This document shows positions 1 through 64,000 of a DNA stretch of 64,000 bases, one piece after another. The DNA comes from a virus. The position numbers were made by a program, and so were the translations under genes. The stretch covers positions 1 through 64,000 of the IMG/VR virus record IMGVR_UViG_3300025645_000062, one strand, 5' to 3'. A model generated the notes under the pieces. The model was not told the DNA's origin, ran no database searches, and saw only the letters and a program-made list of their open reading frames with translations. How positions within the stretch are numbered: position 1 is the first letter of the stretch; every line of letters begins with the position of its first letter.

Positions 1-349
1 TTATTAATTTTGCTTTGTTTAGTTTACCATCGGTTACAGCTATACTTCCTACAATTTCCCCTGACGCAAAAAGGTAAACAAATTTATTATTTTTTACTGT
101 GATATAAGGGACGCTTGTCGAATTACTAAAAAGCATGTCATATCCGCTTGCGCTTGTCGTACTAAATTCAACCTCAACCTCAAAATCACCCGCAAATGTA
201 ATAGGCTGTGCCATCTCATAATATGAATTAAGCACAGGGTCTAGCGTTACGAAGTATCGGGATAAATTTACCCCTAAAGCTAAATTTACAAACTTTATTA
301 TACTTGTAATTATAGGGTTAATTACCTTATTTAAAATTTTTCCAATCAT
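1..349 (-). CDS. Incomplete LamG-like virion or tail protein
   Basis: An open minus-strand frame starts with ATG at 349 and runs off the left edge without a stop, giving about 116 residues. The start is preceded on the minus strand by a GGTGG purine stretch. The N-terminus is hydrophobic (repeated Ile, Val and Leu over the first 35 residues). The following part has alternating beta-strand-like segments, with motifs such as YYEMAQPITF, EVEVEF and KNNKFVYLF, that resemble laminin-G/concanavalin-like domains found at the ends of phage fibres. The family call rests on pattern only. The gene is divergent from the coiled-coil gene at 441, and I recognise no clear promoter in the 91-bp gap. Confidence 0.6.
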   Translation of the reverse strand, partial: MIGKILNKVINPIITSIIKFVNLALGVNLSRYFVTLDPVLNSYYEMAQPITFAGDFEVEVEFSTTSASGYDMLFSNSTSVPYITVKNNKFVYLFASGEIVGSIAVTDGKLNKAKLI

Positions 350-440
350 TTTATACCACCAGTTTTTGCTATTAAGCACAAAGTTTAAGTTAAATCCACC
401 TATATTACCACTTATCATTAAGCTCTAAAAGGAAGTACAA

Positions 441-1271
441 ATGAATACTCATGAACCAGTAACAAGTATACCACTATCACTAGGTGAGTTATTACCTCAA
501 ATCCTATCAGCATACGATAGAGAAGTGATGGAATACAATGAAATATGTGAAGACATTGAGAATTTTGAAGAAAAAAATACTGCTCTAAATCTCGAGAACA
601 TTCTCTTAAAAAAGCAGGTTACAAAACTTACTGCTGATAACCTAGGATTAACTGAACGTCTTGAAGACTTATTAGGTAAAGTACAGGCCGTGCAAGACAA
701 TGCACAAGGTCATATGAATATGCTTCAACAAGCTAATCGTGAACGTGTTCAAGCCCAAGAAAAACTTGAACAAGCTATTATCACAATAGCTTCATATAAA
801 CAGTTAGGTACCCCTAAGAAAATTCGAGAACAAGTTAAATCTTACAAAGAAAAAGCTTCAATAAATGTCAAAGCAATCACAACTTTAAAAAATGAAGTCA
901 AAGGTTACCGTAGAAACAAAGATATGTTAAATGGTGTAGTTAATGATTTACAAGCAACCGTAGCTCAAACCAATATCCAATCTATTTGGTCAAGTGGTAA
1001 AGAACATTTAATGGTTTTCCCTGCTCCTTTAACCTTAGCTATAAATAATACAACCGAAAAACAACTAACTTTACTCTATATGAACGAAAGTGGTTGTGGC
1101 AAACTAATTGCCATTGATCAAGATGGTGAACCAGTTTTATGTACTATGCCTAAAGGTGGTTTAAAACCAAAAGCACCTACTCTTGCAAAAGCAGGTAGTA
1201 TTCTACGTAAGTTTAAAAAGAAAAATTGGAAGTTATCTCATAAAGATATAATGGACATACAAGAGAGCTAA
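441..1271 (+). CDS. Coiled-coil hypothetical protein, 276 aa
   Basis: The ATG at 441 follows an AAAGGAAG ribosome site. Residues about 30-175 are rich in Glu, Lys, Gln and Leu with heptad spacing and should form a long coiled coil. The C-terminal third looks globular: a hydrophobic block near residue 195 (HLMVFPAPLTLAI), a DQDGEPVLC segment, and a very basic tail (RKFKKKNWK). I do not recognise a family. It is the first gene of a short rightward pair that ends at a strong terminator at 1477-1500. Confidence 0.8.
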   Translation: MNTHEPVTSIPLSLGELLPQILSAYDREVMEYNEICEDIENFEEKNTALNLENILLKKQVTKLTADNLGLTERLEDLLGKVQAVQDNAQGHMNMLQQANRERVQAQEKLEQAIITIASYKQLGTPKKIREQVKSYKEKASINVKAITTLKNEVKGYRRNKDMLNGVVNDLQATVAQTNIQSIWSSGKEHLMVFPAPLTLAINNTTEKQLTLLYMNESGCGKLIAIDQDGEPVLCTMPKGGLKPKAPTLAKAGSILRKFKKKNWKLSHKDIMDIQES

Positions 1272-1272
1272 T

Positions 1273-1473
1273 ATGACACTAAATGAAATGTGGGAAGAAG
1301 TATCCGATACACTCGACCAAGCAGTTGATCCAAAAGACTGTCTTGCTGTAGGACTTAATATCCTCACTTGCTACCTAGAACTAAACAACGTTACAACGTT
1401 ATCAGCTGACACAGGTGAATCTACAATAGTTATTTCAATCCAAGAAAATACAGGTAATTTAGTAGTACATTAA
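1273..1473 (+). CDS. Small acidic hypothetical protein, 66 aa
   Basis: It begins two bases after the preceding stop, so the two genes are almost certainly co-translated. The protein is acidic and has no recognised motif. An N-terminal helix (NEMWEEVSDTLDQAV) is followed by beta-strand-like segments. A factor-independent terminator follows at once, so this is the last gene of its transcript. Confidence 0.7.
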   Translation: MTLNEMWEEVSDTLDQAVDPKDCLAVGLNILTCYLELNNVTTLSADTGESTIVISIQENTGNLVVH

Positions 1474-1476
1474 ATT

Positions 1477-1500
1477 AGCCCGCAAGCGGGCTTTTATATT
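1477..1500 (+). terminator. Factor-independent terminator
   Basis: The arms AGCCCG and CGGGCT enclose a CAAG tetraloop and are followed by CTTTTATATTT on the plus strand. It ends the 441-1473 transcript just before the stop codon of the converging gene at 1500-1874. Confidence 0.85.
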
Positions 1501-1874
1501 TAACCTACATATTTTACAGTGTCACTTTCAACAATAGCAGTTTTCACTGAATCTGGAGCAGGGTACTCAAATAGCTGTGCTAAATGAGATCTCCTTGCTG
1601 CCATATCTTTATGATAATTTGCTTCTTTCTGCTTAGATTTAACTGGATCAGCTACTGTTTGTTTTATACCCCAAACATGTTTTTGTTCAGTAGGTGTAAA
1701 ATCATGAATAGTTGCAATTATATCTTCGCCTTTAGTCATCTTAAACCAATCATCATACATGTGAAATTCAATACCAGTTTTCTCATCTACAATGTGTTCT
1801 TCGTTTAACTTCTTAAACCTAGGGTTTGATAGATTTTCGTGTACAAACTTTAAAATACTTTCAATGCTTAACAT
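1500..1874 (-). CDS. Hypothetical protein, 124 aa
   Basis: The start at 1874 is preceded on the minus strand by GGAG with good spacing. The sequence is mixed and polar, with an aromatic-rich middle (FHMYDDWFKMTKGEDI) and an HDFTPTEQKHVWGIKQ segment. No known domain is recognised. It lies downstream of the ECCC-motif gene (2060-2599) and is separated from it by a terminator-like hairpin (1884-1912), so it may be transcribed partly on its own. Confidence 0.7.
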   Translation of the reverse strand: MLSIESILKFVHENLSNPRFKKLNEEHIVDEKTGIEFHMYDDWFKMTKGEDIIATIHDFTPTEQKHVWGIKQTVADPVKSKQKEANYHKDMAARRSHLAQLFEYPAPDSVKTAIVESDTVKYVG

Positions 1875-1883
1875 ATTATTTCT

Positions 1884-1912
1884 CCAAAAAAGAAAGGGAC
1901 AGTACGCCCCTT
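1884..1912 (-). terminator. Terminator after the ECCC-motif gene extension
   Basis: On the minus strand AAGGGG and TCCCTT (one G-U pair) enclose a 7-nt loop and are followed by TCTTTTTT. It lies 10 bases past the second in-phase stop (1922-1924) of the upstream gene, not next to the first stop at 2060. This is consistent with the transcript including the extension. Confidence 0.65.
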
Positions 1913-1921
1913 AACTTATTA

Positions 1922-2059
1922 CTAACCTAATTTAAAAAATCCTTTTTGTTTTTTAGGTGATTTGACAGGTGACTCTTCAACCTTCACAGATTTTTCGTCA
2001 ACCTCTACAGTTATAGTGTGAGGTGTAGATTCCGTAGTTATACCTCTGTCAGGAACCTT
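1922..2059 (-). other. In-frame open extension past a UGA stop
   Basis: Directly after the UGA at 2060-2062 the same frame continues for 45 sense codons to a TAG at 1922-1924. It contains no ATG that could start a separate gene. The predicted peptide is Lys/Val/Thr/Pro-rich and ends PKKQKGFFKLG. The context is UGA followed by AAG, and a 3' A makes UGA leaky in bacteria. A terminator follows the second stop. It could be a readthrough tail, a decayed gene end or chance; three in 64 codons are stops, so 45 open codons by chance are unlikely but not rare. Confidence 0.4.
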
Positions 2060-2599
2060 TCAACCACGACCACCGCCATTACCACGACCATTATCAGCTA
2101 AAATAGCATCTAACTTAGCATTTTGCTGTGCATTAGATACTGCATCAGCAACACGCGTATCAGCAGCTTGATTAGCTATAATAGTAGCAAGTCCTGCATC
2201 AGTTTTAGCCTGATTTGAAACGGCTAACAACTTAGCGTCACAACAGCACTCAGCAGCTCTACGAGCATTTTCATTCTGCTCTCTAGATAAGGAATTAAAT
2301 TCTGACGTAATAAAACGAGAATTGTCATTTAACTTATCGGTTAAAGATGTGAAATGTTGATCTGCAATAGAACGGTTAGCAGCATCACGAGCACGGTCAG
2401 CAGCACTGTCTATTTGACTTAAAATACTTTGATGTTGATTTGTATTAGCTTCTTTATTGCTGTCTACTTTTGCATTAATAACTGAACCATCATATTCAAA
2501 GTTAGCTCCACTACGACTACGACCAAAACCATAACCATCACCACCACCATATGCTGCACGACTTAAAATTGAATCACCTACTAAACCTGAATCGATCAT
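2060..2599 (-). CDS. Conserved-looking phage protein with ECCC motif, 179 aa
   Basis: I choose the ATG at 2599 over the in-frame GTG four codons upstream, because that GTG lies within the GTGAG that serves as ribosome site for the ATG. The protein has a Gly-rich N-terminal stretch (AAYGGGDGYGFGRSRSG), a long Ala/Asp/Gln-rich helical region, a triple-cysteine motif AAECCCDAKLL near residues 115-125, then more helix and a Gly/Arg/Asn-rich end. Proteins with a similar helical body and CCC motif occur in many phages without known function. The UGA stop is followed by an A, and the frame stays open for 45 more codons (see 1922-2059). Confidence 0.75.
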   Translation of the reverse strand: MIDSGLVGDSILSRAAYGGGDGYGFGRSRSGANFEYDGSVINAKVDSNKEANTNQHQSILSQIDSAADRARDAANRSIADQHFTSLTDKLNDNSRFITSEFNSLSREQNENARRAAECCCDAKLLAVSNQAKTDAGLATIIANQAADTRVADAVSNAQQNAKLDAILADNGRGNGGGRG

Positions 2600-2689
2600 A
2601 TTATTTCTCACTTATTTATTCGTTATTTGTCATTATTGACATTGCTTACTATCCTAAACATTAACTAAAATTAATATGGGTAAAAGAAA

Positions 2690-2857
2690 ATGTTACAGCG
2701 TCACATAACAAAACAAGGGAACTGTACGTATTGTGGTAGTAGTTTACGAAAATGTGCAGAATGTCAGTCTTATTATCATGCAACAAACAAAACACATCTT
2801 TACTGCACGGCTCGATGCCGAATGCGTAAACACAGAAAGAGGAAGAATAATGCTTGA
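2690..2857 (+). CDS. Zinc-ribbon mini-protein, 55 aa
   Basis: A short frame with ATG at 2690. Cysteine pairs CTYC (residues 12-15) and CAEC (22-25), and two later Cys (39 and 43) around a Tyr/His-rich middle, look like a small zinc-binding fold. The C-terminal third is strongly basic (RMRKHRKRK), which suggests nucleic-acid or ribosome binding. The stop overlaps the start of the next gene (ATGCTTGA), a typical translational coupling, which supports it being real. I see no clear ribosome site beyond AAAAGAAA. It is the first gene of the run that includes csrA. Confidence 0.65.
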   Translation: MLQRHITKQGNCTYCGSSLRKCAECQSYYHATNKTHLYCTARCRMRKHRKRKNNA

Positions 2858-3059
2858 ACCCGAAGAACTAATTAAAGAATTACAGGAAGAAGTTATAGAT
2901 TTAATTTCTGAAGTTCACGAAGCAGAAAAAGAAATACTGCTTAGCCGTGAACGTGTTAAAACAGCATTTTTAGCCGCTTATGCCCTTGGGGATAAGCAAT
3001 CAATCGATGCCATGCAAACATGGCTGCAGTACGCTGCACAACAACAATGGGAAGTATAA
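2850..3059 (+). CDS. Small helical hypothetical protein, 69 aa
   Basis: I take the ATG at 2850, preceded by AGAGGAAG, rather than an upstream in-frame start at 2733 that would overlap the whole zinc-ribbon gene in another frame. The protein is acidic and helical (ELIKELQEEVIDLISEVHEAE), probably a short coiled coil, and ends in a Gln-rich stretch. It overlaps the zinc-ribbon gene by eight bases. Its TAA is followed directly by the csrA start, so the three are one translational unit. Function unknown. Confidence 0.75.
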   Translation: MLEPEELIKELQEEVIDLISEVHEAEKEILLSRERVKTAFLAAYALGDKQSIDAMQTWLQYAAQQQWEV

Positions 3060-3230
3060 ATGTTAGTTTTAAGTCGTGGATTAAACGAACGTATTATTAT
3101 AGGTGAAGATATTAGTGTGCAAATTATTGGTATCTCACAAGGCAAAGTAAAACTTGCCATAAAAGCCCCTAAACAAATCTCAGTTCACCGAGAAGAAGTT
3201 TATATTCGTATACAAAATCAAACTAAATGA
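3060..3230 (+). CDS. csrA: CsrA/RsmA-family RNA-binding regulator, 56 aa
   Basis: The frame begins MLVLSR and aligns without gaps to E. coli CsrA through residue 51: G15, G24, the KAPKQISVHREEVY block at 35-48, and R44, the main RNA-contacting arginine of the family. The second key arginine, R7, is Gly here. CsrA dimers bind GGA in RNA hairpin loops and ribosome sites to repress or stabilise mRNAs; a phage copy could act on host or phage transcripts. It starts directly after the previous TAA. A structured leader with GGA in a loop lies downstream, before the ThyX-like gene. The length fits the family (about 55-65 aa). Confidence 0.93.
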   Translation: MLVLSRGLNERIIIGEDISVQIIGISQGKVKLAIKAPKQISVHREEVYIRIQNQTK

Positions 3231-3301
3231 TATTATGTTTCGCGAACTGAGTCGGAGATTGTGTAAAACTTTCTTCTAATTTAAATTTTAAGGAGTAGTA
3301 C

Positions 3302-3412
3302 ATGTCCCATAATTTTCCACATGGAAATATGTTTCCAGATGACCCAATGAGTCCTCTTTACGAAGAAGAACTTGAGCCAGAAGAAGAATTAAGTTTCGAA
3401 GATGAAGATTAA
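3302..3412 (+). CDS. Tiny acidic protein, 36 aa
   Basis: The ATG at 3302 has a near-perfect ribosome site (TAAGGAG, 7 nt upstream). After an N-terminal His/Met/Phe-rich part the sequence becomes extremely acidic, with about 13 of the last 17 residues Glu or Asp. Such small acidic proteins can mimic nucleic acid or bind basic host proteins, but I recognise no family. It lies between csrA and the ThyX-like gene. Confidence 0.6.
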   Translation: MSHNFPHGNMFPDDPMSPLYEEELEPEEELSFEDED

Positions 3413-3450
3413 AGTTAACTTGCTGGTTAATTACTTTAATCTTTAAGGGT

Positions 3451-3518
3451 GTGTAGCCGTATACACTCGCCAACAAGAGCAGCTTGTTACTAACTGTCTA
3501 TTCAGGTGGGAAGCCTGA
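3451..3518 (+). promoter_or_regulatory. Structured mRNA leader with GGA loop, upstream of thyX-like gene
   Basis: Three successive hairpins can be drawn in the 131-base gap before the ThyX-like gene: GTGTA/TACAC (3451-3466), AACAAG/CTTGTT with a 5-nt loop (3472-3488), and TCAGG/CCTGA with a 7-nt loop TGGGAAG (3502-3518). The last presents GGA (3509-3511) in its loop, which is how CsrA targets are built. A second GGA lies in the ribosome site (AAGGA) 26 bases further on. With a CsrA homologue just upstream, a translational control element is plausible. This is inference. Confidence 0.4.
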
Positions 3519-3543
3519 CCCCCATTCAATTAAGGAATACCCC

Positions 3544-4491
3544 ATGAGCACTTGTAAAGTAGAGATGATTCAAGCATCTCGTTGTATAAACACGGGTAAA
3601 GAAATATTTACACTTGTGTGTGAATACCCTAGGGCAATTCATGCGCAGCTACTTACACACAATGTATTTAGTAAAAATTCAAGTTCCACCCGAGCAGTTC
3701 CTATTGCAGCTGCTATAAAACAAATTGAAAATAATCCTGCTAAGTATATCTGGACAGAAAAACAATCAGGTATGCAAGGTGCTTTATCTACTGAAGATCA
3801 AGCAATAGTTTATAATGAAGTTTTCGATTGGGCTAGATCAGCTGCAATAGAACATACTTTAGAATTAGTTAAACAAGGTGCACATAAACAAAATGCTGGC
3901 CGTTTACTTGAACCATTTCAAAATATCAAGATAGTACTTACTAGTACTGAATGGAAAAATTGGGATTGGTTACGTGATCATGAAGATGCACAAGGTGAAA
4001 TAGCTGACTTAGCTAGAGCCATAAAACATGCACGAGATAATGCTAAAGTTATAGAGCTTAATGCAGGTGAGTGGCATGTGCCATTTGTAAACCGTTATAG
4101 ATGCCCTGAATACGATGATCTAACTTATTATCTTGATGATGAAAATCAAACAGATCTTACTGTAGAAGAAGCCAAACTAATTTCAATGTCAGTTTGTGCT
4201 CAAGTCTCTTATCGTAAAGAAGATTACACTTTAAAAAAAGCTAACAAAATGAAAGGTATGTTGCTTAACGGCAGCAAAGTACACGCTAGTCCATTTGAAC
4301 ACCAAGCTACACCTGTTTCATCTTACACAGAAAATACAGGAAGTAATGACCCTTACGAGTTTGAGTCTTGGGAGGAAGGTGTAACACACCTAGACAGAAC
4401 TGGTAACCTTTGTTCAGCTAACTTTAAAAACTGGATACAACATCGTCAATTAATCAAAAATCACGATGGTGCAAACTTAACTAAGGACTGA
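3544..4491 (+). CDS. ThyX-like flavin-dependent thymidylate synthase homologue, permuted order
   Basis: The start is the ATG at 3544 behind AAGGA; an upstream TTG would extend it by 20 codons without a ribosome site. ThyX methylates dUMP to dTMP using folate, FAD and NADPH. Residues 21-53 align with the ThyX stretch leading into the signature (S43-x-N45-x-x-S48-x-R50), but the canonical RHR reads THN and the Glu after N45 is Ser. Residues about 120-175 resemble the ThyX C-terminal helical part. The block normally at the N-terminus (CAQVSY ... ASPFEH) is at the C-terminus, about residues 220-260. So the domain looks circularly permuted, and catalysis is uncertain. 315 aa. Confidence 0.75.
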   Translation: MSTCKVEMIQASRCINTGKEIFTLVCEYPRAIHAQLLTHNVFSKNSSSTRAVPIAAAIKQIENNPAKYIWTEKQSGMQGALSTEDQAIVYNEVFDWARSAAIEHTLELVKQGAHKQNAGRLLEPFQNIKIVLTSTEWKNWDWLRDHEDAQGEIADLARAIKHARDNAKVIELNAGEWHVPFVNRYRCPEYDDLTYYLDDENQTDLTVEEAKLISMSVCAQVSYRKEDYTLKKANKMKGMLLNGSKVHASPFEHQATPVSSYTENTGSNDPYEFESWEEGVTHLDRTGNLCSANFKNWIQHRQLIKNHDGANLTKD

Positions 4492-4493
4492 TT

Positions 4494-4709
4494 ATGCCTA
4501 AACTTCACGAACAAATTCCTGCTTTTAAGCTACACACTTATGCATATTTAAATGAAACTAAAGTATACATACTTAAAATTAAAACTTATTGCACTTGCTG
4601 TGATCAATTCTTAAAAGAAGTTACTTACTCCATTAAAGATTGGGAAACAAATGAAATACATTACGCTGTTCCTGAGTCGTTATTATCGTATAAACTAGAG
4701 GAAAAATAA
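4494..4709 (+). CDS. Hypothetical protein with CTCC motif, 71 aa
   Basis: It starts two bases after the ThyX-like gene, and its last base is the first base of the next start codon (TAATG). It has a beta-strand-like N-terminal half and a CTCC cluster near residue 33. Function unknown. Confidence 0.7.
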   Translation: MPKLHEQIPAFKLHTYAYLNETKVYILKIKTYCTCCDQFLKEVTYSIKDWETNEIHYAVPESLLSYKLEEK

Positions 4710-4924
4710 TGAGTAAACATACTAAACTTTTTGATGAATGTTTAGCAGCTAACCAAGGTAAACCTGCAGATATTTACATGGAAATGTTTAATTCTGCAGA
4801 CTCTGAAGATCTTACCTTTTTACTTAAAGAGTTTCATAGAACGCAGTCTACGTCTGCTGGAAATGCTTTAACAGCAAAACTTGACGATATGTTATCTAAC
4901 CAAATCGAATTAATTTTAAAATAA
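4709..4924 (+). CDS. Hypothetical helical protein, 71 aa
   Basis: The ATG overlaps the stop of the previous gene, and a GAGGAAAAA ribosome site lies within that gene's end. The sequence is helical (FDECLAANQGKPADIYMEMF, then a Leu-rich half). No family is recognised. It lies just ahead of the AAA+ ATPase gene and ends 20 bases before it. Confidence 0.7.
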   Translation: MSKHTKLFDECLAANQGKPADIYMEMFNSADSEDLTFLLKEFHRTQSTSAGNALTAKLDDMLSNQIELILK

Positions 4925-4944
4925 AACATAACTAAGGAATTATT

Positions 4945-5988
4945 ATGTCAGCTTCATCTCAACACGCTCTTTCTGTTTCATTCAACAACGCAGAAAAACT
5001 AACCAAACTTGCCTTAATGAAAGGCTTAGCAGTAATGCTACATGGTTCACCTAGCTCTGGAAAAACAGCTATTGGTAGTAAGATAGCTAAACAAGCTAAC
5101 TTGAAGTCTATTACTTTTTCATTGCTTGATCATGAACCTACAGATATATGTGGTTTACCTGATTTACGTGGTGAAAAAGCTACATTTAAACCTTTTGACA
5201 CTTTCCCTGTTGAAGGTGATCCACTACCTGAAGATAAGAATGGTTGGTTAATTATGCTTGATGAATTTTCGTCAGGTGGTCGAGCAATGCAAGCTGCTGC
5301 AAATAAACTTTTATATGAACGTTTAGTAGGTAGCAAAAACTTGCACCCTAACGCTCGTGTAATGGCAATGGGTAACCTTTCGTCTGATAACGCATTCGTT
5401 GTAGGTATGCCTCAACATACTAAATCTCGTCAAGCACACTTGTTTGTACACCAAGATTTGGAAGAATGGACTGACTGGGCTTTAGGTGCAGATATCAATC
5501 GTACTCTTATAGCTTATGTCCAAGCTAAACCAGCACTACTTACAAAGTATGATCCAGATAACATTGATGTTAACTATTCATGTGCTCGTACATTAGAAAT
5601 GGCTTCTGATGCACTTAAAGATAGTACTTTTGAACGTTGGATGCTTCCACTAATCCAAGGTATTCTTGGTACAGGTGTTGGCCTAGAGTTTTATAACTTT
5701 TCTAAATATTCTGCAGAATTACCAACTCTGAAAGAAATTATCCTTAACCCTGATGAAGTTAAAATTCCAACCCAGCAATCATACAAATTTGCTTTAGCTT
5801 TAATTATTTCGGATAGCCTTAACAAAGACAATGCCGCACAAGTAATGAAATTTATTGAAAGACTTTCTACAGACTTACAATACTTTATATTTCGTGCAGC
5901 ATGTAGACGTAACTTAGCACTTGCTGCAGTACCTGCAATAGAAAAGTGGGCTACAGGAATATCCAATAAATACTGTAAAATGAAATAA
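4945..5988 (+). CDS. MoxR-like AAA+ ATPase, N4 gp24-like
   Basis: Walker A is GSPSSGKT at residues 34-41 and Walker B is WLIMLDEF at 101-108. Between them a GLPDLRG segment resembles MoxR-type AAA+ proteins. Sensor residues follow in MAMGNLSS. It is followed eleven bases later by a VWA-domain gene, the same pairing as N4 gp24 and gp25 and as cellular MoxR-VWA systems, where the ATPase remodels a partner through the VWA protein. The phage target is unknown. The ATG at 4945 has an AAGGA ribosome site. 347 aa. Confidence 0.85.
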   Translation: MSASSQHALSVSFNNAEKLTKLALMKGLAVMLHGSPSSGKTAIGSKIAKQANLKSITFSLLDHEPTDICGLPDLRGEKATFKPFDTFPVEGDPLPEDKNGWLIMLDEFSSGGRAMQAAANKLLYERLVGSKNLHPNARVMAMGNLSSDNAFVVGMPQHTKSRQAHLFVHQDLEEWTDWALGADINRTLIAYVQAKPALLTKYDPDNIDVNYSCARTLEMASDALKDSTFERWMLPLIQGILGTGVGLEFYNFSKYSAELPTLKEIILNPDEVKIPTQQSYKFALALIISDSLNKDNAAQVMKFIERLSTDLQYFIFRAACRRNLALAAVPAIEKWATGISNKYCKMK

Positions 5989-5998
5989 GGGATTTACC

Positions 5999-7150
5999 AT
6001 GAAAAACGTAACCGAAGATACACTCATTGATTTAAAAATGCGTATGGCTATGGATCAAAATTTACTGTTCTTCACCTCCGTGCTTTATGGTTTAGAACTT
6101 AAATTAGGGGATACCCCTTATAATACTGCTTGTACCGATGGTGTAAGTATTATTTTTACTAAAGAATTTCTTGAAGGAATGTCTGAAGACGAAGCTTTAG
6201 GACTACTCCTTCATGAAGTTCGACATGTAACAGATATGCATCAATTCAGGTTAGCAGGTCGTGACCCAAAACTTTGGAATGCTGCATGTGATTATGCAAT
6301 TAATTACGACATTATTAACGATGGTTTTAAACTGCCTCAGTTAGAACATGCTTGCTATGATAAAAAATACGCAAACATGGCTGCTGAAGAAATTTATGAA
6401 GACCTTTTAAAAGATTCTCCTGAAGCACAGCCTATGATTTCTGATTTAAAAAAAAATACAGCTGAGGATGATTCACCTGAAAAAGAAATAGATAAAGAAA
6501 TTGAAACTGAAATTAAAGATTTAATTATTCAAGCTTCTCAAATTACTGAAAGAGTCTCAGAGAGTGCTGCAAGTAAAATACCTAGCCATATTAAACGTAT
6601 GGTTAAAGAATGGTTAAACCCTGTAGTGCCTTGGCAAAACATACTTCAGAAGTACATGAACCAGAAATGTAAAGATGATTATTCTTGGCAGCGTCCAAAT
6701 AGACGATATGCAGCTCATAAACTGTATGTGCCTAGTCTGTATTCTGAGCAACTTGGAAACATACATGTATTTATTGATGGTTCCTGCTCTGTTTCCACTG
6801 AAATGTTTAACATGCAAGTCGGTCAAATCAACTGGATTAAAAACAATTTAAACCCCCGTGAACTACGTATTATTGTATTCAATACCAAAATAGTAGACGA
6901 GTTCATCTTTGATGATTGCACGCCAATTAGAGTGGAATTTAAAGCTCGTGGTGGTACAGCTGTTAAAGAAATAGTTACCTACATGGAAGAAAACAAAGCT
7001 GAATGTAATATTGTTATGACTGATGGTTACTTCAGACATATTTCACTTGAAAATGTAAAAGATGATGTGCTTGCCCTTATCTACGATAATGATAATTTTA
7101 AGTGGGAAGGTGCTACAACTATTTACCTACCTGCGGAAAAATTAAGATGA
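5999..7150 (+). CDS. VWA protein with zincin-like N-terminal domain, N4 gp25-like
   Basis: The N-terminal half has a metallopeptidase-like motif HEVRH at residues 72-76, followed by an ALWNAACDYAIN-type helix as in the DUF2201 family. The middle is Glu/Lys-rich (about residues 145-180). The C-terminal half has a VWA fold with metal-ion site D260-G-S-C-S264 and a later TDG (about residue 342). It is expected to partner the AAA+ ATPase encoded just upstream. Whether the zinc site is a working protease is not known. The stop overlaps the next ATG (ATGA). 383 aa. Confidence 0.85.
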   Translation: MKNVTEDTLIDLKMRMAMDQNLLFFTSVLYGLELKLGDTPYNTACTDGVSIIFTKEFLEGMSEDEALGLLLHEVRHVTDMHQFRLAGRDPKLWNAACDYAINYDIINDGFKLPQLEHACYDKKYANMAAEEIYEDLLKDSPEAQPMISDLKKNTAEDDSPEKEIDKEIETEIKDLIIQASQITERVSESAASKIPSHIKRMVKEWLNPVVPWQNILQKYMNQKCKDDYSWQRPNRRYAAHKLYVPSLYSEQLGNIHVFIDGSCSVSTEMFNMQVGQINWIKNNLNPRELRIIVFNTKIVDEFIFDDCTPIRVEFKARGGTAVKEIVTYMEENKAECNIVMTDGYFRHISLENVKDDVLALIYDNDNFKWEGATTIYLPAEKLR

Positions 7151-7590
7151 AAAGCGAACTACTAACACAAATTGATCTCTATTTATTTGGTAACACTATT
7201 AACGAACTAAGAAAAATATACAGGCAAGCTGTAAAAATAAATAAAACTGGATTTACTTATGGTTTTTTTAATCAAGCTTTAGTCTCAAACTTATCTACTC
7301 GGTTTACTTTACCTCCTTCAGCTGAAACTCTTGAATACTTGGAACCTTATATTGAAGAGTATGCTTTTGTTATACGCAAAAGAGAATTAATCCAGTGTTA
7401 CTTTCTTCAGTTTATGAATCAAAGTCAAAACGATATAGATATTCTTCATTTACTTCCAACAAAGTTATTAGCTAAATTTGACCTTACAATAGAGCCAAAA
7501 AAAACTATTCAACTTGTGGAAATATTTAAACAAAAACCTGAATATGAAATGATTAAACAACAAGAAGTATTCAAATTAATGGGACTCTAA
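7147..7590 (+). CDS. Hypothetical protein, 147 aa
   Basis: I use the ATG at 7147, which overlaps the previous stop; an in-frame start at 7102 would lie inside the VWA gene. The protein is helical with many Leu, Ile and Tyr residues and no motif I recognise (for example ELRKIYRQAVKINKTGF). It sits between the ATPase-VWA pair and the helicase, so it may belong to the replication module. Confidence 0.75.
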   Translation: MKSELLTQIDLYLFGNTINELRKIYRQAVKINKTGFTYGFFNQALVSNLSTRFTLPPSAETLEYLEPYIEEYAFVIRKRELIQCYFLQFMNQSQNDIDILHLLPTKLLAKFDLTIEPKKTIQLVEIFKQKPEYEMIKQQEVFKLMGL

Positions 7591-7591
7591 C

Positions 7592-7888
7592 ATGTCAAAA
7601 AATTTAACGCAGATACACCTCGATTTTTCCTACCACACTTCAATTCTTTTACCTTTTAAAGAAAGTGCTCAACTTTTAGCTTTATTAGAAAAAGCTCAAA
7701 TTGTAATAGATACCTATGGTGGAGCAGAGAATACAATAAGAAATAGTTTTGAAAAAAATGAAGTAGTAATAAAACCTTACTGTATGACAAAATATCAAAA
7801 TATTCTTACTGCACAAACTTTAGGAGTTAGTTACAAAAATTATATGGAAGAATTAGAAAAAGCAAAAGGAGAAAAAAATGCTGAATAA
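7592..7888 (+). CDS. Hypothetical protein, 98 aa
   Basis: It starts one base after the previous stop and overlaps the helicase start by 11 bases. A beta-hairpin-like N-terminus (IHLDFSYHTSILLPF) and a helical C-terminal part (YMEELEKAKGEK) are visible. Function unknown; it is probably translated together with the helicase. Confidence 0.75.
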   Translation: MSKNLTQIHLDFSYHTSILLPFKESAQLLALLEKAQIVIDTYGGAENTIRNSFEKNEVVIKPYCMTKYQNILTAQTLGVSYKNYMEELEKAKGEKNAE

Positions 7889-9089
7889 AGGACAAGAAAA
7901 AGTATTTACCCAAATACAAGAATTTCTAGTAAGTGATAATGTTTTCTTCTCACTTGAAAGTGGAGGTGGCTATGGTAAAACATTTTTATTAAACCACCTC
8001 GAAAATAAAATTCCTGAGCTTAACAAAATACGTAGTTTATTACATTTACCTCAAATAGGTAAAATGATATACACCGCTACTACTAATAAAGCTGCTTCAC
8101 TGCTAGGTAACAATAGCAGTACCATACATAAATTATTTAAAATTTACCCAAAAACTAACTATAAAACAGGAGTTACCCATTATAAATTAGGGGATACACC
8201 TAACTTATATGAAGAAATTTTAATCTTAGATGAAAGCTCAATGCTTGACCCTCAAGTATTTCAAATTATACAAGATAAAATTAAAGGTAGAGCTAAAGTC
8301 ATATTTGCACTTGACCCCTACCAACTTGCTCCTATAGGATATGCGTCCCCTGTTGTAAATACTTTGATAGCGAATCTCCCTAAAGGAGAACTGACTGAAC
8401 CAATGAGACAGGATAAAGAATCGCATTTATTTAAGATGTGTGACTTGCTTCGTGAAAACGTGCGTAATCAAACCTACACACCAATTACAGTAGGGAAAGG
8501 TATACGTTCAGTCAGTGGTGCTGAGTTTCAAAAAGAATACTTAGAAGCTTTTAAAAATAATGAAGATGCACGAATTATAGCTTTTTCTAACACTACAGTT
8601 GAGTCACATAATGCGTATGTTCGTAAAACTTTAAAACAGACAAATAGGTTTCAAGAAGGTGATCTTGTAGTTGCTGCTGCAGCTATGGAAAACGTACCTG
8701 AAATAAAAGTAGAAGAAACTTACACCATACGTAATATAGGCAAACACTTAAACGATGGACATATTGATTACTACGAAGTAGACCTAGGTTTACATCAATG
8801 GTTCAAAGTCCCTTCCAACAAGCAAGCTTATTTTAAACGTTTAAAACAAGCACAACTCGAAGGTAAGCAAAACGGTGATTGGTCAGTGTACTACACCTTA
8901 AAATCTAATTATTTAGATATTCGTGATGGCTTTGCTTGTACAGCTCATAAAGCTCAAGGCAGTACTTACGATAAAGTCTTTTTAGACTTTGCAGATCTTA
9001 CACAGTGCTCTGATTTAAATACGTTTCTACGTGCTCTTTACGTAGCTGTAAGCCGAGCTAAACATGAAGTAATAATTTACGGGTTATAA
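7878..9089 (+). CDS. SF1 DNA helicase, Dda/RecD-like
   Basis: Walker A ESGGGYGKT ends at T35. Motif II reads LILDESSMLD, followed by an ALDPYQLAPIG motif III. The C-terminus has FACTAHKAQGSTYDKVFLDF (motif V) and YVAVSRAKHEVIIYG (motif VI), the UvrD_C_2 pattern. It matches phage Dda-type 5'-3' helicases of about 400-440 aa and has the expected length (403 aa). It is followed four bases later by the DNA polymerase gene and should act at the replication fork. Confidence 0.92.
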   Translation: MLNKGQEKVFTQIQEFLVSDNVFFSLESGGGYGKTFLLNHLENKIPELNKIRSLLHLPQIGKMIYTATTNKAASLLGNNSSTIHKLFKIYPKTNYKTGVTHYKLGDTPNLYEEILILDESSMLDPQVFQIIQDKIKGRAKVIFALDPYQLAPIGYASPVVNTLIANLPKGELTEPMRQDKESHLFKMCDLLRENVRNQTYTPITVGKGIRSVSGAEFQKEYLEAFKNNEDARIIAFSNTTVESHNAYVRKTLKQTNRFQEGDLVVAAAAMENVPEIKVEETYTIRNIGKHLNDGHIDYYEVDLGLHQWFKVPSNKQAYFKRLKQAQLEGKQNGDWSVYYTLKSNYLDIRDGFACTAHKAQGSTYDKVFLDFADLTQCSDLNTFLRALYVAVSRAKHEVIIYGL

Positions 9090-9092
9090 AAT

Positions 9093-11738
9093 ATGTACCA
9101 TTTAACATTTGGAAATACCAAGTTTAACTTAGCTCTTTTAATTAAACTTGAAGGTTTAGTTGAAGATTCACTTAGCAAAGAATACTTAAACCCACTTAAC
9201 AAAAATGGGTTTGATACAACAGGTACTATTGCATTCAGTTTAGAATATGATAATAAAAAACCTAGTGCAAAGTGCAGAAAAAGTTATTTAGCTAAACTTC
9301 TTCCAGAAATAAATAAATTAGGTATTCCTACTTTATTTTGCTTAGATGGTGAATATTTTAAAACTTTAACAGGGCAAACTAAATCTGAGGCTAAACTCGG
9401 TTATGTTCTTCCCTGTAAAATTAAAGGCTTTGAACATCTCAAAGTTGCTTATGGTTTTAACCCTGCTGTATTTTTCTATAACCCTGAAACAAGAGTAAGA
9501 AATCAGTTAGCTATTAAAGCTACTGCAGCTCATTTTAATGGTACCTATACTGAAATTGGTACAAACGTCTTAGTTAATACTAGTTACCCTACTACAGTGG
9601 CTCAAATTGCTGCTGAACTGGTTAAACTTGAACACGTTCCTATTATTGCTGTAGATATTGAAGCTTTTAGCCTTAAACATTACTCAGCAGGTATTGGTAC
9701 TATTTCGTTTTCAGTTGATAAACAATCTGCCGTAATGTTTACAGTAGATGCAGTTGCGTGTGATCCATATGAAGTTGATATATGGGATAAAACTGATAAG
9801 AAATATAAAACTAAAATCGCACATATAAAACAAGTACAAAATGAACCAGTAAGAGCTTTACTCAAAACTTTCTTTGAAAATTATAAGGGTAAACTCTTAT
9901 GGCATAATATTAGTTATGATGCCACTGTACTTACTTACCAGCTCTGGATGACAGATGTACTGGATAGGAAAGGTATGCGTATAGGCCGAGAACATATGCT
10001 CCGTACTGGAGAATGTACTCAATTAATGACGTACTTAGCCACCAATTCCTGTGCAGGTAATACGTTAGGTTTAAAACACCAAGCACACGAGTACGTAGGT
10101 AACTACGCTATTGAAGTAAAAGATATACGTTTACAAACTTTACCTGACTTACTTAAATATAACGGTATAGATACTGTAGCTACTTACTTTGTTTACGAAA
10201 AAAATCATGCACGTATGGTTAAAGATGAACAAGAAGAATTTTATAACAAAATATTTAAACCTGCTTTGTATGACATTCTTGAAATGCAACTAACAGGTAT
10301 GTGTCTTGACCTAAACCGTGTTCGTGAAGTACAAGCTGAGTTAGAAGTTATTAAATTAGAGGCTATTAAAACAATTGTTAACACCCCTATTATTAATCTT
10401 TTTATTCAAGATTCCAAAGAACAAGAAGTTATTTATCGAAACCTTGGATATAAAAATAAAATAATTGACATAAATGATACTAAATTTAAACTAAATTTAA
10501 ACTCTGGCAAACAATTACAACAAATTATATATAGTTGTATGGGATTACCTGTTATTGATAAAACAAAATCAGGCCAACCCTCCACAGCAGGGAAGACAAT
10601 TAAAAAAATAATGGCACATCCAAATGCCAAACCTTATTTAGAATGTCTACAGGCTTTTACAGATTTCTCAGATGTTGAAAAGATACTCACTTCTTTTATT
10701 ACAACATTCTTGGATAATCATTGGGTAGGTACAGATGGAGTACCACGTATTTATGGTTCATATAAACTTGGTGGAACTGTTTCAGCAAGACTCAGTGCAA
10801 GTGATCCAAATATTCAACAAATGCCTTCTGGTTCCCGTTTTGGGAAGTTAATTAAATCATGTTTTATAGCACCACCTAATATGGTTTTTGGTATGTCTGA
10901 TTTTGCAGGTCTTGAAGATGTAGTAAATACACTTCTTACTAAAGATCCTGCTAAAGAATTAGTATTACTTGATGGTTTTGATGGTCACTCGTACCGTGCA
11001 TATCACTTCTGGGAAGAAAAATTTCCAGATATTGATGTAACGTCACCTGAAAGTATCAATTCAATTGCTATTAACCATGGGGGTATTCGAAGTGACGGTA
11101 AACCTGTACATTTTTCCCAACAATACCAAGGTACTTGGAAAACATTAGTAAAAAACTGTGGTTTTGAACCAAGTGAAGCTATGATGATTGAGGAAAGATA
11201 TCAAACTCTTTACAAAGTCAGCTTTGATTGGGTAAAAGAAAAAACTAAACAAGCGTCTGTAGATGGTTTTGCTGTTTGTGCTTTCGGACTTAGAATACGT
11301 GCTCCTATATTAGATCAAGTAGTCTTAGGTAACAAGAAAACACCTCATGAAGCTGAAGCTGAAGCACGAACGTTAGGTAATGCTATATCAGGTCAATCTT
11401 ATTGTTTACTTAACGGTAGAGCTTCTGTGGAGTTTATGCAGCGTGTTCGAAACAGTGAGTATGTAGATGATATTTGGTTATGTTCCCAAATACATGATGC
11501 AATATACTTGTACTGGAAAGATTGTTTTACAATTACTAAATGGGTAAATGATAATTTAATTGACTGTATGAAGTGGCAAGAACTGCCTGAAATAATGCAT
11601 GATAAAATTAAACTATCAAGTGAACTGGATATTGCCTATCCTAGTTGGGCTTACCCAATTACATTGGCTAACAATATTTCAGTTAATGAAATTAAACAAA
11701 CACTTCTTAATGAAGTAAATAAAAGGAATGCTAAATAA
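9093..11738 (+). CDS. DNA polymerase, PolA family (N4 gp39-like)
   Basis: The 3'-5' exonuclease domain shows VDIEAF (D188, E190). The polymerase domain shows motif A SDFAGLED (D603), a motif B region QYQGTWKTLVKNCGF, and motif C QIHDAIYL (D802), where family A usually has HDE. No 5'-3' exonuclease domain is present. At 881 aa it is close to the N4 enzyme. It should be the replicative polymerase. The stop and the next ATG share a base. Confidence 0.95.
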   Translation: MYHLTFGNTKFNLALLIKLEGLVEDSLSKEYLNPLNKNGFDTTGTIAFSLEYDNKKPSAKCRKSYLAKLLPEINKLGIPTLFCLDGEYFKTLTGQTKSEAKLGYVLPCKIKGFEHLKVAYGFNPAVFFYNPETRVRNQLAIKATAAHFNGTYTEIGTNVLVNTSYPTTVAQIAAELVKLEHVPIIAVDIEAFSLKHYSAGIGTISFSVDKQSAVMFTVDAVACDPYEVDIWDKTDKKYKTKIAHIKQVQNEPVRALLKTFFENYKGKLLWHNISYDATVLTYQLWMTDVLDRKGMRIGREHMLRTGECTQLMTYLATNSCAGNTLGLKHQAHEYVGNYAIEVKDIRLQTLPDLLKYNGIDTVATYFVYEKNHARMVKDEQEEFYNKIFKPALYDILEMQLTGMCLDLNRVREVQAELEVIKLEAIKTIVNTPIINLFIQDSKEQEVIYRNLGYKNKIIDINDTKFKLNLNSGKQLQQIIYSCMGLPVIDKTKSGQPSTAGKTIKKIMAHPNAKPYLECLQAFTDFSDVEKILTSFITTFLDNHWVGTDGVPRIYGSYKLGGTVSARLSASDPNIQQMPSGSRFGKLIKSCFIAPPNMVFGMSDFAGLEDVVNTLLTKDPAKELVLLDGFDGHSYRAYHFWEEKFPDIDVTSPESINSIAINHGGIRSDGKPVHFSQQYQGTWKTLVKNCGFEPSEAMMIEERYQTLYKVSFDWVKEKTKQASVDGFAVCAFGLRIRAPILDQVVLGNKKTPHEAEAEARTLGNAISGQSYCLLNGRASVEFMQRVRNSEYVDDIWLCSQIHDAIYLYWKDCFTITKWVNDNLIDCMKWQELPEIMHDKIKLSSELDIAYPSWAYPITLANNISVNEIKQTLLNEVNKRNAK

Positions 11739-11890
11739 TGTTTATATTTACAGTTACAGATGCAATTGCTGCGGTTTTAATTTTAGCTTTTGCTGCTGCT
11801 TGGTCAGTAGCTTGGCTATACCAAAAATACTGGTTTCTACCTAGATATTATTTAAATCACCTAACGGGCAAATGGGAAAGGAAAAAATAA
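11738..11890 (+). CDS. Small single-pass membrane protein, 50 aa
   Basis: Its ATG overlaps the stop of the DNA polymerase gene (TAATG) and has an AAAAGGAATG ribosome site upstream. Residues about 5-28 form a hydrophobic Ala/Leu/Val-rich helix, followed by an aromatic juxtamembrane part (YQKYWFLPRYY) and a basic end (KWERKK), so the C-terminus is probably cytoplasmic. Function unknown; odd among replication genes. Confidence 0.7.
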   Translation: MFIFTVTDAIAAVLILAFAAAWSVAWLYQKYWFLPRYYLNHLTGKWERKK

Positions 11891-11893
11891 ACA

Positions 11894-12865
11894 ATGTCTA
11901 ATATAAAATACACCAACACACATAATATCTCACTTCTTATGGCAGTGTGGTTAAGCCATGATACTTACAACATGGTACCCGCTGAAAAGAAAGTATCTGT
12001 CACAACTTTACTTAAATCAGTTCGTCAGACTATTTTAAAGTCTCGTCAAGTTGGTTCAACAGCTTTAGCTGAAGATGTGTCTACACTTATTAATGCTCGA
12101 TTAGGTCAAGCAATTCATGCAGGTGTTGAAAAAGCTTGGCAACACCCTCAAAAAGCTTTGTTAGCCCTAGGTTATCCACAAAAAACAGTTGATAAAATTG
12201 TTATTAATCCTGAAACATGGGATGAAAATGACATTCCAATCTGGATTGAAATACGTTCAGAACAACCTTTAGGAAAGTGGATAATTTCAGGTGAATCTGA
12301 TGCTATTTTAATGGGTGCTGTTAGAGATATTAAGTCTACAGGTATATTTGCTTATACATCGGGATCAAATAATAACAAGTATCGTTTGCAAATGTCCCTA
12401 TATAGATGGTTAAATCAAGACAAGGTAACTAACCCTATGGGTTATATTGATTACTACTTTAAAGATTGGGATAAATTAGAATCGGGTTATAAATCAAACT
12501 ATCCTCCGTTTCCTATTTATGAACAACCTATACCACTTCTTTCTGTAAACGAAACTGAACGGTATGCTAGAGATAAATTAGATAAGTTAGATAAGTATTG
12601 GGATGCTCCTGAAGCAGACCTTCCTTTATGTGACGCTGAAGATCTTTGGCAAAGTAAACCTAAATGGCAATACTTTGGAGCACTAACTAATAAAAAAGCT
12701 TCTAAAAACTTCGACACTGAACCAGAAGCACTCGTATGGAGAAATGCTAAAGGTAAGGGCGTAGTAAAGTATAAAGCTGCTAAAGCCAAAGCTTGTGATT
12801 ATTGTACAGCTCGACCCATATGTGGTCAGTACAAGTCTCTGGCAGCACAAGGCTTAGTTACCTAA
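11894..12865 (+). CDS. PD-(D/E)XK nuclease, Cas4/RecB-like
   Basis: The catalytic core is readable: GESDAILMG with D136, then RDIKS with D145 and K147, then a YRLQMSLYRW helix (the QxxxY motif of RecB-type nucleases). Three Cys near the C-terminus (CDYC and PICG) recall the iron-sulphur cluster of Cas4 and AddB enzymes, but I see no fourth Cys at the N-terminus. N4-like phages carry such an exonuclease between the polymerase and primase. Likely role: processing DNA ends in recombination-linked replication. 323 aa. A terminator follows. Confidence 0.85.
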   Translation: MSNIKYTNTHNISLLMAVWLSHDTYNMVPAEKKVSVTTLLKSVRQTILKSRQVGSTALAEDVSTLINARLGQAIHAGVEKAWQHPQKALLALGYPQKTVDKIVINPETWDENDIPIWIEIRSEQPLGKWIISGESDAILMGAVRDIKSTGIFAYTSGSNNNKYRLQMSLYRWLNQDKVTNPMGYIDYYFKDWDKLESGYKSNYPPFPIYEQPIPLLSVNETERYARDKLDKLDKYWDAPEADLPLCDAEDLWQSKPKWQYFGALTNKKASKNFDTEPEALVWRNAKGKGVVKYKAAKAKACDYCTARPICGQYKSLAAQGLVT

Positions 12866-12887
12866 CCTCAATAACTCTTTATATCAA

Positions 12888-12910
12888 AGGGGCTAACCAG
12901 CCTCTTTTTT
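12888..12910 (+). terminator. Factor-independent terminator
   Basis: AGGGGCT and AGCCTCT (one G-T pair) flank an AACC loop, then TTTTT. It lies between the nuclease gene and the primase gene, so the replication region is divided into at least two transcripts or is attenuated here. Confidence 0.75.
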
Positions 12911-12933
12911 AACCTCTAAAATTAAGGATTCAT

Positions 12934-15096
12934 ATGATTTTAAAAGATTTGGATACTGTTCAACATCATCCTATTTCTGAAAAAGTGGTAGATGTTCTAC
13001 GGCAACGCACACAAAATACGGAAAGTGATAGTTACTTTCGCACTGTAACTTCATTTTATTTTGCTCTTATGGCTGCGTCTATGAGAACCAATGTACTAAC
13101 TCACGACCGAGGTGTATTACCTGTAAACTTATATGCTTTATGTACTGGCGAATCAGGTATCGGTAAAGGTTTTAGTATGAACATTATTGAAAACACTTTA
13201 CTTAAAGGGTTTAGAGATAAATTCACTGAAGACACTTTTCATAACGTAGCTGAACTAGCCATTGAAAAAGAAGCTATACGTTTAGCACAACGTCATGGCA
13301 CAGACTTTGATGAAGAGTTAACTAAGCTTACAACTGAAGCATCTTCATATGGTGATGTACCATTTTCATTTGCAGAGGGTAGTGCTCCAGCCTATAAACA
13401 AATACGTTCTGCTTGTCAGTTATCTACTATTGGTGCCACTAATTACATCGTTGATGAAGTTGGTTCAAACCTAGGTAATGCTCAAGAATTATGGAATACA
13501 CTGCTTGAATGTTTTGATGGTGGTTTAGTAAAAGATAAAATTACTAAAAATTCTTCCGACAATAAACGTTATAAACAACGTCATACTCCTGTACCCAGTA
13601 ACATGCTTGCCTTTGGTACTCCATCTAAATTGTTAGATGGTGGTAAAACTGAAGCAGAGTTTATGACTTTACTTGAAACTGGTTATGGCCGTAGATTTAT
13701 GTACGGAGTAGGTCATGTAGGTAAAGCTGAACATGTATCTGCAGAAGATTTGTATGATAAATTAGTTAAAAGTATTTCATCTACAGATGTAAGTTACTTA
13801 GTAAATTTATTTACTAATTTAGCAGATACTGCAAACTTTGATCGAATGGTTGAAGTGCAGCGTAACGAAGGTATTATTCTTCTCCAGTATAAACTTAATT
13901 GTGAAGCTTTAGCTATGCAGTTTGGTGATCATGAAGCCATACCAAGAGCACAACTAGAGCATAGATATTTTAACGCACTTAAACTATCTGCTACTTATGC
14001 ATTTATTGATAGCACACCTAATATAACTGAAGATCAACTTTATGCTGCTATTAAAGTTGTAGAGGAATCAGGTCAAGCTTTTAAAGATATTTACCATAGA
14101 CCTAAAAACTATGTGAGGTTAGCTAAGTATATTGCATCCGTAGATGGTGAGGTTACGCACGCAGATATTGTAGTTGCTTTACCTTTTTATCCATCTGCTA
14201 AGAACAAGCAGGAAGAGTTATTATCGCTTGCAACAGCTTGGGGGTACAAACACCACCACATCATTAAACGTTACATTGCAGACGGTATTGAGTTCTTCAG
14301 TGGTGAATCTTTACAAGAGGTAAACCTAGATAAAATAGGTATTTCATACGTTCAAGCAGCAAGCCATGCTAATGCTACTGAAGGTTTTGTGTACCAAGAG
14401 TTAAAGTGGGAAAATCAAATAAGTCAGTTGTGTCAACATACTAATGTACATTGGTTGAACCATGCTTTAAATGAAGGTTACCGTGATGATGAACATGTTA
14501 TAGCAGGGTTCAACATTATTGTTTTAGACATAGATAGTGGAGCAAGTTTTGAAACAGTACGTACACTGTTAAAAGACACCACTGCGTATATGTATACTAC
14601 TAAACGTAACACTCCTGAAATCAATAGGTTTAGAGTAGTAATACCTCTAAAGTATGTACTCAAAATGAGTAAAAAAGATTACAAAGAGTTTATGAATAAC
14701 ATCATGAGTCACTTTCCTTTTGAAATTGATGAATGCTCAAACCAGCGAAGTAAGAAATGGTTATCTCATACTGGTTCTGGTTCCTACATCGAGGGTGAAC
14801 TATTTAACCCTCTACCTTTTATACCCAAAACTCAAAAAAATGCTGATCGTGAATCTCAGAATAAGCAATTATCTAATTTACCTAAGGTAGAGCAGTACTT
14901 TGCTAAGCAGTGGAACTCAGGTCGAAATAATACCCTTTTGGCTTACGGGATGATGTTATTGGACAGTGGGATTGACCTTTACGAATCACAACAAAGACTG
15001 CGTGCTTTTAATGATTCATTTAGTGATCCTCTTTCTGATGACGAACTAAATAACTCAGTGTTTATAACCATGAGTAAAAAATCAATTAAGGAGTAA
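12934..15096 (+). CDS. Primase with P-loop domain, N4 gp43-like
   Basis: The N-terminal part is a P-loop NTPase like DUF3987 proteins: Walker A GESGIGKG at residues 72-79 and TNYIVDEVGS as the likely Walker B. The C-terminal part has archaeo-eukaryotic primase marks: VLDIDSG (D532, D534), then RFRVVIPL and a basic helix. This arrangement fits N4 gp43, a primase required for replication. The two domains would couple DNA unwinding or binding to primer synthesis. 720 aa; ATG with AAGGA ribosome site. Confidence 0.85.
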   Translation: MILKDLDTVQHHPISEKVVDVLRQRTQNTESDSYFRTVTSFYFALMAASMRTNVLTHDRGVLPVNLYALCTGESGIGKGFSMNIIENTLLKGFRDKFTEDTFHNVAELAIEKEAIRLAQRHGTDFDEELTKLTTEASSYGDVPFSFAEGSAPAYKQIRSACQLSTIGATNYIVDEVGSNLGNAQELWNTLLECFDGGLVKDKITKNSSDNKRYKQRHTPVPSNMLAFGTPSKLLDGGKTEAEFMTLLETGYGRRFMYGVGHVGKAEHVSAEDLYDKLVKSISSTDVSYLVNLFTNLADTANFDRMVEVQRNEGIILLQYKLNCEALAMQFGDHEAIPRAQLEHRYFNALKLSATYAFIDSTPNITEDQLYAAIKVVEESGQAFKDIYHRPKNYVRLAKYIASVDGEVTHADIVVALPFYPSAKNKQEELLSLATAWGYKHHHIIKRYIADGIEFFSGESLQEVNLDKIGISYVQAASHANATEGFVYQELKWENQISQLCQHTNVHWLNHALNEGYRDDEHVIAGFNIIVLDIDSGASFETVRTLLKDTTAYMYTTKRNTPEINRFRVVIPLKYVLKMSKKDYKEFMNNIMSHFPFEIDECSNQRSKKWLSHTGSGSYIEGELFNPLPFIPKTQKNADRESQNKQLSNLPKVEQYFAKQWNSGRNNTLLAYGMMLLDSGIDLYESQQRLRAFNDSFSDPLSDDELNNSVFITMSKKSIKE

Positions 15097-15098
15097 GT

Positions 15099-15443
15099 AT
15101 GATAGATATTAATGTAATAAGTATAAAAGAAGCGTATGAGTTACGTGTTGTTTTAAACAATATGATCCACACCCATGAAACTAATGCGATGGACGTATTA
15201 ATGAAAGGTGAAACTCACCCAGACTTTGCTTTGAAACAAGGTAACAAAATACGTGCATGGAATGATACAGACAGTATGATCCAATTGTTACGTGATAGTG
15301 GGTATACAAGTACTGACATCTACAATGTCAAAGTTAAGGGTATTCCCGCCATAGTAAAACTTACTAAAGAAACTGAAATAGACATTGAACAGTTTATTGA
15401 AGTATCTCGTAACAAATCCACTTTAGTTTACACAGGAGAATAA
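15099..15443 (+). CDS. Hypothetical protein, 114 aa
   Basis: It starts two bases after the primase stop and ends two bases before the ATPase start, so it belongs to the replication transcript. An N-terminal helix (NVISIKEAYELRVVLNNMI) and a beta-strand-like C-terminal half (VKVKGIPAIVKLTKETEI) are visible. By position it corresponds to the small gene beside the N4 primase. Function unknown. Confidence 0.75.
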   Translation: MIDINVISIKEAYELRVVLNNMIHTHETNAMDVLMKGETHPDFALKQGNKIRAWNDTDSMIQLLRDSGYTSTDIYNVKVKGIPAIVKLTKETEIDIEQFIEVSRNKSTLVYTGE

Positions 15444-15445
15444 TA

Positions 15446-16162
15446 ATGACTAACCGTACAATTTTAATTGCAGGTATGTCAAACACGGGTAAATCAACAA
15501 GCTTACGTAACCTTAAGAATAGAGCAGGATATGCCTATTTAAATTGTGACGATAAAGCTCTACCAATCGGTGGTGCTAAAGCTTTCTTGACAAACCAACG
15601 TGTAACAAACCCACATGATATTTTTCAGTATTACCATCAGCTCGAAGCAGCTGAAAAGTGTACTGGTATTGTGCTCGATACACTCACTCATCTTATGGCA
15701 GCATACGAACGTAAAGTAGTTGATGTTTCAGACGAAGGTTTTGGTGCGTGGAAAGATTATGGTAATTACTATAAAGGAATAAACGACCTTATTAAAGGCT
15801 CCAACAAAACTAACATTATTATGGCTCATACTGATACCCAACTAGTGGGTATGGATATGATTTCTAAAATTCTTGTTAAAGGTTCTGTGGGTAAGCTTGG
15901 TGTAGAAGCTGATCATTCAATTGTAGTTACTTCTAAACAGATGCCAATCTCTCAGTTAATGGAATTTGAAACTCCATTGCTAAGTTACACTGATCAAGAA
16001 AAAGCTACAGGTATGAAATATGTATTCTCAACAATGCTTAACAAGCAGACTGTTGGTGATCGTACTCGTGCTCCTTTAGATTTCTGGCAAACAAACGAAA
16101 TGTATATCGACAATGATATTCAAATCGTACTTGATCGCTTTGACGAATTCTATGGAGAATAA
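15446..16162 (+). CDS. RecA-like (Sak4-type) recombination ATPase
   Basis: Walker A GMSNTGKS spans residues 10-17. A Walker B-like strand GIVLDTLTH follows near residue 70, and NIIMAHTD near residue 118 resembles motif III of RecA-fold ATPases. The 238-aa length and single domain match phage Sak4/AAA_24 proteins, single-strand annealing recombinases that work with SSB and exonuclease. All three partners are encoded nearby. Confidence 0.82.
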   Translation: MTNRTILIAGMSNTGKSTSLRNLKNRAGYAYLNCDDKALPIGGAKAFLTNQRVTNPHDIFQYYHQLEAAEKCTGIVLDTLTHLMAAYERKVVDVSDEGFGAWKDYGNYYKGINDLIKGSNKTNIIMAHTDTQLVGMDMISKILVKGSVGKLGVEADHSIVVTSKQMPISQLMEFETPLLSYTDQEKATGMKYVFSTMLNKQTVGDRTRAPLDFWQTNEMYIDNDIQIVLDRFDEFYGE

Positions 16163-16163
16163 C

Positions 16164-16724
16164 ATGGTAACCGTAATGGGTATTGATCAATCACTTACCT
16201 GCACGGGTGTCGTGGTGTTAGATATTATGCCTCATTTGGGGGAACGTAGTCCCTTAATTGAGGTAGATTACTCTGGTTCAATCAAAACTGTAAAGGGTGA
16301 AGATGATTTTATATTCGATACCCTTACAAGAGGGAACCATATTGTAGAAGAGTTACTGGAAATTGCCCAAGATCATGGTGTAGATGTCATTTGTTTTGAG
16401 ACACCTTCACTTGCCTCTAAAGGCAATGCCACTCGAACACTTCCTATGTTGTTAGGAATGATCCTCAAGGGCTTAAATGAGGTGGTAAAACAGCGTGGTA
16501 TAGAAATGTATCATGTAGCCCCAAAATCGCTTAAAAAGATTGCTACGGGTTCAGGAAATGCAGGTAAAGAAGAGATGTTTAACCAGCTCCAAATAGACTG
16601 CCCTGAACTGTACAATGATTTATTAGGCAAACCCAAGAATGTAGGTAGATACGATATTACTGATGCCTACTATCTTGCCAAGCAGGGATACTCTCTGCAC
16701 ATTCAATCTGAAATAAGTAATTAA
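16164..16724 (+). CDS. RuvC-like Holliday-junction resolvase
   Basis: I start at the ATG at 16164 behind TGGAGAATAAC; an upstream in-frame start at 16113 lies inside the previous gene. RNase H-fold acidic residues are present: D8 in MGIDQS, E79 in ICFETPS, and D164 and D167 in GRYDITDAYYL. The 186-aa length fits phage RuvC-like enzymes. It should cut branched DNA before packaging. It overlaps none of the neighbours and lies one base after the ATPase stop. Confidence 0.87.
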   Translation: MVTVMGIDQSLTCTGVVVLDIMPHLGERSPLIEVDYSGSIKTVKGEDDFIFDTLTRGNHIVEELLEIAQDHGVDVICFETPSLASKGNATRTLPMLLGMILKGLNEVVKQRGIEMYHVAPKSLKKIATGSGNAGKEEMFNQLQIDCPELYNDLLGKPKNVGRYDITDAYYLAKQGYSLHIQSEISN

Positions 16725-16739
16725 ATAGGAAATTAAAAC

Positions 16740-17477
16740 ATGCCATTAGATATTTTTAACATCGAAGCAGACGTAGAAGTACAAGAAGAACGCGATTCAG
16801 TTGGTTTTAAAGCGTGGGAAAGTGGATTATATCCAGCAACCCTTAAAGCCGCTTTCTTAGGTGAATTTGCCTCAGGTTCAAAATATATTGAAGTTGTTAC
16901 TGAAATACGTAACCCTGAAACAGGTGAAACACTAAACCATAGTGAACGTGAAACTGTATGGTCAGCTAACACTCAAGGCCCATTTTACCTTGACAAGAAA
17001 ACTAAAGCTAAAAAGCAGCTTATAGGTCTATCTAAGATGAATTCTTTAGGTGAGTTACTTACAGGTGACGCGCTAAAATCTTCAACATTTACACCTAAAT
17101 TCCATAACGTTTACAGTAAAGAAGCAAACGGTATGGTACCTGCTGAATTACCCACTTTAGTTGATTGGTGTGGTAAGGAAATTTATGTAGGTCTTCAAAA
17201 GATTATTGCCAATAAACAAGTAAAACAAGGCAAAACTTATGTAGATATTACAGAAACTCGTGAATTCAACGAAGTAAATAAATTCTTTGATGAAAATAAA
17301 CGTTCAAATCTTGAAGTCAAACGTGATACAAAAGCTGTATTTTATGATGATTGGCTTAAAGCTAATGAAAAGAAAACCAAAGATAAATCTAAAGCAGTTG
17401 TTGGTGGCGCAGGTGCTGCCCCTGTAGCAGGTGGAGTACCATCCGCTTCTGCAGCACCGTTACAATTTAACTCGTAG
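16740..17477 (+). CDS. Single-stranded DNA-binding protein, N4 gp45-like
   Basis: The N-terminal two thirds read as a beta-rich OB-like domain (GLYPATLKAAFLGEF, KYIEVVTEIRNPETG) as in N4 SSB. The tail from about residue 205 is Lys-rich, then a flexible Ala/Gly/Pro stretch. In N4, SSB is needed for replication, recombination and activation of host polymerase on late promoters, so it probably also drives the leftward late genes here. 245 aa (N4: about 265). A terminator follows. Confidence 0.85.
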   Translation: MPLDIFNIEADVEVQEERDSVGFKAWESGLYPATLKAAFLGEFASGSKYIEVVTEIRNPETGETLNHSERETVWSANTQGPFYLDKKTKAKKQLIGLSKMNSLGELLTGDALKSSTFTPKFHNVYSKEANGMVPAELPTLVDWCGKEIYVGLQKIIANKQVKQGKTYVDITETREFNEVNKFFDENKRSNLEVKRDTKAVFYDDWLKANEKKTKDKSKAVVGGAGAAPVAGGVPSASAAPLQFNS

Positions 17478-17497
17478 TTAAATATACTTGCAGATTA

Positions 17498-17524
17498 AGG
17501 GGAGCAGATGCTCCTCTTTTATTT
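17498..17524 (+). terminator. Factor-independent terminator after ssb
   Basis: GGGGAGC and GCTCCTC (one G-T pair) flank an AGAT loop, then TTTTATTT. It ends the main replication transcript. Confidence 0.8.
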
Positions 17525-17545
17525 ACTTAAAATTAAGGAAAAATT

Positions 17546-17923
17546 ATGATTGAATTTGAAATCATACAAAAAATTAAAGTTAAAACTTTATCTGAAGATG
17601 TTATTCGGGAAATACTAATCAAAGAAATTCAAAAACAAATTCCAGAAGCACATGTTAATGGAATTGAGTTTATTATTAAACGTAATCCTACTCGAGTTGA
17701 GTTAGAAGTTGATGCAGATTATGCAACAAGTAGTTTAACACCTCCAGTAGGATTAGCTATTCCTAGAACTGCCTCATTAAATAAAACTCCTGCAGAACCA
17801 GTTGTAGATAAACATTCAGAATCAAAAGAAGAAGTCTTAAAAGATTTAGTCTTAGATAACCCTGCAATAGAACCAGAAGCACTTAAACCTGCTGCAGATA
17901 TAGCGAGTATGTTTACATTATAA
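17546..17923 (+). CDS. Hypothetical protein, 125 aa
   Basis: ATG at 17546 with an AAGGAAAAATT ribosome site. The N-terminal half has a beta-alpha-beta look (EIIQKIKVKTLSEDVIREIL), and the C-terminal half is acidic and Pro/Glu-rich, probably disordered. No family is recognised. It follows the ssb terminator and is one of the last rightward genes before the late block. Confidence 0.7.
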   Translation: MIEFEIIQKIKVKTLSEDVIREILIKEIQKQIPEAHVNGIEFIIKRNPTRVELEVDADYATSSLTPPVGLAIPRTASLNKTPAEPVVDKHSESKEEVLKDLVLDNPAIEPEALKPAADIASMFTL

Positions 17924-17941
17924 ATAACTTGGGAGAAGTGT

Positions 17942-18001
17942 ATGGATGAAGAGGTAGCAGAAGCTGTAGTTAAAGTTCTTGATTGGTTCTTTGATCTTTA
18001 A
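17942..18001 (+). CDS. Possible leader-size peptide, 19 aa
   Basis: A 20-codon frame with a good ribosome site (GGGAGAAG, 5 bases before ATG). The peptide is an amphipathic helix: acidic start (MDEEVAE), hydrophobic end (LDWFFDL). It ends at the palindrome that separates the convergent middle and late regions. Its short length keeps confidence low. Confidence 0.4.
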   Translation: MDEEVAEAVVKVLDWFFDL

Positions 18002-18009
18002 CTACATTT

Positions 18010-18030
18010 AGTGGGGAAATTTTCCCCACT
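18010..18030. terminator. Palindrome between converging middle and late transcripts
   Basis: AGTGGGGAAA and TTTCCCCACT form a 10-bp inverted repeat around a single T. It has no long T-run on either side, but its position between the last rightward gene and the stop of the virion polymerase gene fits a two-way transcription stop. Confidence 0.6.
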
Positions 18031-18040
18031 TCTGCTAAAC

Positions 18041-21000
18041 CTATAAAAGAAGGTGTGCGTCCGAAGCCATACCCAAAAAGTTTACTGTACCTGTTGCAGC
18101 AACTAAATCTTTATTAATTAAGGAAGTTTCAAACAACGAAGGAACCCCTAACTGAATTGCTGCCAGTATTTGTACAATAGTTCTTGATGGACTCTTCTTA
18201 ATTGTAGCCCACATAACAGGGTGTTTACGCATAAAATATTTAAAGAAAGGTGTAACCCCTAATTTATTTGCGTAATCCATTAAAGGATTTTGGTTCCTGT
18301 TATAGTTAATAAACTCACTACGAGCCTGTTCAATAGCATCTTCATGTGACATACCTTCTTGGGTTGTTAAATGTGTATACAGAATAAACTTAGATACAAA
18401 ATCTCCTAATTCTAAACCCTCGTTTAATAATTTATATACGCTAGAATCTTGTGTAATTGCCACTTCTTTACCTACGTTTACAAAAGCGTTATTTTCAGGT
18501 AATGCATCTTCAAACTTTGCAGACAAATTTTCTAAAAACTTTTTACGAAAACCATCGCGTTTAGACTCTTCACCCAATTCTTCAATAACACTCGGATTCA
18601 TTCCTTCTTCAGATATAAGTCTGAATAATGGATTAGACTCTCGAGACTGCTTAAGTAAAACAAACTCACTATTTAATTTAGCTTTTTCCTCTACATCCGT
18701 TACTATTTTAAGTTTAGCTTGAAGTATGTATAATCGCTCTGAAATTGTATCGTATTCCCTTTTAGCATTGACACCCAATAAACCATTAGAATACACATCT
18801 TCAACTGGAACACCTCTACCCACTAATTGATTAATGTTTGACATAAGATTAGCAGCAGGAACAACTACGGATTTAACTACAACTAAGTCTTTACCTATCG
18901 AAACTACTTCTTGTGTTCCCAATTCAGCTTTACGTAATATATTAATTAATTTTGGATGAAATATTTTTTTCATAAGTTCAGTAACAGTACGCATATAGGT
19001 TTCTTCATCAAAACCTTTAGGTCTAAATAAAGCTTTAATTGAGACTTCTCTAAAACCTAACGCTTGATTAATATCATCTCTATGCACGTATATTACAGGT
19101 TCACCAAAATAAGTTTTAGCAGTATCTTTCATTTCTTGTGGAGCTAACTGCCATGCTTCACGAACCTGTCTATTAGGTGAATCTACAGATACCCTTACCC
19201 AAGCTTTTTTATTACTGCTACTAGTATATTCAGCATATAATTCTTTAACTAATTCAACATTATTAAAAGTACCTAATTTTTCTGCCTGTAAACGTCCTGC
19301 GTACTCAGACAACATATCTGACCAGTCACCACTTACACCTGCAAGACGAGTATACTCAGCTCTAGGTAGTTCATATTTATAACTTACAATTTGACCTGAC
19401 TGGTTTAAGTTAGGAACATATCCCCCTTTATCTATCGGAGAAGGTTCACGAATCTTACTGCTCATAGCCGCTGTATAAGCTTTAGCATTGTTACTTGTAA
19501 TTTCACCGCTATCCCATAAGTTTAATCCTTCAGACCTTACAGCACCTTTAGCAGCTAAGCTAATAGATGAATCAATAAGGCTAATGGCACCACTTACGTA
19601 TGGAACAGCTCCACCAACCTCGTTATAAATTACGTAGTGTTTTTCATCCGAGTGTGGAGCAGCTACTTCGTGTAGTACTTCATGGCTAGGAAATTCTGCT
19701 AATTGAGACTTAGAAACAATACGAATATTTGTATTCACATCTGTAATATCAGGAGTATTTCCTTTAGGTACTTGATTTAAAATACCTAAACCGTATCGGT
19801 TAACTAAATCTGTCTGATTAGCTTTAATTTGAGCGTGAATTACATTAAATGCATCTCCTTGAGAATCATATAATTCTGCAAGAATTTCACGAGTACCACT
19901 ATCCATATACTGTATAGCGGATAATGCTGCTAATTGATCAAGCATAGGTACCAAAGTACTGTCTAAAGTAGGGCTGTACTCTACTTCTGCAGATGTACCT
20001 GTCAAACGGCTAATTGAATAAGCATTAGGATACCCCATACCCCGTGTAGCACCTCCTTGAACCAAACGATAACCTAAAGCTTTAGCTTCATTAATCATCA
20101 TGGTTTGATGTGCTTTGGTTACATTAGGTACAGTTGTATTTAAAATTTGATTTTGAAGTATATTAATACGTGTGTTTCTAGTAGAAGCATCTTCTAAGAG
20201 CATTTGAACGTCTTTTACACTCATCCCATGCTCTTCTATCAAAGAACCTAAATCAGCCTTTATATCACCTTCTACAATAGCTTTTGACTCATCTTTAGTT
20301 AAAGTTTTGCTAAAAATATCAGTTAAAATATTTTTTATACCCCGTGCAGTACCTGTGTGTACAGCATCTACTTTTGACTTACCTATATCAACTCGTCTAT
20401 CCACCTTTACTGAGTGTGATTGAGTACGTTTAAGCATTTCAAGTAAGTTATTTCTCCAGAATCCTGGGACTGTAGTTTCGCCTTCTCCCCTAGGTGTATA
20501 ATCCAAAATCATATCTGAAACACTTAGACCTTGAGGAATTTCCTTACCTGAGATTTTTGAAATAACTACTCGTGCTGTTTTAGCAAACTGTTTACCTACA
20601 AACTGAAAAGAAGCATCTAATTTTCTCTCGTAATTTACCAATTTATTGTTAAATTTATTATCAAACAGTTTTTTACTTAAAAACATATTATCAATAGTCA
20701 TTTGCGTTTGAAGACTTGCATCGCCTGCACGAATACCACTAAGCGCATTAGCAGATTTAACAACAGCGTCTCTTATTACTTGTCTAACTTTTTCAAACCA
20801 GTTGGAATGCGTAGGAGTTGCTTCTTTAATATCTACTGTTTTTAAAGCTGCTTTTAGCTCTGGAGATACTTCACTATAAGCTGCAAAACGAGCAACTCTA
20901 TTAACATCATCAGTTTTAAACAATAAAGTGTGTACATCTGCTGCCATACGTAAGTGTGTTACATACGATGGATCACTCTCTTTAATAGAAGCAGGAACCA

Positions 21001-24000
21001 AATCAGATACTTTAATAGTTTTGCTTGCTTGTAAATAAATTTTATCTAAGTGTCTTCTTTGGTAGTATTTATTATCTCTACCTATAGAAAGAACACCTGT
21101 AAGTTGTGAAAGTATTTCTACTTCAGCATCAGTTAATGCTCCTTTTGCAGAAAGTATACGTAACTTGGAAGTAGAATCTTTTAGCACATTAGTGTATTTA
21201 ATAAATTCTTTATAAGCTTTGGTATCTGATTTCTTAATACCACCTATATCATCATTATTATCAATAAGCTCTTTAATACCTATTTCTAACCCAGATATAG
21301 CATTCATTACTTTGTCTCGTAATTGTGCTAAACGATTAGTTTCTTCAGTTGTGTAAGATCTATCTGTAAATCTGTTATTTAATCTGTCTTCAGAGTTAAG
21401 TGGAACATCTGTTATAGGAAAAGTTTTATCCGTAGTTTTGACAATATTAGATGTTTTACCCATTTCAAACATAAATGCTTGCAATAAAGTTACACGGTTA
21501 ACACTATTATCATTGTTTTTAGGGAAATCTGCAGGATTAATCCAACTACCTACAAGACTGCTTAATAGTTTTGTTAAACTTTGTAATATTGCACCAATAA
21601 TACCTACAACTTCAGTACCCACTTGATCAGTAATATCTTCCCGTAAATAGGAGTCAACACTCATATCTTCGGGGTTCTGGTTCAAATGCGCAGCATACTC
21701 TTGTATAAGCATATACTCTTTACGTACCCTATCTGAGTCAGTTTTACTAACTGTATTATTAATATCTTGTAATACTAACCATAAATTATGTAGGGTAGGT
21801 TTACTCACTAGAGTATCTTCAGACAGAGTTAAAAACTTTTGCATATCTTGTTTGAATGCAGCGTACAGTTTATTCTGTTTAGACGTACCGTTCCCCCCAA
21901 TTATGTTATTAAGTCCTCCAACCATATTTGCATGAGTTAGCTCATGTTGCATAGCAGTCATAGCTTCAGCAATTGAGATACCCTCAGGAATATATATAAT
22001 TGGTGTAAAAGTAATTAAACCTGTTTTTGCATTAGGAGCACTTTTTTCAATAACATGCCTACCTTTAATATTGGTTGTTAAACCGTACTTAGTAAAATAT
22101 TTTTTATCTACAATACGAATTACCTGACCATTTAAATTACTTTTAGTTATATTAGAATAATCATACTCTTTATTCTTCCTGTTCCATACAGGGTTTACTT
22201 GAAATAAAGTAGTATTTAATGAAGCAGGTAAACCTGAATCTTTATCAATTTTAGCTCCAAGGTTTACACGGTTAAGGTTAAAGTCTTTTAAAACTTCAGT
22301 AGTAATCTTTATTTCTGTAAAACCTTTTTCTTTACTAAAATCTTTAAAGGTACCTTTTGAAAGAATAATACCTGCAAGCTTTTCCATCATACTTACTTTA
22401 TGAGATTTTTCAGATTTCTCAGGAACGTTTTCTAAAATAGGCACTTCAAGACTTAAACTGTCTTGAGTAGCAATACGGTTTTTAAATGATTTTTCAAACT
22501 CAACTATTTCAGGTAGTGTTTTAAGTTTGTCTATTTTAGCATCACTTAACCCTGATTCTTGTTGCATCTGGCTCCAGTTAAAAGAACCATCTGAGTTAAT
22601 AAGAATAGCCGTACCATCAATACCCGCTAACTGATGAACCTTAATACCTCCATCACTTTTTGCTACATAATCTAATCGTGAAATTTCACCTTGTTTAGCA
22701 GTTCTATTTAACTTCTGCTGTAAACGTTGTAAATGTTGGGCAATATCACCTGAACCAAGTAAATTAGTGTAATCTCCTGCTGTAGTTCTACCACCAAGTT
22801 CAGTACTTAACTCGTTTAAAAATTCAGCATAATCCGTTGTAAACTCCGCAGTACCACTTTCAAGTAATGAATTTAAACCTGTGATAATTACTTCCCCCTC
22901 AAAAAGAAGAGGCTTAGCGGAGGCTTCGAGAACACCTGTAAGTGTATCCGCTACTTCTTTAACTGGGTCAGCTTGCATAATCGTAAGTGTTTCAGCTAAA
23001 TTAGTAATAAAAGCACCAAGAACTGCCTCTGATCCAGAAGAAATATCTTGTGCATCATATACATTCAGATGTAAGGTGCCTGTAACGGCTTTCATTAGCT
23101 TTGTTGTTAATCTTTGCATCTCAGCATCAATTGAAATAATTCCGTTAGGGTTTGCTGTTACACCTGCTTCTTTAAGAGGGGCAGCACCTGTGTGAACATC
23201 TTCAGGTGTTTTTGCTAATATGTCCGACTCAGTATCCACACTAAATACAGGTATTGTTGTTCCTTGCTGCTGTTTACTATCTTGTGCTCTTGCACGTTTA
23301 TTAAGGAAAGTTAACCCCTCAATAGCTAAATCCATCTCAGGAAACATAGAAGATAAAGCTTGTTTAATTTTAGATAAGTCTTCTTTACTTAATGAAGCTG
23401 TTGGAGGTAGTTTTCTTTTCTTAATTACAGCCTTAGTTAGTTTTACTTGAGCCATGTTATATAACGCAACCATCGTACCTGTTGCCATAGTAACTTGATC
23501 AGTTACATCTTTCGAACGGTAAAGTACATCAGATATGGCTCTATCTATAGACTTACCTAAAGTTTCTTTTACATGTTTTGTAATATCTTCTTGTTGTTTA
23601 TCTGTAAGAGTGTAATTAGATAGTTTAACATCATCCATTACAGGCACTGAATTACCTTCCCAAAATACATCGTTCCAACCTTTTAATTGAATGCGTTCAG
23701 GTGAGTTAATAGGGGTACCTATAGCAGCAGATACATCCATATAAAACTTAGCAAGAAAACCCTCACCAGATTTAGCCCCGTAAATTAAACCTGATACAAG
23801 TGCTTTTAATGAACCACCATACACAGTAGATGTAACCCCTGCTTTAGAAGCATTACGTTCAAATATTTCACCAAAGCCAACAAAAGATACTTGGTCTTTT
23901 AAAAATGCCCATGCTTTAGCTGTATCATCAGACAGTTCATCATTAGCTTTCATATTTTTTAAGTTATTTGTAGCTTCACCTGAAATAGTCTGGTACATAT

Positions 24001-27000
24001 CCATCATTGCAGGGTCATGATGGGTATCTGTAGCATCTAGGCTATCTTTTAAACCACCCATAGCTAAAAGTCTTTTAAGGTCGTACCCTTTCGCATCTAC
24101 AATTCCCATACCATAAGCCCAATTACTATGAAATACCCCGTTAGTTTTACCATCTACTTCGATAGGTAAAGGTTTTTGAGTGTACCCATTAAAAATTGAA
24201 TCAAGTGCCTCAATATACTCAACTGTAGGAGCTTTATAGTTTAAACTTTCTTCTCTTTGCCATGCTAAAAACTCAGGAATAGTCTTAGCTTTACTTAACT
24301 TAATTTCTTTACCTAACAAAAATAACTTAGCAAAAGTTTCTTTAAGACTTATTTCGTTAGATTGTTTATCTACTTTTACACCTAAGCCTAAACCTAATGC
24401 CAACACATAATGTTTTAATGCACTAGTAGGGTTAGATTTGTAATTTTTAACTAACTTCGCCCTTGAACCATGGACTTTAATGTTTCCACGGTTAAAAGAA
24501 GTACGGACTAAAATACGGTGAAGTTTGTTTGCTTGGGGATTAACTTCCCCCTCAAAAAACTGTCTACCATTGGCAGAAAAAAATGATGAATAATATATTG
24601 GAACAGATTTCTTGTAGTAAGGTGACTTTTCGTTTGATGACTCTTCTTGTAAACGAATATACAGCGCATACGCACTTGTAAACTCAGCTTTATAACCTTC
24701 TTTTTTACCTATTTTAGCTAGTTGATCATTTACATTTAAAGGTAAAATTGTAGTCTCGACTTTATTAATTAAACGTGTACCTCCCAATATATCTATATCT
24801 TCTGGCTCATGTAAGTATTGTTCTACAAAAGCAGTAGCAGTTGCTTTTAAATCAGTCTTACCATCTACCTTTACAAGGACACTTTTAAGCATCAACTCAA
24901 ATTTAACATTATCTAAGTAAAATGGAGTACTTTCTGTAAGCTCAGCCATTTCTCTGGCCTTCACAGGTAAGTGTGAATAGTCTGTATTCGGTGGAGTACC
25001 TATATGGTTTAATCTATTTCGTTTAACACCATACTCTGCTTTAAGTATTTTAGTATCACCTTTTAATAGTAAAGAACTTAAATTTACTTCAGGGTTACGC
25101 GTATACCCATAATACGATTTATTATTATGTTTTACTGTAACCATATCAACACCTTTAGTATCACCAATCATACGTGTGACTGCAGAAGCTAAAAAAGTAT
25201 TTAAAGCAGGTAAATACTGGTTTTGGTCGTAAGCTTCAACTAGTTTTGTGTTACGGGCTACAGCACCACTAATTACACTATCTGGGATAAAAGTACCTTT
25301 ACCTGCAAAAGTAGATTGCAGCGAAGTATTACCTCTATCAATCTTTTCTACATACATTTTAAGCTGCTTACGTGGTAAGTATTTAGTGTGTCCAATATAT
25401 TCCATACCTTCAGCATAACTTAAAAACGAAGTCTGAATAAAATGTTCTGGTATGTTCCCATATTCATCTATAAGTAAAACTGAAACTCTACCCATATTTA
25501 CACTAGTATTTAGTGGTGTACTTTTAATAGCTTGATGTATGTTGTTTTCAAACTTAGTTTTAAACTGAGCATAGTCTTGAACCAGTGCCATTACATCCTC
25601 TACTAATACATCGTGCTTCTCAGCAAATTCAGCCATAGCTACAGTATTATCTGAAGTAAGATTAAGTATTGAAGACATATCCCATAAAGCAGACTCTTTA
25701 AATGAACCTAAAGAAGTTTTTAAAGGATTATCTTCTTTAAGTGAATTAAGTAATGCTTTGGCAGGATGGCCATCAGGCATAGTACGGATATCTTTAGCAA
25801 ATTTCTGTCTAAAAGATTCTTGAATAGCGGGTAAAGTTTTAATACCCAACCTTTTTTTACCTCCCCTTTTACCTACTAAACTTTCCTCAACTAAACTTCC
25901 TAGTGTAAAAATACTATCTTGGATATAAGCTTCAACAGTACTTTTTGCAGCGTCCTTAGAAAGAATATTAGTTTTTATTTCATCAGCAATTTGCTGAGAA
26001 ATACTTTTAGTAGACTTTGTTTCACCTCTTACAATTGCCTTAAGTACTGCAGGCTTCATACCTATAGCCACAGCTAAAATATCAAGGTTATATTTAGCAA
26101 TTGCAATAGTTTCAGCTATTGAATTAATACGTGAATATTGACTATGTGTAGCAGCTTCCATGTCATAAGAAGTTTTACCTTCTTTTGCCATACGAGCAGA
26201 TTGCTGTTTAGCAACTTTAACTTCTGTAGTTTTTTGGCTAACTTCTTCTGCTACAAAATACTTACTTCTTACTTTATTAAATAAAAGAATACTATTTTTA
26301 AGGGCTTCCTCTAATTCTTTAACTTGAGTAACTAACTCAACTCGCTCAAGTTTAATTTCATTTAAATTAGATTTAACTTCTAACTGTTTAGCTGCTACAT
26401 CTTCTCTATTTGTTTTAGATGTTACTTTAGCTCTAGCTGCTTCACCTTTTAGTTTTTTACGTAAAGTATTATTAACTACATATGCTTTAGACAGCTGTCC
26501 AAGACGTTTACGTAACGTGCGAATTTCTTGGTACATGGAAGCAAACGCTCTGCGTTTGGTTATATACTTTTTTTGCTCAACTACTGAACCGCTTATTCTT
26601 TCCAATGGTTCAGGTAGTAAATCATTCATAGCTGTAAAGCTCTCAGCAGCAGCCTCAGAAGCTATTACCTCTTCTGCGGCTAATTGCTTAACTTCTTCAG
26701 TTAACACCTCAGAATACGCTTTTAAAGCTTCAGTTGTACGGTCTTCTTGCGAAGATACAAAAGGAGCGTCTGCTAAAAATAATTTATAAGCATCAAACCA
26801 GATAGACTTATTAGCATCTGTAAGTAGCCCTGATTTAACAATATTAGCATATATAGTACCTTTACTGCTTAAAGGTATATTCTTCATCTTACCTAAGATA
26901 AGTTTAAGTATTTCTTCTGCAGGCATGTTTTTAATAACATTTTCTTCAACACCTGTTATTTCACTGATACCCGTAACTACTGCAGGAGTAGCTAAGACTG

Positions 27001-30000
27001 AACCAGATAAAATATCTGTAGGAGTTAAAGTATGTAATACTTTTGTTTTTACTTTAAATACCTCTTGTTTAGTAGGTGCAATCATACTCATATTTGCTTG
27101 TATAAGTTGACTAAGTGCTGTGACACTTTTACTTGAAACACCTAAAAGTTCTACAATGTGTTTTACAAAAGTATCTAAAAAACTAGAGTTTAGTTTGTTA
27201 ACTTTAACTGAACCAAGATAGTTAATAAAATCAGTGTTACTCATTCCCATTACAATAAATTCTTGAATATTATTTAATGGATAAGCCCACTTAATTGCAT
27301 CTTCTTTAGATGCTTGTTTTTTAACTTGTTTTAATAAATTTGTAATTTGGGTATAAAATACTTTTTGCTCAGGTGTATTACTTTCTTTCGGTTTAGCAGA
27401 ATTCCATAAAAAACTATGAAGCAACTCGTGTAAGATAACCTCACCTTTTAACTTGGGGTCAGTTATGTTATTAGCAATATATACTTTACCTTCCGTTGCT
27501 TTATAAGTACCTAGTGCATGGGAGCCATCAGAATGTTTTATAAGTTTATCTGAGTTAGGTTCTACATAAATAACTTCAGTATCTTTAGGTAAAGCGTTTT
27601 TTAATGCTTCTGCAACTTCAGTTAAGTTACCATACACACCTGACTCAATTTGTACCGTAAGGATTTCAGCACCATTAGTAACAACAGATGTAGAAGCTTT
27701 ATTATCTTCTTTAATCTTTGACCATACACCTGAACCAGAATCTACTTCCTCGTAACCTTTAAAAGACAAGTATTGAGCTAATCTACCTTCTCCTGTCTTA
27801 TTATAACTTCTGTTTCGTGCTTCAAAATTGTCTGCAATAATAGTGGCACCTGCCTCTACTGCTTTATTAACTTCCTTAGCTGTAGCTGATTGAGCACTAA
27901 ACTTCTTACCATTCTTCCCATTTACACTTACAAAAACAGTATCGTCTGCAGAATAAACACCTGTATTAGCTTTTTCTCCCCAAGCTAATCGGTATTCTTC
28001 TGTAGACGTATCTTTGGCACCAAAGCCAATAAATTTATTAGCTTGGTCAGACTTCCTTTGGTCTTTATTAAGTAACTCTGTAGTTAACCTACCTGAACCA
28101 GCGAGCACTACCTTAGTAGGTTCAGCTTTCTTTCTTAACACCACCTGTGCATCATGCTGTATAACATTACCATCATTGTCAGTGAGTGTGACTGTAGCAG
28201 TTATACGACCATCACTTCCTTCACGAATTTCACTAATTTTAGTTATAACAGTATCTTCAGGCAAAGAATCGAGGGCTACTTCATACCCTGTTCCTTCAAG
28301 ACCTACAACAATACCAACAGAAGTGATATCCCTTTGTGTTGTGGGTTTGTCACTTCTATTAGAAGAGAATGTAGTGGTAGTAATACCATCATCACTTACT
28401 TTAGTATTCTTAAAGAATGTACGGGTTCTACCCTTTCTATCCGTAGAGGTAAGAGTTCCCATTGGAGACTCTGTAGTAGGTTTAGTAACAACTTCTTCTT
28501 CAACCTTCTTACCTTCAGGGTCAAGGATGTCCCTAGCCAGTGTATCAATTTGATTTAAGGTATCTAAATCCTTTGAAACTGCATCAATAGTGCGTTGCAG
28601 TCTACCCATACCTTTATAAGTAAAGCTTTTTGAACCTTTACCCATTGCACCAGATGTATCCCATACTGCTTTACCTAATGAAGGGTCAGCTTTTAAACCT
28701 TCAAGAGCTGCTAGCTTACCAGTCTGGTTAGACTGTAAATAGCCTATAAACAAGTCATAAACAGCTTCTGCTTCCTGAGTATTACCTTTACCTAAAGCTG
28801 TAAGAAATGTGTCTACATGTTTACCTAAAGTACGATCACCTTTACTACCAAATAGTTCAGCACGTACTCTTTCAGTACCTGTAAGCGGTTTACCTTTAGT
28901 ATCTACTTCATTGGCTCTAAGTGTTGAGACAAACTCAAATAACTTTTGCTTATCAACATCTTGGGTAGATTGAGCAAATAGATCAAGAGTTTCCCCTGAC
29001 AACTGGCTTAGTTTATCTTCAGAATATAAAACTACATCTCCTATAGTCTCGATTAAAGCATCTACTTGTGCTGTTGAACTATCCTGACCTAGTTCAGTCT
29101 TTTGCTTTATTAAAGACATTACTAACTGTTCTGTATCACCTACTTCAATATTATTAATTACTTTAGCTACAGTGTTATAGTCAGCTTTAGCACTATCTAA
29201 AGGGTTAAGAGTCGTAGCTAAGTTAGCAATTGTTTGCGCATCTTTTTCAGATAAATCCGAATTACTAAGTAACTTAACACCTGCCACAGTTAAATCCGTG
29301 TTGTCAGTTTGTGCTTTGTAAAGTGACTGACCAATAGCTTCAAAATCTTTACCATCCTTACGTAAGTTTTCTTCAGATAAATCTGTATTCAAAGTATGTT
29401 CTAGTACTGAATTAACATAAGATTTTACCTCAGCATTATCTGTTTCATAATTTGAATAAGTATCAATAACTTCCTTAGTTCTACTAGCTACTTCTACCTC
29501 ATCTTCTACAGGCGCTCTTTCAGGAGCATACCTTTCTATTACATTATTCGGTTCAGCTTTAGAAGTACCTGCCTCTGGTTCCTTATTTTTTATTGTAGCG
29601 TTGTTATTTTCTTCTTGCAGTTCTTGTACAGCTTCAGCTAATTCTGTAGAATTTTGATCAACACGAGCTTGAGAAAGTTTTTCAACTGCTTTAGTAACAG
29701 TTCTTCCTGCACCTGCCATTACACCACCAGATAAACCACCTGCTGCAAGACCTGCACCTGCAGATTCACCTACACCTTCAAGTGCATCTTTAGACTCATC
29801 ACCTTCTTTAACTTGTATATTTGAAACAAGTTGTCCTGCACCCGATTGAACTGTTTCTTCAACTGCTTCAACTGCTGCGCCTTTAGCGGTTGATTTAATT
29901 ATACCTTTTTTAACACCTTTATTTAATACGTTACCAAACGTATCTGCAGCACCTGTAGCTTTACCTACTAAAGCAGCAATTGAACCAGAAATAATTGCTG

Positions 30001-30940
30001 TGTCACGAGCACCTTCTTCAGCAAATTGTAAACGTACTTCTTCAAAAGTAGCGTTAGGCATCTTCTTAGTTAATTCTTGAAAGTCACTAGACTGTTTAAG
30101 TACTTCTGGAGTAAGGTTTAATATTGCATCCCGAGTTTGAATAGCATTATTGGTACCCTCGGACACACCTGTATAAACTGCACCTGTTATTCCACCTGCT
30201 TTAGTTGCAGCTTTTTGCCCTGCTTTAGCTATAAAAGCTTTTGAAGCAGCACTTTCAGCCACACTTTTACCTAACTTTTTCTTTATTCCCGACTTAACTG
30301 CAACTTTTGCAGCTCCACCAATAATACCACCAGTTGCAGCCATCGCAACTAGGTCAGCAGAACTCTTAGCAGCCTCAGAAACAGCAGCTAATGGATTAGT
30401 TATGTAATCACCAACCGTACCAAAGAACTCGCTTAGAGACTCTCCTGCGGAGATGTTACCATCACCCATTTGTATAGCTTTGCGTTCTGCAGCAGCATTA
30501 ACAATATTTGCTTTAGCTTGACGTAAATCCATTGAATATTCTTTTTCGGATTCTTCAGCTTCAGCTTGCTGAGTAGCAACACCTTCCCAACCAAATTTAG
30601 ATAAAGCATCTGAATTAACTGCATCCCCTATTAAACCTGTTACACCATAACCTGTTTGAGCAAGCCTATCACCAAATGCAATACCAAGGTCAGTACCTAA
30701 ATCTTCCATGGTTCCTTGGTTTCTTGTTGCCTTAAATATTCTCTGTTGGTTGAGAAAGTTTCTCATGTCTAGTGAATTAGCCGTAGGATTTTGAACCATG
30801 AACTCCTCAAGAGGAGCTACTAGTTGAGCATCGGTAAAAGCAGTTTGTTTTTTAAGATGAGCTTGACCCACCGCCTCTGCTTTCGCAGAAGTGATGTTTA
30901 AATTCATTGTGCGTTGGAAGAGATTGTCAGGTGTAACCAT
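18041..30940 (-). CDS. Giant virion RNA polymerase, N4 gp50-like, 4299 aa
   Basis: The T7-type polymerase motifs are readable and correctly spaced: SANGR (R2126, TxxGR motif), EVDGKTNG (D2263, motif A), R2362-x3-K2366 to Y2374-G2375 (motif B), and VYDAQD (D2629, motif C). Spacings of 137, 103 and 263 are close to those of N4 vRNAP (about 135, 111 and 281). The long flanks should form virion and injection domains. Two HExxH motifs occur: HELLH at 1171-1175 and HELTH at 2999-3003. A Gly/Ala-rich stretch near residues 390-420 could insert in membranes. The protein is packaged and injected, then transcribes early genes from hairpin promoters. It is about 800 residues longer than the N4 protein, the excess mostly N-terminal. 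Confidence 0.95.
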   Translation of the reverse strand: MVTPDNLFQRTMNLNITSAKAEAVGQAHLKKQTAFTDAQLVAPLEEFMVQNPTANSLDMRNFLNQQRIFKATRNQGTMEDLGTDLGIAFGDRLAQTGYGVTGLIGDAVNSDALSKFGWEGVATQQAEAEESEKEYSMDLRQAKANIVNAAAERKAIQMGDGNISAGESLSEFFGTVGDYITNPLAAVSEAAKSSADLVAMAATGGIIGGAAKVAVKSGIKKKLGKSVAESAASKAFIAKAGQKAATKAGGITGAVYTGVSEGTNNAIQTRDAILNLTPEVLKQSSDFQELTKKMPNATFEEVRLQFAEEGARDTAIISGSIAALVGKATGAADTFGNVLNKGVKKGIIKSTAKGAAVEAVEETVQSGAGQLVSNIQVKEGDESKDALEGVGESAGAGLAAGGLSGGVMAGAGRTVTKAVEKLSQARVDQNSTELAEAVQELQEENNNATIKNKEPEAGTSKAEPNNVIERYAPERAPVEDEVEVASRTKEVIDTYSNYETDNAEVKSYVNSVLEHTLNTDLSEENLRKDGKDFEAIGQSLYKAQTDNTDLTVAGVKLLSNSDLSEKDAQTIANLATTLNPLDSAKADYNTVAKVINNIEVGDTEQLVMSLIKQKTELGQDSSTAQVDALIETIGDVVLYSEDKLSQLSGETLDLFAQSTQDVDKQKLFEFVSTLRANEVDTKGKPLTGTERVRAELFGSKGDRTLGKHVDTFLTALGKGNTQEAEAVYDLFIGYLQSNQTGKLAALEGLKADPSLGKAVWDTSGAMGKGSKSFTYKGMGRLQRTIDAVSKDLDTLNQIDTLARDILDPEGKKVEEEVVTKPTTESPMGTLTSTDRKGRTRTFFKNTKVSDDGITTTTFSSNRSDKPTTQRDITSVGIVVGLEGTGYEVALDSLPEDTVITKISEIREGSDGRITATVTLTDNDGNVIQHDAQVVLRKKAEPTKVVLAGSGRLTTELLNKDQRKSDQANKFIGFGAKDTSTEEYRLAWGEKANTGVYSADDTVFVSVNGKNGKKFSAQSATAKEVNKAVEAGATIIADNFEARNRSYNKTGEGRLAQYLSFKGYEEVDSGSGVWSKIKEDNKASTSVVTNGAEILTVQIESGVYGNLTEVAEALKNALPKDTEVIYVEPNSDKLIKHSDGSHALGTYKATEGKVYIANNITDPKLKGEVILHELLHSFLWNSAKPKESNTPEQKVFYTQITNLLKQVKKQASKEDAIKWAYPLNNIQEFIVMGMSNTDFINYLGSVKVNKLNSSFLDTFVKHIVELLGVSSKSVTALSQLIQANMSMIAPTKQEVFKVKTKVLHTLTPTDILSGSVLATPAVVTGISEITGVEENVIKNMPAEEILKLILGKMKNIPLSSKGTIYANIVKSGLLTDANKSIWFDAYKLFLADAPFVSSQEDRTTEALKAYSEVLTEEVKQLAAEEVIASEAAAESFTAMNDLLPEPLERISGSVVEQKKYITKRRAFASMYQEIRTLRKRLGQLSKAYVVNNTLRKKLKGEAARAKVTSKTNREDVAAKQLEVKSNLNEIKLERVELVTQVKELEEALKNSILLFNKVRSKYFVAEEVSQKTTEVKVAKQQSARMAKEGKTSYDMEAATHSQYSRINSIAETIAIAKYNLDILAVAIGMKPAVLKAIVRGETKSTKSISQQIADEIKTNILSKDAAKSTVEAYIQDSIFTLGSLVEESLVGKRGGKKRLGIKTLPAIQESFRQKFAKDIRTMPDGHPAKALLNSLKEDNPLKTSLGSFKESALWDMSSILNLTSDNTVAMAEFAEKHDVLVEDVMALVQDYAQFKTKFENNIHQAIKSTPLNTSVNMGRVSVLLIDEYGNIPEHFIQTSFLSYAEGMEYIGHTKYLPRKQLKMYVEKIDRGNTSLQSTFAGKGTFIPDSVISGAVARNTKLVEAYDQNQYLPALNTFLASAVTRMIGDTKGVDMVTVKHNNKSYYGYTRNPEVNLSSLLLKGDTKILKAEYGVKRNRLNHIGTPPNTDYSHLPVKAREMAELTESTPFYLDNVKFELMLKSVLVKVDGKTDLKATATAFVEQYLHEPEDIDILGGTRLINKVETTILPLNVNDQLAKIGKKEGYKAEFTSAYALYIRLQEESSNEKSPYYKKSVPIYYSSFFSANGRQFFEGEVNPQANKLHRILVRTSFNRGNIKVHGSRAKLVKNYKSNPTSALKHYVLALGLGLGVKVDKQSNEISLKETFAKLFLLGKEIKLSKAKTIPEFLAWQREESLNYKAPTVEYIEALDSIFNGYTQKPLPIEVDGKTNGVFHSNWAYGMGIVDAKGYDLKRLLAMGGLKDSLDATDTHHDPAMMDMYQTISGEATNNLKNMKANDELSDDTAKAWAFLKDQVSFVGFGEIFERNASKAGVTSTVYGGSLKALVSGLIYGAKSGEGFLAKFYMDVSAAIGTPINSPERIQLKGWNDVFWEGNSVPVMDDVKLSNYTLTDKQQEDITKHVKETLGKSIDRAISDVLYRSKDVTDQVTMATGTMVALYNMAQVKLTKAVIKKRKLPPTASLSKEDLSKIKQALSSMFPEMDLAIEGLTFLNKRARAQDSKQQQGTTIPVFSVDTESDILAKTPEDVHTGAAPLKEAGVTANPNGIISIDAEMQRLTTKLMKAVTGTLHLNVYDAQDISSGSEAVLGAFITNLAETLTIMQADPVKEVADTLTGVLEASAKPLLFEGEVIITGLNSLLESGTAEFTTDYAEFLNELSTELGGRTTAGDYTNLLGSGDIAQHLQRLQQKLNRTAKQGEISRLDYVAKSDGGIKVHQLAGIDGTAILINSDGSFNWSQMQQESGLSDAKIDKLKTLPEIVEFEKSFKNRIATQDSLSLEVPILENVPEKSEKSHKVSMMEKLAGIILSKGTFKDFSKEKGFTEIKITTEVLKDFNLNRVNLGAKIDKDSGLPASLNTTLFQVNPVWNRKNKEYDYSNITKSNLNGQVIRIVDKKYFTKYGLTTNIKGRHVIEKSAPNAKTGLITFTPIIYIPEGISIAEAMTAMQHELTHANMVGGLNNIIGGNGTSKQNKLYAAFKQDMQKFLTLSEDTLVSKPTLHNLWLVLQDINNTVSKTDSDRVRKEYMLIQEYAAHLNQNPEDMSVDSYLREDITDQVGTEVVGIIGAILQSLTKLLSSLVGSWINPADFPKNNDNSVNRVTLLQAFMFEMGKTSNIVKTTDKTFPITDVPLNSEDRLNNRFTDRSYTTEETNRLAQLRDKVMNAISGLEIGIKELIDNNDDIGGIKKSDTKAYKEFIKYTNVLKDSTSKLRILSAKGALTDAEVEILSQLTGVLSIGRDNKYYQRRHLDKIYLQASKTIKVSDLVPASIKESDPSYVTHLRMAADVHTLLFKTDDVNRVARFAAYSEVSPELKAALKTVDIKEATPTHSNWFEKVRQVIRDAVVKSANALSGIRAGDASLQTQMTIDNMFLSKKLFDNKFNNKLVNYERKLDASFQFVGKQFAKTARVVISKISGKEIPQGLSVSDMILDYTPRGEGETTVPGFWRNNLLEMLKRTQSHSVKVDRRVDIGKSKVDAVHTGTARGIKNILTDIFSKTLTKDESKAIVEGDIKADLGSLIEEHGMSVKDVQMLLEDASTRNTRINILQNQILNTTVPNVTKAHQTMMINEAKALGYRLVQGGATRGMGYPNAYSISRLTGTSAEVEYSPTLDSTLVPMLDQLAALSAIQYMDSGTREILAELYDSQGDAFNVIHAQIKANQTDLVNRYGLGILNQVPKGNTPDITDVNTNIRIVSKSQLAEFPSHEVLHEVAAPHSDEKHYVIYNEVGGAVPYVSGAISLIDSSISLAAKGAVRSEGLNLWDSGEITSNNAKAYTAAMSSKIREPSPIDKGGYVPNLNQSGQIVSYKYELPRAEYTRLAGVSGDWSDMLSEYAGRLQAEKLGTFNNVELVKELYAEYTSSSNKKAWVRVSVDSPNRQVREAWQLAPQEMKDTAKTYFGEPVIYVHRDDINQALGFREVSIKALFRPKGFDEETYMRTVTELMKKIFHPKLINILRKAELGTQEVVSIGKDLVVVKSVVVPAANLMSNINQLVGRGVPVEDVYSNGLLGVNAKREYDTISERLYILQAKLKIVTDVEEKAKLNSEFVLLKQSRESNPLFRLISEEGMNPSVIEELGEESKRDGFRKKFLENLSAKFEDALPENNAFVNVGKEVAITQDSSVYKLLNEGLELGDFVSKFILYTHLTTQEGMSHEDAIEQARSEFINYNRNQNPLMDYANKLGVTPFFKYFMRKHPVMWATIKKSPSRTIVQILAAIQLGVPSLFETSLINKDLVAATGTVNFLGMASDAHLLL

Positions 30941-30964
30941 TAAGAGTCTGCCTTAGTTTTATGT

Positions 30965-32302
30965 TTAGTTTGTACCTATTTGCAGGTTAAATAGGTTTTG
31001 CTTTGCTTGCATAGTATTTATATCAGTTAAGTTCTTAGTTTTAAGTTCACTTAAATCTGTATCTTTTTGACGTATAACTATGGAATCATCTGTTGCTTTC
31101 TTTACAGCTGCTTCCATATCATCAGGGTCAATCGCCCCAAGTGAAAACCAAGGGTCACCATGAACCGCATCACCCTGCGAAATAGCTTGGGAGATAATAT
31201 AATTATCCCACTTATCATCGCCTATAGGAAGTAGTGGTTGTTTTTTTGCTTTTCTTGCTTTGTTAGCTTCTACTAATTTACCTGTAATAATCTTTCGCAT
31301 CTTAGGTACTAAATTCTGTACTTCAATTTGAACCGCAGTCATATCATCTTTATTGACTCGGTTATTACCTGCTAAAGCCTGACTAATAACATTTTGACCT
31401 GTTTGAGAAGGGTCTGTTGCATAGTTACGATACTCGGTCATACGATTAACTAAACCCTGATCATCACCTGTAATCGCTTTAACCTGTGCCGCATAATCTC
31501 TTTCTACAGCAGCTTGTTTATTAGACATACCTGTAGTCTGTGCTTGAGTAGGAACAAGACTTTGGTTCAACGCTGTTGCTTTATTTTGTAAATAGTTAGG
31601 TATTTGAGTAATATCAATATCATCTTGACCTGACTCATTAGTAAGACTTAAACGCGCTTTTTCTGTTACCCTTGCATTAAGAACTTGCAGCTGCTCCTGA
31701 AGTCCTTTGAAATTAGCAAGTAAATCAGCATCGTCTTGAGTACCATTTTTACCTATAACAAAGTTACCATCTTGGGGTATAATTGTACCTTTCTCTACTC
31801 CCTCAATTAGGCTTGTACGAGTTTTAAGTAGATTTGCACCTATCTTATCAGCTTCAGCTCCAACACCTGTTAAAAACTTCTGAGTGTTTATACCAACCCG
31901 CTTAGCAAGAGCACTGTCATCCAACTCCTGTTGATAACGTAGTTCAGCAACATTACTATTTCGGGTACGAGCTGTTTCTTGCTGGTTCTCAAAGTTTTGT
32001 TGCGCAGCATCTGCATCTAATCCTATTTGCTTTTCAGCTAAACGACTGTCCATTGTAAGTGCGTCATAGCCACCACCGAGAGCACTAGCAGCTAAAGCTA
32101 GACCTTCACCCCGTACAGGGGCAAAGTCTATTGTAGCTCGTTGTGCGGCTATAGGGGACAGTTGAGATGAACCTTGATTTCGTTGTTGTAGCTTACGTTG
32201 AATTAACTGTTCAACATCACTCATACCAGTAGATTGCCCAGAACCACCTAATCGAGACTCAAATAAATTACTAACTAAACCTTCATATTGTTCATCTTTC
32301 AT
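30965..32302 (-). CDS. Virion protein, probably co-ejected, 445 aa
   Basis: It lies directly upstream (in transcription) of the virion polymerase and overlaps the stop of the next gene by one base. The sequence is Gln/Ala/Asp-rich and mostly helical, with long coiled-coil-like parts (NFENQQETARTRNSNVAELRY style) and no catalytic motif. By position it corresponds to the N4 gp51-gp52 group of virion proteins. The exact orthologue is uncertain. Confidence 0.75.
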   Translation of the reverse strand: MKDEQYEGLVSNLFESRLGGSGQSTGMSDVEQLIQRKLQQRNQGSSQLSPIAAQRATIDFAPVRGEGLALAASALGGGYDALTMDSRLAEKQIGLDADAAQQNFENQQETARTRNSNVAELRYQQELDDSALAKRVGINTQKFLTGVGAEADKIGANLLKTRTSLIEGVEKGTIIPQDGNFVIGKNGTQDDADLLANFKGLQEQLQVLNARVTEKARLSLTNESGQDDIDITQIPNYLQNKATALNQSLVPTQAQTTGMSNKQAAVERDYAAQVKAITGDDQGLVNRMTEYRNYATDPSQTGQNVISQALAGNNRVNKDDMTAVQIEVQNLVPKMRKIITGKLVEANKARKAKKQPLLPIGDDKWDNYIISQAISQGDAVHGDPWFSLGAIDPDDMEAAVKKATDDSIVIRQKDTDLSELKTKNLTDINTMQAKQNLFNLQIGTN

Positions 32303-33216
32303 TAGCTGTATCCTTTAACTGAATTACGTATCTTGTTATTTTTTAGAAGCATATCTAGTTCTTCTTGCCTTTGACCTAAAGCTTGTCTTCCTTGGCTCAA
32401 CTGCTCTTTTTGCATACTTCTGTCATTAAAGAAACCAGCAAGACCTAACCCAAACTGACCTGCTGACTGTATTCCCTTCAATTTAGCTTCTGCAGAAAGA
32501 TCATCCCAAAAATTATTTCCGCCTTCTCCGCCTTCGTAATTAGCGTTATACATATCATCAAAATCTATGTCTTCCTGTGTAATTTTCCCATTATTGTAAG
32601 GCATTTGGGTAGTATTACTGCCTCCTATAGTAGTTCCCCATCCATTTTTAGGTTCAGCTGTAAAAGATTCTTTTGAAAACATACCATTAAAATCCATAGC
32701 TTGAAACGGCTGCTGTTGTTGAGCAAAAAAGTTATTATCTGTTCCAGATGTAGATACACCTGACATTGGATTAACTGTAACAGGTGTAGGGTTAAGTGCA
32801 TATGGCGCACCTAATCCAGCCTGATTACCATTTGAACCTGTCCCCATAAAACTATCTACACCAAACTGCTGGTTCATATTACTTGCAACATTTGCATAAT
32901 TTCCAATAGGAGCAGATCCGTTTAAAGGGTATGTATTAACGGGAACATCATTGCTGTTCAAAGTCATTGGACTTCCCATCTTGTTTTGTCTTGGGGTATT
33001 TACAGAATTTTTATAAGCATCCATAAACTCAACTCCAGCTTGTTGAGTAACTTGATCATTTAAAGCCTTAAATCTTACACGTTGGGCATCTTGCGCTGCA
33101 CGGTTATTACCTACGCTAAACTTAGACATAAAGTCTTCTAAACCAAAATTAGTTTCACCAAAAACATTACTATTAGGTTGTAACCAAGGTTGATAGTTGT
33201 TTTTAAAATCTGCCAT
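32302..33216 (-). CDS. Virion-associated protein, Asn/Gln/Gly-rich, 304 aa
   Basis: It has a low-complexity Asn/Gly/Gln/Pro-rich body (about residues 60-200), an acidic GGEGGNNFWDD stretch, and a C-terminal Gly/Phe helix (GQFGLGLAGFF) followed by a Gln/Arg-rich coiled coil. Such composition is common in internal or ejected podovirus proteins. It lies between two other virion genes, and its start and the flanking stop share bases with the neighbour (TAATG). Confidence 0.7.
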   Translation of the reverse strand: MADFKNNYQPWLQPNSNVFGETNFGLEDFMSKFSVGNNRAAQDAQRVRFKALNDQVTQQAGVEFMDAYKNSVNTPRQNKMGSPMTLNSNDVPVNTYPLNGSAPIGNYANVASNMNQQFGVDSFMGTGSNGNQAGLGAPYALNPTPVTVNPMSGVSTSGTDNNFFAQQQQPFQAMDFNGMFSKESFTAEPKNGWGTTIGGSNTTQMPYNNGKITQEDIDFDDMYNANYEGGEGGNNFWDDLSAEAKLKGIQSAGQFGLGLAGFFNDRSMQKEQLSQGRQALGQRQEELDMLLKNNKIRNSVKGYS

Positions 33217-33226
33217 TATTTATTCC

Positions 33227-35272
33227 TTACGCAAGTATTCTTGCAGAGTTAATTGGGGAGTATACTCTACCAGTATAACGCATGGCATCGGTATAATCTT
33301 GGGTTGCTCTAATGAGTAAATCATTATTTTGTATTGTCCCTAATGTATTTGCTACATAAAGGTTAGTACCTAAAATTTTATTCGTATCCTGAAGCTGTGA
33401 AGCTACAACTATACCAGATATATCATCAAATCCAATTAAGTCATTTAACTTCTCTATTTCAGCTATTTCTTTTTCAATTTCATTACTTAATGCAGTATAT
33501 TCTTTCATCTGCTCCATAGCACTACTTCTTTGATATGCTCTTGCTGTATCTAAAGCTAAGTTAACATATTGTGTAGTAGTAAGTACTGTAGCTGCAGTGT
33601 CTACTGCAGTAGTTACAACTTCAGCACCTTTTACTACAGCTTCCGCAGTTGTAGCTGCACTTGTTATAGCATTTGTTAATTTACCTGTAGCATAATATGC
33701 AACAATTACTGCTAACACTGCACCAAGTTCTTCACCAAAAACGTCTTGTAAAATTTTAGTAATAACTGGTGTAAGTGCTTGCATAACTAACATTACAGCA
33801 ATTTTTATTGCGACTTGAGTTAATACGTGTAAAGTTGCTCCTACAGGAGGGTAAAGTATTGTAATAACAATCTGTACAATAAACACAATAATACTGAACC
33901 AGTTAGTTTTATGTTTAACTCTAAGTTTGTCATTTAACTGCATACGTACAGCAACATTAATTAAATCATGTCCCTTGATCTTACCCATCTGCTTAAACAC
34001 TTCTCGGTGTAAAGGAGCTGTTACTTTTTCACCATCTTGCGTAGCGTCTTCTGGCTCAAATAATTCCTCTGCAGTGTAATAAGTAGTTTTTCCTACTACA
34101 TCAGATGAAAAACCTAAACCTCTTATTTCAACCTGAGTATATGTCCCATTAGAATTTTGTCTCCTGTAGTAAACACTTGAATCAGAAAAATAATTACGTC
34201 CTAAAGTTTTACGGGGTAAAACCTCCATTGAAGTAGTGTAACTACCATTTTTAAGTAATTTATTTTTATCGTCTCTAAGGTTACCTTGTACAATACTTTC
34301 CTTGATATACGACCAAGACAAAACGTTTGTAAAGTTTTCTTCTTCAATGGTAACGTTATTTCTAGGAGGTAATATATTACGCTCATTAGCTTCTTCCCAC
34401 TGATCATATTCACTTTTTACCACGCGAGAAGTTTTACTCATTTCTTCAAAATACCTAAATAAATACTCTTTTCCTACTTTGCTAGTTGTGTTTAAAGGCA
34501 CTCCTAAATAAATGTAGGCTTCTTCTAAAGGATTAGGTTTTCCGTCATGTTCATTTTTATCTGACATTTTTTGAACATTGTCACCTAATTCTTTTGGATT
34601 TAAACCAAGGTAACGGCAAGCTTTACGAATATCTTTTTTATATAAAGGATTGTCATCCCATCTTTCCCCATCTACCCTAAAAGGAATAATAGGGTAATAC
34701 GGGCTTGAAGCAGAACCTGCAGTTAAACTTAAAAACTCAAAATTATCAGGTGTAGCATCTGCAGAGTTAAACCACCATAAGTAATATACATCTGGGTCAG
34801 TATCTTTAACATACTCCACTATGTAGTACATACCTGAACCAAATTCAAATGATACTCTTGAGTTAGGTTCAGTTAAATCATTAGGTAAATTTGGTGTAGC
34901 AGGAATAGTCCATTCTTTGCCTACATCTGTAGATGGGTTTGCATTTTGATCCAGTGTAACGTAAGTAACGGTTATTGCTTCACCTTGTTCTTTACTAATA
35001 ATCATCTCAATATAATCACGAGTTTTGATTGATACATTTTTTGTATACTGTTGAGCTAACCCCCATTGGTACTTCCCACTTGCACCGTATTTATAAAACT
35101 TTTCTATATTTTTAACATCTGAATTTAAAATATTTTCCAGCAAAGTACCTGATAAGCTTCTGTTTGAAGCAGTAGCACTTACTATAGACTGTTTAAGCAT
35201 CCCTGCAGTATTTTCATCATACAACGGCATAGTTGAAGTAGTATAATAAGTAGTGCTACCGCCACCAAACAT
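33227..35272 (-). CDS. Virion protein with membrane segments, N4 gp54-like, 681 aa
   Basis: The N-terminal 300 residues look globular and aromatic-rich. From about residue 455 there are three to four hydrophobic segments (WFSIIVFIVQIVITIL, IKIAVMLVMQAL, LGAVLAVIVAYYATG), followed by an Ala/Thr/Val-rich helical end. This fits an ejected protein that spans the host membrane during injection. By position it falls in the N4 gp53-gp54 group. It is transcribed just before the genes described above. Confidence 0.75.
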   Translation of the reverse strand: MFGGGSTTYYTTSTMPLYDENTAGMLKQSIVSATASNRSLSGTLLENILNSDVKNIEKFYKYGASGKYQWGLAQQYTKNVSIKTRDYIEMIISKEQGEAITVTYVTLDQNANPSTDVGKEWTIPATPNLPNDLTEPNSRVSFEFGSGMYYIVEYVKDTDPDVYYLWWFNSADATPDNFEFLSLTAGSASSPYYPIIPFRVDGERWDDNPLYKKDIRKACRYLGLNPKELGDNVQKMSDKNEHDGKPNPLEEAYIYLGVPLNTTSKVGKEYLFRYFEEMSKTSRVVKSEYDQWEEANERNILPPRNNVTIEEENFTNVLSWSYIKESIVQGNLRDDKNKLLKNGSYTTSMEVLPRKTLGRNYFSDSSVYYRRQNSNGTYTQVEIRGLGFSSDVVGKTTYYTAEELFEPEDATQDGEKVTAPLHREVFKQMGKIKGHDLINVAVRMQLNDKLRVKHKTNWFSIIVFIVQIVITILYPPVGATLHVLTQVAIKIAVMLVMQALTPVITKILQDVFGEELGAVLAVIVAYYATGKLTNAITSAATTAEAVVKGAEVVTTAVDTAATVLTTTQYVNLALDTARAYQRSSAMEQMKEYTALSNEIEKEIAEIEKLNDLIGFDDISGIVVASQLQDTNKILGTNLYVANTLGTIQNNDLLIRATQDYTDAMRYTGRVYSPINSARILA

Positions 35273-35296
35273 AAGTGTTACCTTCTAAGTTAAATA

Positions 35297-36241
35297 TTAA
35301 ACAGTTTCAATCGTACGTGGATACGTTATAGGAGAACTATCAACTCTAGGTACACCTACTCCTGTAGAAGGAATTGTATCACTATTGTGTCGAGTTGTTC
35401 CAACACCTGTTAATAACTTATCCATTACATTTCTACCTGTAACAAAGTCATACCCGAAGTTTTCAGGTTGAGCATAAGCATCATCAGAATTACTTGCATA
35501 CATTGTAGCAAACACATCTGTATACATTTTAGCTGCTTTTTGCTCAGCATCTCGTAAAAATGATTCTTTCTGAACAGTCTTAAGACTCATCTCAACACCA
35601 ACTAAACCGCCAATAGTTCCACCATCAGCACCTATAAATGTACCTTCAATCTGAGCTTGTTCAGTTAATTTTTTCTGCTCTAAAATTCCAGTTTCTGCAA
35701 GAGTTTTATTGTAAGCTGCTAAGTTTGTTCCGCCTGTAGGAGTAACCGTTTGATCTTTAGCTGCTTCAATTTGTTCATCAACTAAATCTTCTTGTTTGCC
35801 TACTAAAGCACGTTGCGCAGCTGCTTGTTGTACCTGTTCATTAACTAAAACTGTTTGAGCAGATATTTGAGCTGTCTGGTTTACAAGCATGTCGTATTGC
35901 TTTGGCTGCATAAAATCACGGTTAAACTCAGTCATTGTAAGATCGACTGCAGCTTGACTTTTTTGTGTAACTAAAAGTTCTTTTTGAAGAACTGCCTGTG
36001 CAATTTGTTCGTCCATCAATAACAGCTGTTTATTGGTAGTTTCAAACTGTAACGAGTACTGTGTAGCTACCTGTAATACGTTCTGTAAGGCACCTAAATA
36101 CACTTGTGAGTATGCTTGCTCAGTAATACGACCTTCGCTTAATTCGAGGTGTACATGAGCTTTAACAGTTCTCATGAGTTCATCGAAAATACCATTACCC
36201 GCTATCTCACCTGAAGTAAGTGTTCTTTGACTTATAGACAT
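35297..36241 (-). CDS. Virion protein, Gln-rich coiled coil, 314 aa
   Basis: The first 100 residues resemble the whole of the next protein upstream (36254-36550): both have a GRIT/GRIQ...Y(S/A)QVY core followed by Gln/Leu helices, so the two are paralogues. Residues about 60-170 are a Gln-rich coiled coil (LLLMDEQIAQAVLQKELL). The C-terminal part is Asp/Ser/Thr/Pro-rich. By position it is in the N4 gp55 region. Confidence 0.75.
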   Translation of the reverse strand: MSISQRTLTSGEIAGNGIFDELMRTVKAHVHLELSEGRITEQAYSQVYLGALQNVLQVATQYSLQFETTNKQLLLMDEQIAQAVLQKELLVTQKSQAAVDLTMTEFNRDFMQPKQYDMLVNQTAQISAQTVLVNEQVQQAAAQRALVGKQEDLVDEQIEAAKDQTVTPTGGTNLAAYNKTLAETGILEQKKLTEQAQIEGTFIGADGGTIGGLVGVEMSLKTVQKESFLRDAEQKAAKMYTDVFATMYASNSDDAYAQPENFGYDFVTGRNVMDKLLTGVGTTRHNSDTIPSTGVGVPRVDSSPITYPRTIETV

Positions 36242-36253
36242 TATATTTTCCTC

Positions 36254-36550
36254 TTATGTGTACTGTGCAATACGATTTATACCATGACGTTCTTTCATGA
36301 TAATTAATTGTTCTTCTGCTTGTAGCTTTTGCTCGACAAGTAAATCTACTTGACCTGCAGAAATATCTTTACCTAATAAAAAACTTTGAGCTTGAGCCAT
36401 ACTTGATTGGACAGCTGCAATGTATACCTGAGCATAATCAGTTCCCTGTATACGACCTTTATCAAATTGAGCACTAAGGTGCGTTTCAATATGTGTGAGT
36501 AACTGGCTAGACAAAGTAGTTAACTGTTCAGCAGTATATGTAGTTGTCAT
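36254..36550 (-). CDS. Small virion-type protein paralogous to its neighbour, 98 aa
   Basis: I take the second ATG (36550), which has AGGA eight bases upstream, rather than the ATG at 36559 that overlaps this ribosome site. The whole protein aligns with the N-terminal 100 residues of the 314-aa neighbour: a helix, KGRIQGTDYAQVYIAAVQ, then a Glu/Gln-rich helix. It is probably a duplication that lost or never had the C-terminal part. Confidence 0.75.
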   Translation of the reverse strand: MTTTYTAEQLTTLSSQLLTHIETHLSAQFDKGRIQGTDYAQVYIAAVQSSMAQAQSFLLGKDISAGQVDLLVEQKLQAEEQLIIMKERHGINRIAQYT

Positions 36551-36570
36551 AAATATCATCCTGTAAATAT

Positions 36571-36593
36571 AAAAAAAGGGAGCTAATGCTCCC
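36571..36593 (-). terminator. Strong factor-independent terminator (late strand)
   Basis: On the minus strand GGGAGC and GCTCCC flank an ATTA loop and are followed by seven T. It lies between the 170-aa gene (36620-37132) and the paralogue pair, so expression of the ejected-protein genes is probably lower than that of capsid genes, or they use another promoter. Confidence 0.85.
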
Positions 36594-36619
36594 TAGTATA
36601 TACTGATTTAACTGAAAAA

Positions 36620-37132
36620 CTAAACAGACTGTCGTTTACTTTGATCAGACGCTAATTGATCTAACTCTTTCTGGGTCAAAGCAGGTAATATCTCTAACTG
36701 GAATTCTTTACGCATATTACGCACGGGCACTAGTTTACCGTCAAAATTCTTCTTTTCTTGGACAATTGCATACTCACGAGACTTAATTAAGTTAAGTAGC
36801 ATATGTTCAACATGAGTTTCACTTTCAAAAGGAATGAACCGTGTAATAGTACTAATTACACTATTACCAGTACGGAACCATTCACCTTCAGAATGTTTTT
36901 TGTTTGGGTTTAAGTTTGTTACTCTCACACGAATAAGCTTTGTTGCTTCTCGAATCAGCGAACTATTTTTAGTTAACGTTGACTCCACTTTAGGAGTTGC
37001 AGGAGCAAGTATTCCATTCACTTTTTCACGTAAAGATTTTACACCAATATTTGGGCTATATTTAATACCCATATCATCTGCACGTTCTTTTAGTACTTGT
37101 AGTTCTGTTGGTTGTTCAATTGTATCTGTCAT
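36620..37132 (-). CDS. Capsid-associated protein with LEM/HeH-like N-terminus, 170 aa
   Basis: The N-terminal LKERADDMGIKYSPNIGVKSL segment fits the HeH/LEM helix-extended-helix pattern. A basic, beta-rich C-terminal part follows (IRVRVTNLNPNKKHSEGEWFRTG). Proteins of this kind lie next to the major capsid gene in many podoviruses. It is boxed between two terminators (37157-37189 and 36571-36593), so it is regulated as its own unit or through readthrough from the capsid gene. Confidence 0.7.
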   Translation of the reverse strand: MTDTIEQPTELQVLKERADDMGIKYSPNIGVKSLREKVNGILAPATPKVESTLTKNSSLIREATKLIRVRVTNLNPNKKHSEGEWFRTGNSVISTITRFIPFESETHVEHMLLNLIKSREYAIVQEKKNFDGKLVPVRNMRKEFQLEILPALTQKELDQLASDQSKRQSV

Positions 37133-37156
37133 GGTTAGAGTCCTTGGATACTGTTT

Positions 37157-37189
37157 AAATTAAAAGGGAGAAGCGTTAACTTCTCCCTT
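37157..37189 (-). terminator. Terminator downstream of the major capsid gene
   Basis: AAGGGAGAAG and CTTCTCCCTT form a 10-bp stem around a 6-nt loop, followed on the minus strand by TTTTAATTT. It lies directly after the capsid gene stop (37212). Confidence 0.8.
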
Positions 37190-37211
37190 AGCTTACATTA
37201 CTTTATATCTT

Positions 37212-38423
37212 TTAGCTACGTGCTACAGTCTTAATTACAGCTAAGCGTTCAGGACGCATAACCAAAGTACCATACCAGAATTTAATAGACATAAAACCAA
37301 TCTCACCAAATGGATCAGCAGAACTGTAAGAAATGTTATCACCTGGAAATGAATGCTTAATCTTGAACTTAGTAGACTTACCATCAGTTTGGAAACCAAT
37401 AGTAGCAAACGATTGATCACCAACAACTAACATTGGGAATACATCGTACTTAGAACCAGTAACTTGATAACCAGCATTACTACCAGTTGCAGTTTCACCT
37501 GCACCAGACCACTTCATCATTTCAGGAACTTGGATAATGCGGAAATCACCACACTTACCAATTTCACCATTGATAGAATTAACACCTGAAACACCTGAAT
37601 GTGCATAGTGCTCAACACCAACAAATGCAGCATTACCGTGGTGATCTGTCATACGGCTTAAAGTAGGAACCATTTCAGAACCAACATACATGTACAAGCC
37701 TGAAGCAACAACATGAGTATCAACTAAACGAGAACCAACAATAACATTAGTTTTCTTAGGTGTACGGTTGTTAAACAAATCAATAGCTAAACGCTGCATG
37801 TCATCATAGCTTACTTCAGTAATACCTGAAGCTTCACCAGAAATAGTTGCATCTGAAGTAGCAGTACCTGAATACTTAACAACACCTGCACCATTTAGTA
37901 GATCCATTTGCAATAAGTCTTCTTGTAACTCATTAGCAGCCATAATCATCTCACGAGATAAATGACCATATAATTCGTTATCAGTATCGAAGTCTAGTGC
38001 ATCACGAGAAAATTCAGTGAAGAAACCAACTTTGGTAATCTCACCTTCAATAACTTTACGTGAAGAACCTACACGGTTATTACGTCCACCAGTTTCACCT
38101 AAAAGTGGGATCTTACCATTTACAGTAGTAACGTCTTTACTTGAACCATAAAGGTTACCATCAGAAATAGTTGCACCTGAAGCATCAATACCTTGATCGT
38201 TAACGTTGGCATCGTCAAGAATAGGTAAGTAATGGTACATTGAAATCTTTTTACCATAGTGCTTAGGCATATTTTTAGCTGAAGATAACTGACCGAAGTA
38301 AACTTCTTTAGCAGCTTCAATTAAAGACATTTTGTGGTGGTATTCAGTATTAATCTGACGACCAGTACCTTGATCAATTGTTGCAGGAGTTCCGCCAGCT
38401 GGATCATTATAATTTGTTGACAT
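37212..38423 (-). CDS. Major capsid protein, N4 gp56-like, 403 aa
   Basis: The length matches N4 gp56 (about 400 aa), and the gene follows portal and scaffold genes in transcription order. The Gly/Asp/Ser-rich composition and a GRNNRVGSSRKVIEGEITKVGFFTEF-type core (given here in parts: GGRNNRVGSSRK, EGEITKVGFFTEFSRD) resemble the HK97-fold capsid family of N4-like phages. It has an AAGGTATAC ribosome site and is followed by its own terminator. Confidence 0.88.
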   Translation of the reverse strand: MSTNYNDPAGGTPATIDQGTGRQINTEYHHKMSLIEAAKEVYFGQLSSAKNMPKHYGKKISMYHYLPILDDANVNDQGIDASGATISDGNLYGSSKDVTTVNGKIPLLGETGGRNNRVGSSRKVIEGEITKVGFFTEFSRDALDFDTDNELYGHLSREMIMAANELQEDLLQMDLLNGAGVVKYSGTATSDATISGEASGITEVSYDDMQRLAIDLFNNRTPKKTNVIVGSRLVDTHVVASGLYMYVGSEMVPTLSRMTDHHGNAAFVGVEHYAHSGVSGVNSINGEIGKCGDFRIIQVPEMMKWSGAGETATGSNAGYQVTGSKYDVFPMLVVGDQSFATIGFQTDGKSTKFKIKHSFPGDNISYSSADPFGEIGFMSIKFWYGTLVMRPERLAVIKTVARS

Positions 38424-38434
38424 AGTTGTATACC

Positions 38435-39502
38435 TTATATTTGGATGTTATTTATCTTCAAGAACTCAGCATCATCCATAGCAAGATAACTATTTTTTGG
38501 TTTAGCTATTGTTTTGGATGAACTTCTTGAAGAAGTAGCAGCTTTTCTCTTTTTAGAGAGAGCATTATCTAAAGGCTTAATTTCAGTTCTTGCTACAGGT
38601 TTTGCTTGTGGGGGGGTTAAAGTCCCTGCTTGCATCATCTGTGCTCCAACTGTTTTATAAGCTTCAAAGTCTGACACACCACTTAAACCACCGAACATTT
38701 TAACACGTTCAACTTCTGCGTTTACTTTATCGAAGATGCCAGCTTGCATTTGTTCGTTAAGGTTACGTATTAGTTCTGGTTCTTGTGTAAGTAGCTGTTT
38801 ACTCTTCGCATCCCATTGGTTGCCTACAAGGTCTATACATTTATCATAAGTAGGTGTACTCTCTAAACTTTCGAGTACCTGCTCAAGTTGTACGGCTTGT
38901 TCGCTAACTTGGTGATTTGTAGGGGTATACTCTACATTGTCTTCTTCATTATCAAAACCTTCTGGCTCATAGTTAGAATCTTTAATTAACTTAGCTATGG
39001 CTTTTGGATCGTTTTTACTTAAATCAATTAAGTAGTTTAACTTAGTTTCATCGAGAAGTTCATGCTTCTCTAAAGTTTTAAGAACTTTCAAGTTTGGAGA
39101 CAGCTCTTGCATCTTCTTAGTGTAATTAGCACCAAGCTGCATAAGAGTTATTGCCTCATCTGCGTTCTTCACTTGCACATCTTTACCATTTGCACGGAAA
39201 GGTTGCAAGACTTTTTCTAAATCTAAAGGTTCTGATACCTCCTCAGAAGCTTCCTCTTCAAGAGTTTCTTCTTCGGAAGGTAATTGGTCAAGAGGTTCTT
39301 CTTCTGTTTCCACAGGGTCTTCTGAAGGCTCCTCTGACTCATCTTCTAAACCAGAGTCTACTATATCGGTAGCTTCTTCGCTAGTACCCTCTGATAAAGT
39401 ATCTAAATTATCTTCTTGGGGAATATCTACATCATCCCCACCCATTAAAGACTCGCCTTGGTTTAAAAAGTCTTTATCACTCATATTTAAAAGATCAGAC
39501 AT
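38435..39502 (-). CDS. Scaffold-like acidic protein, N4 gp57-like, 355 aa
   Basis: The first 95 residues are almost wholly acidic (repeated EEE, EDE and DEE runs). The middle is helical, and the last 45 residues are basic (KKRKAATSSRSSSK). A strongly charged helical protein encoded just upstream of the major capsid is the usual place of a scaffold. In N4 the same position is taken by gp57. It has a GAGGATTAAATT ribosome site. Confidence 0.75.
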   Translation of the reverse strand: MSDLLNMSDKDFLNQGESLMGGDDVDIPQEDNLDTLSEGTSEEATDIVDSGLEDESEEPSEDPVETEEEPLDQLPSEEETLEEEASEEVSEPLDLEKVLQPFRANGKDVQVKNADEAITLMQLGANYTKKMQELSPNLKVLKTLEKHELLDETKLNYLIDLSKNDPKAIAKLIKDSNYEPEGFDNEEDNVEYTPTNHQVSEQAVQLEQVLESLESTPTYDKCIDLVGNQWDAKSKQLLTQEPELIRNLNEQMQAGIFDKVNAEVERVKMFGGLSGVSDFEAYKTVGAQMMQAGTLTPPQAKPVARTEIKPLDNALSKKRKAATSSRSSSKTIAKPKNSYLAMDDAEFLKINNIQI

Positions 39503-39505
39503 AAT

Positions 39506-39859
39506 TTAATCCTCGTATAAATCAAGACTACTTTCTAACTCTCGGGCAGCTATTAAACTATTTTCTGATTGAGCACCCATAGCTTTTACACCACGAAAAT
39601 AATGATTGAGTTCACCTATCGAATCAATCTTACGTGTATTTGCTTCCATAATTTCAGGAACGCCTCTCATTTCAGGCATACCACGCTGCATAACTAAGTT
39701 ATTTGAAAAATCTTTAAAAAATCCTGTTTCAATTACAGTTTTAAAATCAGGCTGACTTTCCAACCGAACCAATGCATCTCGCATTGCTATAGCTTTTTTA
39801 GCTTGTTCGATCTCTGCGTTTAAATTACGTGTTTGTACTTCTTGGTCTTGTTCAATCAT
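39506..39859 (-). CDS. Hypothetical head-region protein, 117 aa
   Basis: The ATG at 39859 is chosen because GAGGA lies eight bases before it; an in-frame ATG at 39874 has no ribosome site. The protein is helical and polar (EIEQAKKAIAMRDALVRLE), then more varied with MQRGMPEMRGVPEIMEANTR. It lies between portal and scaffold genes, the N4 gp58 place. Function unknown. Confidence 0.75.
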   Translation of the reverse strand: MIEQDQEVQTRNLNAEIEQAKKAIAMRDALVRLESQPDFKTVIETGFFKDFSNNLVMQRGMPEMRGVPEIMEANTRKIDSIGELNHYFRGVKAMGAQSENSLIAARELESSLDLYED

Positions 39860-39883
39860 TTTAAGTTTCCTCATATAGAGACT

Positions 39884-42037
39884 TTAGTTAATGGGTGTAT
39901 CTTTATTAAGATCTGCTTTAAGAATTTCCAATGCCATATTACCTTTAGCTTGGGCTTGATTCTGTTGCATCTCTCTTGCGTGCTTGGTTCCTGAGTTTTG
40001 CTCAAGGAAATCCAAATTCTTCTGATCCGTATCGGATGCAGTATTACCTGCTTTTGCTCCTGCTTCATTAGCCTTAGCCATATCAAGTTGAGCTGCAGTT
40101 TGTAATTTCTGAGTTTTAGCTTGTAATTCAGCCAGTTCAAGTTGTAACTTTGCTAACTCTAACTGTTGTAGCTGCTCTTGTACAGGGTCTGGAGCAGGTT
40201 TAAATTCTTCAATACGTTTTGCCAAGTTAGGCATTTTACGTAAACGAGCAATATCACCTAACACTATCTGTGACATCTCCATAGGTAAAGTGTTACCCAT
40301 AGTCTGTAACATAAATGCTAATTCTTGTGCTTTTGTATCATCTGCTTCAGCAGTTGAAATACTAACTTCAATATCATAGTTACCCTCTAAATCTTCTCTA
40401 CGAATAGTTACAAAGTCTTCATCAGTTACACGAATGATCTCTTCATCAGAAAGAAAAGCACCATTCATTGCCACAATCTTTTTAGCTACTTTTTCCATAG
40501 CCCTAGCGTATCTACGAAGTATTCCAGTTTCACGTTTAGTAGCCGCATCAAGTACTCCACGAATACCTGTAGCTGTTGCGCCTAACGCATCACCACTCAT
40601 ACCACCTGAATAAGGTTTAACACCTGTAAGACTTTCAGCTTCATTATTTTGCAAGCCAATCATTAAACTTACACTGTTAGGTATTTCAGGGTAAGTATGT
40701 TCAACCATAGCCTGTCTAGGATCAACCATAGGATTAAACTCATAGTCTTCACCTTGAGCGTACTTTCTTTTGTTTACAACATCTAGTGCATCCTGTCTCA
40801 TACCTTTTTGACCTACAGCACTTCGTGCCATAGTATCAATAGCTCCACGGTAAACAGCACCAATAATAGCTTGGTTGTCCTTAAGTAAAGCACCATCTGG
40901 TTCACCATACAAACTTTTACGTACAGGAAGATATTGAGTATCTACAAATGGGATACATTTATCAGGGTATGGGTTTTCTTCAAACCGAACCATAACAGAA
41001 TTAACCCAAGTAGCTACAAAAGGAACAGGTACCCCTGTTTCTTCCATATCCCAATATCCCCAGTATTCATATGCAACAAATTTTGCACGAGGATCATCTT
41101 TAAAATTAAAAGCACTATCACCAGATATTTCATGGTCAGGTGCGTTTAATAAACTAGAGGTATCTACGTTAATTTTATCAAGGTTAAAATATCTATCAGG
41201 TTCTTTAGCAAGTGCTCCTTTAGAAGTCTCAAAAGAATAAATAGCAAAACCTGCTTTCTCCATGTTACCTTCACAACTTGGATCAATTACAAGATTGTTA
41301 GAATTACATACTTCTATCGTAGGTTGATTTTTAATTAAAACTGTTTCGGTAACTTCTTGCATTTCTTGTAACACAGGATAAATAGGTTGACCTTGTTGAG
41401 TTGTTAACGATAATGCTTTCTGAATATGTTCTGGTACATGAGCTTTAAATGCATACGGGTCTTGTTGTTGAACCATAGCTGCTTTTTGTAACTCTTCTAC
41501 TTGTCCTTGCTGTGTAGCAGGATAGTACTCATAAATAGGTACTTCTTTTGTAACTTCTTTTTCTTCACTTTCCCAACTTATACGTAAAAAAACAGTACCT
41601 TCATCAATACCTGTACGGGAGAACTCATCTACAAAAGCAACTTTGTCTATTTGGTTATTCCACTGGTAATTTAAAAGTGTACTATTCTGCTGCGCAGAAA
41701 GCTTATCTTCGTGTGTTCTAGGGTGCAAAGTAAACATGTCAGGAGTTGAAAGAAAAGCTTCTGAAATTGCTGCATAGCGCCACTCAGCATGTTTACGTAT
41801 GAGCTTAGGTTGTACAGCACTTTTACCTTTTTTCTTTTTAAGTATAGCTGAACCAGTAATATTTAAATGGTCTAAACTGTCTGTACGCTTAATCATCTGA
41901 GCGTCATGGTAAGGTTTAGCATCTTGGAAATTTTGTTTAAGGTCAGCAATGTTAGGGAGATTTACCCAACCTTCTGGAGCGTGCCCTTCAGGAATTGCAA
42001 GTTCTTCGCTGTCGTCACTATTTGTGTTTTCATTCAT
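39884..42037 (-). CDS. Portal protein, N4 gp59-like, 717 aa
   Basis: I use the ATG at 42037, not the in-frame TTG at 42058. Podovirus portal features are visible: an N-terminal stretch with RKHAEWRYAAISEAF, the AYEYWGYWDMEETG segment, and a C-terminal coiled coil rich in Gln and Leu (LQQLELAKLQLELAELQA). Length and position next to scaffold and capsid genes match N4 gp59 (about 760 aa). It forms the ring through which DNA enters and leaves. Confidence 0.87.
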   Translation of the reverse strand: MNENTNSDDSEELAIPEGHAPEGWVNLPNIADLKQNFQDAKPYHDAQMIKRTDSLDHLNITGSAILKKKKGKSAVQPKLIRKHAEWRYAAISEAFLSTPDMFTLHPRTHEDKLSAQQNSTLLNYQWNNQIDKVAFVDEFSRTGIDEGTVFLRISWESEEKEVTKEVPIYEYYPATQQGQVEELQKAAMVQQQDPYAFKAHVPEHIQKALSLTTQQGQPIYPVLQEMQEVTETVLIKNQPTIEVCNSNNLVIDPSCEGNMEKAGFAIYSFETSKGALAKEPDRYFNLDKINVDTSSLLNAPDHEISGDSAFNFKDDPRAKFVAYEYWGYWDMEETGVPVPFVATWVNSVMVRFEENPYPDKCIPFVDTQYLPVRKSLYGEPDGALLKDNQAIIGAVYRGAIDTMARSAVGQKGMRQDALDVVNKRKYAQGEDYEFNPMVDPRQAMVEHTYPEIPNSVSLMIGLQNNEAESLTGVKPYSGGMSGDALGATATGIRGVLDAATKRETGILRRYARAMEKVAKKIVAMNGAFLSDEEIIRVTDEDFVTIRREDLEGNYDIEVSISTAEADDTKAQELAFMLQTMGNTLPMEMSQIVLGDIARLRKMPNLAKRIEEFKPAPDPVQEQLQQLELAKLQLELAELQAKTQKLQTAAQLDMAKANEAGAKAGNTASDTDQKNLDFLEQNSGTKHAREMQQNQAQAKGNMALEILKADLNKDTPIN

Positions 42038-42070
42038 GTGTAAGTTTCTCACTACCAAATATTAAATATA

Positions 42071-42349
42071 TTAAACTGCGTAATTAACTAGTAGTTCAGG
42101 TATTGATACAACTAAACTAGTCTCAGAGTTTACAAGCACCAATACAGGTTGAGTGTACTCATCATTAATTTTTAACTCAATAGTAAAAGTACCTTCCACT
42201 AAGTTAAAGTTATATAAACCATCAATGCCTATTTCAACTTTAGCAGTTCCACCTATAAAAGTAACTGTACTGTCATTTGCAGTTATTCTTACAGTACTTG
42301 CTACTTCTGTATTAGAAGGGTCAACTAGTGTCCCTGTAACTTGTATCAT
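42071..42349 (-). CDS. Free-standing copy of the fibre N-terminal domain, 92 aa
   Basis: I take the ATG at 42349 (MIQVTGTLVDP) preceded by AGAAGGATTT. It aligns with the N-terminal about 90 residues of the next large protein upstream (MITITGTLVDP ... SIQELIRYA against SIPELLVNYA). The shared domain is a beta sandwich of the carboxypeptidase-regulatory or prealbumin type, found at the base of phage fibres. A domain duplication or a small attachment protein is likely. Confidence 0.75.
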   Translation of the reverse strand: MIQVTGTLVDPSNTEVASTVRITANDSTVTFIGGTAKVEIGIDGLYNFNLVEGTFTIELKINDEYTQPVLVLVNSETSLVVSIPELLVNYAV

Positions 42350-42371
42350 TTTAAATCCTTCTGAGCACAAA

Positions 42372-42408
42372 TAGGATACATACTAACATCTAGTCAATAC
42401 GTATCCTA
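42372..42408 (-). repeat. Inverted repeat in late intergenic gap
   Basis: TAGGATAC and GTATCCTA are separated by 21 bases and lie between the receptor-binding gene and the 92-aa gene. It could be an RNA processing or pausing site. There is no T-run of terminator type. Confidence 0.5.
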
Positions 42409-42435
42409 GTGCTTTATATTACCTTAACTTTTTAA

Positions 42436-45400
42436 CTAACCTTCACTTGAAGTTAACGATAGTCGTTGACTCGGTGTCCAGTTAGTCCCTTGCATAAAGT
42501 TAGTGCGTGATGTCATTAATAATCTGTACGCTCTAATATCACTTGAATAGTCGCTGTCGTAAAATGTGAAACCACGATTTAATGATTGATATCCTGAGTT
42601 AATCCATCTACCTTCGCCTTCTGGTTCGTATGTACTGTAGTAAACCCCTCTTTCACCTAATAGTGATCTACTTGCTTTATCAACCCATACACCCCCCAAA
42701 TATTGTTGAAACACAACAATACACTCAGGTACAGGTATGTCTTGGGTGGTTAATTCAGAAGAACCATAAGGGTTATTATATCGTGAATTAAGACTTACAG
42801 AGTAGTTAACAGCAATTAAACCTTCATTCGAACCTATCGAGATATCTACATTCGCAGTGTCTGCAAGATCTGAAGTTGCTTTAGAAGTTTGTAACGCGCC
42901 ACTGATTATCGTGCCACCAAAATAAGCATCACCATCTGTTGTAAGATACGTAATAGCATTAGATTTAGTTACATTTGTGTAGTTAATTATATTGTCTGCA
43001 GGATCCCCCACTAAATGCCTTTCACCAAACCACTCAATAAATTGACCTGATGAACCAAACCCATCTGCTGCTGAAATACGCATGTGAGAACTACCTACAT
43101 ACTCAATTTTAGGTGAACGAAGTCCTACGTTTGCAACAATTTTTTCCGTGGTTATTACATTTGCAGCTAGCTTATCTGTTGTAATAGTTTCCGTAACTAA
43201 AGCTTCAGCTGCAACTGTACCATGAACTAGCTGGTTTCCATCTACAACGTCAATAAAGTTTTCCCACGTTGTACCGTTGTACAGGTAATCTAAACGAAAT
43301 CTTAAAGTTTCATCTGAGGCAGAATCATTTACATAACTCAATACATCTTTGTTTTGAGGTTGTTTACTTACAGCAGATACAAAATCACTTGTTTTAATTG
43401 AATTAGACTTAGTAGCAATTGAATTTTCAGATGTTGTATTTGGAACAATAATAATGTAACTACCTGAACCAAACTCACCATTAGTACCTGATGCACCTGA
43501 AGGCCCAAAAGCTATTCCAGTTATACTTATATCTGGATAATCAGCTGTACAATCAAATCTATACGCACCACTAGGAACATTATTTGAAGTGTAAAACACT
43601 GTCCCATTTTTAAGGTAAGTTACTTCTTTAGTATCATTTACAACTGTTAAAATATCCGAAGGAGCATAAGAAACCCCTGTATCCAAGGTAAATACTCCCT
43701 CTTCATAGATATATAATAAATTATTACGACCTAAAATGGCATAATCTATCGTACTGTAATGAGGTGAAGTTCCTATATCATTTGAAATACCAAACATTAA
43801 TCCTTCAGTACCTGTGGCTTCTGAAAATACAGCTGTAGAAAAACAACCACCAGAATAAGACTCGGCAGAGTAAGCTCCTGCATTCCAAGCTGTGTTTGTC
43901 CCCACATGTGTTTTCTTAAATGTATTCTGGCTAACAACTCCGTATGCTGGAGCAGAACTTATTAGTGTAAAAAAAGATACACCATCAGTTCCGTTAACAC
44001 TTGCTACTACAGCATCTTCCCAATCATTTACAACAATATTTTCTGTAAGAACTTCAGCTGAAGAAGTTACAGGTGCAACAGTTATCCACAACTTGTTCCC
44101 CTCTCCAGTACTACTTGGGCGAGTTGTTTGCCAGTTTCCACTAGAAGTTGCAGTAATTTTTTGAGTGGCAAACTCAAAAGTAAGTGTTTCTGCAGGTAAA
44201 CTTACACTGTTAACATTTGAACCAGTAACTTGGTAAAGATACGCAGTAGCAAACTTAACACCATTTTTATTTAATAAGTCTACATCCCAATTATCAATAC
44301 TTGGATCAATATCCAGTTTAGAAAAAGCAATACCCGAAGCTAACCATAAAGGTAAATTTGACTCAGGAGGTAATTGTTGACTCCATCCTGCAGTATTACC
44401 TGAAATATTTGTTGCAGTTTTAGTAACAAAATTATAACTCCAATTACCAACTGTACTATCGGTTGGGTTAGTTGCTGACCTAGTGTACAAAAATAATGGA
44501 AAAGATTTATCACCATAATCTATACCTAGTTCAGGTTTAATTTTAGTTGCCCCTACCCAAGGAGTAGTAGTGTATGTTCCAGTTACAGCTAAGTCCCAAT
44601 CAATACCTAAATCAGTATTACGTGCAGCTTGATAAGCTGCTTGGTTATACCACCAAACAGTTCTTTCATACTTGTAAACATCATCATTTACTAAATTTTT
44701 ATGCCAATCCACAACACTAGGAGTTACTGCATTAAACGCAGCAGTACCATCTGAACCATAGTAAACTTCAAACTCAGGTATCCAACCATCCTGCCCATCA
44801 CTTCCTCTAATTCTTTCTGGTTCACGCCAGTCTCCAATACCTGTTTCGTTAAGTACTTCCCGCTGTCTTCTCCATACATCATTAACAGCATAAACACTTC
44901 GCCAAATATTATTAACTAAATCTTGTTCACTAGCATATTGAGTCTGTAAATAATAAGTATCACCTACTAAACCATCTTGTGCTGCAAGTTTGACATATTG
45001 AATTACGCCAGTAAGTTCACTGGTATTATCTGCATAAAGTGTAACTTGACTGTCTTTTCTCCAAATATCTCCTTCAACATAGACTACATGCCAAGGGTTA
45101 TTTAAACCTTTGTCAGTTGAGTATTCATATTGCCAAGATAACGTGCTACCATCGGCACCTTTAAAATCTTGTGGGTTATTTACAGTTAAATTACCAAACA
45201 GGTTTACTTCATTTGCTTCTGTGTCAAATTCTACAAGGGGAACTCCATCTCTACCTTGGATAATACTTTTATCTACTTGAGTAGTTAAATTAATTCCTGT
45301 GCTGTCTGCAAATAACTTTTGAAAACCTTCAATGGGATTGCCATTTTTACTATATTTAAGTCGTATTCCCTTTTCAAATAAAGCGTCAACTAAATCATTA

Positions 45401-46287
45401 GCATCTACATACTTAATTTCTTCTTTAGTGTAGACCTCACCTTCGTGAATACCCTCACCTGCTTTATAACTTTTATTTGAAGCTGTTACAGAGGCACTTT
45501 GAGCTGCCCCACCTTCAGGTGTGTACGTTTGCTCAAGTTTTAAAGTTTCGGTGCTCTCAGCACTACCTAGGAGGCTAATACTAGAATGTGTAACGTCAAT
45601 ATCGGTAAGAGTTAAGTCGTTTATTACTGAACCCACTGAACCAGTGAAAGATGTGGATTGAGTTGCTTTTTCCTGTCCGTTTGAACTTTGAAATATCCCA
45701 AAAGTAGTTACTCCATTTAAAATAGGAGTTGTAAATTCTTGAGTATTGCCTAAAGCATAGTTGGCACTATTGTCAGAATAACTGAGTAACTGGGTAGACT
45801 GATTACTTAAACCAGTGCTAAGAGAAAAGTTTTCTGCTGCCAAATACTGTTCTGAATTCTTATGTATAGTTTTTTGTTCATTTGAGTAAACACCATCTAA
45901 ACTTACTTGGTGCTCATCTACAAAGTTCCACTCATCACTATTAATTGTTTGGTTAAAAAGTGTTTCCCATACAGTAGGTAACTCACTAGAAATAGTTACT
46001 ACAACTGGAGAAGCGTATCTAATTAATTCTTGAATACTAATATTAGAAGGAGTACTCGAATCTACTAATACTGTACCTGAAATATGAAATTCATCTGTAT
46101 ATAAAACTTCTAAAAGATACCGTCCATTTTCCAGTGGAAAAGTATATAACCCAGCTTCATCGGAAGTATGAGTTGCATCCATTTGATTTAAGATTTCACC
46201 TGTTGTACTTAAAGCGGTAAGTCTTATACTAGCTAAAGGAATTACACCCTGCATAGGATCGACTAATGTACCTGTAATAGTTATCAT
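42436..46287 (-). CDS. Large tail or receptor-binding protein, gpJ/tip-like C-terminus, 1283 aa
   Basis: The N-terminal about 95 residues form the prealbumin-like domain also found free at 42071-42349. The middle has several repeats of a W-x(n)-D-x-W-R pattern (NPWHVVYVEGDIWRKDS, NNIWRSVYAVNDVWRRQ, GDWREPERIRGSDGQ) joined by Gly-Xaa-Asp-Gly linkers. The C-terminal 300 residues contain DKLAANVITTEKIVANVGLR-type segments typical of the lambda J/DUF1983 group of host-specificity proteins. It should contact the host surface. Confidence 0.8.
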   Translation of the reverse strand: MITITGTLVDPMQGVIPLASIRLTALSTTGEILNQMDATHTSDEAGLYTFPLENGRYLLEVLYTDEFHISGTVLVDSSTPSNISIQELIRYASPVVVTISSELPTVWETLFNQTINSDEWNFVDEHQVSLDGVYSNEQKTIHKNSEQYLAAENFSLSTGLSNQSTQLLSYSDNSANYALGNTQEFTTPILNGVTTFGIFQSSNGQEKATQSTSFTGSVGSVINDLTLTDIDVTHSSISLLGSAESTETLKLEQTYTPEGGAAQSASVTASNKSYKAGEGIHEGEVYTKEEIKYVDANDLVDALFEKGIRLKYSKNGNPIEGFQKLFADSTGINLTTQVDKSIIQGRDGVPLVEFDTEANEVNLFGNLTVNNPQDFKGADGSTLSWQYEYSTDKGLNNPWHVVYVEGDIWRKDSQVTLYADNTSELTGVIQYVKLAAQDGLVGDTYYLQTQYASEQDLVNNIWRSVYAVNDVWRRQREVLNETGIGDWREPERIRGSDGQDGWIPEFEVYYGSDGTAAFNAVTPSVVDWHKNLVNDDVYKYERTVWWYNQAAYQAARNTDLGIDWDLAVTGTYTTTPWVGATKIKPELGIDYGDKSFPLFLYTRSATNPTDSTVGNWSYNFVTKTATNISGNTAGWSQQLPPESNLPLWLASGIAFSKLDIDPSIDNWDVDLLNKNGVKFATAYLYQVTGSNVNSVSLPAETLTFEFATQKITATSSGNWQTTRPSSTGEGNKLWITVAPVTSSAEVLTENIVVNDWEDAVVASVNGTDGVSFFTLISSAPAYGVVSQNTFKKTHVGTNTAWNAGAYSAESYSGGCFSTAVFSEATGTEGLMFGISNDIGTSPHYSTIDYAILGRNNLLYIYEEGVFTLDTGVSYAPSDILTVVNDTKEVTYLKNGTVFYTSNNVPSGAYRFDCTADYPDISITGIAFGPSGASGTNGEFGSGSYIIIVPNTTSENSIATKSNSIKTSDFVSAVSKQPQNKDVLSYVNDSASDETLRFRLDYLYNGTTWENFIDVVDGNQLVHGTVAAEALVTETITTDKLAANVITTEKIVANVGLRSPKIEYVGSSHMRISAADGFGSSGQFIEWFGERHLVGDPADNIINYTNVTKSNAITYLTTDGDAYFGGTIISGALQTSKATSDLADTANVDISIGSNEGLIAVNYSVSLNSRYNNPYGSSELTTQDIPVPECIVVFQQYLGGVWVDKASRSLLGERGVYYSTYEPEGEGRWINSGYQSLNRGFTFYDSDYSSDIRAYRLLMTSRTNFMQGTNWTPSQRLSLTSSEG

Positions 46288-46303
46288 TTAAAAGCCTGTT
46301 AAA

Positions 46304-46807
46304 TTATTTAGAGTTACGTACTAGAGTATCAAATTGTTTACTTGTTCTTGAGGCAAAGTACCAACCAACTGCAGTGGAAGTTAAACCTGTTGTAGATAAT
46401 ACTACAATTCGGTATAAACCTAATAGTTCATCTGAACTAAAGGCTGTTAAACCTCCTGTAAGTGTTTCTAAAGCAATAAGTATAGTGTAGGTCTGATACA
46501 TTAATATACCTAGTATAGCGGGGCGTATAAGAGCTTTGAGGTGTTCTGCAAACTTACTTGTAGTTGTCTGACTTAACTGAAAAGCTTTAGCTTCTAATTT
46601 TTCAACTACTAGCTCACCCGCAACACGAGCTGTTTCAATTCCCATCTCAGCCATTTGGAGTGCTGCATCAGTCTTTGCTGCAACCATATCCAGTTCATGG
46701 TTTAAAGTCATTTGTATGCTAGCTCTTTCTTCACGTTTTGAAAGGTATCCAAAGATACCTCCTAAAGCTGAACCAAAACCAGCTGAACCAAGTATATCTA
46801 GTAACAT
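46304..46807 (-). CDS. 3TM holin-like protein, 167 aa
   Basis: A Gly-rich start (LGSAGFGSALGGIFGYLSK) is followed by a helical soluble part and then two hydrophobic helices (about residues 92-115 and 129-152). This order matches the phage and gene-transfer-agent 3TM holin family. It sits next to the endolysin gene. It should permeabilise the inner membrane at lysis. Family assignment is by pattern. Confidence 0.7.
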   Translation of the reverse strand: MLLDILGSAGFGSALGGIFGYLSKREERASIQMTLNHELDMVAAKTDAALQMAEMGIETARVAGELVVEKLEAKAFQLSQTTTSKFAEHLKALIRPAILGILMYQTYTILIALETLTGGLTAFSSDELLGLYRIVVLSTTGLTSTAVGWYFASRTSKQFDTLVRNSK

Positions 46808-46816
46808 AAACTTTCC

Positions 46817-47053
46817 TTAATCTTCTTGTTTAACCTGAGTGTTGTTAATACACTTTACAAACGCACCTAACAACGCAGCTACAAACGCAAAAAAACCTGC
46901 AACACTTTCTACACTTAAAGTAGTATGATTATTTTCATAGAAATCCCAAACTTTAAGTAACATGTAACCTAAAAAACAAACACTACCTATTGCTAGTATC
47001 CTGTATTGTTTTAAAGAAGTATGTAAAGGTTGTTTTCCAATGTGCTTGATCAT
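46817..47053 (-). CDS. Small two-helix membrane protein, lysis region, 78 aa
   Basis: Two hydrophobic segments lie at about residues 19-38 and 51-68, with a basic N-terminus and an acidic end. The start overlaps the endolysin stop (TAATG). A second holin, antiholin or spanin role is possible; no lipobox is visible. It sits in the lysis cassette. Confidence 0.7.
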   Translation of the reverse strand: MIKHIGKQPLHTSLKQYRILAIGSVCFLGYMLLKVWDFYENNHTTLSVESVAGFFAFVAALLGAFVKCINNTQVKQED

Positions 47054-47394
47054 TATTTGCTTCCATTATGTTCTAAAGAATAATGGTTACCATCATTAAA
47101 TCTACCACCCCATCTACAATCAGGGTCTAACGATTCCCAGTATAATCCAAATGGTTCATGATCTTTATCAGTAGTTAAGTAAACACCATCTTTAAATAAG
47201 TTTAAATCTAATGCTAATCTAATTTTGTGGCAGGAATTGCGATGTCCGTAAGCTTTCTTTTTTCCAATATGTCCGTGAATTCTTGGATCTCTAAATGCGT
47301 CACCAAAGGTAATTTCATACCCCCGTGCATGTATAAAATCTAATAAATTAGAAATTAACCTAGTAAACTTTTTTTGTTTATCACCTAAACTCAT
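47053..47394 (-). CDS. M15-type peptidase endolysin, 113 aa
   Basis: Zinc ligands of the M15 (L-Ala-D-Glu or D-Ala-D-Ala) peptidase family are readable: H56 and D63 in SCHKIRLALDLNL, and H104 in DGNHYSLEH. The GDAFRDPR segment (residues 31-38) is typical of phage peptidases of this group. There is no signal peptide, so a holin is needed, and holin-like genes follow directly. It cuts peptidoglycan cross-links at lysis. N4 itself uses an N-acetylmuramidase instead. Confidence 0.88.
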   Translation of the reverse strand: MSLGDKQKKFTRLISNLLDFIHARGYEITFGDAFRDPRIHGHIGKKKAYGHRNSCHKIRLALDLNLFKDGVYLTTDKDHEPFGLYWESLDPDCRWGGRFNDGNHYSLEHNGSK

Positions 47395-47418
47395 ATTAAA
47401 ACCTTTTTAAAATAGTTA

Positions 47419-47742
47419 CTAAAAAATATTAGGCATGTTTGCTTTTATAAAATCAACAAAGTAAACGACTACCGTTGCAATTAATCCCCATTTGGTAACC
47501 GCTACAGCAAAATTTTGTAAAACTTTTACTATACGAAATAACCCTACAGCATCTCGGTGTAGTTGCATAATCCCACGAGCTTCTTCAGCAAGTTGTTTAT
47601 GTGATGCAGTGTTTGCTGCTATTGCTTCGACTAATGATTCCATAAAGTGTTTATTCTCTAAACGGTCGTTAACGTAGTTCAAAGAATGTTCTTCTCGCCA
47701 CTTTTCTAACTTTTCAATTCTAACTACGTAAGGACAATCCAT
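47419..47742 (-). CDS. Coiled-coil protein with C-terminal membrane helix, 107 aa
   Basis: Acidic and helical to about residue 70, then one hydrophobic helix (VTKWGLIATVVVYFVDFI, about residues 83-100). It lies directly upstream of the endolysin gene. This shape is common in phage lysis cassettes (holin- or spanin-associated proteins), but I do not recognise a family. The ribosome site is weak. Confidence 0.7.
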   Translation of the reverse strand: MDCPYVVRIEKLEKWREEHSLNYVNDRLENKHFMESLVEAIAANTASHKQLAEEARGIMQLHRDAVGLFRIVKVLQNFAVAVTKWGLIATVVVYFVDFIKANMPNIF

Positions 47743-47879
47743 AAGTAAACATCAACCCGAAAAATAAACACAAAGAACATAGATACTAACATTGACGTAT
47801 TTATCAAACAAGAAACGCTTTAAATAACATTAACTTCTGGTTAACATTAACCTTTAGTTTTGCCCTTACCCCATTCACC

Positions 47880-48134
47880 TTAAAAAGGTGCCCACCTATT
47901 ATGTTTTTCTACTGCATACTCTGTTTTACAGTGATCTGTTTCCCAGAAAAACAACATATCAATTGCTTTCTCAATATACTTCCAACCCTTTAACTGTAGC
48001 ACCTGTGCGCAATAATGTGTTCGGGCTGAAAAAGTGTAAAACCTACACCCTCCTGTAAGTCCATTTAAAACATGACTAAGCAAGGAAAGATTAGTCAAAA
48101 TATAGTTTTTAATTTTACTTAAATATTTTTTCAT
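47880..48134 (-). CDS. Conserved-looking small protein, Cys/aromatic-rich, 84 aa
   Basis: The ATG at 48134 follows GGTGG; an in-frame ATG at 48167 overlaps the previous gene and lacks a ribosome site. The sequence is rich in aromatics, Cys and basic residues: GGCRFYTFSARTHYCAQ, then LFFWETDHCKTEY. Two Cys and a His pattern could bind metal, but the family is not recognised. It lies between the fibre chaperone-like gene and the lysis cassette. Confidence 0.65.
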   Translation of the reverse strand: MKKYLSKIKNYILTNLSLLSHVLNGLTGGCRFYTFSARTHYCAQVLQLKGWKYIEKAIDMLFFWETDHCKTEYAVEKHNRWAPF

Positions 48135-48157
48135 TTTACCACCTATTAAATTTGTAT

Positions 48158-48895
48158 TTATGTCCATAAATCAGTTTGTGCTTGTCCTGCTAGTTTTAAT
48201 GCAGTTAATAATTGAAACTTACTAACCCTTACAGGTTCGTTATTAGCAAGTACCCACAAAGTAGTTTCGTCTTCATCTAAAACTAAAACAGCGCGAGCCA
48301 TACGATCTTGTGCAGATTCATCACCATCAAAGACCATACCGTTAACTTCAACGGTAATTTTGTTTACTAACTTTGTACGACTTTTTTTAAATAATTGTCG
48401 TAAGTATGGTTCTAATACATCTGCCCCTGTTTGAATAATTGGGCGTATTGGTTCAATAGGTTCAACTTCTGTAAACTGAGTAACAAAACCCTCTTCATCT
48501 GTTACAGGTTCAAATGCTTCTTGAGCCTCTACATATTTAGCAAGTTTAGCTTGGTACTCAACATAAGTATCAAACCATCTCCACTGGTAACCTTCAGCAA
48601 CCATGTCAGCAAACATATCAAGAACAGCTTGAGGTTTATTTAAATTAATTAATCGTTCTAAATCCGACAACTCTTTTAGTTCAGGTTGAGTTATTTGACG
48701 CACATAGGTTACTTCAAGATACTCAGGAACTTGACGAGTACGTGTTTCAGTTTCACCCGTTGGCTCGAATGTTTCTTTGTCATAACCTTCAACTTCATAA
48801 GTCTCTTCAAGCATCTCACCTGATAGCTCATTAACCGTTTCTTCAAAATAGAAGTCTTTAACAACTTCAGGTACATCATTTATTGTTTCGTACAT
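48158..48895 (-). CDS. DUF4376-like tail fibre assembly protein, 245 aa
   Basis: The C-terminal about 70 residues (VNGMVFDGDESAQDRMARAV, then TLWVLANNEPVRVS) match the DUF4376 pattern, found in many proteins encoded next to phage tail fibres. The N-terminus is acidic with Tyr/Glu-rich beta-strand-like parts. It follows the 1361-aa fibre gene with a short hairpin in between and is probably a fibre chaperone or a fibre-bound protein. Confidence 0.7.
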   Translation of the reverse strand: MYETINDVPEVVKDFYFEETVNELSGEMLEETYEVEGYDKETFEPTGETETRTRQVPEYLEVTYVRQITQPELKELSDLERLINLNKPQAVLDMFADMVAEGYQWRWFDTYVEYQAKLAKYVEAQEAFEPVTDEEGFVTQFTEVEPIEPIRPIIQTGADVLEPYLRQLFKKSRTKLVNKITVEVNGMVFDGDESAQDRMARAVLVLDEDETTLWVLANNEPVRVSKFQLLTALKLAGQAQTDLWT

Positions 48896-48907
48896 TTTAT
48901 CTCCGTA

Positions 48908-48923
48908 GGGGCATTGCTGCCCC
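48908..48923 (-). other. GNRA-capped hairpin between fibre and chaperone genes
   Basis: On the minus strand GGGGCA and TGCCCC flank a GCAA tetraloop, right before the GGAG ribosome site of the 245-aa gene. There is no T-run. It may stabilise or process the mRNA. Confidence 0.4.
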
Positions 48924-48939
48924 CATTAAGTTGTTAAAG

Positions 48940-51900
48940 TTAGGTGTTGTTTTTGACCCAACCGTAAGGAAGTGCCAATGTTGCCGTACCAGAGAGGACA
49001 GTGTTACCGTTATCGTCCGTATTGGTTGTTTGACTTGAGTTAATTGACATACTACCGTTATCACCCCAGTCACTGTCGTACACTAAATCTTCATATATGT
49101 AGTTAAGTGACACTTGTTGGTCATTTTCAACTTGGTAATCAAAGGCTTTAAAAGCTCCACCAATAGGATTAAAGGTATTAATTGAGCTATGTATTACGTA
49201 ATTCAACGTATTCGCGTTAGCTAGACCGTGGCTTAGTACACTGCTTGTATCCCAACTTAACCAAGTACCCGACAAAATTTTACTTGTTAGTGACTCAGAT
49301 AATAAAGAACCATACCCAGTTCCATGAAAACCAGATGCGAACACACTACCCAAACCTGCTTCACCGTTTAACACGGGTTCCTTATAAGCAACCTTGGTTT
49401 GCTTGGCGAAGGCTGTGTAAGAAATTATAGTTGTGTAATCATAATTAGTACCCCACCCTGAAATTGTGTTAGATATTGAGGCTATACTACGCAAACTTGA
49501 ACCATAGGTATTGCCATCATCTGATGTATATATTAAGCTTTTAACTGAATTATTTACAGATTTACGAGTGACAGGGCTATTAGATACTTTCATTCCTCCC
49601 CAACTACCCATCCAACCATCTTTTAAATCAGGATTAGCAAGGATATTAGCAGGGTCACCAATTACATCAGTTTGAGTGAAATCACCTGATACTGAGATGT
49701 TTGTACTTGCAACAACAACAACCAAGTCTGTAGTTAACCTGTTTGTTAAATTAGGTGTAAATACAACTTGAACGTCATTAATTGAATCTTGCGCAGTATT
49801 TTGTACACTAGTTACTGTAACCCTATTGTAGGTATTCCCAACATATAGAATATCTCCAGTAGCTACTAATACTTCTCTACTAACATCTAGGCCCCCATAC
49901 GAAGGTGCATAATCATTACGATTCTGTTTAGTTACCTGAGTAAACTTCAACTTCTCAACACCACGGTATGTTCCGTTCTTCACCATCGCATCAACTTTAG
50001 CTGCTTCGGCAGGTGATGATTTATCCCATGCTGATAAACGATAATCGATAACACCACCTTGGCCTGATGCGTATATAGCGTCATAGAATTTACCGTCTGG
50101 TCTGGAAAGTTTACCCGATGCCATATCCCCATACCCTGTTAATGCTTCAGTTTTATAGCCTACTGGGTACTGTAAGAAAAACTTAGATTCTTTTAATACA
50201 TCTGCATGTTTGGTTACAGAATCGGAATGATACCAAGGTTTATCCCCTTGGTTATAAAAATTACGAACGGGGGCAGTGCCCATCGGATTAAAACTAGGAT
50301 GATAAGCACCTTGGTTCAATCTTGGGACAGTGCCACAGACTAGGAAATAACAGTGACCGTGTAAATCACTTGCACCATTACTATACTCCTCCATCTGAAA
50401 TACAGCATAGTCTTCACTACTTATCTTGGTGTGTCGGCTGGCAAGTGCGTAGATACCTGCGTAGCCACTTATATAACTGGATTTGTAGTTATTTTTTCCT
50501 TGTAACTGTACTTGAGATGCAACTGCATATGTAAATACGCCTCTCGTAGCTGAATTAGCACCTTGCCAATCACCATTACCTGCACCTGCAATAGTACGTT
50601 GACGAACTCGCCATTGGTAAAGTTTACCTTCAATCCAATACAAGTTATTCTTAGGATTAGAAAACATCTTAACTTTATTGCTATTACTAGCATTAATGAA
50701 ATCAACACCTTTACCAACTGAACTCGTGTCTCCGTCAAATACAGCATAGTAAGTAGCAGGGCGATTAGATGATGAGGTACTAATACCGCTCATTGTATTA
50801 GCTTTAGCTTGAATCAAACCATTGGGATATACGTATGGGTTAGCGACTGTAACTTCTTCAAGGAAACCCTCAAAGCCGTACATGTCGACTCGTTCGGTTA
50901 CTACTTGGGTTGTTACTTTTCGGATTAAGAAACTGTATACTGTGGCGGTTGTGGCATTTGACGAACGGAATCCCATAGTCTGTCCTCTACCAGTTTCACC
51001 TATGTATTTAGCAGTTATTGTATGCTCACCTGATACCGTCCCTGTATAAATACTTCCTGCAACCAATTCCCAATTAGCTATAAATGGTAAAATATTTAAA
51101 GATCCAGATTGAATATCAGAAACCATACTAATTGTGTACGTTACCCCATTAACTAAACTAGGAACAATTATTCTTGTATCTTCCCCCCCTCCAACCTCAG
51201 TAACTGATGTACTACCCCCTGAAAAAACCCAAGCAGAGTCACTGTTAGCCCAATACGCATCACCCAACCTAAAGTCACCATTCTTAACAACTCCCTCAAA
51301 CGCTCTAGCAACAGCTTCATTTGTATCAGCAGCTACATCACCATACTTAGGGTCTACGTCTTTGGTGTAATCAACAATAGTGCCTGTAGCACTGTCATAC
51401 GTGACTGTGCCATTGGGTGCATCGGGGAATTTTATTCGGCTACGTTGAGTCGTACCAACCGATTCATTGAGCATTCGCAACTCAGTTTCAATTCCTGCAA
51501 TATTTACATGAGCTAAATCATGCTTAGAAGTACCACGAGCACCTGCGTACTCTCGACCCATGAATAATTCATTGGGGACTGATAGAACAGTATTTAACCC
51601 TTGGTTAATTCCGACTTCATTACCATTGTTATTATGCTTACCAAAATGAACAAAACCACTGGCTGCGTATTTACTGTTACCCTCTGCTTGTTCTTCCGCA
51701 AATACATTACGACCTGTAATCTCAGCAGGTAACCAATCTACATCAATAATACCTTCGCTATCAGCAATAGGTATTTTACCTGCCTCAGCTGTAAGTGTTG
51801 CAGTACCCCCACTAACAACTGCTACTGCAGTATCTCGTGCTTGTTCAACAACCACTCTTGCAGTGTTAGCACTATTTGCGGAAACGTTTGCAGCAGCTGC

Positions 51901-53025
51901 CTGCGTAGAAGCAGTTTGTGCAGATACAGTTGCACTATCTACTTGTATCTGAGTTTCAGCTAAATTAGCATTAATTTCATCTAAAGGTACATCTATACTA
52001 TTTTTTATTGCTTGAGTAGCTTGAGCATTAAATAAAGCATTAGCAGCACTACTAGCTGCATCTGTTTTATCTAATCCCGTTTGAACTCTATCATTTGATG
52101 TAGATAATGCATTTGCTGTAGAAGTGCTTTCAGCACTTTGAGCAACAGATACTTGACTGTTTACAGAAGCTAATGCATCTGAAACTATAAGTAAATCTGC
52201 AGCTACTTCATTTTTGTAACCTTCAGTTTCAGTTTTAAAATCTTCAGTAGAATCAAGGTAAGTTTTAGTAGTTAACTTATGCTGTTCAGTAGTATTTCTA
52301 TACCCTAATGCTTCAGCAGCTTTTTGTGTTGCAGTACTTGCCGATCCTGCAGCATTAACTTTTGCATTTGTAACTAAAGTCTCTATGGTTTGAATATCAT
52401 TTAAGTGTTGAGCTAAAGTAGCAACTGCACTAGCTGCATTCGTTACAGCAGTTATATTTTGACCTACTGCACGTACATTTAAAATGTCTGCAGCAACTGC
52501 ACTTAAAGTTGATAAGTCTGCATGTACCGCAGTTAGCTCAGTAAGTTTTCCACCTATTCCAGTTACAGCAGAAAGGTTATCAACTAATGAATCAATTTCA
52601 GGTAATTTATCTTTTACTTGTTGAACAATTGTTAAATTACTTTCTAAGTTTAATACATCTGTAAGGTTAGTTTCTAAATTAAGTAAATTAGAGAGTGAAC
52701 CATGGAGCAAAAGGAGTTGTACAAGTGAAGTGTGAATTCCAGTTAATGAACTTAAGTTATCAGCAACTGCGATTAGTTTAGTAGAATTTTGACCCAAAAC
52801 ATTTACAGCATTATGTATCGTAGCAACTGTTTCTATTTGTGGACTGACTAAAGAAAGATTTCTAATCTCAGTTTCAAAACTATTTACAGTTTGAATTGTA
52901 TTGTCATCTAATCCTTGAGAGACAATATCAATCTCACTTAAGTATTCTACAATTTTTTCAATATCTGTTTTTAATTCTACTGCAGTAGTTACAGAATTTC
53001 CGAGTACACTTGGTAATAGAGCCAT
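48940..53025 (-). CDS. Tail fibre protein, 1361 aa
   Basis: The ATG at 53025 overlaps the stop of the previous gene (TAATG) and has AGGGGG before it; an ATG three codons earlier is too close to this site. The N-terminal 220 residues repeat a L-x2-V-x6-I-x2-V pattern (TVATIHNAVNVL, LIAVADNLSSL, LSAVAADILNV) seen in phage fibre shafts. Ala/Thr/Ser-rich coiled coil follows to about residue 410. The rest is Gly/Tyr/Asn-rich and beta-like, with a TYSFLIRKVTTQVV-type carbohydrate-binding-like domain. It should bind the host surface. Confidence 0.82.
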   Translation of the reverse strand: MALLPSVLGNSVTTAVELKTDIEKIVEYLSEIDIVSQGLDDNTIQTVNSFETEIRNLSLVSPQIETVATIHNAVNVLGQNSTKLIAVADNLSSLTGIHTSLVQLLLLHGSLSNLLNLETNLTDVLNLESNLTIVQQVKDKLPEIDSLVDNLSAVTGIGGKLTELTAVHADLSTLSAVAADILNVRAVGQNITAVTNAASAVATLAQHLNDIQTIETLVTNAKVNAAGSASTATQKAAEALGYRNTTEQHKLTTKTYLDSTEDFKTETEGYKNEVAADLLIVSDALASVNSQVSVAQSAESTSTANALSTSNDRVQTGLDKTDAASSAANALFNAQATQAIKNSIDVPLDEINANLAETQIQVDSATVSAQTASTQAAAANVSANSANTARVVVEQARDTAVAVVSGGTATLTAEAGKIPIADSEGIIDVDWLPAEITGRNVFAEEQAEGNSKYAASGFVHFGKHNNNGNEVGINQGLNTVLSVPNELFMGREYAGARGTSKHDLAHVNIAGIETELRMLNESVGTTQRSRIKFPDAPNGTVTYDSATGTIVDYTKDVDPKYGDVAADTNEAVARAFEGVVKNGDFRLGDAYWANSDSAWVFSGGSTSVTEVGGGEDTRIIVPSLVNGVTYTISMVSDIQSGSLNILPFIANWELVAGSIYTGTVSGEHTITAKYIGETGRGQTMGFRSSNATTATVYSFLIRKVTTQVVTERVDMYGFEGFLEEVTVANPYVYPNGLIQAKANTMSGISTSSSNRPATYYAVFDGDTSSVGKGVDFINASNSNKVKMFSNPKNNLYWIEGKLYQWRVRQRTIAGAGNGDWQGANSATRGVFTYAVASQVQLQGKNNYKSSYISGYAGIYALASRHTKISSEDYAVFQMEEYSNGASDLHGHCYFLVCGTVPRLNQGAYHPSFNPMGTAPVRNFYNQGDKPWYHSDSVTKHADVLKESKFFLQYPVGYKTEALTGYGDMASGKLSRPDGKFYDAIYASGQGGVIDYRLSAWDKSSPAEAAKVDAMVKNGTYRGVEKLKFTQVTKQNRNDYAPSYGGLDVSREVLVATGDILYVGNTYNRVTVTSVQNTAQDSINDVQVVFTPNLTNRLTTDLVVVVASTNISVSGDFTQTDVIGDPANILANPDLKDGWMGSWGGMKVSNSPVTRKSVNNSVKSLIYTSDDGNTYGSSLRSIASISNTISGWGTNYDYTTIISYTAFAKQTKVAYKEPVLNGEAGLGSVFASGFHGTGYGSLLSESLTSKILSGTWLSWDTSSVLSHGLANANTLNYVIHSSINTFNPIGGAFKAFDYQVENDQQVSLNYIYEDLVYDSDWGDNGSMSINSSQTTNTDDNGNTVLSGTATLALPYGWVKNNT

Positions 53026-53735
53026 TAGACCCATCCCCCTAATTCAGGTTTAATATTAACTACGTTGTTTGCACTGTTAAGAATATTACGTGTTTCTATT
53101 TCAAGGCACAAAGCTTCATAGTGTTGTTTGGTAGCAAAAGCTAAACTAATTCCAGCTTCACCTCCCTGACCTTTTTGTATTCTGTAAGAAACATAAACAA
53201 GTAAAGGCTCTAGTAAGGTTTCAGGTATGTAAACATCTTGTTCTAAATCAAGTTCAGATGCTGTTGCAGGTACTGTAATTAATTTATGGTTCGCACGGTA
53301 AACCAATGCAAACTTTTGACCTAAAGTTGCATACGGTATTTGTATTGTATCATATGAGGGAATATATACTGAAGTTAGTACGTTGGAGTCATTAATTGCT
53401 AGGTCAAGCCCAATTTCGTTATACACACTTTCAATGCGTAAAATATCATTTTCAAATGGCTTTTCTACACTGTCTATTATGTAACCTGCTGCACTATCAA
53501 CACTTAAAGCAAAATCAGAGTGAAGCTTATAGTTGGTTCTAGTCCCATCTGTTACTAACATTAATTCTTTTTCGTTTATAGGAAAACGAGCGTATAGGTT
53601 TTGTAATGCTAAATTAATATGGTTTACAACTTCCATATAATTCTCGGGCTGGATACTTCCACTATCAAAGCCTCCAACACCGAGTTGTTTAAGTTCACCG
53701 TAAGTTAAATTTTGTAATATGTATGATAGTTTCAT
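53025..53735 (-). CDS. N4 gp67-like virion protein, 236 aa
   Basis: I use the ATG at 53735 behind AAAGGAG; the first in-frame start at 53759 has no ribosome site. The MKLSYILQNLTYGELKQLG start followed by IQPENYMEVVNHINLALQNL resembles proteins that lie next to the terminase in N4-like phages (gp67) and head-tail connectors of other podoviruses. It is rich in Leu, Tyr and Ile and has no catalytic motif. Probably a tail or connector component. Confidence 0.7.
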   Translation of the reverse strand: MKLSYILQNLTYGELKQLGVGGFDSGSIQPENYMEVVNHINLALQNLYARFPINEKELMLVTDGTRTNYKLHSDFALSVDSAAGYIIDSVEKPFENDILRIESVYNEIGLDLAINDSNVLTSVYIPSYDTIQIPYATLGQKFALVYRANHKLITVPATASELDLEQDVYIPETLLEPLLVYVSYRIQKGQGGEAGISLAFATKQHYEALCLEIETRNILNSANNVVNIKPELGGWV

Positions 53736-53769
53736 GTATAAAGCTCCTTTGCTTAGCACACAGTATACC

Positions 53770-55377
53770 CTACACTAGGTAAGAATCTATCTCTCCTTCA
53801 TTATTATCATCACTAAATTTTGAATTTTCCCATATCCCTGAACTTGGGTTTTTAGTTATTTCCATACTTTGACTGGGTTTCCAAGCATTCATCACTGCTA
53901 ACATTGAAATGGTATCCGCTGCATCATCATGTGCAGATTTAAAACCTTCTTTAGTTACGTAGTTTAATTCGTCTTGCATCTCAATCATTAAAGGGTGAGT
54001 ATCTTTAAATTCTACAGGAAAAAACATACGCTTTGCTTTGAACCATGGAACAACAGTTTGAAATCTTACTAATTTTTTACCGTTAGGACGAATACCTAAT
54101 TTATTGCTATTATTGTCTGAAGCAAGATTAAACCATATATTACGTTCCATCATTTCTTTCTGTATCCACTGAATAAAACCACCTTGCTGTCCAGATACTT
54201 CAATACCTACACTTTGTAAATTTAAGTTATACTGTTGTGCAAAACGGAACAAATCATTAATGTTTTTCTCCATTGTTTGCCTCTTACATACTCCATCAAC
54301 AAGAAACCAATAACCTTTATTGTTAATAGCCCATACGGAAGTAACACTATAATCCGCTGCTTGTTCTTCACTGGTTGCCCAATCAGTAGTAATATAAAAG
54401 TTATATACTTCTTTATTATGTATTAAAGTGTTTCGTTCATACCACATTAAGTCAGCATCTAGTATTAACCTGTCTTCATCAGAAGTAATACGCAACATTA
54501 ACTCTTGGTTAAAAGCCTGTAGTTTTCCTGAGTCTAGTAACAAGTTATACTCTTTTAAAGTAGAATCGTAAGTAAAGCGATCATCCCAAGCACCTTTAAA
54601 CTCTTCTCTTGAACACGGAAACTTCTCACAAAGTGGGTATGCACGGGTTTCCCAACCTTTACTGCCTGCAGCCTTGTATAAACTATCCGCCTTGTTAAAC
54701 GGGGTACCTGTCCAAACTACTTTACGTTTAGTCGGATGCATTGCTTGTCGTGCAGCCTTATACACAACGTTTTCAATATCTGACAAAATAGTAGGTGATT
54801 TAGCGTTCTTATCTGACATTAAATCATCAAAGCCACACCAAGTAGGGCGCTTACCATACTTTTTAAAACCACGTACCCCAGTCATTGCGGCAAAGCCCCG
54901 TATAAAAGTCTTGTGTCCTGAAGTATTAGCAAACTCCCAAGAATCATCAGTAAACTTTGCATACGGAACGTACTGCTGTAAAAACTCACTTTCGTTCCAG
55001 CGATACTCAAGTTGGTTACGCATGTTCTTAACACCATTCTCCATAGTATCACTTACATACATTGCTACATCTACTTCACCAAAACCAAAAAACTTACCAT
55101 AACAAGCCATATATAAAAACGCATACTCGTGTATCACTGTGGTTTTGGCTCCGCCACGGAAAACGATTTCGAGTACGTTATCAAAATGTATTAACCCATC
55201 AAGCATATGCAAATGCATAACAGGTGTTTTGTTCTCTTCTCCTTTAGCCCCATTAACTAATTTAATAAAAGTAAGAAACTGCATAGCTTCAACACTCGGA
55301 ATATACACATTATTTAGCCAATCATAATCAACCGTACTAACATAATCTTCTAACTGCTTAATCTTCTGGAGTGACAT
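53770..55377 (-). CDS. Large terminase subunit, N4 gp68-like, 535 aa
   Basis: The ATPase motif reads EIVFRGGAKTTV (phage-type Walker A) and the Walker B reads WCGFDDLMS. Nuclease-domain acids are in FYITTDWATS, SVGIEVSGQQGG and HDDAADTISM. Length and motifs match phage terminases of the N4 group. Its start lies inside the end of the previous gene in another frame (20-base overlap). It packages DNA into the portal. Confidence 0.92.
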   Translation of the reverse strand: MSLQKIKQLEDYVSTVDYDWLNNVYIPSVEAMQFLTFIKLVNGAKGEENKTPVMHLHMLDGLIHFDNVLEIVFRGGAKTTVIHEYAFLYMACYGKFFGFGEVDVAMYVSDTMENGVKNMRNQLEYRWNESEFLQQYVPYAKFTDDSWEFANTSGHKTFIRGFAAMTGVRGFKKYGKRPTWCGFDDLMSDKNAKSPTILSDIENVVYKAARQAMHPTKRKVVWTGTPFNKADSLYKAAGSKGWETRAYPLCEKFPCSREEFKGAWDDRFTYDSTLKEYNLLLDSGKLQAFNQELMLRITSDEDRLILDADLMWYERNTLIHNKEVYNFYITTDWATSEEQAADYSVTSVWAINNKGYWFLVDGVCKRQTMEKNINDLFRFAQQYNLNLQSVGIEVSGQQGGFIQWIQKEMMERNIWFNLASDNNSNKLGIRPNGKKLVRFQTVVPWFKAKRMFFPVEFKDTHPLMIEMQDELNYVTKEGFKSAHDDAADTISMLAVMNAWKPSQSMEITKNPSSGIWENSKFSDDNNEGEIDSYLV

Positions 55378-56053
55378 CTACGGCTTCCCCTTCAATTACT
55401 ACTTTCTGGTGCGCCACATCTTTGGCCGTCATAGCTCCTGACTCTAACATACTCAAATGCTGCGCAGCCAAATTAGCCGTAAGAACCTGCAATTCATCAG
55501 TAATGCTCGTATCCTTAACCGTAACATCTAACTCAATCTTCTTGGTTTCAGGCGGCTTCAGATGCGTCAACAAACTATTAGCAGCATCCTGCTGCACCTT
55601 CTCACTCTGCGCCCCTACCATCAACCTAACTTGTGTATTAATCGCTGCCTGCAAATGATGCGCATTCATAATATGCACAGGAATAAGGGTCTGCTCCAGT
55701 ATTTTATTAACCAAAGAGGTACCATTATACATAGCAACATGAGCAGAAATATCCTTCTCACTCTTATTATTCGCCACCAAACGCGCATACCTAGCAGGAA
55801 ACACCTTAGTCCAAGACTGTATATTGCTATCCCCCATACTCTTATAAGTAACATACTTCACCGCATCAATATAACTCTCCATCTTAAACTTGCCATCTTT
55901 CAACACAGAAGTATAACTAAGCATATTCTCGATAGCCTGCTCACGCACATCTGGATCACCAATACTCTGATTAATACTATCCATTAACTCCGTATTAACT
56001 TTCTTGCTCCATTGCTTAGGCAAAGCTTTCTTAAACGTTTCTTCTGTAAACAT
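55358..56053 (-). CDS. N4 gp69-like protein, possible small terminase, 231 aa
   Basis: It is the first late gene in transcription order and overlaps the terminase. The protein is helical and polar, with EEFKKALPKQWSKKVNTELM-like and LTHLKPPETKKIELDV segments. It has no motif I can name; a small-terminase role is suggested by position only. Base use differs from neighbours: the coding strand is G-rich and the plus strand C-rich, so a long antisense frame (55562-55987) is also open. It has an AAGGTGTAA ribosome site. Confidence 0.7.
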   Translation of the reverse strand: MFTEETFKKALPKQWSKKVNTELMDSINQSIGDPDVREQAIENMLSYTSVLKDGKFKMESYIDAVKYVTYKSMGDSNIQSWTKVFPARYARLVANNKSEKDISAHVAMYNGTSLVNKILEQTLIPVHIMNAHHLQAAINTQVRLMVGAQSEKVQQDAANSLLTHLKPPETKKIELDVTVKDTSITDELQVLTANLAAQHLSMLESGAMTAKDVAHQKVVIEGEAVDVTPED

Positions 56054-56326
56054 GAATTACACCTTAGGTATTCCTTAGTATTTCCCCAAGTATACACAGA
56101 ACCAGAGGTAATAAGTAACATCTACTTGAAATATCCTGTGTAAGCTCGCCTATACAGTAAAATATGCTCAGAATTTATAGAAGTGAATCGATATACCAAA
56201 TACATTTAAAGTCCCTTATATAGCCTGTGAGGAACGATTTCGCCTATAGGGAAAATAGCTAGAGTATTACACATGCAGTATTCACACCTGCAGACCTTCA
56301 AAATCTAAATACCCCCCCCCTATCTT
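56054..56326. other. Late-early junction, likely genome-end region
   Basis: No gene is visible in this divergent gap. In N4-like phages the genome ends, with direct terminal repeats, lie between the gp69-type late gene and the first early gene. On the minus strand a TATACT at 56089-56094 could serve as the -10 of a leftward promoter, but the -35 is weak. The stretch also holds TGCAG/CTGCA repeats around 56275-56292 and a run of nine C at 56312-56320 just before the first hairpin promoter. Confidence 0.4.
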
Positions 56327-56354
56327 GTTTACTGCGTAAACGAAGATCTATGAG
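56327..56354 (+). promoter_or_regulatory. Candidate virion-polymerase hairpin promoter 1
   Basis: GTTTAC and GTAAAC form a 6-bp stem around the 3-nt loop TGC (56327-56341), followed by GAAGATCTATGAG. N4 virion polymerase promoters are hairpins with 5-7 bp stems and 3-nt loops, with the start about 11-12 bases after the loop; that predicts initiation near 56345. The same design occurs at 56914 with a different stem sequence. It precedes the first early gene. Confidence 0.75.
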
Positions 56355-56389
56355 CAATTTCGCTCTCCCCTACCCTGCAGGTACTACCT

Positions 56390-56641
56390 ATGTTCAAAAC
56401 TACATATAAAGCTGTGAAGCTCCCTCTTAATTCTTTACATTTCCAACTCAATAAGGCGATTGATCAGCAATCAGCCAAGCAAGAGATCCTTTCTCAAAAT
56501 GCTGAGCAAGAACTCAGTATTAAGGTAAACCAATGGTTTGCTGATGCCGCATCAATAGAAGCAGAGGCCAAAGTGGCCATCACTACCTGTCCCAAAACTG
56601 CAGCCTTCATGACTGCAAGAGCCAATGCCAAAGCGAAGTAA
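56390..56641 (+). CDS. First early protein, 83 aa
   Basis: It lies 36 bases after the first hairpin promoter motif and is ended by a stem-loop at 56648. It is basic at the N-terminus and helical with Gln/Ala/Glu-rich parts (SAKQEILSQNAEQELSIKVN). I see no family. As the first gene exposed to the injected polymerase it is a candidate host-takeover protein. The ribosome site is weak (GCAGGTACTACCT). Confidence 0.65.
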   Translation: MFKTTYKAVKLPLNSLHFQLNKAIDQQSAKQEILSQNAEQELSIKVNQWFADAASIEAEAKVAITTCPKTAAFMTARANAKAK

Positions 56642-56647
56642 TTAATA

Positions 56648-56667
56648 ACCTACCCTTCGGGGTAGGT
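56648..56667 (+). terminator. UUCG-capped stem-loop after first early gene
   Basis: ACCTACCC and GGGTAGGT form a perfect 8-bp stem capped by TTCG, seven bases after the stop. Only a short AACTTT follows, so it may be a terminator or an RNA end stabiliser. Confidence 0.65.
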
Positions 56668-56682
56668 AACTTTAAAACTTAC

Positions 56683-56833
56683 CCACACCTAACACACACA
56701 AGCCTAGACACTAGCCCTGAGACTCAAGACTCAAGACTAGTGATTCAAGACTTAACCACACCTAACACCAGAGATATCCAAGATATCCGTATAGGTAAGA
56801 GAGTCAGGACTGCTGGAGTATACTGTTAACAGT
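56683..56833. repeat. Non-coding early spacer with short repeats
   Basis: The 56642-56976 gap has no gene. It holds a 13-bp direct repeat CCACACCTAACAC (56683-56695 and 56756-56768), three copies of a TCAAGACT-like unit (56723-56751), a doubled GATATCC (about 56773-56788), and a 12-bp palindrome ACTGTTAACAGT (56822-56833). The second hairpin promoter follows. These could be sites for replication, packaging or terminal-repeat functions; nothing decides between them. Confidence 0.5.
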
Positions 56834-56913
56834 TACACACAGCTACCTTACAAGCCTCTCGCTTAACCTAAGCCTTCCCTAATACCTAACGTACACGCTG
56901 CACTGTTTAGCTT

Positions 56914-56941
56914 TCTGACTGCGTCAGAGAAGCTCTATGAG
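56914..56941 (+). promoter_or_regulatory. Candidate virion-polymerase hairpin promoter 2
   Basis: TCTGAC and GTCAGA form a 6-bp stem around loop TGC (56914-56928), followed by GAAGCTCTATGAG. Compared with 56327, four of six stem pairs differ but pairing is kept, while the loop and downstream motif are the same. This covariation supports a hairpin recognised as structure. Initiation is predicted near 56932. It serves the genes from 56977. Confidence 0.75.
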
Positions 56942-56976
56942 TATACTTCCATACTCTTTAAGTCTAGGAGACTAAC

Positions 56977-57168
56977 ATGCATTTATATCAATCATGGGAC
57001 GATTCGTATTATCTCACTGAGGATTTTGACGGAACAGAGGGGCATAAGCTCCAGTTAGTGGGTACAACCACAGTTGCGGAAATACACGCAATTGTAGGTT
57101 ACAAAGAAACAATTCAAGTTTATCGTGCAATGCACGGTATGCATTCCTCAATTGAGGTGTTCATATGA
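56977..57168 (+). CDS. Early hypothetical protein, 63 aa
   Basis: The first gene after hairpin promoter 2, with TCTAGGAG upstream as ribosome site. Acidic N-terminal part with many Tyr, Asp and Trp (YQSWDDSYYLTEDFDG), then a beta-strand-like end. Its stop overlaps the next start (ATGA). Function unknown. Confidence 0.7.
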   Translation: MHLYQSWDDSYYLTEDFDGTEGHKLQLVGTTTVAEIHAIVGYKETIQVYRAMHGMHSSIEVFI

Positions 57169-57455
57169 ATATGTTGAAAATTGAAAGTTCTTACTTTAAA
57201 GCACTTTCTACAGGGTCTTATCACGCTGTATTACGTGCAACTAAAGGAGAAAACACCATACATACCGTCTTTGACTCGGAAGGAGACGTAAGTGGTTTTA
57301 ATATAAACAAAAAGTATTTTGATCTAGACTGGTACCACGACAAAGTAGTTTCTCCTGATTGGGCTGAAAAACAGTGGACTCCACTAGCGAGGAATCTAGT
57401 ACAACTAGTTTGGGATGAAAACGAGAAAAGAAGAAAAATACATTATAAAGATTAA
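57165..57455 (+). CDS. Early hypothetical protein, 96 aa
   Basis: It overlaps the previous gene by four bases. Mixed beta and helix content with several Trp (WYHDKVVSPDWAEKQW) and a basic end (KRRKIHYKD). No family is recognised. A strong stem-loop follows its stop. Confidence 0.7.
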   Translation: MNMLKIESSYFKALSTGSYHAVLRATKGENTIHTVFDSEGDVSGFNINKKYFDLDWYHDKVVSPDWAEKQWTPLARNLVQLVWDENEKRRKIHYKD

Positions 57456-57466
57456 TGTATTTAATA

Positions 57467-57492
57467 GCGTGAGGCGCACTCGTGCCTCGCGC
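57467..57492 (+). terminator. Eleven-base-pair stem-loop in early region
   Basis: GCGTGAGGCGC pairs with GTGCCTCGCGC (two G-T pairs) around an ACTC loop. There is no T-run behind it. It ends the 56977-57455 pair or protects the RNA; CCTATGAGG just after it resembles the motif after the hairpin promoters. Confidence 0.5.
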
Positions 57493-57563
57493 ACCCTATG
57501 AGGATTATCCTCAACATGAACACCGAGCACTTTCGCTCAAATATTATCGTCTTGGAGACAACT

Positions 57564-58052
57564 ATGAAAACTTTAACTAACGAACAATTTATGGCTTTAT
57601 CAAATACTGATCAAGTGTCCTTCTTTAAAGAAGGTGGGAAGTTAATTGCAGATACTGCTGCTACTTCAGTAGGTATCCCAACTTCGGATGTGGAAGACAT
57701 CTTTGCACATGCGCCAGTGAGTGCTCCTGTAGTGACCAGTGATTTTGATGTTGTAGGCGATGCAGTCTACATGAACATTAACGTTGATATCCTTGGTCAA
57801 TCATTCAGACTTAAATCTGTAAAATTAACAGAGAAACGTCAATGCATGGATGGTTGGGATAAAGAAGCTAAAACTTGGAAAGACGATAACGCTGACGTTA
57901 TGAGTCTTATTGAAATGGTACGTGAGCATGGTTCTAACCTTGTTAACGAGCATGTTGAATCAACTGTTAGATTTGGGAAAGCAGGTGAGAAGAACACTGC
58001 CAAGCGTGATCCTCTTGCAGCTTTGTTAAAAGCTCAAGCTACAACCCTATAA
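57564..58052 (+). CDS. Early hypothetical protein, 162 aa
   Basis: The ATG at 57564 has TTGGAG before it; an in-frame start at 57498 would add 22 codons without a good site. N-terminal helix, then a beta-rich part (DAVYMNINVDILGQSFRLKSVKL), an aromatic CMDGWDKEAKTW segment and a basic end. By place it matches one of the small N4 genes before RNAP1. Function unknown. Confidence 0.75.
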   Translation: MKTLTNEQFMALSNTDQVSFFKEGGKLIADTAATSVGIPTSDVEDIFAHAPVSAPVVTSDFDVVGDAVYMNINVDILGQSFRLKSVKLTEKRQCMDGWDKEAKTWKDDNADVMSLIEMVREHGSNLVNEHVESTVRFGKAGEKNTAKRDPLAALLKAQATTL

Positions 58053-58059
58053 CCCACAG

Positions 58060-58090
58060 GAACCAATGAGCATTAGCTTGTTGGTTCTTT
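58060..58090 (+). terminator. Stem-loop after the 162-aa early gene
   Basis: GAACCAA and TTGGTTC form a 7-bp stem with a 14-nt loop, followed by TTTAA. It is a weak terminator or attenuator before the next early gene. Confidence 0.45.
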
Positions 58091-58110
58091 AACCCATATT
58101 GGAGATAGAA

Positions 58111-58443
58111 ATGACATTAAATGAAGCATTAAATAAAGGTCGTAAAGATAGAGTTGTAATCCTACATAGTAATGTACGTACGTTCAAACGTAACCCAGTT
58201 ATAACTTGTACAGACGGATATAGTATATCTATCCAATGTGGTGTAAATATGTACTGCAAACCGCGGGAGGATATATTAGATGTGGGAGCTTATACAGAAT
58301 TTGAGTTAGGTTTTCCTACACGACTTGATTCACTGCTTGATGATTACGCAGAAGAATTAGACACAACTCTAACAATATTCCCATATGTGCCTCGTCAAGT
58401 AGTTGAAGAGTTAATTGCAAAGCACGGAGGTATCACAGAATAA
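58111..58443 (+). CDS. Early hypothetical protein, 110 aa
   Basis: I start at the ATG at 58111 behind GGAGATAGAA; a TTG at 58099 overlaps this site. The protein has beta-strand-like parts with Cys (ITCTDGYSISIQCGVNMYC) and an acidic C-terminal half (DSLLDDYAEELDTTLTIF). It sits directly before RNAP1, and its ribosome site resembles that of RNAP1, so the genes may be expressed together. Confidence 0.7.
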   Translation: MTLNEALNKGRKDRVVILHSNVRTFKRNPVITCTDGYSISIQCGVNMYCKPREDILDVGAYTEFELGFPTRLDSLLDDYAEELDTTLTIFPYVPRQVVEELIAKHGGITE

Positions 58444-58465
58444 CTTATGTTTATCCCACATGACG

Positions 58466-58485
58466 AGCCTCGTAGAGGCTTTGTT
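58466..58485 (+). terminator. Stem-loop with 3-nt loop before RNAP1 gene
   Basis: AGCCTC and GAGGCT flank a GTA loop, followed by TTGTT. It could be a terminator. The 3-nt loop also resembles a hairpin promoter, but the GAAGnTCTATGAG motif is missing. Confidence 0.5.
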
Positions 58486-58521
58486 AATGTGTATTGTTTA
58501 ACTATTTAGGAGATAGAAATT

Positions 58522-59454
58522 ATGTTTATGTACGAGCAACAAATACGGAACGAACGAAAGTTCGCTAAAGAAAACAAGGATCAAGTATTGCTAAATCATA
58601 AAGACACTCTTATGAAGCCTTGCCTAGCTTATTTTGAGGACTTGATGAGCAAACCTGTGCCATTTACAAATGATGCAAATGAACTTCGTAAAGACCTCAT
58701 TGAAATTATGCCAGCAGTTTATAGTATGAATGCCAAAAACGTTATTTGGCGCATTCTTTCAACTGTTATATTGGATAGACAGATTACGCTTCAAGCTGTA
58801 TTAGGTATGTATTTTGAAAGTATTGATGTAGACATGCCTTATCGTAAAGGTAGAGTTATCGAACCTTTCATAGATGCTGTATTGGCAAGCCCTTACGTTG
58901 AATTAAAACAAATGGGAAAGTACTTACATCTTGTGTGTAACCAGAACATTAATTTAGATGTATCTAATTATGCGTATGTACTGCCTTCATTAACAAATGA
59001 ACCAGTGTTAACTAACAAAGGTGCAGGGTATGAAACTACTCCTTTCCACGTTATTACAGGTGGTAAGTTAAAACAACATGACAACGAGTTATGCTTAGAC
59101 CATATCAATCGGTTGAATGCTGTTAATTACACAGCTGATACTCGTATTATGGAATTCACTACACCAACCTTTAGTACTAAACCTAAGTACTTGGAAAAAG
59201 TAAGTAGGTACGAGACAGAAGTTGAAGTAGAAAGTAGACGTAAACAGTTTAATTTGTGGAAAGATCAACTACCTCAAAAACTTGAAGTACTTGAAGAGAC
59301 AGGTAATAAGTTTCATTTCAAAAATAGATACTGTATTCGTGGTAGAACTTATGTCAAAGCATGGCATTTAGATTACATCGGAAACAAGTTCATTAGAGCA
59401 CTTGTCAATACCTCTGTTAAAGAGAAAGTTGAAGGTGCAAATAAATACTTATAA
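58522..59454 (+). CDS. RNA polymerase subunit 1, N4 RNAP1 (gp15)-like, 310 aa
   Basis: It corresponds to the N-terminal part of a T7-like polymerase split into two proteins. The TxxGR motif appears as CIRGRTYV with R273-G-R275, followed by LDYIGNKFIRALV as in T7 (NPQGNDMTKGLL). The frame ends 40 residues later, and motifs A-C are in the next gene. N4 RNAP1 is about 270 aa. With RNAP2 it transcribes the middle genes. The ATG at 58522 has GGAG ahead. Confidence 0.87.
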   Translation: MFMYEQQIRNERKFAKENKDQVLLNHKDTLMKPCLAYFEDLMSKPVPFTNDANELRKDLIEIMPAVYSMNAKNVIWRILSTVILDRQITLQAVLGMYFESIDVDMPYRKGRVIEPFIDAVLASPYVELKQMGKYLHLVCNQNINLDVSNYAYVLPSLTNEPVLTNKGAGYETTPFHVITGGKLKQHDNELCLDHINRLNAVNYTADTRIMEFTTPTFSTKPKYLEKVSRYETEVEVESRRKQFNLWKDQLPQKLEVLEETGNKFHFKNRYCIRGRTYVKAWHLDYIGNKFIRALVNTSVKEKVEGANKYL

Positions 59455-59465
59455 GGAATAAAATT

Positions 59466-60707
59466 ATGTATATGTTTAGCGGTTTTGAATGGTTGTTAAT
59501 CGACCTAGCAAGTAGATTTGGTAAAGATAAAGATACTTATATTGAACGTATCCAGTGGGCTGAAGAGTTACTTCCTTTACTTAACGTAGAGACAGAAAGC
59601 CAGCTCAAAGCTAACCTTGAACCATGGGTTGATAATGCTGATGATAAGCCTCATTTTGTAGGTGCTGCTTTAGCAATATGGGATACTATTCAAAACAGTA
59701 CTTCTAATTGGATGGTGTCACAAGATAGTGCCTCAAGTGGAGCACAGTTAATGTCCTGTATGACTAAGTGCCATACGGGTATGTCTAACACAGGTGTACT
59801 AGGTACTGATGTACCTGACTTGTACACAACTGTTAATGATAAGATGGGTGAAAACGGTTCTAAGTTACCTCGTAAAGTTCTTAAGCAGGGTATGATACCT
59901 CATATGTACGCTTCTACTGTTTCACCTAAACGTATCTTTGCAGAAAGTTATCCTAACTTTCTTAGAGCCTATGGTGAAACTGTACCTAGAGCACAAATCT
60001 TATCTGATCTACTTGTAGATGCATGGGACAGTAATGCCACAGAACATGTGGTAACTGCACCTGATGGATTTGTAGCTGTCATGCCTGTTATTGTACAAAA
60101 ACATAAAATCATACCTTTTAAAGACCATTCATATAAGTACGTTTACAGTGCAAAAGGTACTAAACCTAAAGGAAAAGCTAAAGGTACCAAAGCATTATCT
60201 GCAAATACAACTCATACGTATGATGCATATATCTTAAGGGAACTTAATCGTAGATGTAACTATTCGTACGTACAGGTTACAGCTGCACTGAATGCACTTG
60301 AGAACCCTAAATTAGGAAAAGCAAATCAATGTAAAGCAGTTAAATTGAAAGAGCTTCAGAAGCTTTCAGAAGAGTTTAACCAAGTATCAGTTGTAGCTTT
60401 AGAATACATTGATATAAATACTGCTGGATGTGTATCAGAAAACTACAGGAACCAGTTAATAGAAATACTCGAACAAATGTTACTTTCAGATTCATTTGAA
60501 ATTAAGAATGTTCATGATGATTTCGCTTGTTTACCTAATTATGTTTCTCATATGAAGTTTATGTACAACTTACTTCTTAAAGAAACTTACCTAGGTAATT
60601 GGATATATACTGTTCTCGAAAAGTTAACTGGTAAAGCTTACCCTGTATCAAAAATTGATATGGATATAGCTGATCAAATACTTGATGCACCTTATTCAGT
60701 CTCTTAA
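59466..60707 (+). CDS. RNA polymerase subunit 2, N4 RNAP2 (gp16)-like, 413 aa
   Basis: It carries the catalytic half: motif A SQDSASSGAQ (D87), motif B R136-x3-K140 to Y148, followed by Ala where T7 has Gly, and motif C NVHDDFACLP (H350, D351). N4 RNAP2 is about 404 aa. It begins eleven bases after RNAP1 with AAGGAATAAA as ribosome site. Together the two should be the phage polymerase for middle genes, such as 3544-18001. Confidence 0.9.
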   Translation: MYMFSGFEWLLIDLASRFGKDKDTYIERIQWAEELLPLLNVETESQLKANLEPWVDNADDKPHFVGAALAIWDTIQNSTSNWMVSQDSASSGAQLMSCMTKCHTGMSNTGVLGTDVPDLYTTVNDKMGENGSKLPRKVLKQGMIPHMYASTVSPKRIFAESYPNFLRAYGETVPRAQILSDLLVDAWDSNATEHVVTAPDGFVAVMPVIVQKHKIIPFKDHSYKYVYSAKGTKPKGKAKGTKALSANTTHTYDAYILRELNRRCNYSYVQVTAALNALENPKLGKANQCKAVKLKELQKLSEEFNQVSVVALEYIDINTAGCVSENYRNQLIEILEQMLLSDSFEIKNVHDDFACLPNYVSHMKFMYNLLLKETYLGNWIYTVLEKLTGKAYPVSKIDMDIADQILDAPYSVS

Positions 60708-60723
60708 TTAATACACGTTGCGT

Positions 60724-60738
60724 GCTCCCTTCGGGAGC
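60724..60738 (+). terminator. Stem-loop after RNAP2
   Basis: GCTCCC and GGGAGC flank a TTC loop 16 bases after the RNAP2 stop, with only a short TTAG behind. It is probably a transcript end or RNA stabiliser for the early unit. Confidence 0.55.
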
Positions 60739-60946
60739 TTAGCTAGAAGTTAACTTTAAATAAATAAGGAATTGCGTATGGTGTACTGAAAAGAAGGTAT
60801 TCTAAGCATACAAGGTCAATCAGATGCCTATCATGATTGATTAACGAGACAATGAATAGGCAAGTTAACTCACCTAAATACTAACATCAAAAAAAACCCA
60901 CTTTTATACTATACTTAGCCTAAGTGCTAAACCAAGGAATTATATT
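60739..60946. other. Non-coding gap after the RNAP genes
   Basis: No gene is supported in this stretch. It includes an AT-rich segment with TATACTATACTT around 60908-60919, which may be a -10-like or middle promoter for the small genes that follow. Confidence 0.35.
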
Positions 60947-61153
60947 ATGTTTATACGTCAAGAAAATATCATTATTAACACTCAAGTTTTACCTATCATT
61001 ACTTCTCAAGGTAGTGATATCCGTTTCCAAAGAGATACTAATCTCCATTCTCCGTACACCAAATTAAAATTTACCAACATTATTGAAGCTGATAAAGCTT
61101 TCAATTTAATATATTCTGAACTGGCTTCAGGCAGTTTAGTAGTATTACTTTAG
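60947..61153 (+). CDS. Hypothetical protein, 68 aa
   Basis: ATG with AAGGAATTATATT ahead. The first half has beta-strand-like parts (ENIIINTQVLPIITSQG), and the last part is a hydrophobic helix (FNLIYSELASGSLVVLL). Not recognised. Confidence 0.65.
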   Translation: MFIRQENIIINTQVLPIITSQGSDIRFQRDTNLHSPYTKLKFTNIIEADKAFNLIYSELASGSLVVLL

Positions 61154-61175
61154 CCTTTAGGTAAGGAAATTTAAA

Positions 61176-61370
61176 ATGCAAAATAAAATAGCAGTAATAA
61201 TTCTGATTCTGTCAATAATTGCAGCAATCTTTTTAGATTATAATAAAGCACAGTTAAAGTATGAAAGACATATTCTAGAAACTGAATGCGTAGAAAAACT
61301 CCTAGAAGTTAACGTTTCCCGTAAAGATATTTATGTAGGTGAAGGTACCTGTTACATAGTACACAATTAG
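61176..61370 (+). CDS. Small membrane-anchored protein, 64 aa
   Basis: Residues about 4-21 form a hydrophobic helix (IAVIILILSIIAAIFL) followed by a charged part with two Cys (residues about 38 and 59). The topology suggests an N-terminal anchor with the rest in the periplasm, perhaps disulphide-linked. It lies before the strong terminator at 61417. Function unknown. Confidence 0.7.
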   Translation: MQNKIAVIILILSIIAAIFLDYNKAQLKYERHILETECVEKLLEVNVSRKDIYVGEGTCYIVHN

Positions 61371-61416
61371 CTACATAGTATATATAGCAATAAAACTCTT
61401 TAGATATCAATAACTT

Positions 61417-61464
61417 AAGCACCCTTTTGCCCCTCATATTCGAGGGAAAAGGGTGCTTTTTTTC
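61417..61464 (+). terminator. Very strong factor-independent terminator
   Basis: AAGCACCCTTTT and AAAAGGGTGCTT enclose an inner CCCTC/GAGGG stem, followed by at least six T. It separates the 60947-61370 unit from the next genes. Confidence 0.9.
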
Positions 61465-61473
61465 TCGTATCTG

Positions 61474-61482
61474 TGCTAAAAT
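61474..61482 (+). promoter_or_regulatory. Possible extended -10 host promoter
   Basis: TGCTAAAAT directly after the strong terminator fits an extended -10 of host sigma70. No good -35 is present. It would drive the genes from 61516. Confidence 0.35.
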
Positions 61483-61515
61483 ACGGGAATATTTATCAAT
61501 AACGAGGGGAGTATT

Positions 61516-61890
61516 TTGAGAACTTCAGTAAACAAATCTCCAAAATCAAAAGGAGTATTATCAAATATGTATTTTAATGTACAAGAATCCAAACAGTTAA
61601 TGGCTATAAGTGATTTAGCATTAATACAGATGCAGTGGTATGTGGGTATTGCAGGACAGGTTAACCCTAATATGGAAGACCCACACTTAGCCAAGCTAAT
61701 GGACAAGTCTACAAAAACTGTGGAAAAAACACGCTTAGCTTTGCAAAAAGCAGGATGGTTTCTACGCATCAAGCACAACAATAAAAAAGAAATTTCAATT
61801 CAATACTTTGTAGGTAAAGATGCTGTTTCAGGAAAATCCTTTAATACAGCAACACTCCTTAAAACTAAACCAGAGGTAAACCATGATTGA
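61516..61890 (+). CDS. Winged-helix-like DNA-binding protein, 124 aa
   Basis: Start chosen at TTG 61516, which has a very strong GAGGGGAG site; an internal ATG at 61567 with GGAG is the alternative. Residues about 55-88 (HLAKLMDKSTKTVEKTRLAL, then QKAGWFLRI) read as a helix-turn-helix followed by a wing strand, as in replication-initiator and phage regulator proteins. It may control early or middle genes. It overlaps the next gene by eight bases. Confidence 0.65.
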   Translation: MRTSVNKSPKSKGVLSNMYFNVQESKQLMAISDLALIQMQWYVGIAGQVNPNMEDPHLAKLMDKSTKTVEKTRLALQKAGWFLRIKHNNKKEISIQYFVGKDAVSGKSFNTATLLKTKPEVNHD

Positions 61891-62098
61891 TAGAATATTA
61901 GCAGCTAAAAAAATTTATACTAAAAATAGACACAAAGAACCTAAATTTATATATCTTGGTTATTCTGAATATCAAGAATTACGTGCAAGTCAACATCCAT
62001 TATTAATAATGAGAGACACCGCTAAACTTCAATACTTAGTAGCAGGTCTTGTTGTTTACGTAGTAGACCTTAACTCACATTTTCACGTAACAGGATAA
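61883..62098 (+). CDS. Hypothetical protein, 71 aa
   Basis: It overlaps the previous gene. Basic N-terminus (AAKKIYTKNRHKEPK), then Leu/Tyr-rich beta or helix and a hydrophobic strand (LVAGLVVYVVDLN). Function unknown. Confidence 0.65.
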   Translation: MIDRILAAKKIYTKNRHKEPKFIYLGYSEYQELRASQHPLLIMRDTAKLQYLVAGLVVYVVDLNSHFHVTG

Positions 62099-62101
62099 AT
62101 T

Positions 62102-62401
62102 ATGAAAAAGTCAAATGTATTTGGACAACAAAAGTGGAAAAATGATGACTTAAGATTCATCATGAAAAACAGCCTTGAGATGTCCCTGACAGAGTTATCT
62201 CTTGAACTCAATATATCTGAGTCACGTATCCAACATATGTGCAACACGCGTGGTTTTCCATGCTTCAGTGAGGTACCTAGAAGCTGGGCAAAGAAAGGTT
62301 ACATTGCAGGTAAAAATGGTTATGCCATGTATCCTTATAAAAGTGAATTCAGAGAGTCTGCTTCGGTAAGCAATGAAATGCTTCAACTTGAGAGTAGTTA
62401 A
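62102..62401 (+). CDS. Helix-turn-helix protein, 99 aa
   Basis: Residues about 14-47 (NDDLRFIMKNSLEMSLTELS, then LELNISESRIQHMCN) read as a helix-turn-helix of the sigma/homeodomain-like type. The rest is basic and Tyr/Gly-rich. Possibly a regulator or a DNA-binding part of homing-type proteins. It begins four bases after the previous stop. Confidence 0.7.
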   Translation: MKKSNVFGQQKWKNDDLRFIMKNSLEMSLTELSLELNISESRIQHMCNTRGFPCFSEVPRSWAKKGYIAGKNGYAMYPYKSEFRESASVSNEMLQLESS

Positions 62402-62425
62402 AAAGTAGTAAAAAGGAATAATACA

Positions 62426-62587
62426 ATGTTGACTTTACTTAAATGAAAACGAGTGCGAAGCATTCAAAAGCGTATGGATTTGTTAGAAAAGTTAGTAATG
62501 AATTTGAGTTTAATCTTACATCTTCTCGTAGGAACTAACATGACAACATATATCGTAGTAAATGACGTAGTCGTCTTTCTAAAATAA
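62426..62587 (+). pseudogene. Short frame with in-phase UGA at codon 7
   Basis: The ATG at 62426 has a strong AAAAGGAATA site, but codon 7 is TGA (62444), followed by A. The same frame then stays open to TAA at 62585. If the UGA were read, a 53-residue protein would result with a basic start (LLK-x-KRVRSIQKRMD) and a hydrophobic helix (LVMNLSLILHLLVG). In-frame ATGs at 62474 and 62540 could start shorter products; the latter has AGGA before it. It may be a broken gene, readthrough or tiny separate genes. The 62451-62465 part can also fold as a 3-nt-loop hairpin. Confidence 0.4.
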
Positions 62588-62636
62588 ACTAATCCTTTTA
62601 ACGGTGTATTCGGACACCACAACTTGAGTACCTAAT

Positions 62637-62963
62637 ATGAACCACTTAAATGAAGAACATGTGTTAGTACAAAGTATTAACAACTTAGTAAAGTATATAA
62701 ACGGTACATTTGTACCAACAGAAATGCGCAAACATTACGGTTTATGTGTTAACGTATTACATGAAGATCTAGACGTGTCGGCACTAATATGTACTTGGCA
62801 CGAGAACGGTACATACTTGCCTTGTTTCCCAATTGAAGGGGATACGGTAACGTACTTTTTAAACAAACGTAAAAACGACCGTCGTACTATATATGGCAAG
62901 AAACGCTTGCGCCTTGCTGAATACTTATTAATTAACTTACAAGAAGAGTTGGAGCTATATTAA
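62637..62963 (+). CDS. Hypothetical protein, 108 aa
   Basis: ATG at 62637; the upstream GGTGT/ACACC hairpin (62603-62618) precedes a GAGTACCTAAT site. Mixed protein with Cys and His, ending in a basic helix (KRKNDRRTIYGKKRLRLAEYL). Its stop shares a base with the next start (TAATG). Not recognised. Confidence 0.7.
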   Translation: MNHLNEEHVLVQSINNLVKYINGTFVPTEMRKHYGLCVNVLHEDLDVSALICTWHENGTYLPCFPIEGDTVTYFLNKRKNDRRTIYGKKRLRLAEYLLINLQEELELY

Positions 62964-63097
62964 TGAACGATGATTCAATCTTTCCATTCAAAGTAATGGC
63001 AGTAGGAAACAAAGGGTACGTATGTAAACCTAGTGGTCAGCGTCTTGACACCTACATATCACCTAAGGTACTAACCAAAATAATGGAATCAGCATAA
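62963..63097 (+). CDS. Small hypothetical protein, 44 aa
   Basis: It overlaps both neighbours by one base (TAATG at each end), with TTGGAG upstream as ribosome site. Short beta-like sequence with one Cys. Function unknown, but the tight coupling on both sides supports it. Confidence 0.65.
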   Translation: MNDDSIFPFKVMAVGNKGYVCKPSGQRLDTYISPKVLTKIMESA

Positions 63098-63246
63098 TGG
63101 GTAACATATTAAGTATTGTTTTTATGATCGCGTGGGTTACGCACATTTTCCATTGCTTTGCCCAAGAAGCGTGGGGTTTATTAATTGCGGGAGCGTTGGT
63201 GTTCCCAATTGCCATAGTAAATGGCATTTATATTTGGTTTACATAA
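63097..63246 (+). CDS. Small two-helix membrane protein, 49 aa
   Basis: Two hydrophobic segments (residues about 4-20 and 28-48) with a short linker containing Gln-Glu. The start overlaps the previous stop. Possible inner-membrane effector in the early set; no family is recognised. Confidence 0.65.
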   Translation: MGNILSIVFMIAWVTHIFHCFAQEAWGLLIAGALVFPIAIVNGIYIWFT

Positions 63247-63321
63247 ACAAAGGTGTGTAAATAATGGGAACAACTCAAATGTAAAAAAAATGTTATGTAA
63301 ATTAGGCATTAAGCAGAATAT

Positions 63322-63368
63322 TTGTTAGGGTGGTTAAAAATTAACCCTCATAGTTTTCCCCCTAACAA
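63322..63368 (+). repeat. Nested inverted repeats before the phosphoesterase gene
   Basis: The 9-bp arms TTGTTAGGG and CCCTAACAA (63322-63330 and 63360-63368) surround an inner hairpin with GGTTAA and TTAACC arms and a 3-nt AAA loop (63332-63346). The outer arm overlaps the AAGG ribosome site of the next gene, so the fold could limit its translation. Confidence 0.6.
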
Positions 63369-63378
63369 GGATTTATTC

Positions 63379-64000
63379 ATGAATCGTGAAATATTACTAA
63401 AGTACTGTAATACTATTCAAGCTCGAAATGTTAACGCTTATTTTGATAATGATAACAATGCAGGAAAAGCTGCAAAAACCTTAAATATTAACTCTTCCGT
63501 AATTAGCCGAACAATCTCAAGAGCAAGAAAACGAGCAGCTGATGATGGTATTGTAGAAGGTCTACCCTTACTTACTATTGCTGAAGGACGTAAACTTGGC
63601 AAAGTCACTACTCAGATAACAGGTGATGGTGAAGTTAAAAACGTATGGTATCGTCAAGACGATCAGCTAGAATTAGCTAAAGTAGCTATTGATGAATTTT
63701 GTAAAGAACAACCCCCAATTAAATCTAAAACTCCCAAACAACTTGAACCATACTGCACTGATGTAATTCCATGGTTCAACATCGGAGATGGTCACTTAGG
63801 TATGATTTCATATCACGAAGAAGTTGGTGAAGCATTTGATTTATCAATTGCAGAACGTGAACTATGTGCTGCAATGGGAATACTCATTGACGAAGCACCT
63901 GTAACAGAAAGATGTGTAATCCAAGATATGGGTGATATGACCCATTATGAAAACAGTGCAGGTAAAACTTCTCACTCAGGTCACGACTTAGATTGTGACG
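63379..64000 (+). CDS. Incomplete HTH-calcineurin-like phosphoesterase
   Basis: The frame opens with ATG at 63379 and runs off the right edge (207 codons seen). Residues about 27-50 form a helix-turn-helix (AGKAAKTLNINSSVISRTIS). From residue 134 the metallophosphoesterase signature appears: GDGHLG (D137, H139) and MGDMTH (D186). The remaining metal motifs (GNH and GHxH) should lie beyond the window. Such fusions occur in phages and may act on DNA or nucleotides. AAGGATTTATTC is the ribosome site. Confidence 0.8.
   Translation, partial: MNREILLKYCNTIQARNVNAYFDNDNNAGKAAKTLNINSSVISRTISRARKRAADDGIVEGLPLLTIAEGRKLGKVTTQITGDGEVKNVWYRQDDQLELAKVAIDEFCKEQPPIKSKTPKQLEPYCTDVIPWFNIGDGHLGMISYHEEVGEAFDLSIAERELCAAMGILIDEAPVTERCVIQDMGDMTHYENSAGKTSHSGHDLDCD

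Follow-up and report, generated by a model that had tools for sequence, protein, structure and literature searches.

The window analysed here, a stretch of 64,000 nucleotides (positions 1 to 64,000 of virus record IMGVR_UViG_3300025645_000062, which has 68,274 bases), contains two short inverted repeats placed upstream of an early operon that ends in genes for an N4-type RNAPII. The features of the locus, together with the polymerase gene that bears on them, are as follows (template positions are numbered from the predicted start, +1).

56312–56320, plus strand: run of nine C residues (C9), 6 nt before hairpin 1; the window's only C or G run of at least 8.
56327–56341, minus strand (template, putatively the active strand): predicted promoter hairpin 1, GTTTAC-GCA-GTAAAC, with a C-GNA-G loop; read on the plus strand as GTTTAC-TGC-GTAAAC, with loop TGC at 56333–56335 and heptamer ACTGCGT at 56331–56337.
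56342–56354, plus strand: shared motif GAAGATCTATGAG, covering −3 to +10 of promoter 1; +1 predicted at the G at 56345 (N4 spacing rule).
56352–56365, plus strand: predicted leader RNA hairpin 1, GAGC-AATTTC-GCTC, beginning at +8.
56390–56641, plus strand: first early ORF, 83 aa, no family match.
56914–56928, minus strand (template, putatively the active strand): predicted promoter hairpin 2, TCTGAC-GCA-GTCAGA; read on the plus strand as TCTGAC-TGC-GTCAGA, with loop TGC at 56920–56922 and heptamer ACTGCGT at 56918–56924.
56929–56941, plus strand: shared motif GAAGCTCTATGAG, covering −3 to +10 of promoter 2; +1 predicted at the G at 56932 (N4 spacing rule).
56939–56956, plus strand: predicted leader RNA hairpin 2, GAGTAT-ACTTCC-ATACTC, beginning at +8.
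56977–57168, plus strand: early ORF, 63 aa, no family match; heads the operon leading to RNAPII.
58522–59454, plus strand: homologue of the first subunit of N4 RNAPII, gp15-like (phrog_2166, E 1e-28).
59466–60707, plus strand: homologue of the second subunit of N4 RNAPII, gp16-like (phrog_2051, E 1.5e-80).
18041–30940, minus strand: giant virion RNA polymerase (vRNAP), 4299 aa (phrog_2206, E 2e-212), the presumed reader of the hairpins.

Because a giant virion RNA polymerase is encoded together with a two-subunit RNAPII downstream of the hairpins, the phage is, by its gene content, a member of the Schitoviridae. The 4299-aa ORF also matches the solved enzyme of N4, and in an alignment of 20 such proteins residues D559, R666, K670, Y678 and D951 of N4 mini-vRNAP, which we take to be the T7-type catalytic residues, are identical in the window protein. 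This protein is approximately 800 aa longer than that of N4, and its polymerase domain spans roughly residues 1600–2860. An N-terminal stretch, 219–428, is additionally matched by a DarB-like antirestriction family, and one of the profile matches (27065–27622) is out of order. Judged by sequence comparison, the phage is far from any named record; its RNAPII stands at 37% to that of Vibrio phage K479, and no near DNA match was found for the polymerase gene.

The two hairpins have much the form that the sequence-only reading had given them. Both consist of a 6-bp stem and a 3-nt loop, which reads TGC on the plus strand in each case, and both are followed at the same distance by the same motif, GAAG[A/C]TCTATGAG, which abuts the stems directly. 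Both fold as DNA hairpins in DNA-folding calculations, although the folding energies do not separate the template from the non-template loops. The stems had been said to differ at four of six pairs while still pairing; the pairing is retained, with every change compensatory, and the number of differing pairs is three (G-C/T-A, T-A/C-G and T-A/G-C). That three pairs have changed on both sides and still pair argues for structure. What stays constant is the loop with the two stem pairs next to it (heptamer ACTGCGT), and one more T-A pair is common in position to both stems, with a different neighbouring base.

The combination is also rare. The 13-mer of the shared motif occurs exactly twice across the 68,274-base record; allowing up to two mismatches yields a single extra match in the whole record, at 2253, without such a hairpin. 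The window has five C-TNC-G hairpins with stems of at least 6 bp, where dinucleotide shuffles give 0.24 ± 0.52. A same-loop pair with at least 11 of 13 matching downstream bases arose in none of 300 shuffles, and at least two such hairpins within a 2.5-kb early leader in none of 2,000 (mean 0.0045). The hairpin pair with its motif is not a product of chance. As had been proposed, each copy lies just ahead of an early gene, and the distance from the predicted start to the ATG of the next ORF is exactly 45 nt at both (56345 to 56390; 56932 to 56977). The shared motif itself includes ATGAG, and in the two leaders short ORFs start there, at 56350 (19 codons) and 56937 (12 codons), perhaps by chance.

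Other hairpins in the record do not qualify as promoters of this kind. That at 60730 is a C(TTCG)G hairpin of the terminator type, that at 41691 sits inside a tail-region gene, and that at 58474 is a minus-strand hairpin within a gap; no convincing third C-TNC-G hairpin with a stem of at least 4 bp was found in 55001–68274. A strong hairpin, ACCTACCCTTCGGGGTAGGT, lies at 56648–56667, 3′ of the first early ORF, and is likely a terminator between two early units.

In N4, the active hairpin sits on the template strand, extrusion requires a C:G closing pair with G at the 5′ and A at the 3′ side of the loop, and the enzyme reads template −11 A/G, −10 G, −8 G and +1 C (PMC4496689). Our scanner, when applied to N4 as a positive control, returned P1, P2 and P3 with their +1 G, and nothing else of this class in 13 kb. 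The window sites share with P1–P3 the template loop C-GNA-G (here C-GCA-G, which agrees with the N4 extrusion needs), a 3-nt loop on a stem within the 5–7 bp range, and a conserved heptamer centred on −11 within a variable outer stem. They also share template G at −10 (plus-strand C at 56335 and 56922) and template C at +1, 11 nt from the loop centre (plus-strand G at 56345 and 56932), and the location ahead of early genes leading to RNAPII in a phage that also encodes vRNAP. The acting hairpin had been placed on the plus strand, with the loop TGC; by analogy with N4, it would instead be the template (minus) strand that acts, with the loop GCA in a C-GNA-G context.

The window sites differ from those of N4 in four ways. 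Both have template C at −11 and A at −8, where N4 has A/G and G, respectively; the start region is GATCTATGAG/GCTCTATGAG rather than GG; the leader RNA hairpin begins at +8 rather than +1; and two strong sites are found rather than three. Since template −11 C and −8 A are unlike N4, the window polymerase would be expected to read another code.

The survey of early regions covered 20 named phages and 80 contigs recovered through RNAPII (about 100 early regions); an alignment search yielded the 80 loci, while a single-protein search yielded none. Counted through RNAPII, the 80 contigs contain 146 C-TNC-G hairpins that point along early transcription and 36 that point against it; near-duplicate contigs inflate the survey numbers somewhat and do not explain the strand bias. 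The relatives have up to five or six such hairpins across the early region, mostly directed along early transcription. When sites of the same phage are compared in pairs (134 in all), 88 pairs have the same −11 letter, against a permutation mean of 42 and maximum of 63, and 77 have the same −8 letter (mean 42, maximum 70); the within-phage excess is weaker at control stem positions. Consistent sets are present in 33 phages, of which 18 have C at the non-template centre, 10 have A, four have G (the window, PG11, L144 and L149) and one has T. With a pyrimidine at template −11 in 14 of the 33, the −11 purine looks like a feature of the N4 clade rather than of the family, and −8 A also occurs in PG11, in 2.130.O and at most K479 sites. 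G is enriched at +1 to +4 over the survey set. Given the strand bias and the within-phage agreement of letters, the window fits a family in which the scaffold is constant and the reading letters change. Of the suggestion that the loop is a code specific to this phage group, the part that stands is therefore that concerning its centre (−11), which varies between phages, as does −8; the T and C of TNC belong to the family scaffold.

The TGC loop is found elsewhere in L149 (twice), L144 (twice) and Vibrio phage PG11 (three times). The three PG11 hairpins are in the sense direction and share with the window the ACTGCGT core, template −11 C and −8 A, and a C9 run, which lies 25 nt ahead of the first hairpin; they differ in the downstream sequence, which is unrelated, and in the start, which probably lies one base later, and they are unannotated in the PG11 record. 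Hairpin promoters were earlier predicted, likewise by position and shape, in Pseudomonas phages LIT1/LUZ7/PEV2 and in Pectobacterium phage CB1 and CB1-like phages (PMC3715699, PMC6027278); in our own scan LIT1 and LUZ7 differ in having TAC loops and template −11 T. In a review of family diversity, promoters are absent from the text (PMC7650795).

On the side of the polymerase, the contact residues K114, R119, W129, D901 and R904 of mini-vRNAP are present in those close relatives of N4 whose letters are −11 G and −8 G, and differ in several phages in which the letters are others (e.g., L149 at W129, DSS3phi2 at R904, and the window), in a comparison where the alignment is poor and relatedness confounds. 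A few surveyed records are unusual. L159 (record G005) has one TAA stop within the virion polymerase frame. In L029 and L069 (Alteromonas phage PT11-V19), the virion polymerase profile matches only very weakly (E 1e-10 over approximately 120 residues) and the early region has just one RNA polymerase ORF, of 670 aa; early transcription may thus differ there. An RNAPII homologue also lies at 195312–196544 of PQ898399.1 (Enterobacter phage SonariX, 248,734 bases), a record far larger than any N4-like genome, and may reflect a chimeric record or a transfer.

The same elements as in the window were found in only one contig (L009/L290), which is 99.7% identical to it. Scanning the collection for CTGCGNNNNNGAAGNTCTATGAG returned eight contigs, of which L009 carries both hairpins and the other seven are chance matches. 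A looser ACTGCGT-GAAG pattern returned 119 stretches, and in none of these did a TGC hairpin of 6 bp stand beside the motif. Among the relatives recovered together with their early region, the nearest are L292–L294 (recovered via terminase, approximately 60% terminase identity), and they have no C-TNC-G hairpin of at least 5 bp there. As these relatives do not have the longer hairpin and the sole match is 99.7% identical, conservation at orthologous sites is unsupported.

What L292–L294 do contain is a core, GC-TTC-GC or GC-TTT-GC, that is repeated and has GG after it at the spacing of a promoter. In L292, one such core comes right after CCCCCCCTATCTT, much as in the window, and at one site in this group the core is followed by a 10-bp RNA hairpin. 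Across 45 early regions without longer hairpins, GCTTCGC with GG at promoter distance occurs 20 times in the sense and three times in the antisense direction, a count that includes the near duplicates L292 and L293. Cores of either type with GG, where longer hairpins are missing, were seen in L292, L294, L117, L096, L099 and L084. In DNA chemistry, d(GCGAAGC), the template form of the core, is an unusually stable 2-bp mini-hairpin. The pattern suggests that the promoter stem can shrink to two pairs in some relatives.

The two window leaders are predicted to fold alike, each with a 6-nt loop on a stem that begins at +8 (−5.2 kcal/mol each). In the family, the mean predicted energy for the 22 nt from +1 is −3.55 kcal/mol, compared to about −1.2 further down, and a stem of at least 4 bp begins within +1 to +8 at 52% of sites (approximately 19–26% for shifted controls; 21% for the antisense set). 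An RNA hairpin at or just after the start is predicted in about half of 145 promoter-like sites, with the starts of these hairpins concentrated at +1 to +3. Because the window leaders fold alike from +8, the GAG at the end of the shared motif may be the foot of an RNA hairpin rather than a polymerase contact. The motif had been offered as part of the recognition code; beyond +1, it is probably not read by the polymerase.

The C9 run is a probable marker of the left-end/early leader. Sense-strand C runs of at least 8 upstream of RNAPII number 30, compared to two on the opposite strand and none in 683 kb downstream. The run mostly precedes the first promoter, as in N4 (C9; L014 32–40), PG11, L106, L111, L127 and the window. 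In the literature covered, which lies outside the original N4 papers, we found no paper that compares the letters at −11 and −8 across phages, and none that gives the C run or the RNA hairpin as a family feature.

As inverted repeats between genes, the hairpins could instead act as RNA and be unrelated to the virion polymerase (e.g., by terminating transcription weakly, by marking sites of processing or by structuring the 5′ leader), and terminator-like hairpins of the C(UUCG)G type do occur nearby (56648–56667 and 60730). We consider this very unlikely, since neither hairpin is followed by a T-tract or appears in the terminator scan, the loop is of the class needed for N4 DNA hairpins rather than an RNA tetraloop, and site 1 precedes all early genes; moreover, the constant part is a loop-centred heptamer with a motif at fixed spacing. 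Even less weight is given to a role in replicating or packaging the DNA, or in forming its ends, close to the left end of the genome (e.g., as a binding site of terminase or a replication protein). Site 1 does lie in the gap that separates the early genes from the divergent genes on the terminase side, beside a C9 run that relatives also have near the left end, but site 2 is 590 bp further on, ahead of the second gene, and the hairpins of relatives, up to five or six of them, are spread through the early region, mostly in the sense direction, as promoters would be.

The early genes of many phages rely on host polymerase, and the elements could then be common promoters for host sigma-70 (or for RNAPII), or sites bound by a regulator, and their dyad symmetry would be incidental. 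This we regard as the least probable of the alternatives, because there is no sigma-70-like site near either hairpin, such matches in 56050–61000 (13) fall below the shuffled expectation (17.1 ± 4.6), and the compensatory changes in three stem pairs favour structure.

Very probably, then, the phage's own virion RNA polymerase uses both elements as early promoters. This is in line with what had been suggested from the letters, and is now supported by the vRNAP gene, the early-operon context and the match to the P1–P3 scaffold and spacing; what was established directly also includes the sequence of the elements, their rarity and their recurrence in the family. Against it, the −11 purine and −8 G required in N4 are both missing from the window phage, and the recognition residues of its polymerase align poorly. 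Extrusion, SSB action, polymerase binding and the exact starts we infer by homology with N4. The hairpin on the template strand (6 bp, GCA loop closed by C-G, of the stable C-GNA-G class) would be kept, while that of the opposite strand would be melted by SSB; transcription from an N4-type promoter by vRNAP would be expected to depend on gyrase as well as SSB. The injected polymerase would dock on the template hairpin, read the bases at −11 and −8, and start at a G (56345 or 56932) that lies 11 nt away from the centre of the loop, leading into the plus-strand early genes, including RNAPII.

As far as comparison of sequences goes, the two sites are predicted promoters of the N4 type whose recognition code differs, and the phage that carries them is a divergent relative of N4. 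A broader proposal, to which we give about an even chance of being right, is that the Schitoviridae early promoter is modular, and basically combines an invariant extrudable C-GNA-G scaffold (2–8 bp stem), a swappable lineage code at −11 and −8 that is read by the matching polymerase, and an RNA hairpin at the transcript start, with the window carrying the code −11 C, −8 A. The hairpin promoter of N4 has the standing of a textbook oddity, and work on it has kept essentially to one phage. A divergent relative that keeps the scaffold under other letters, in a family whose letters hold within each phage and vary from one to the next, would make of this one structure a testable recognition code with matching polymerases, and could provide orthogonal pairs of single-stranded promoters and polymerases. 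The start-site RNA hairpins and the 2-bp mini-hairpins raise, in turn, the question of the minimal structure needed by this polymerase family.
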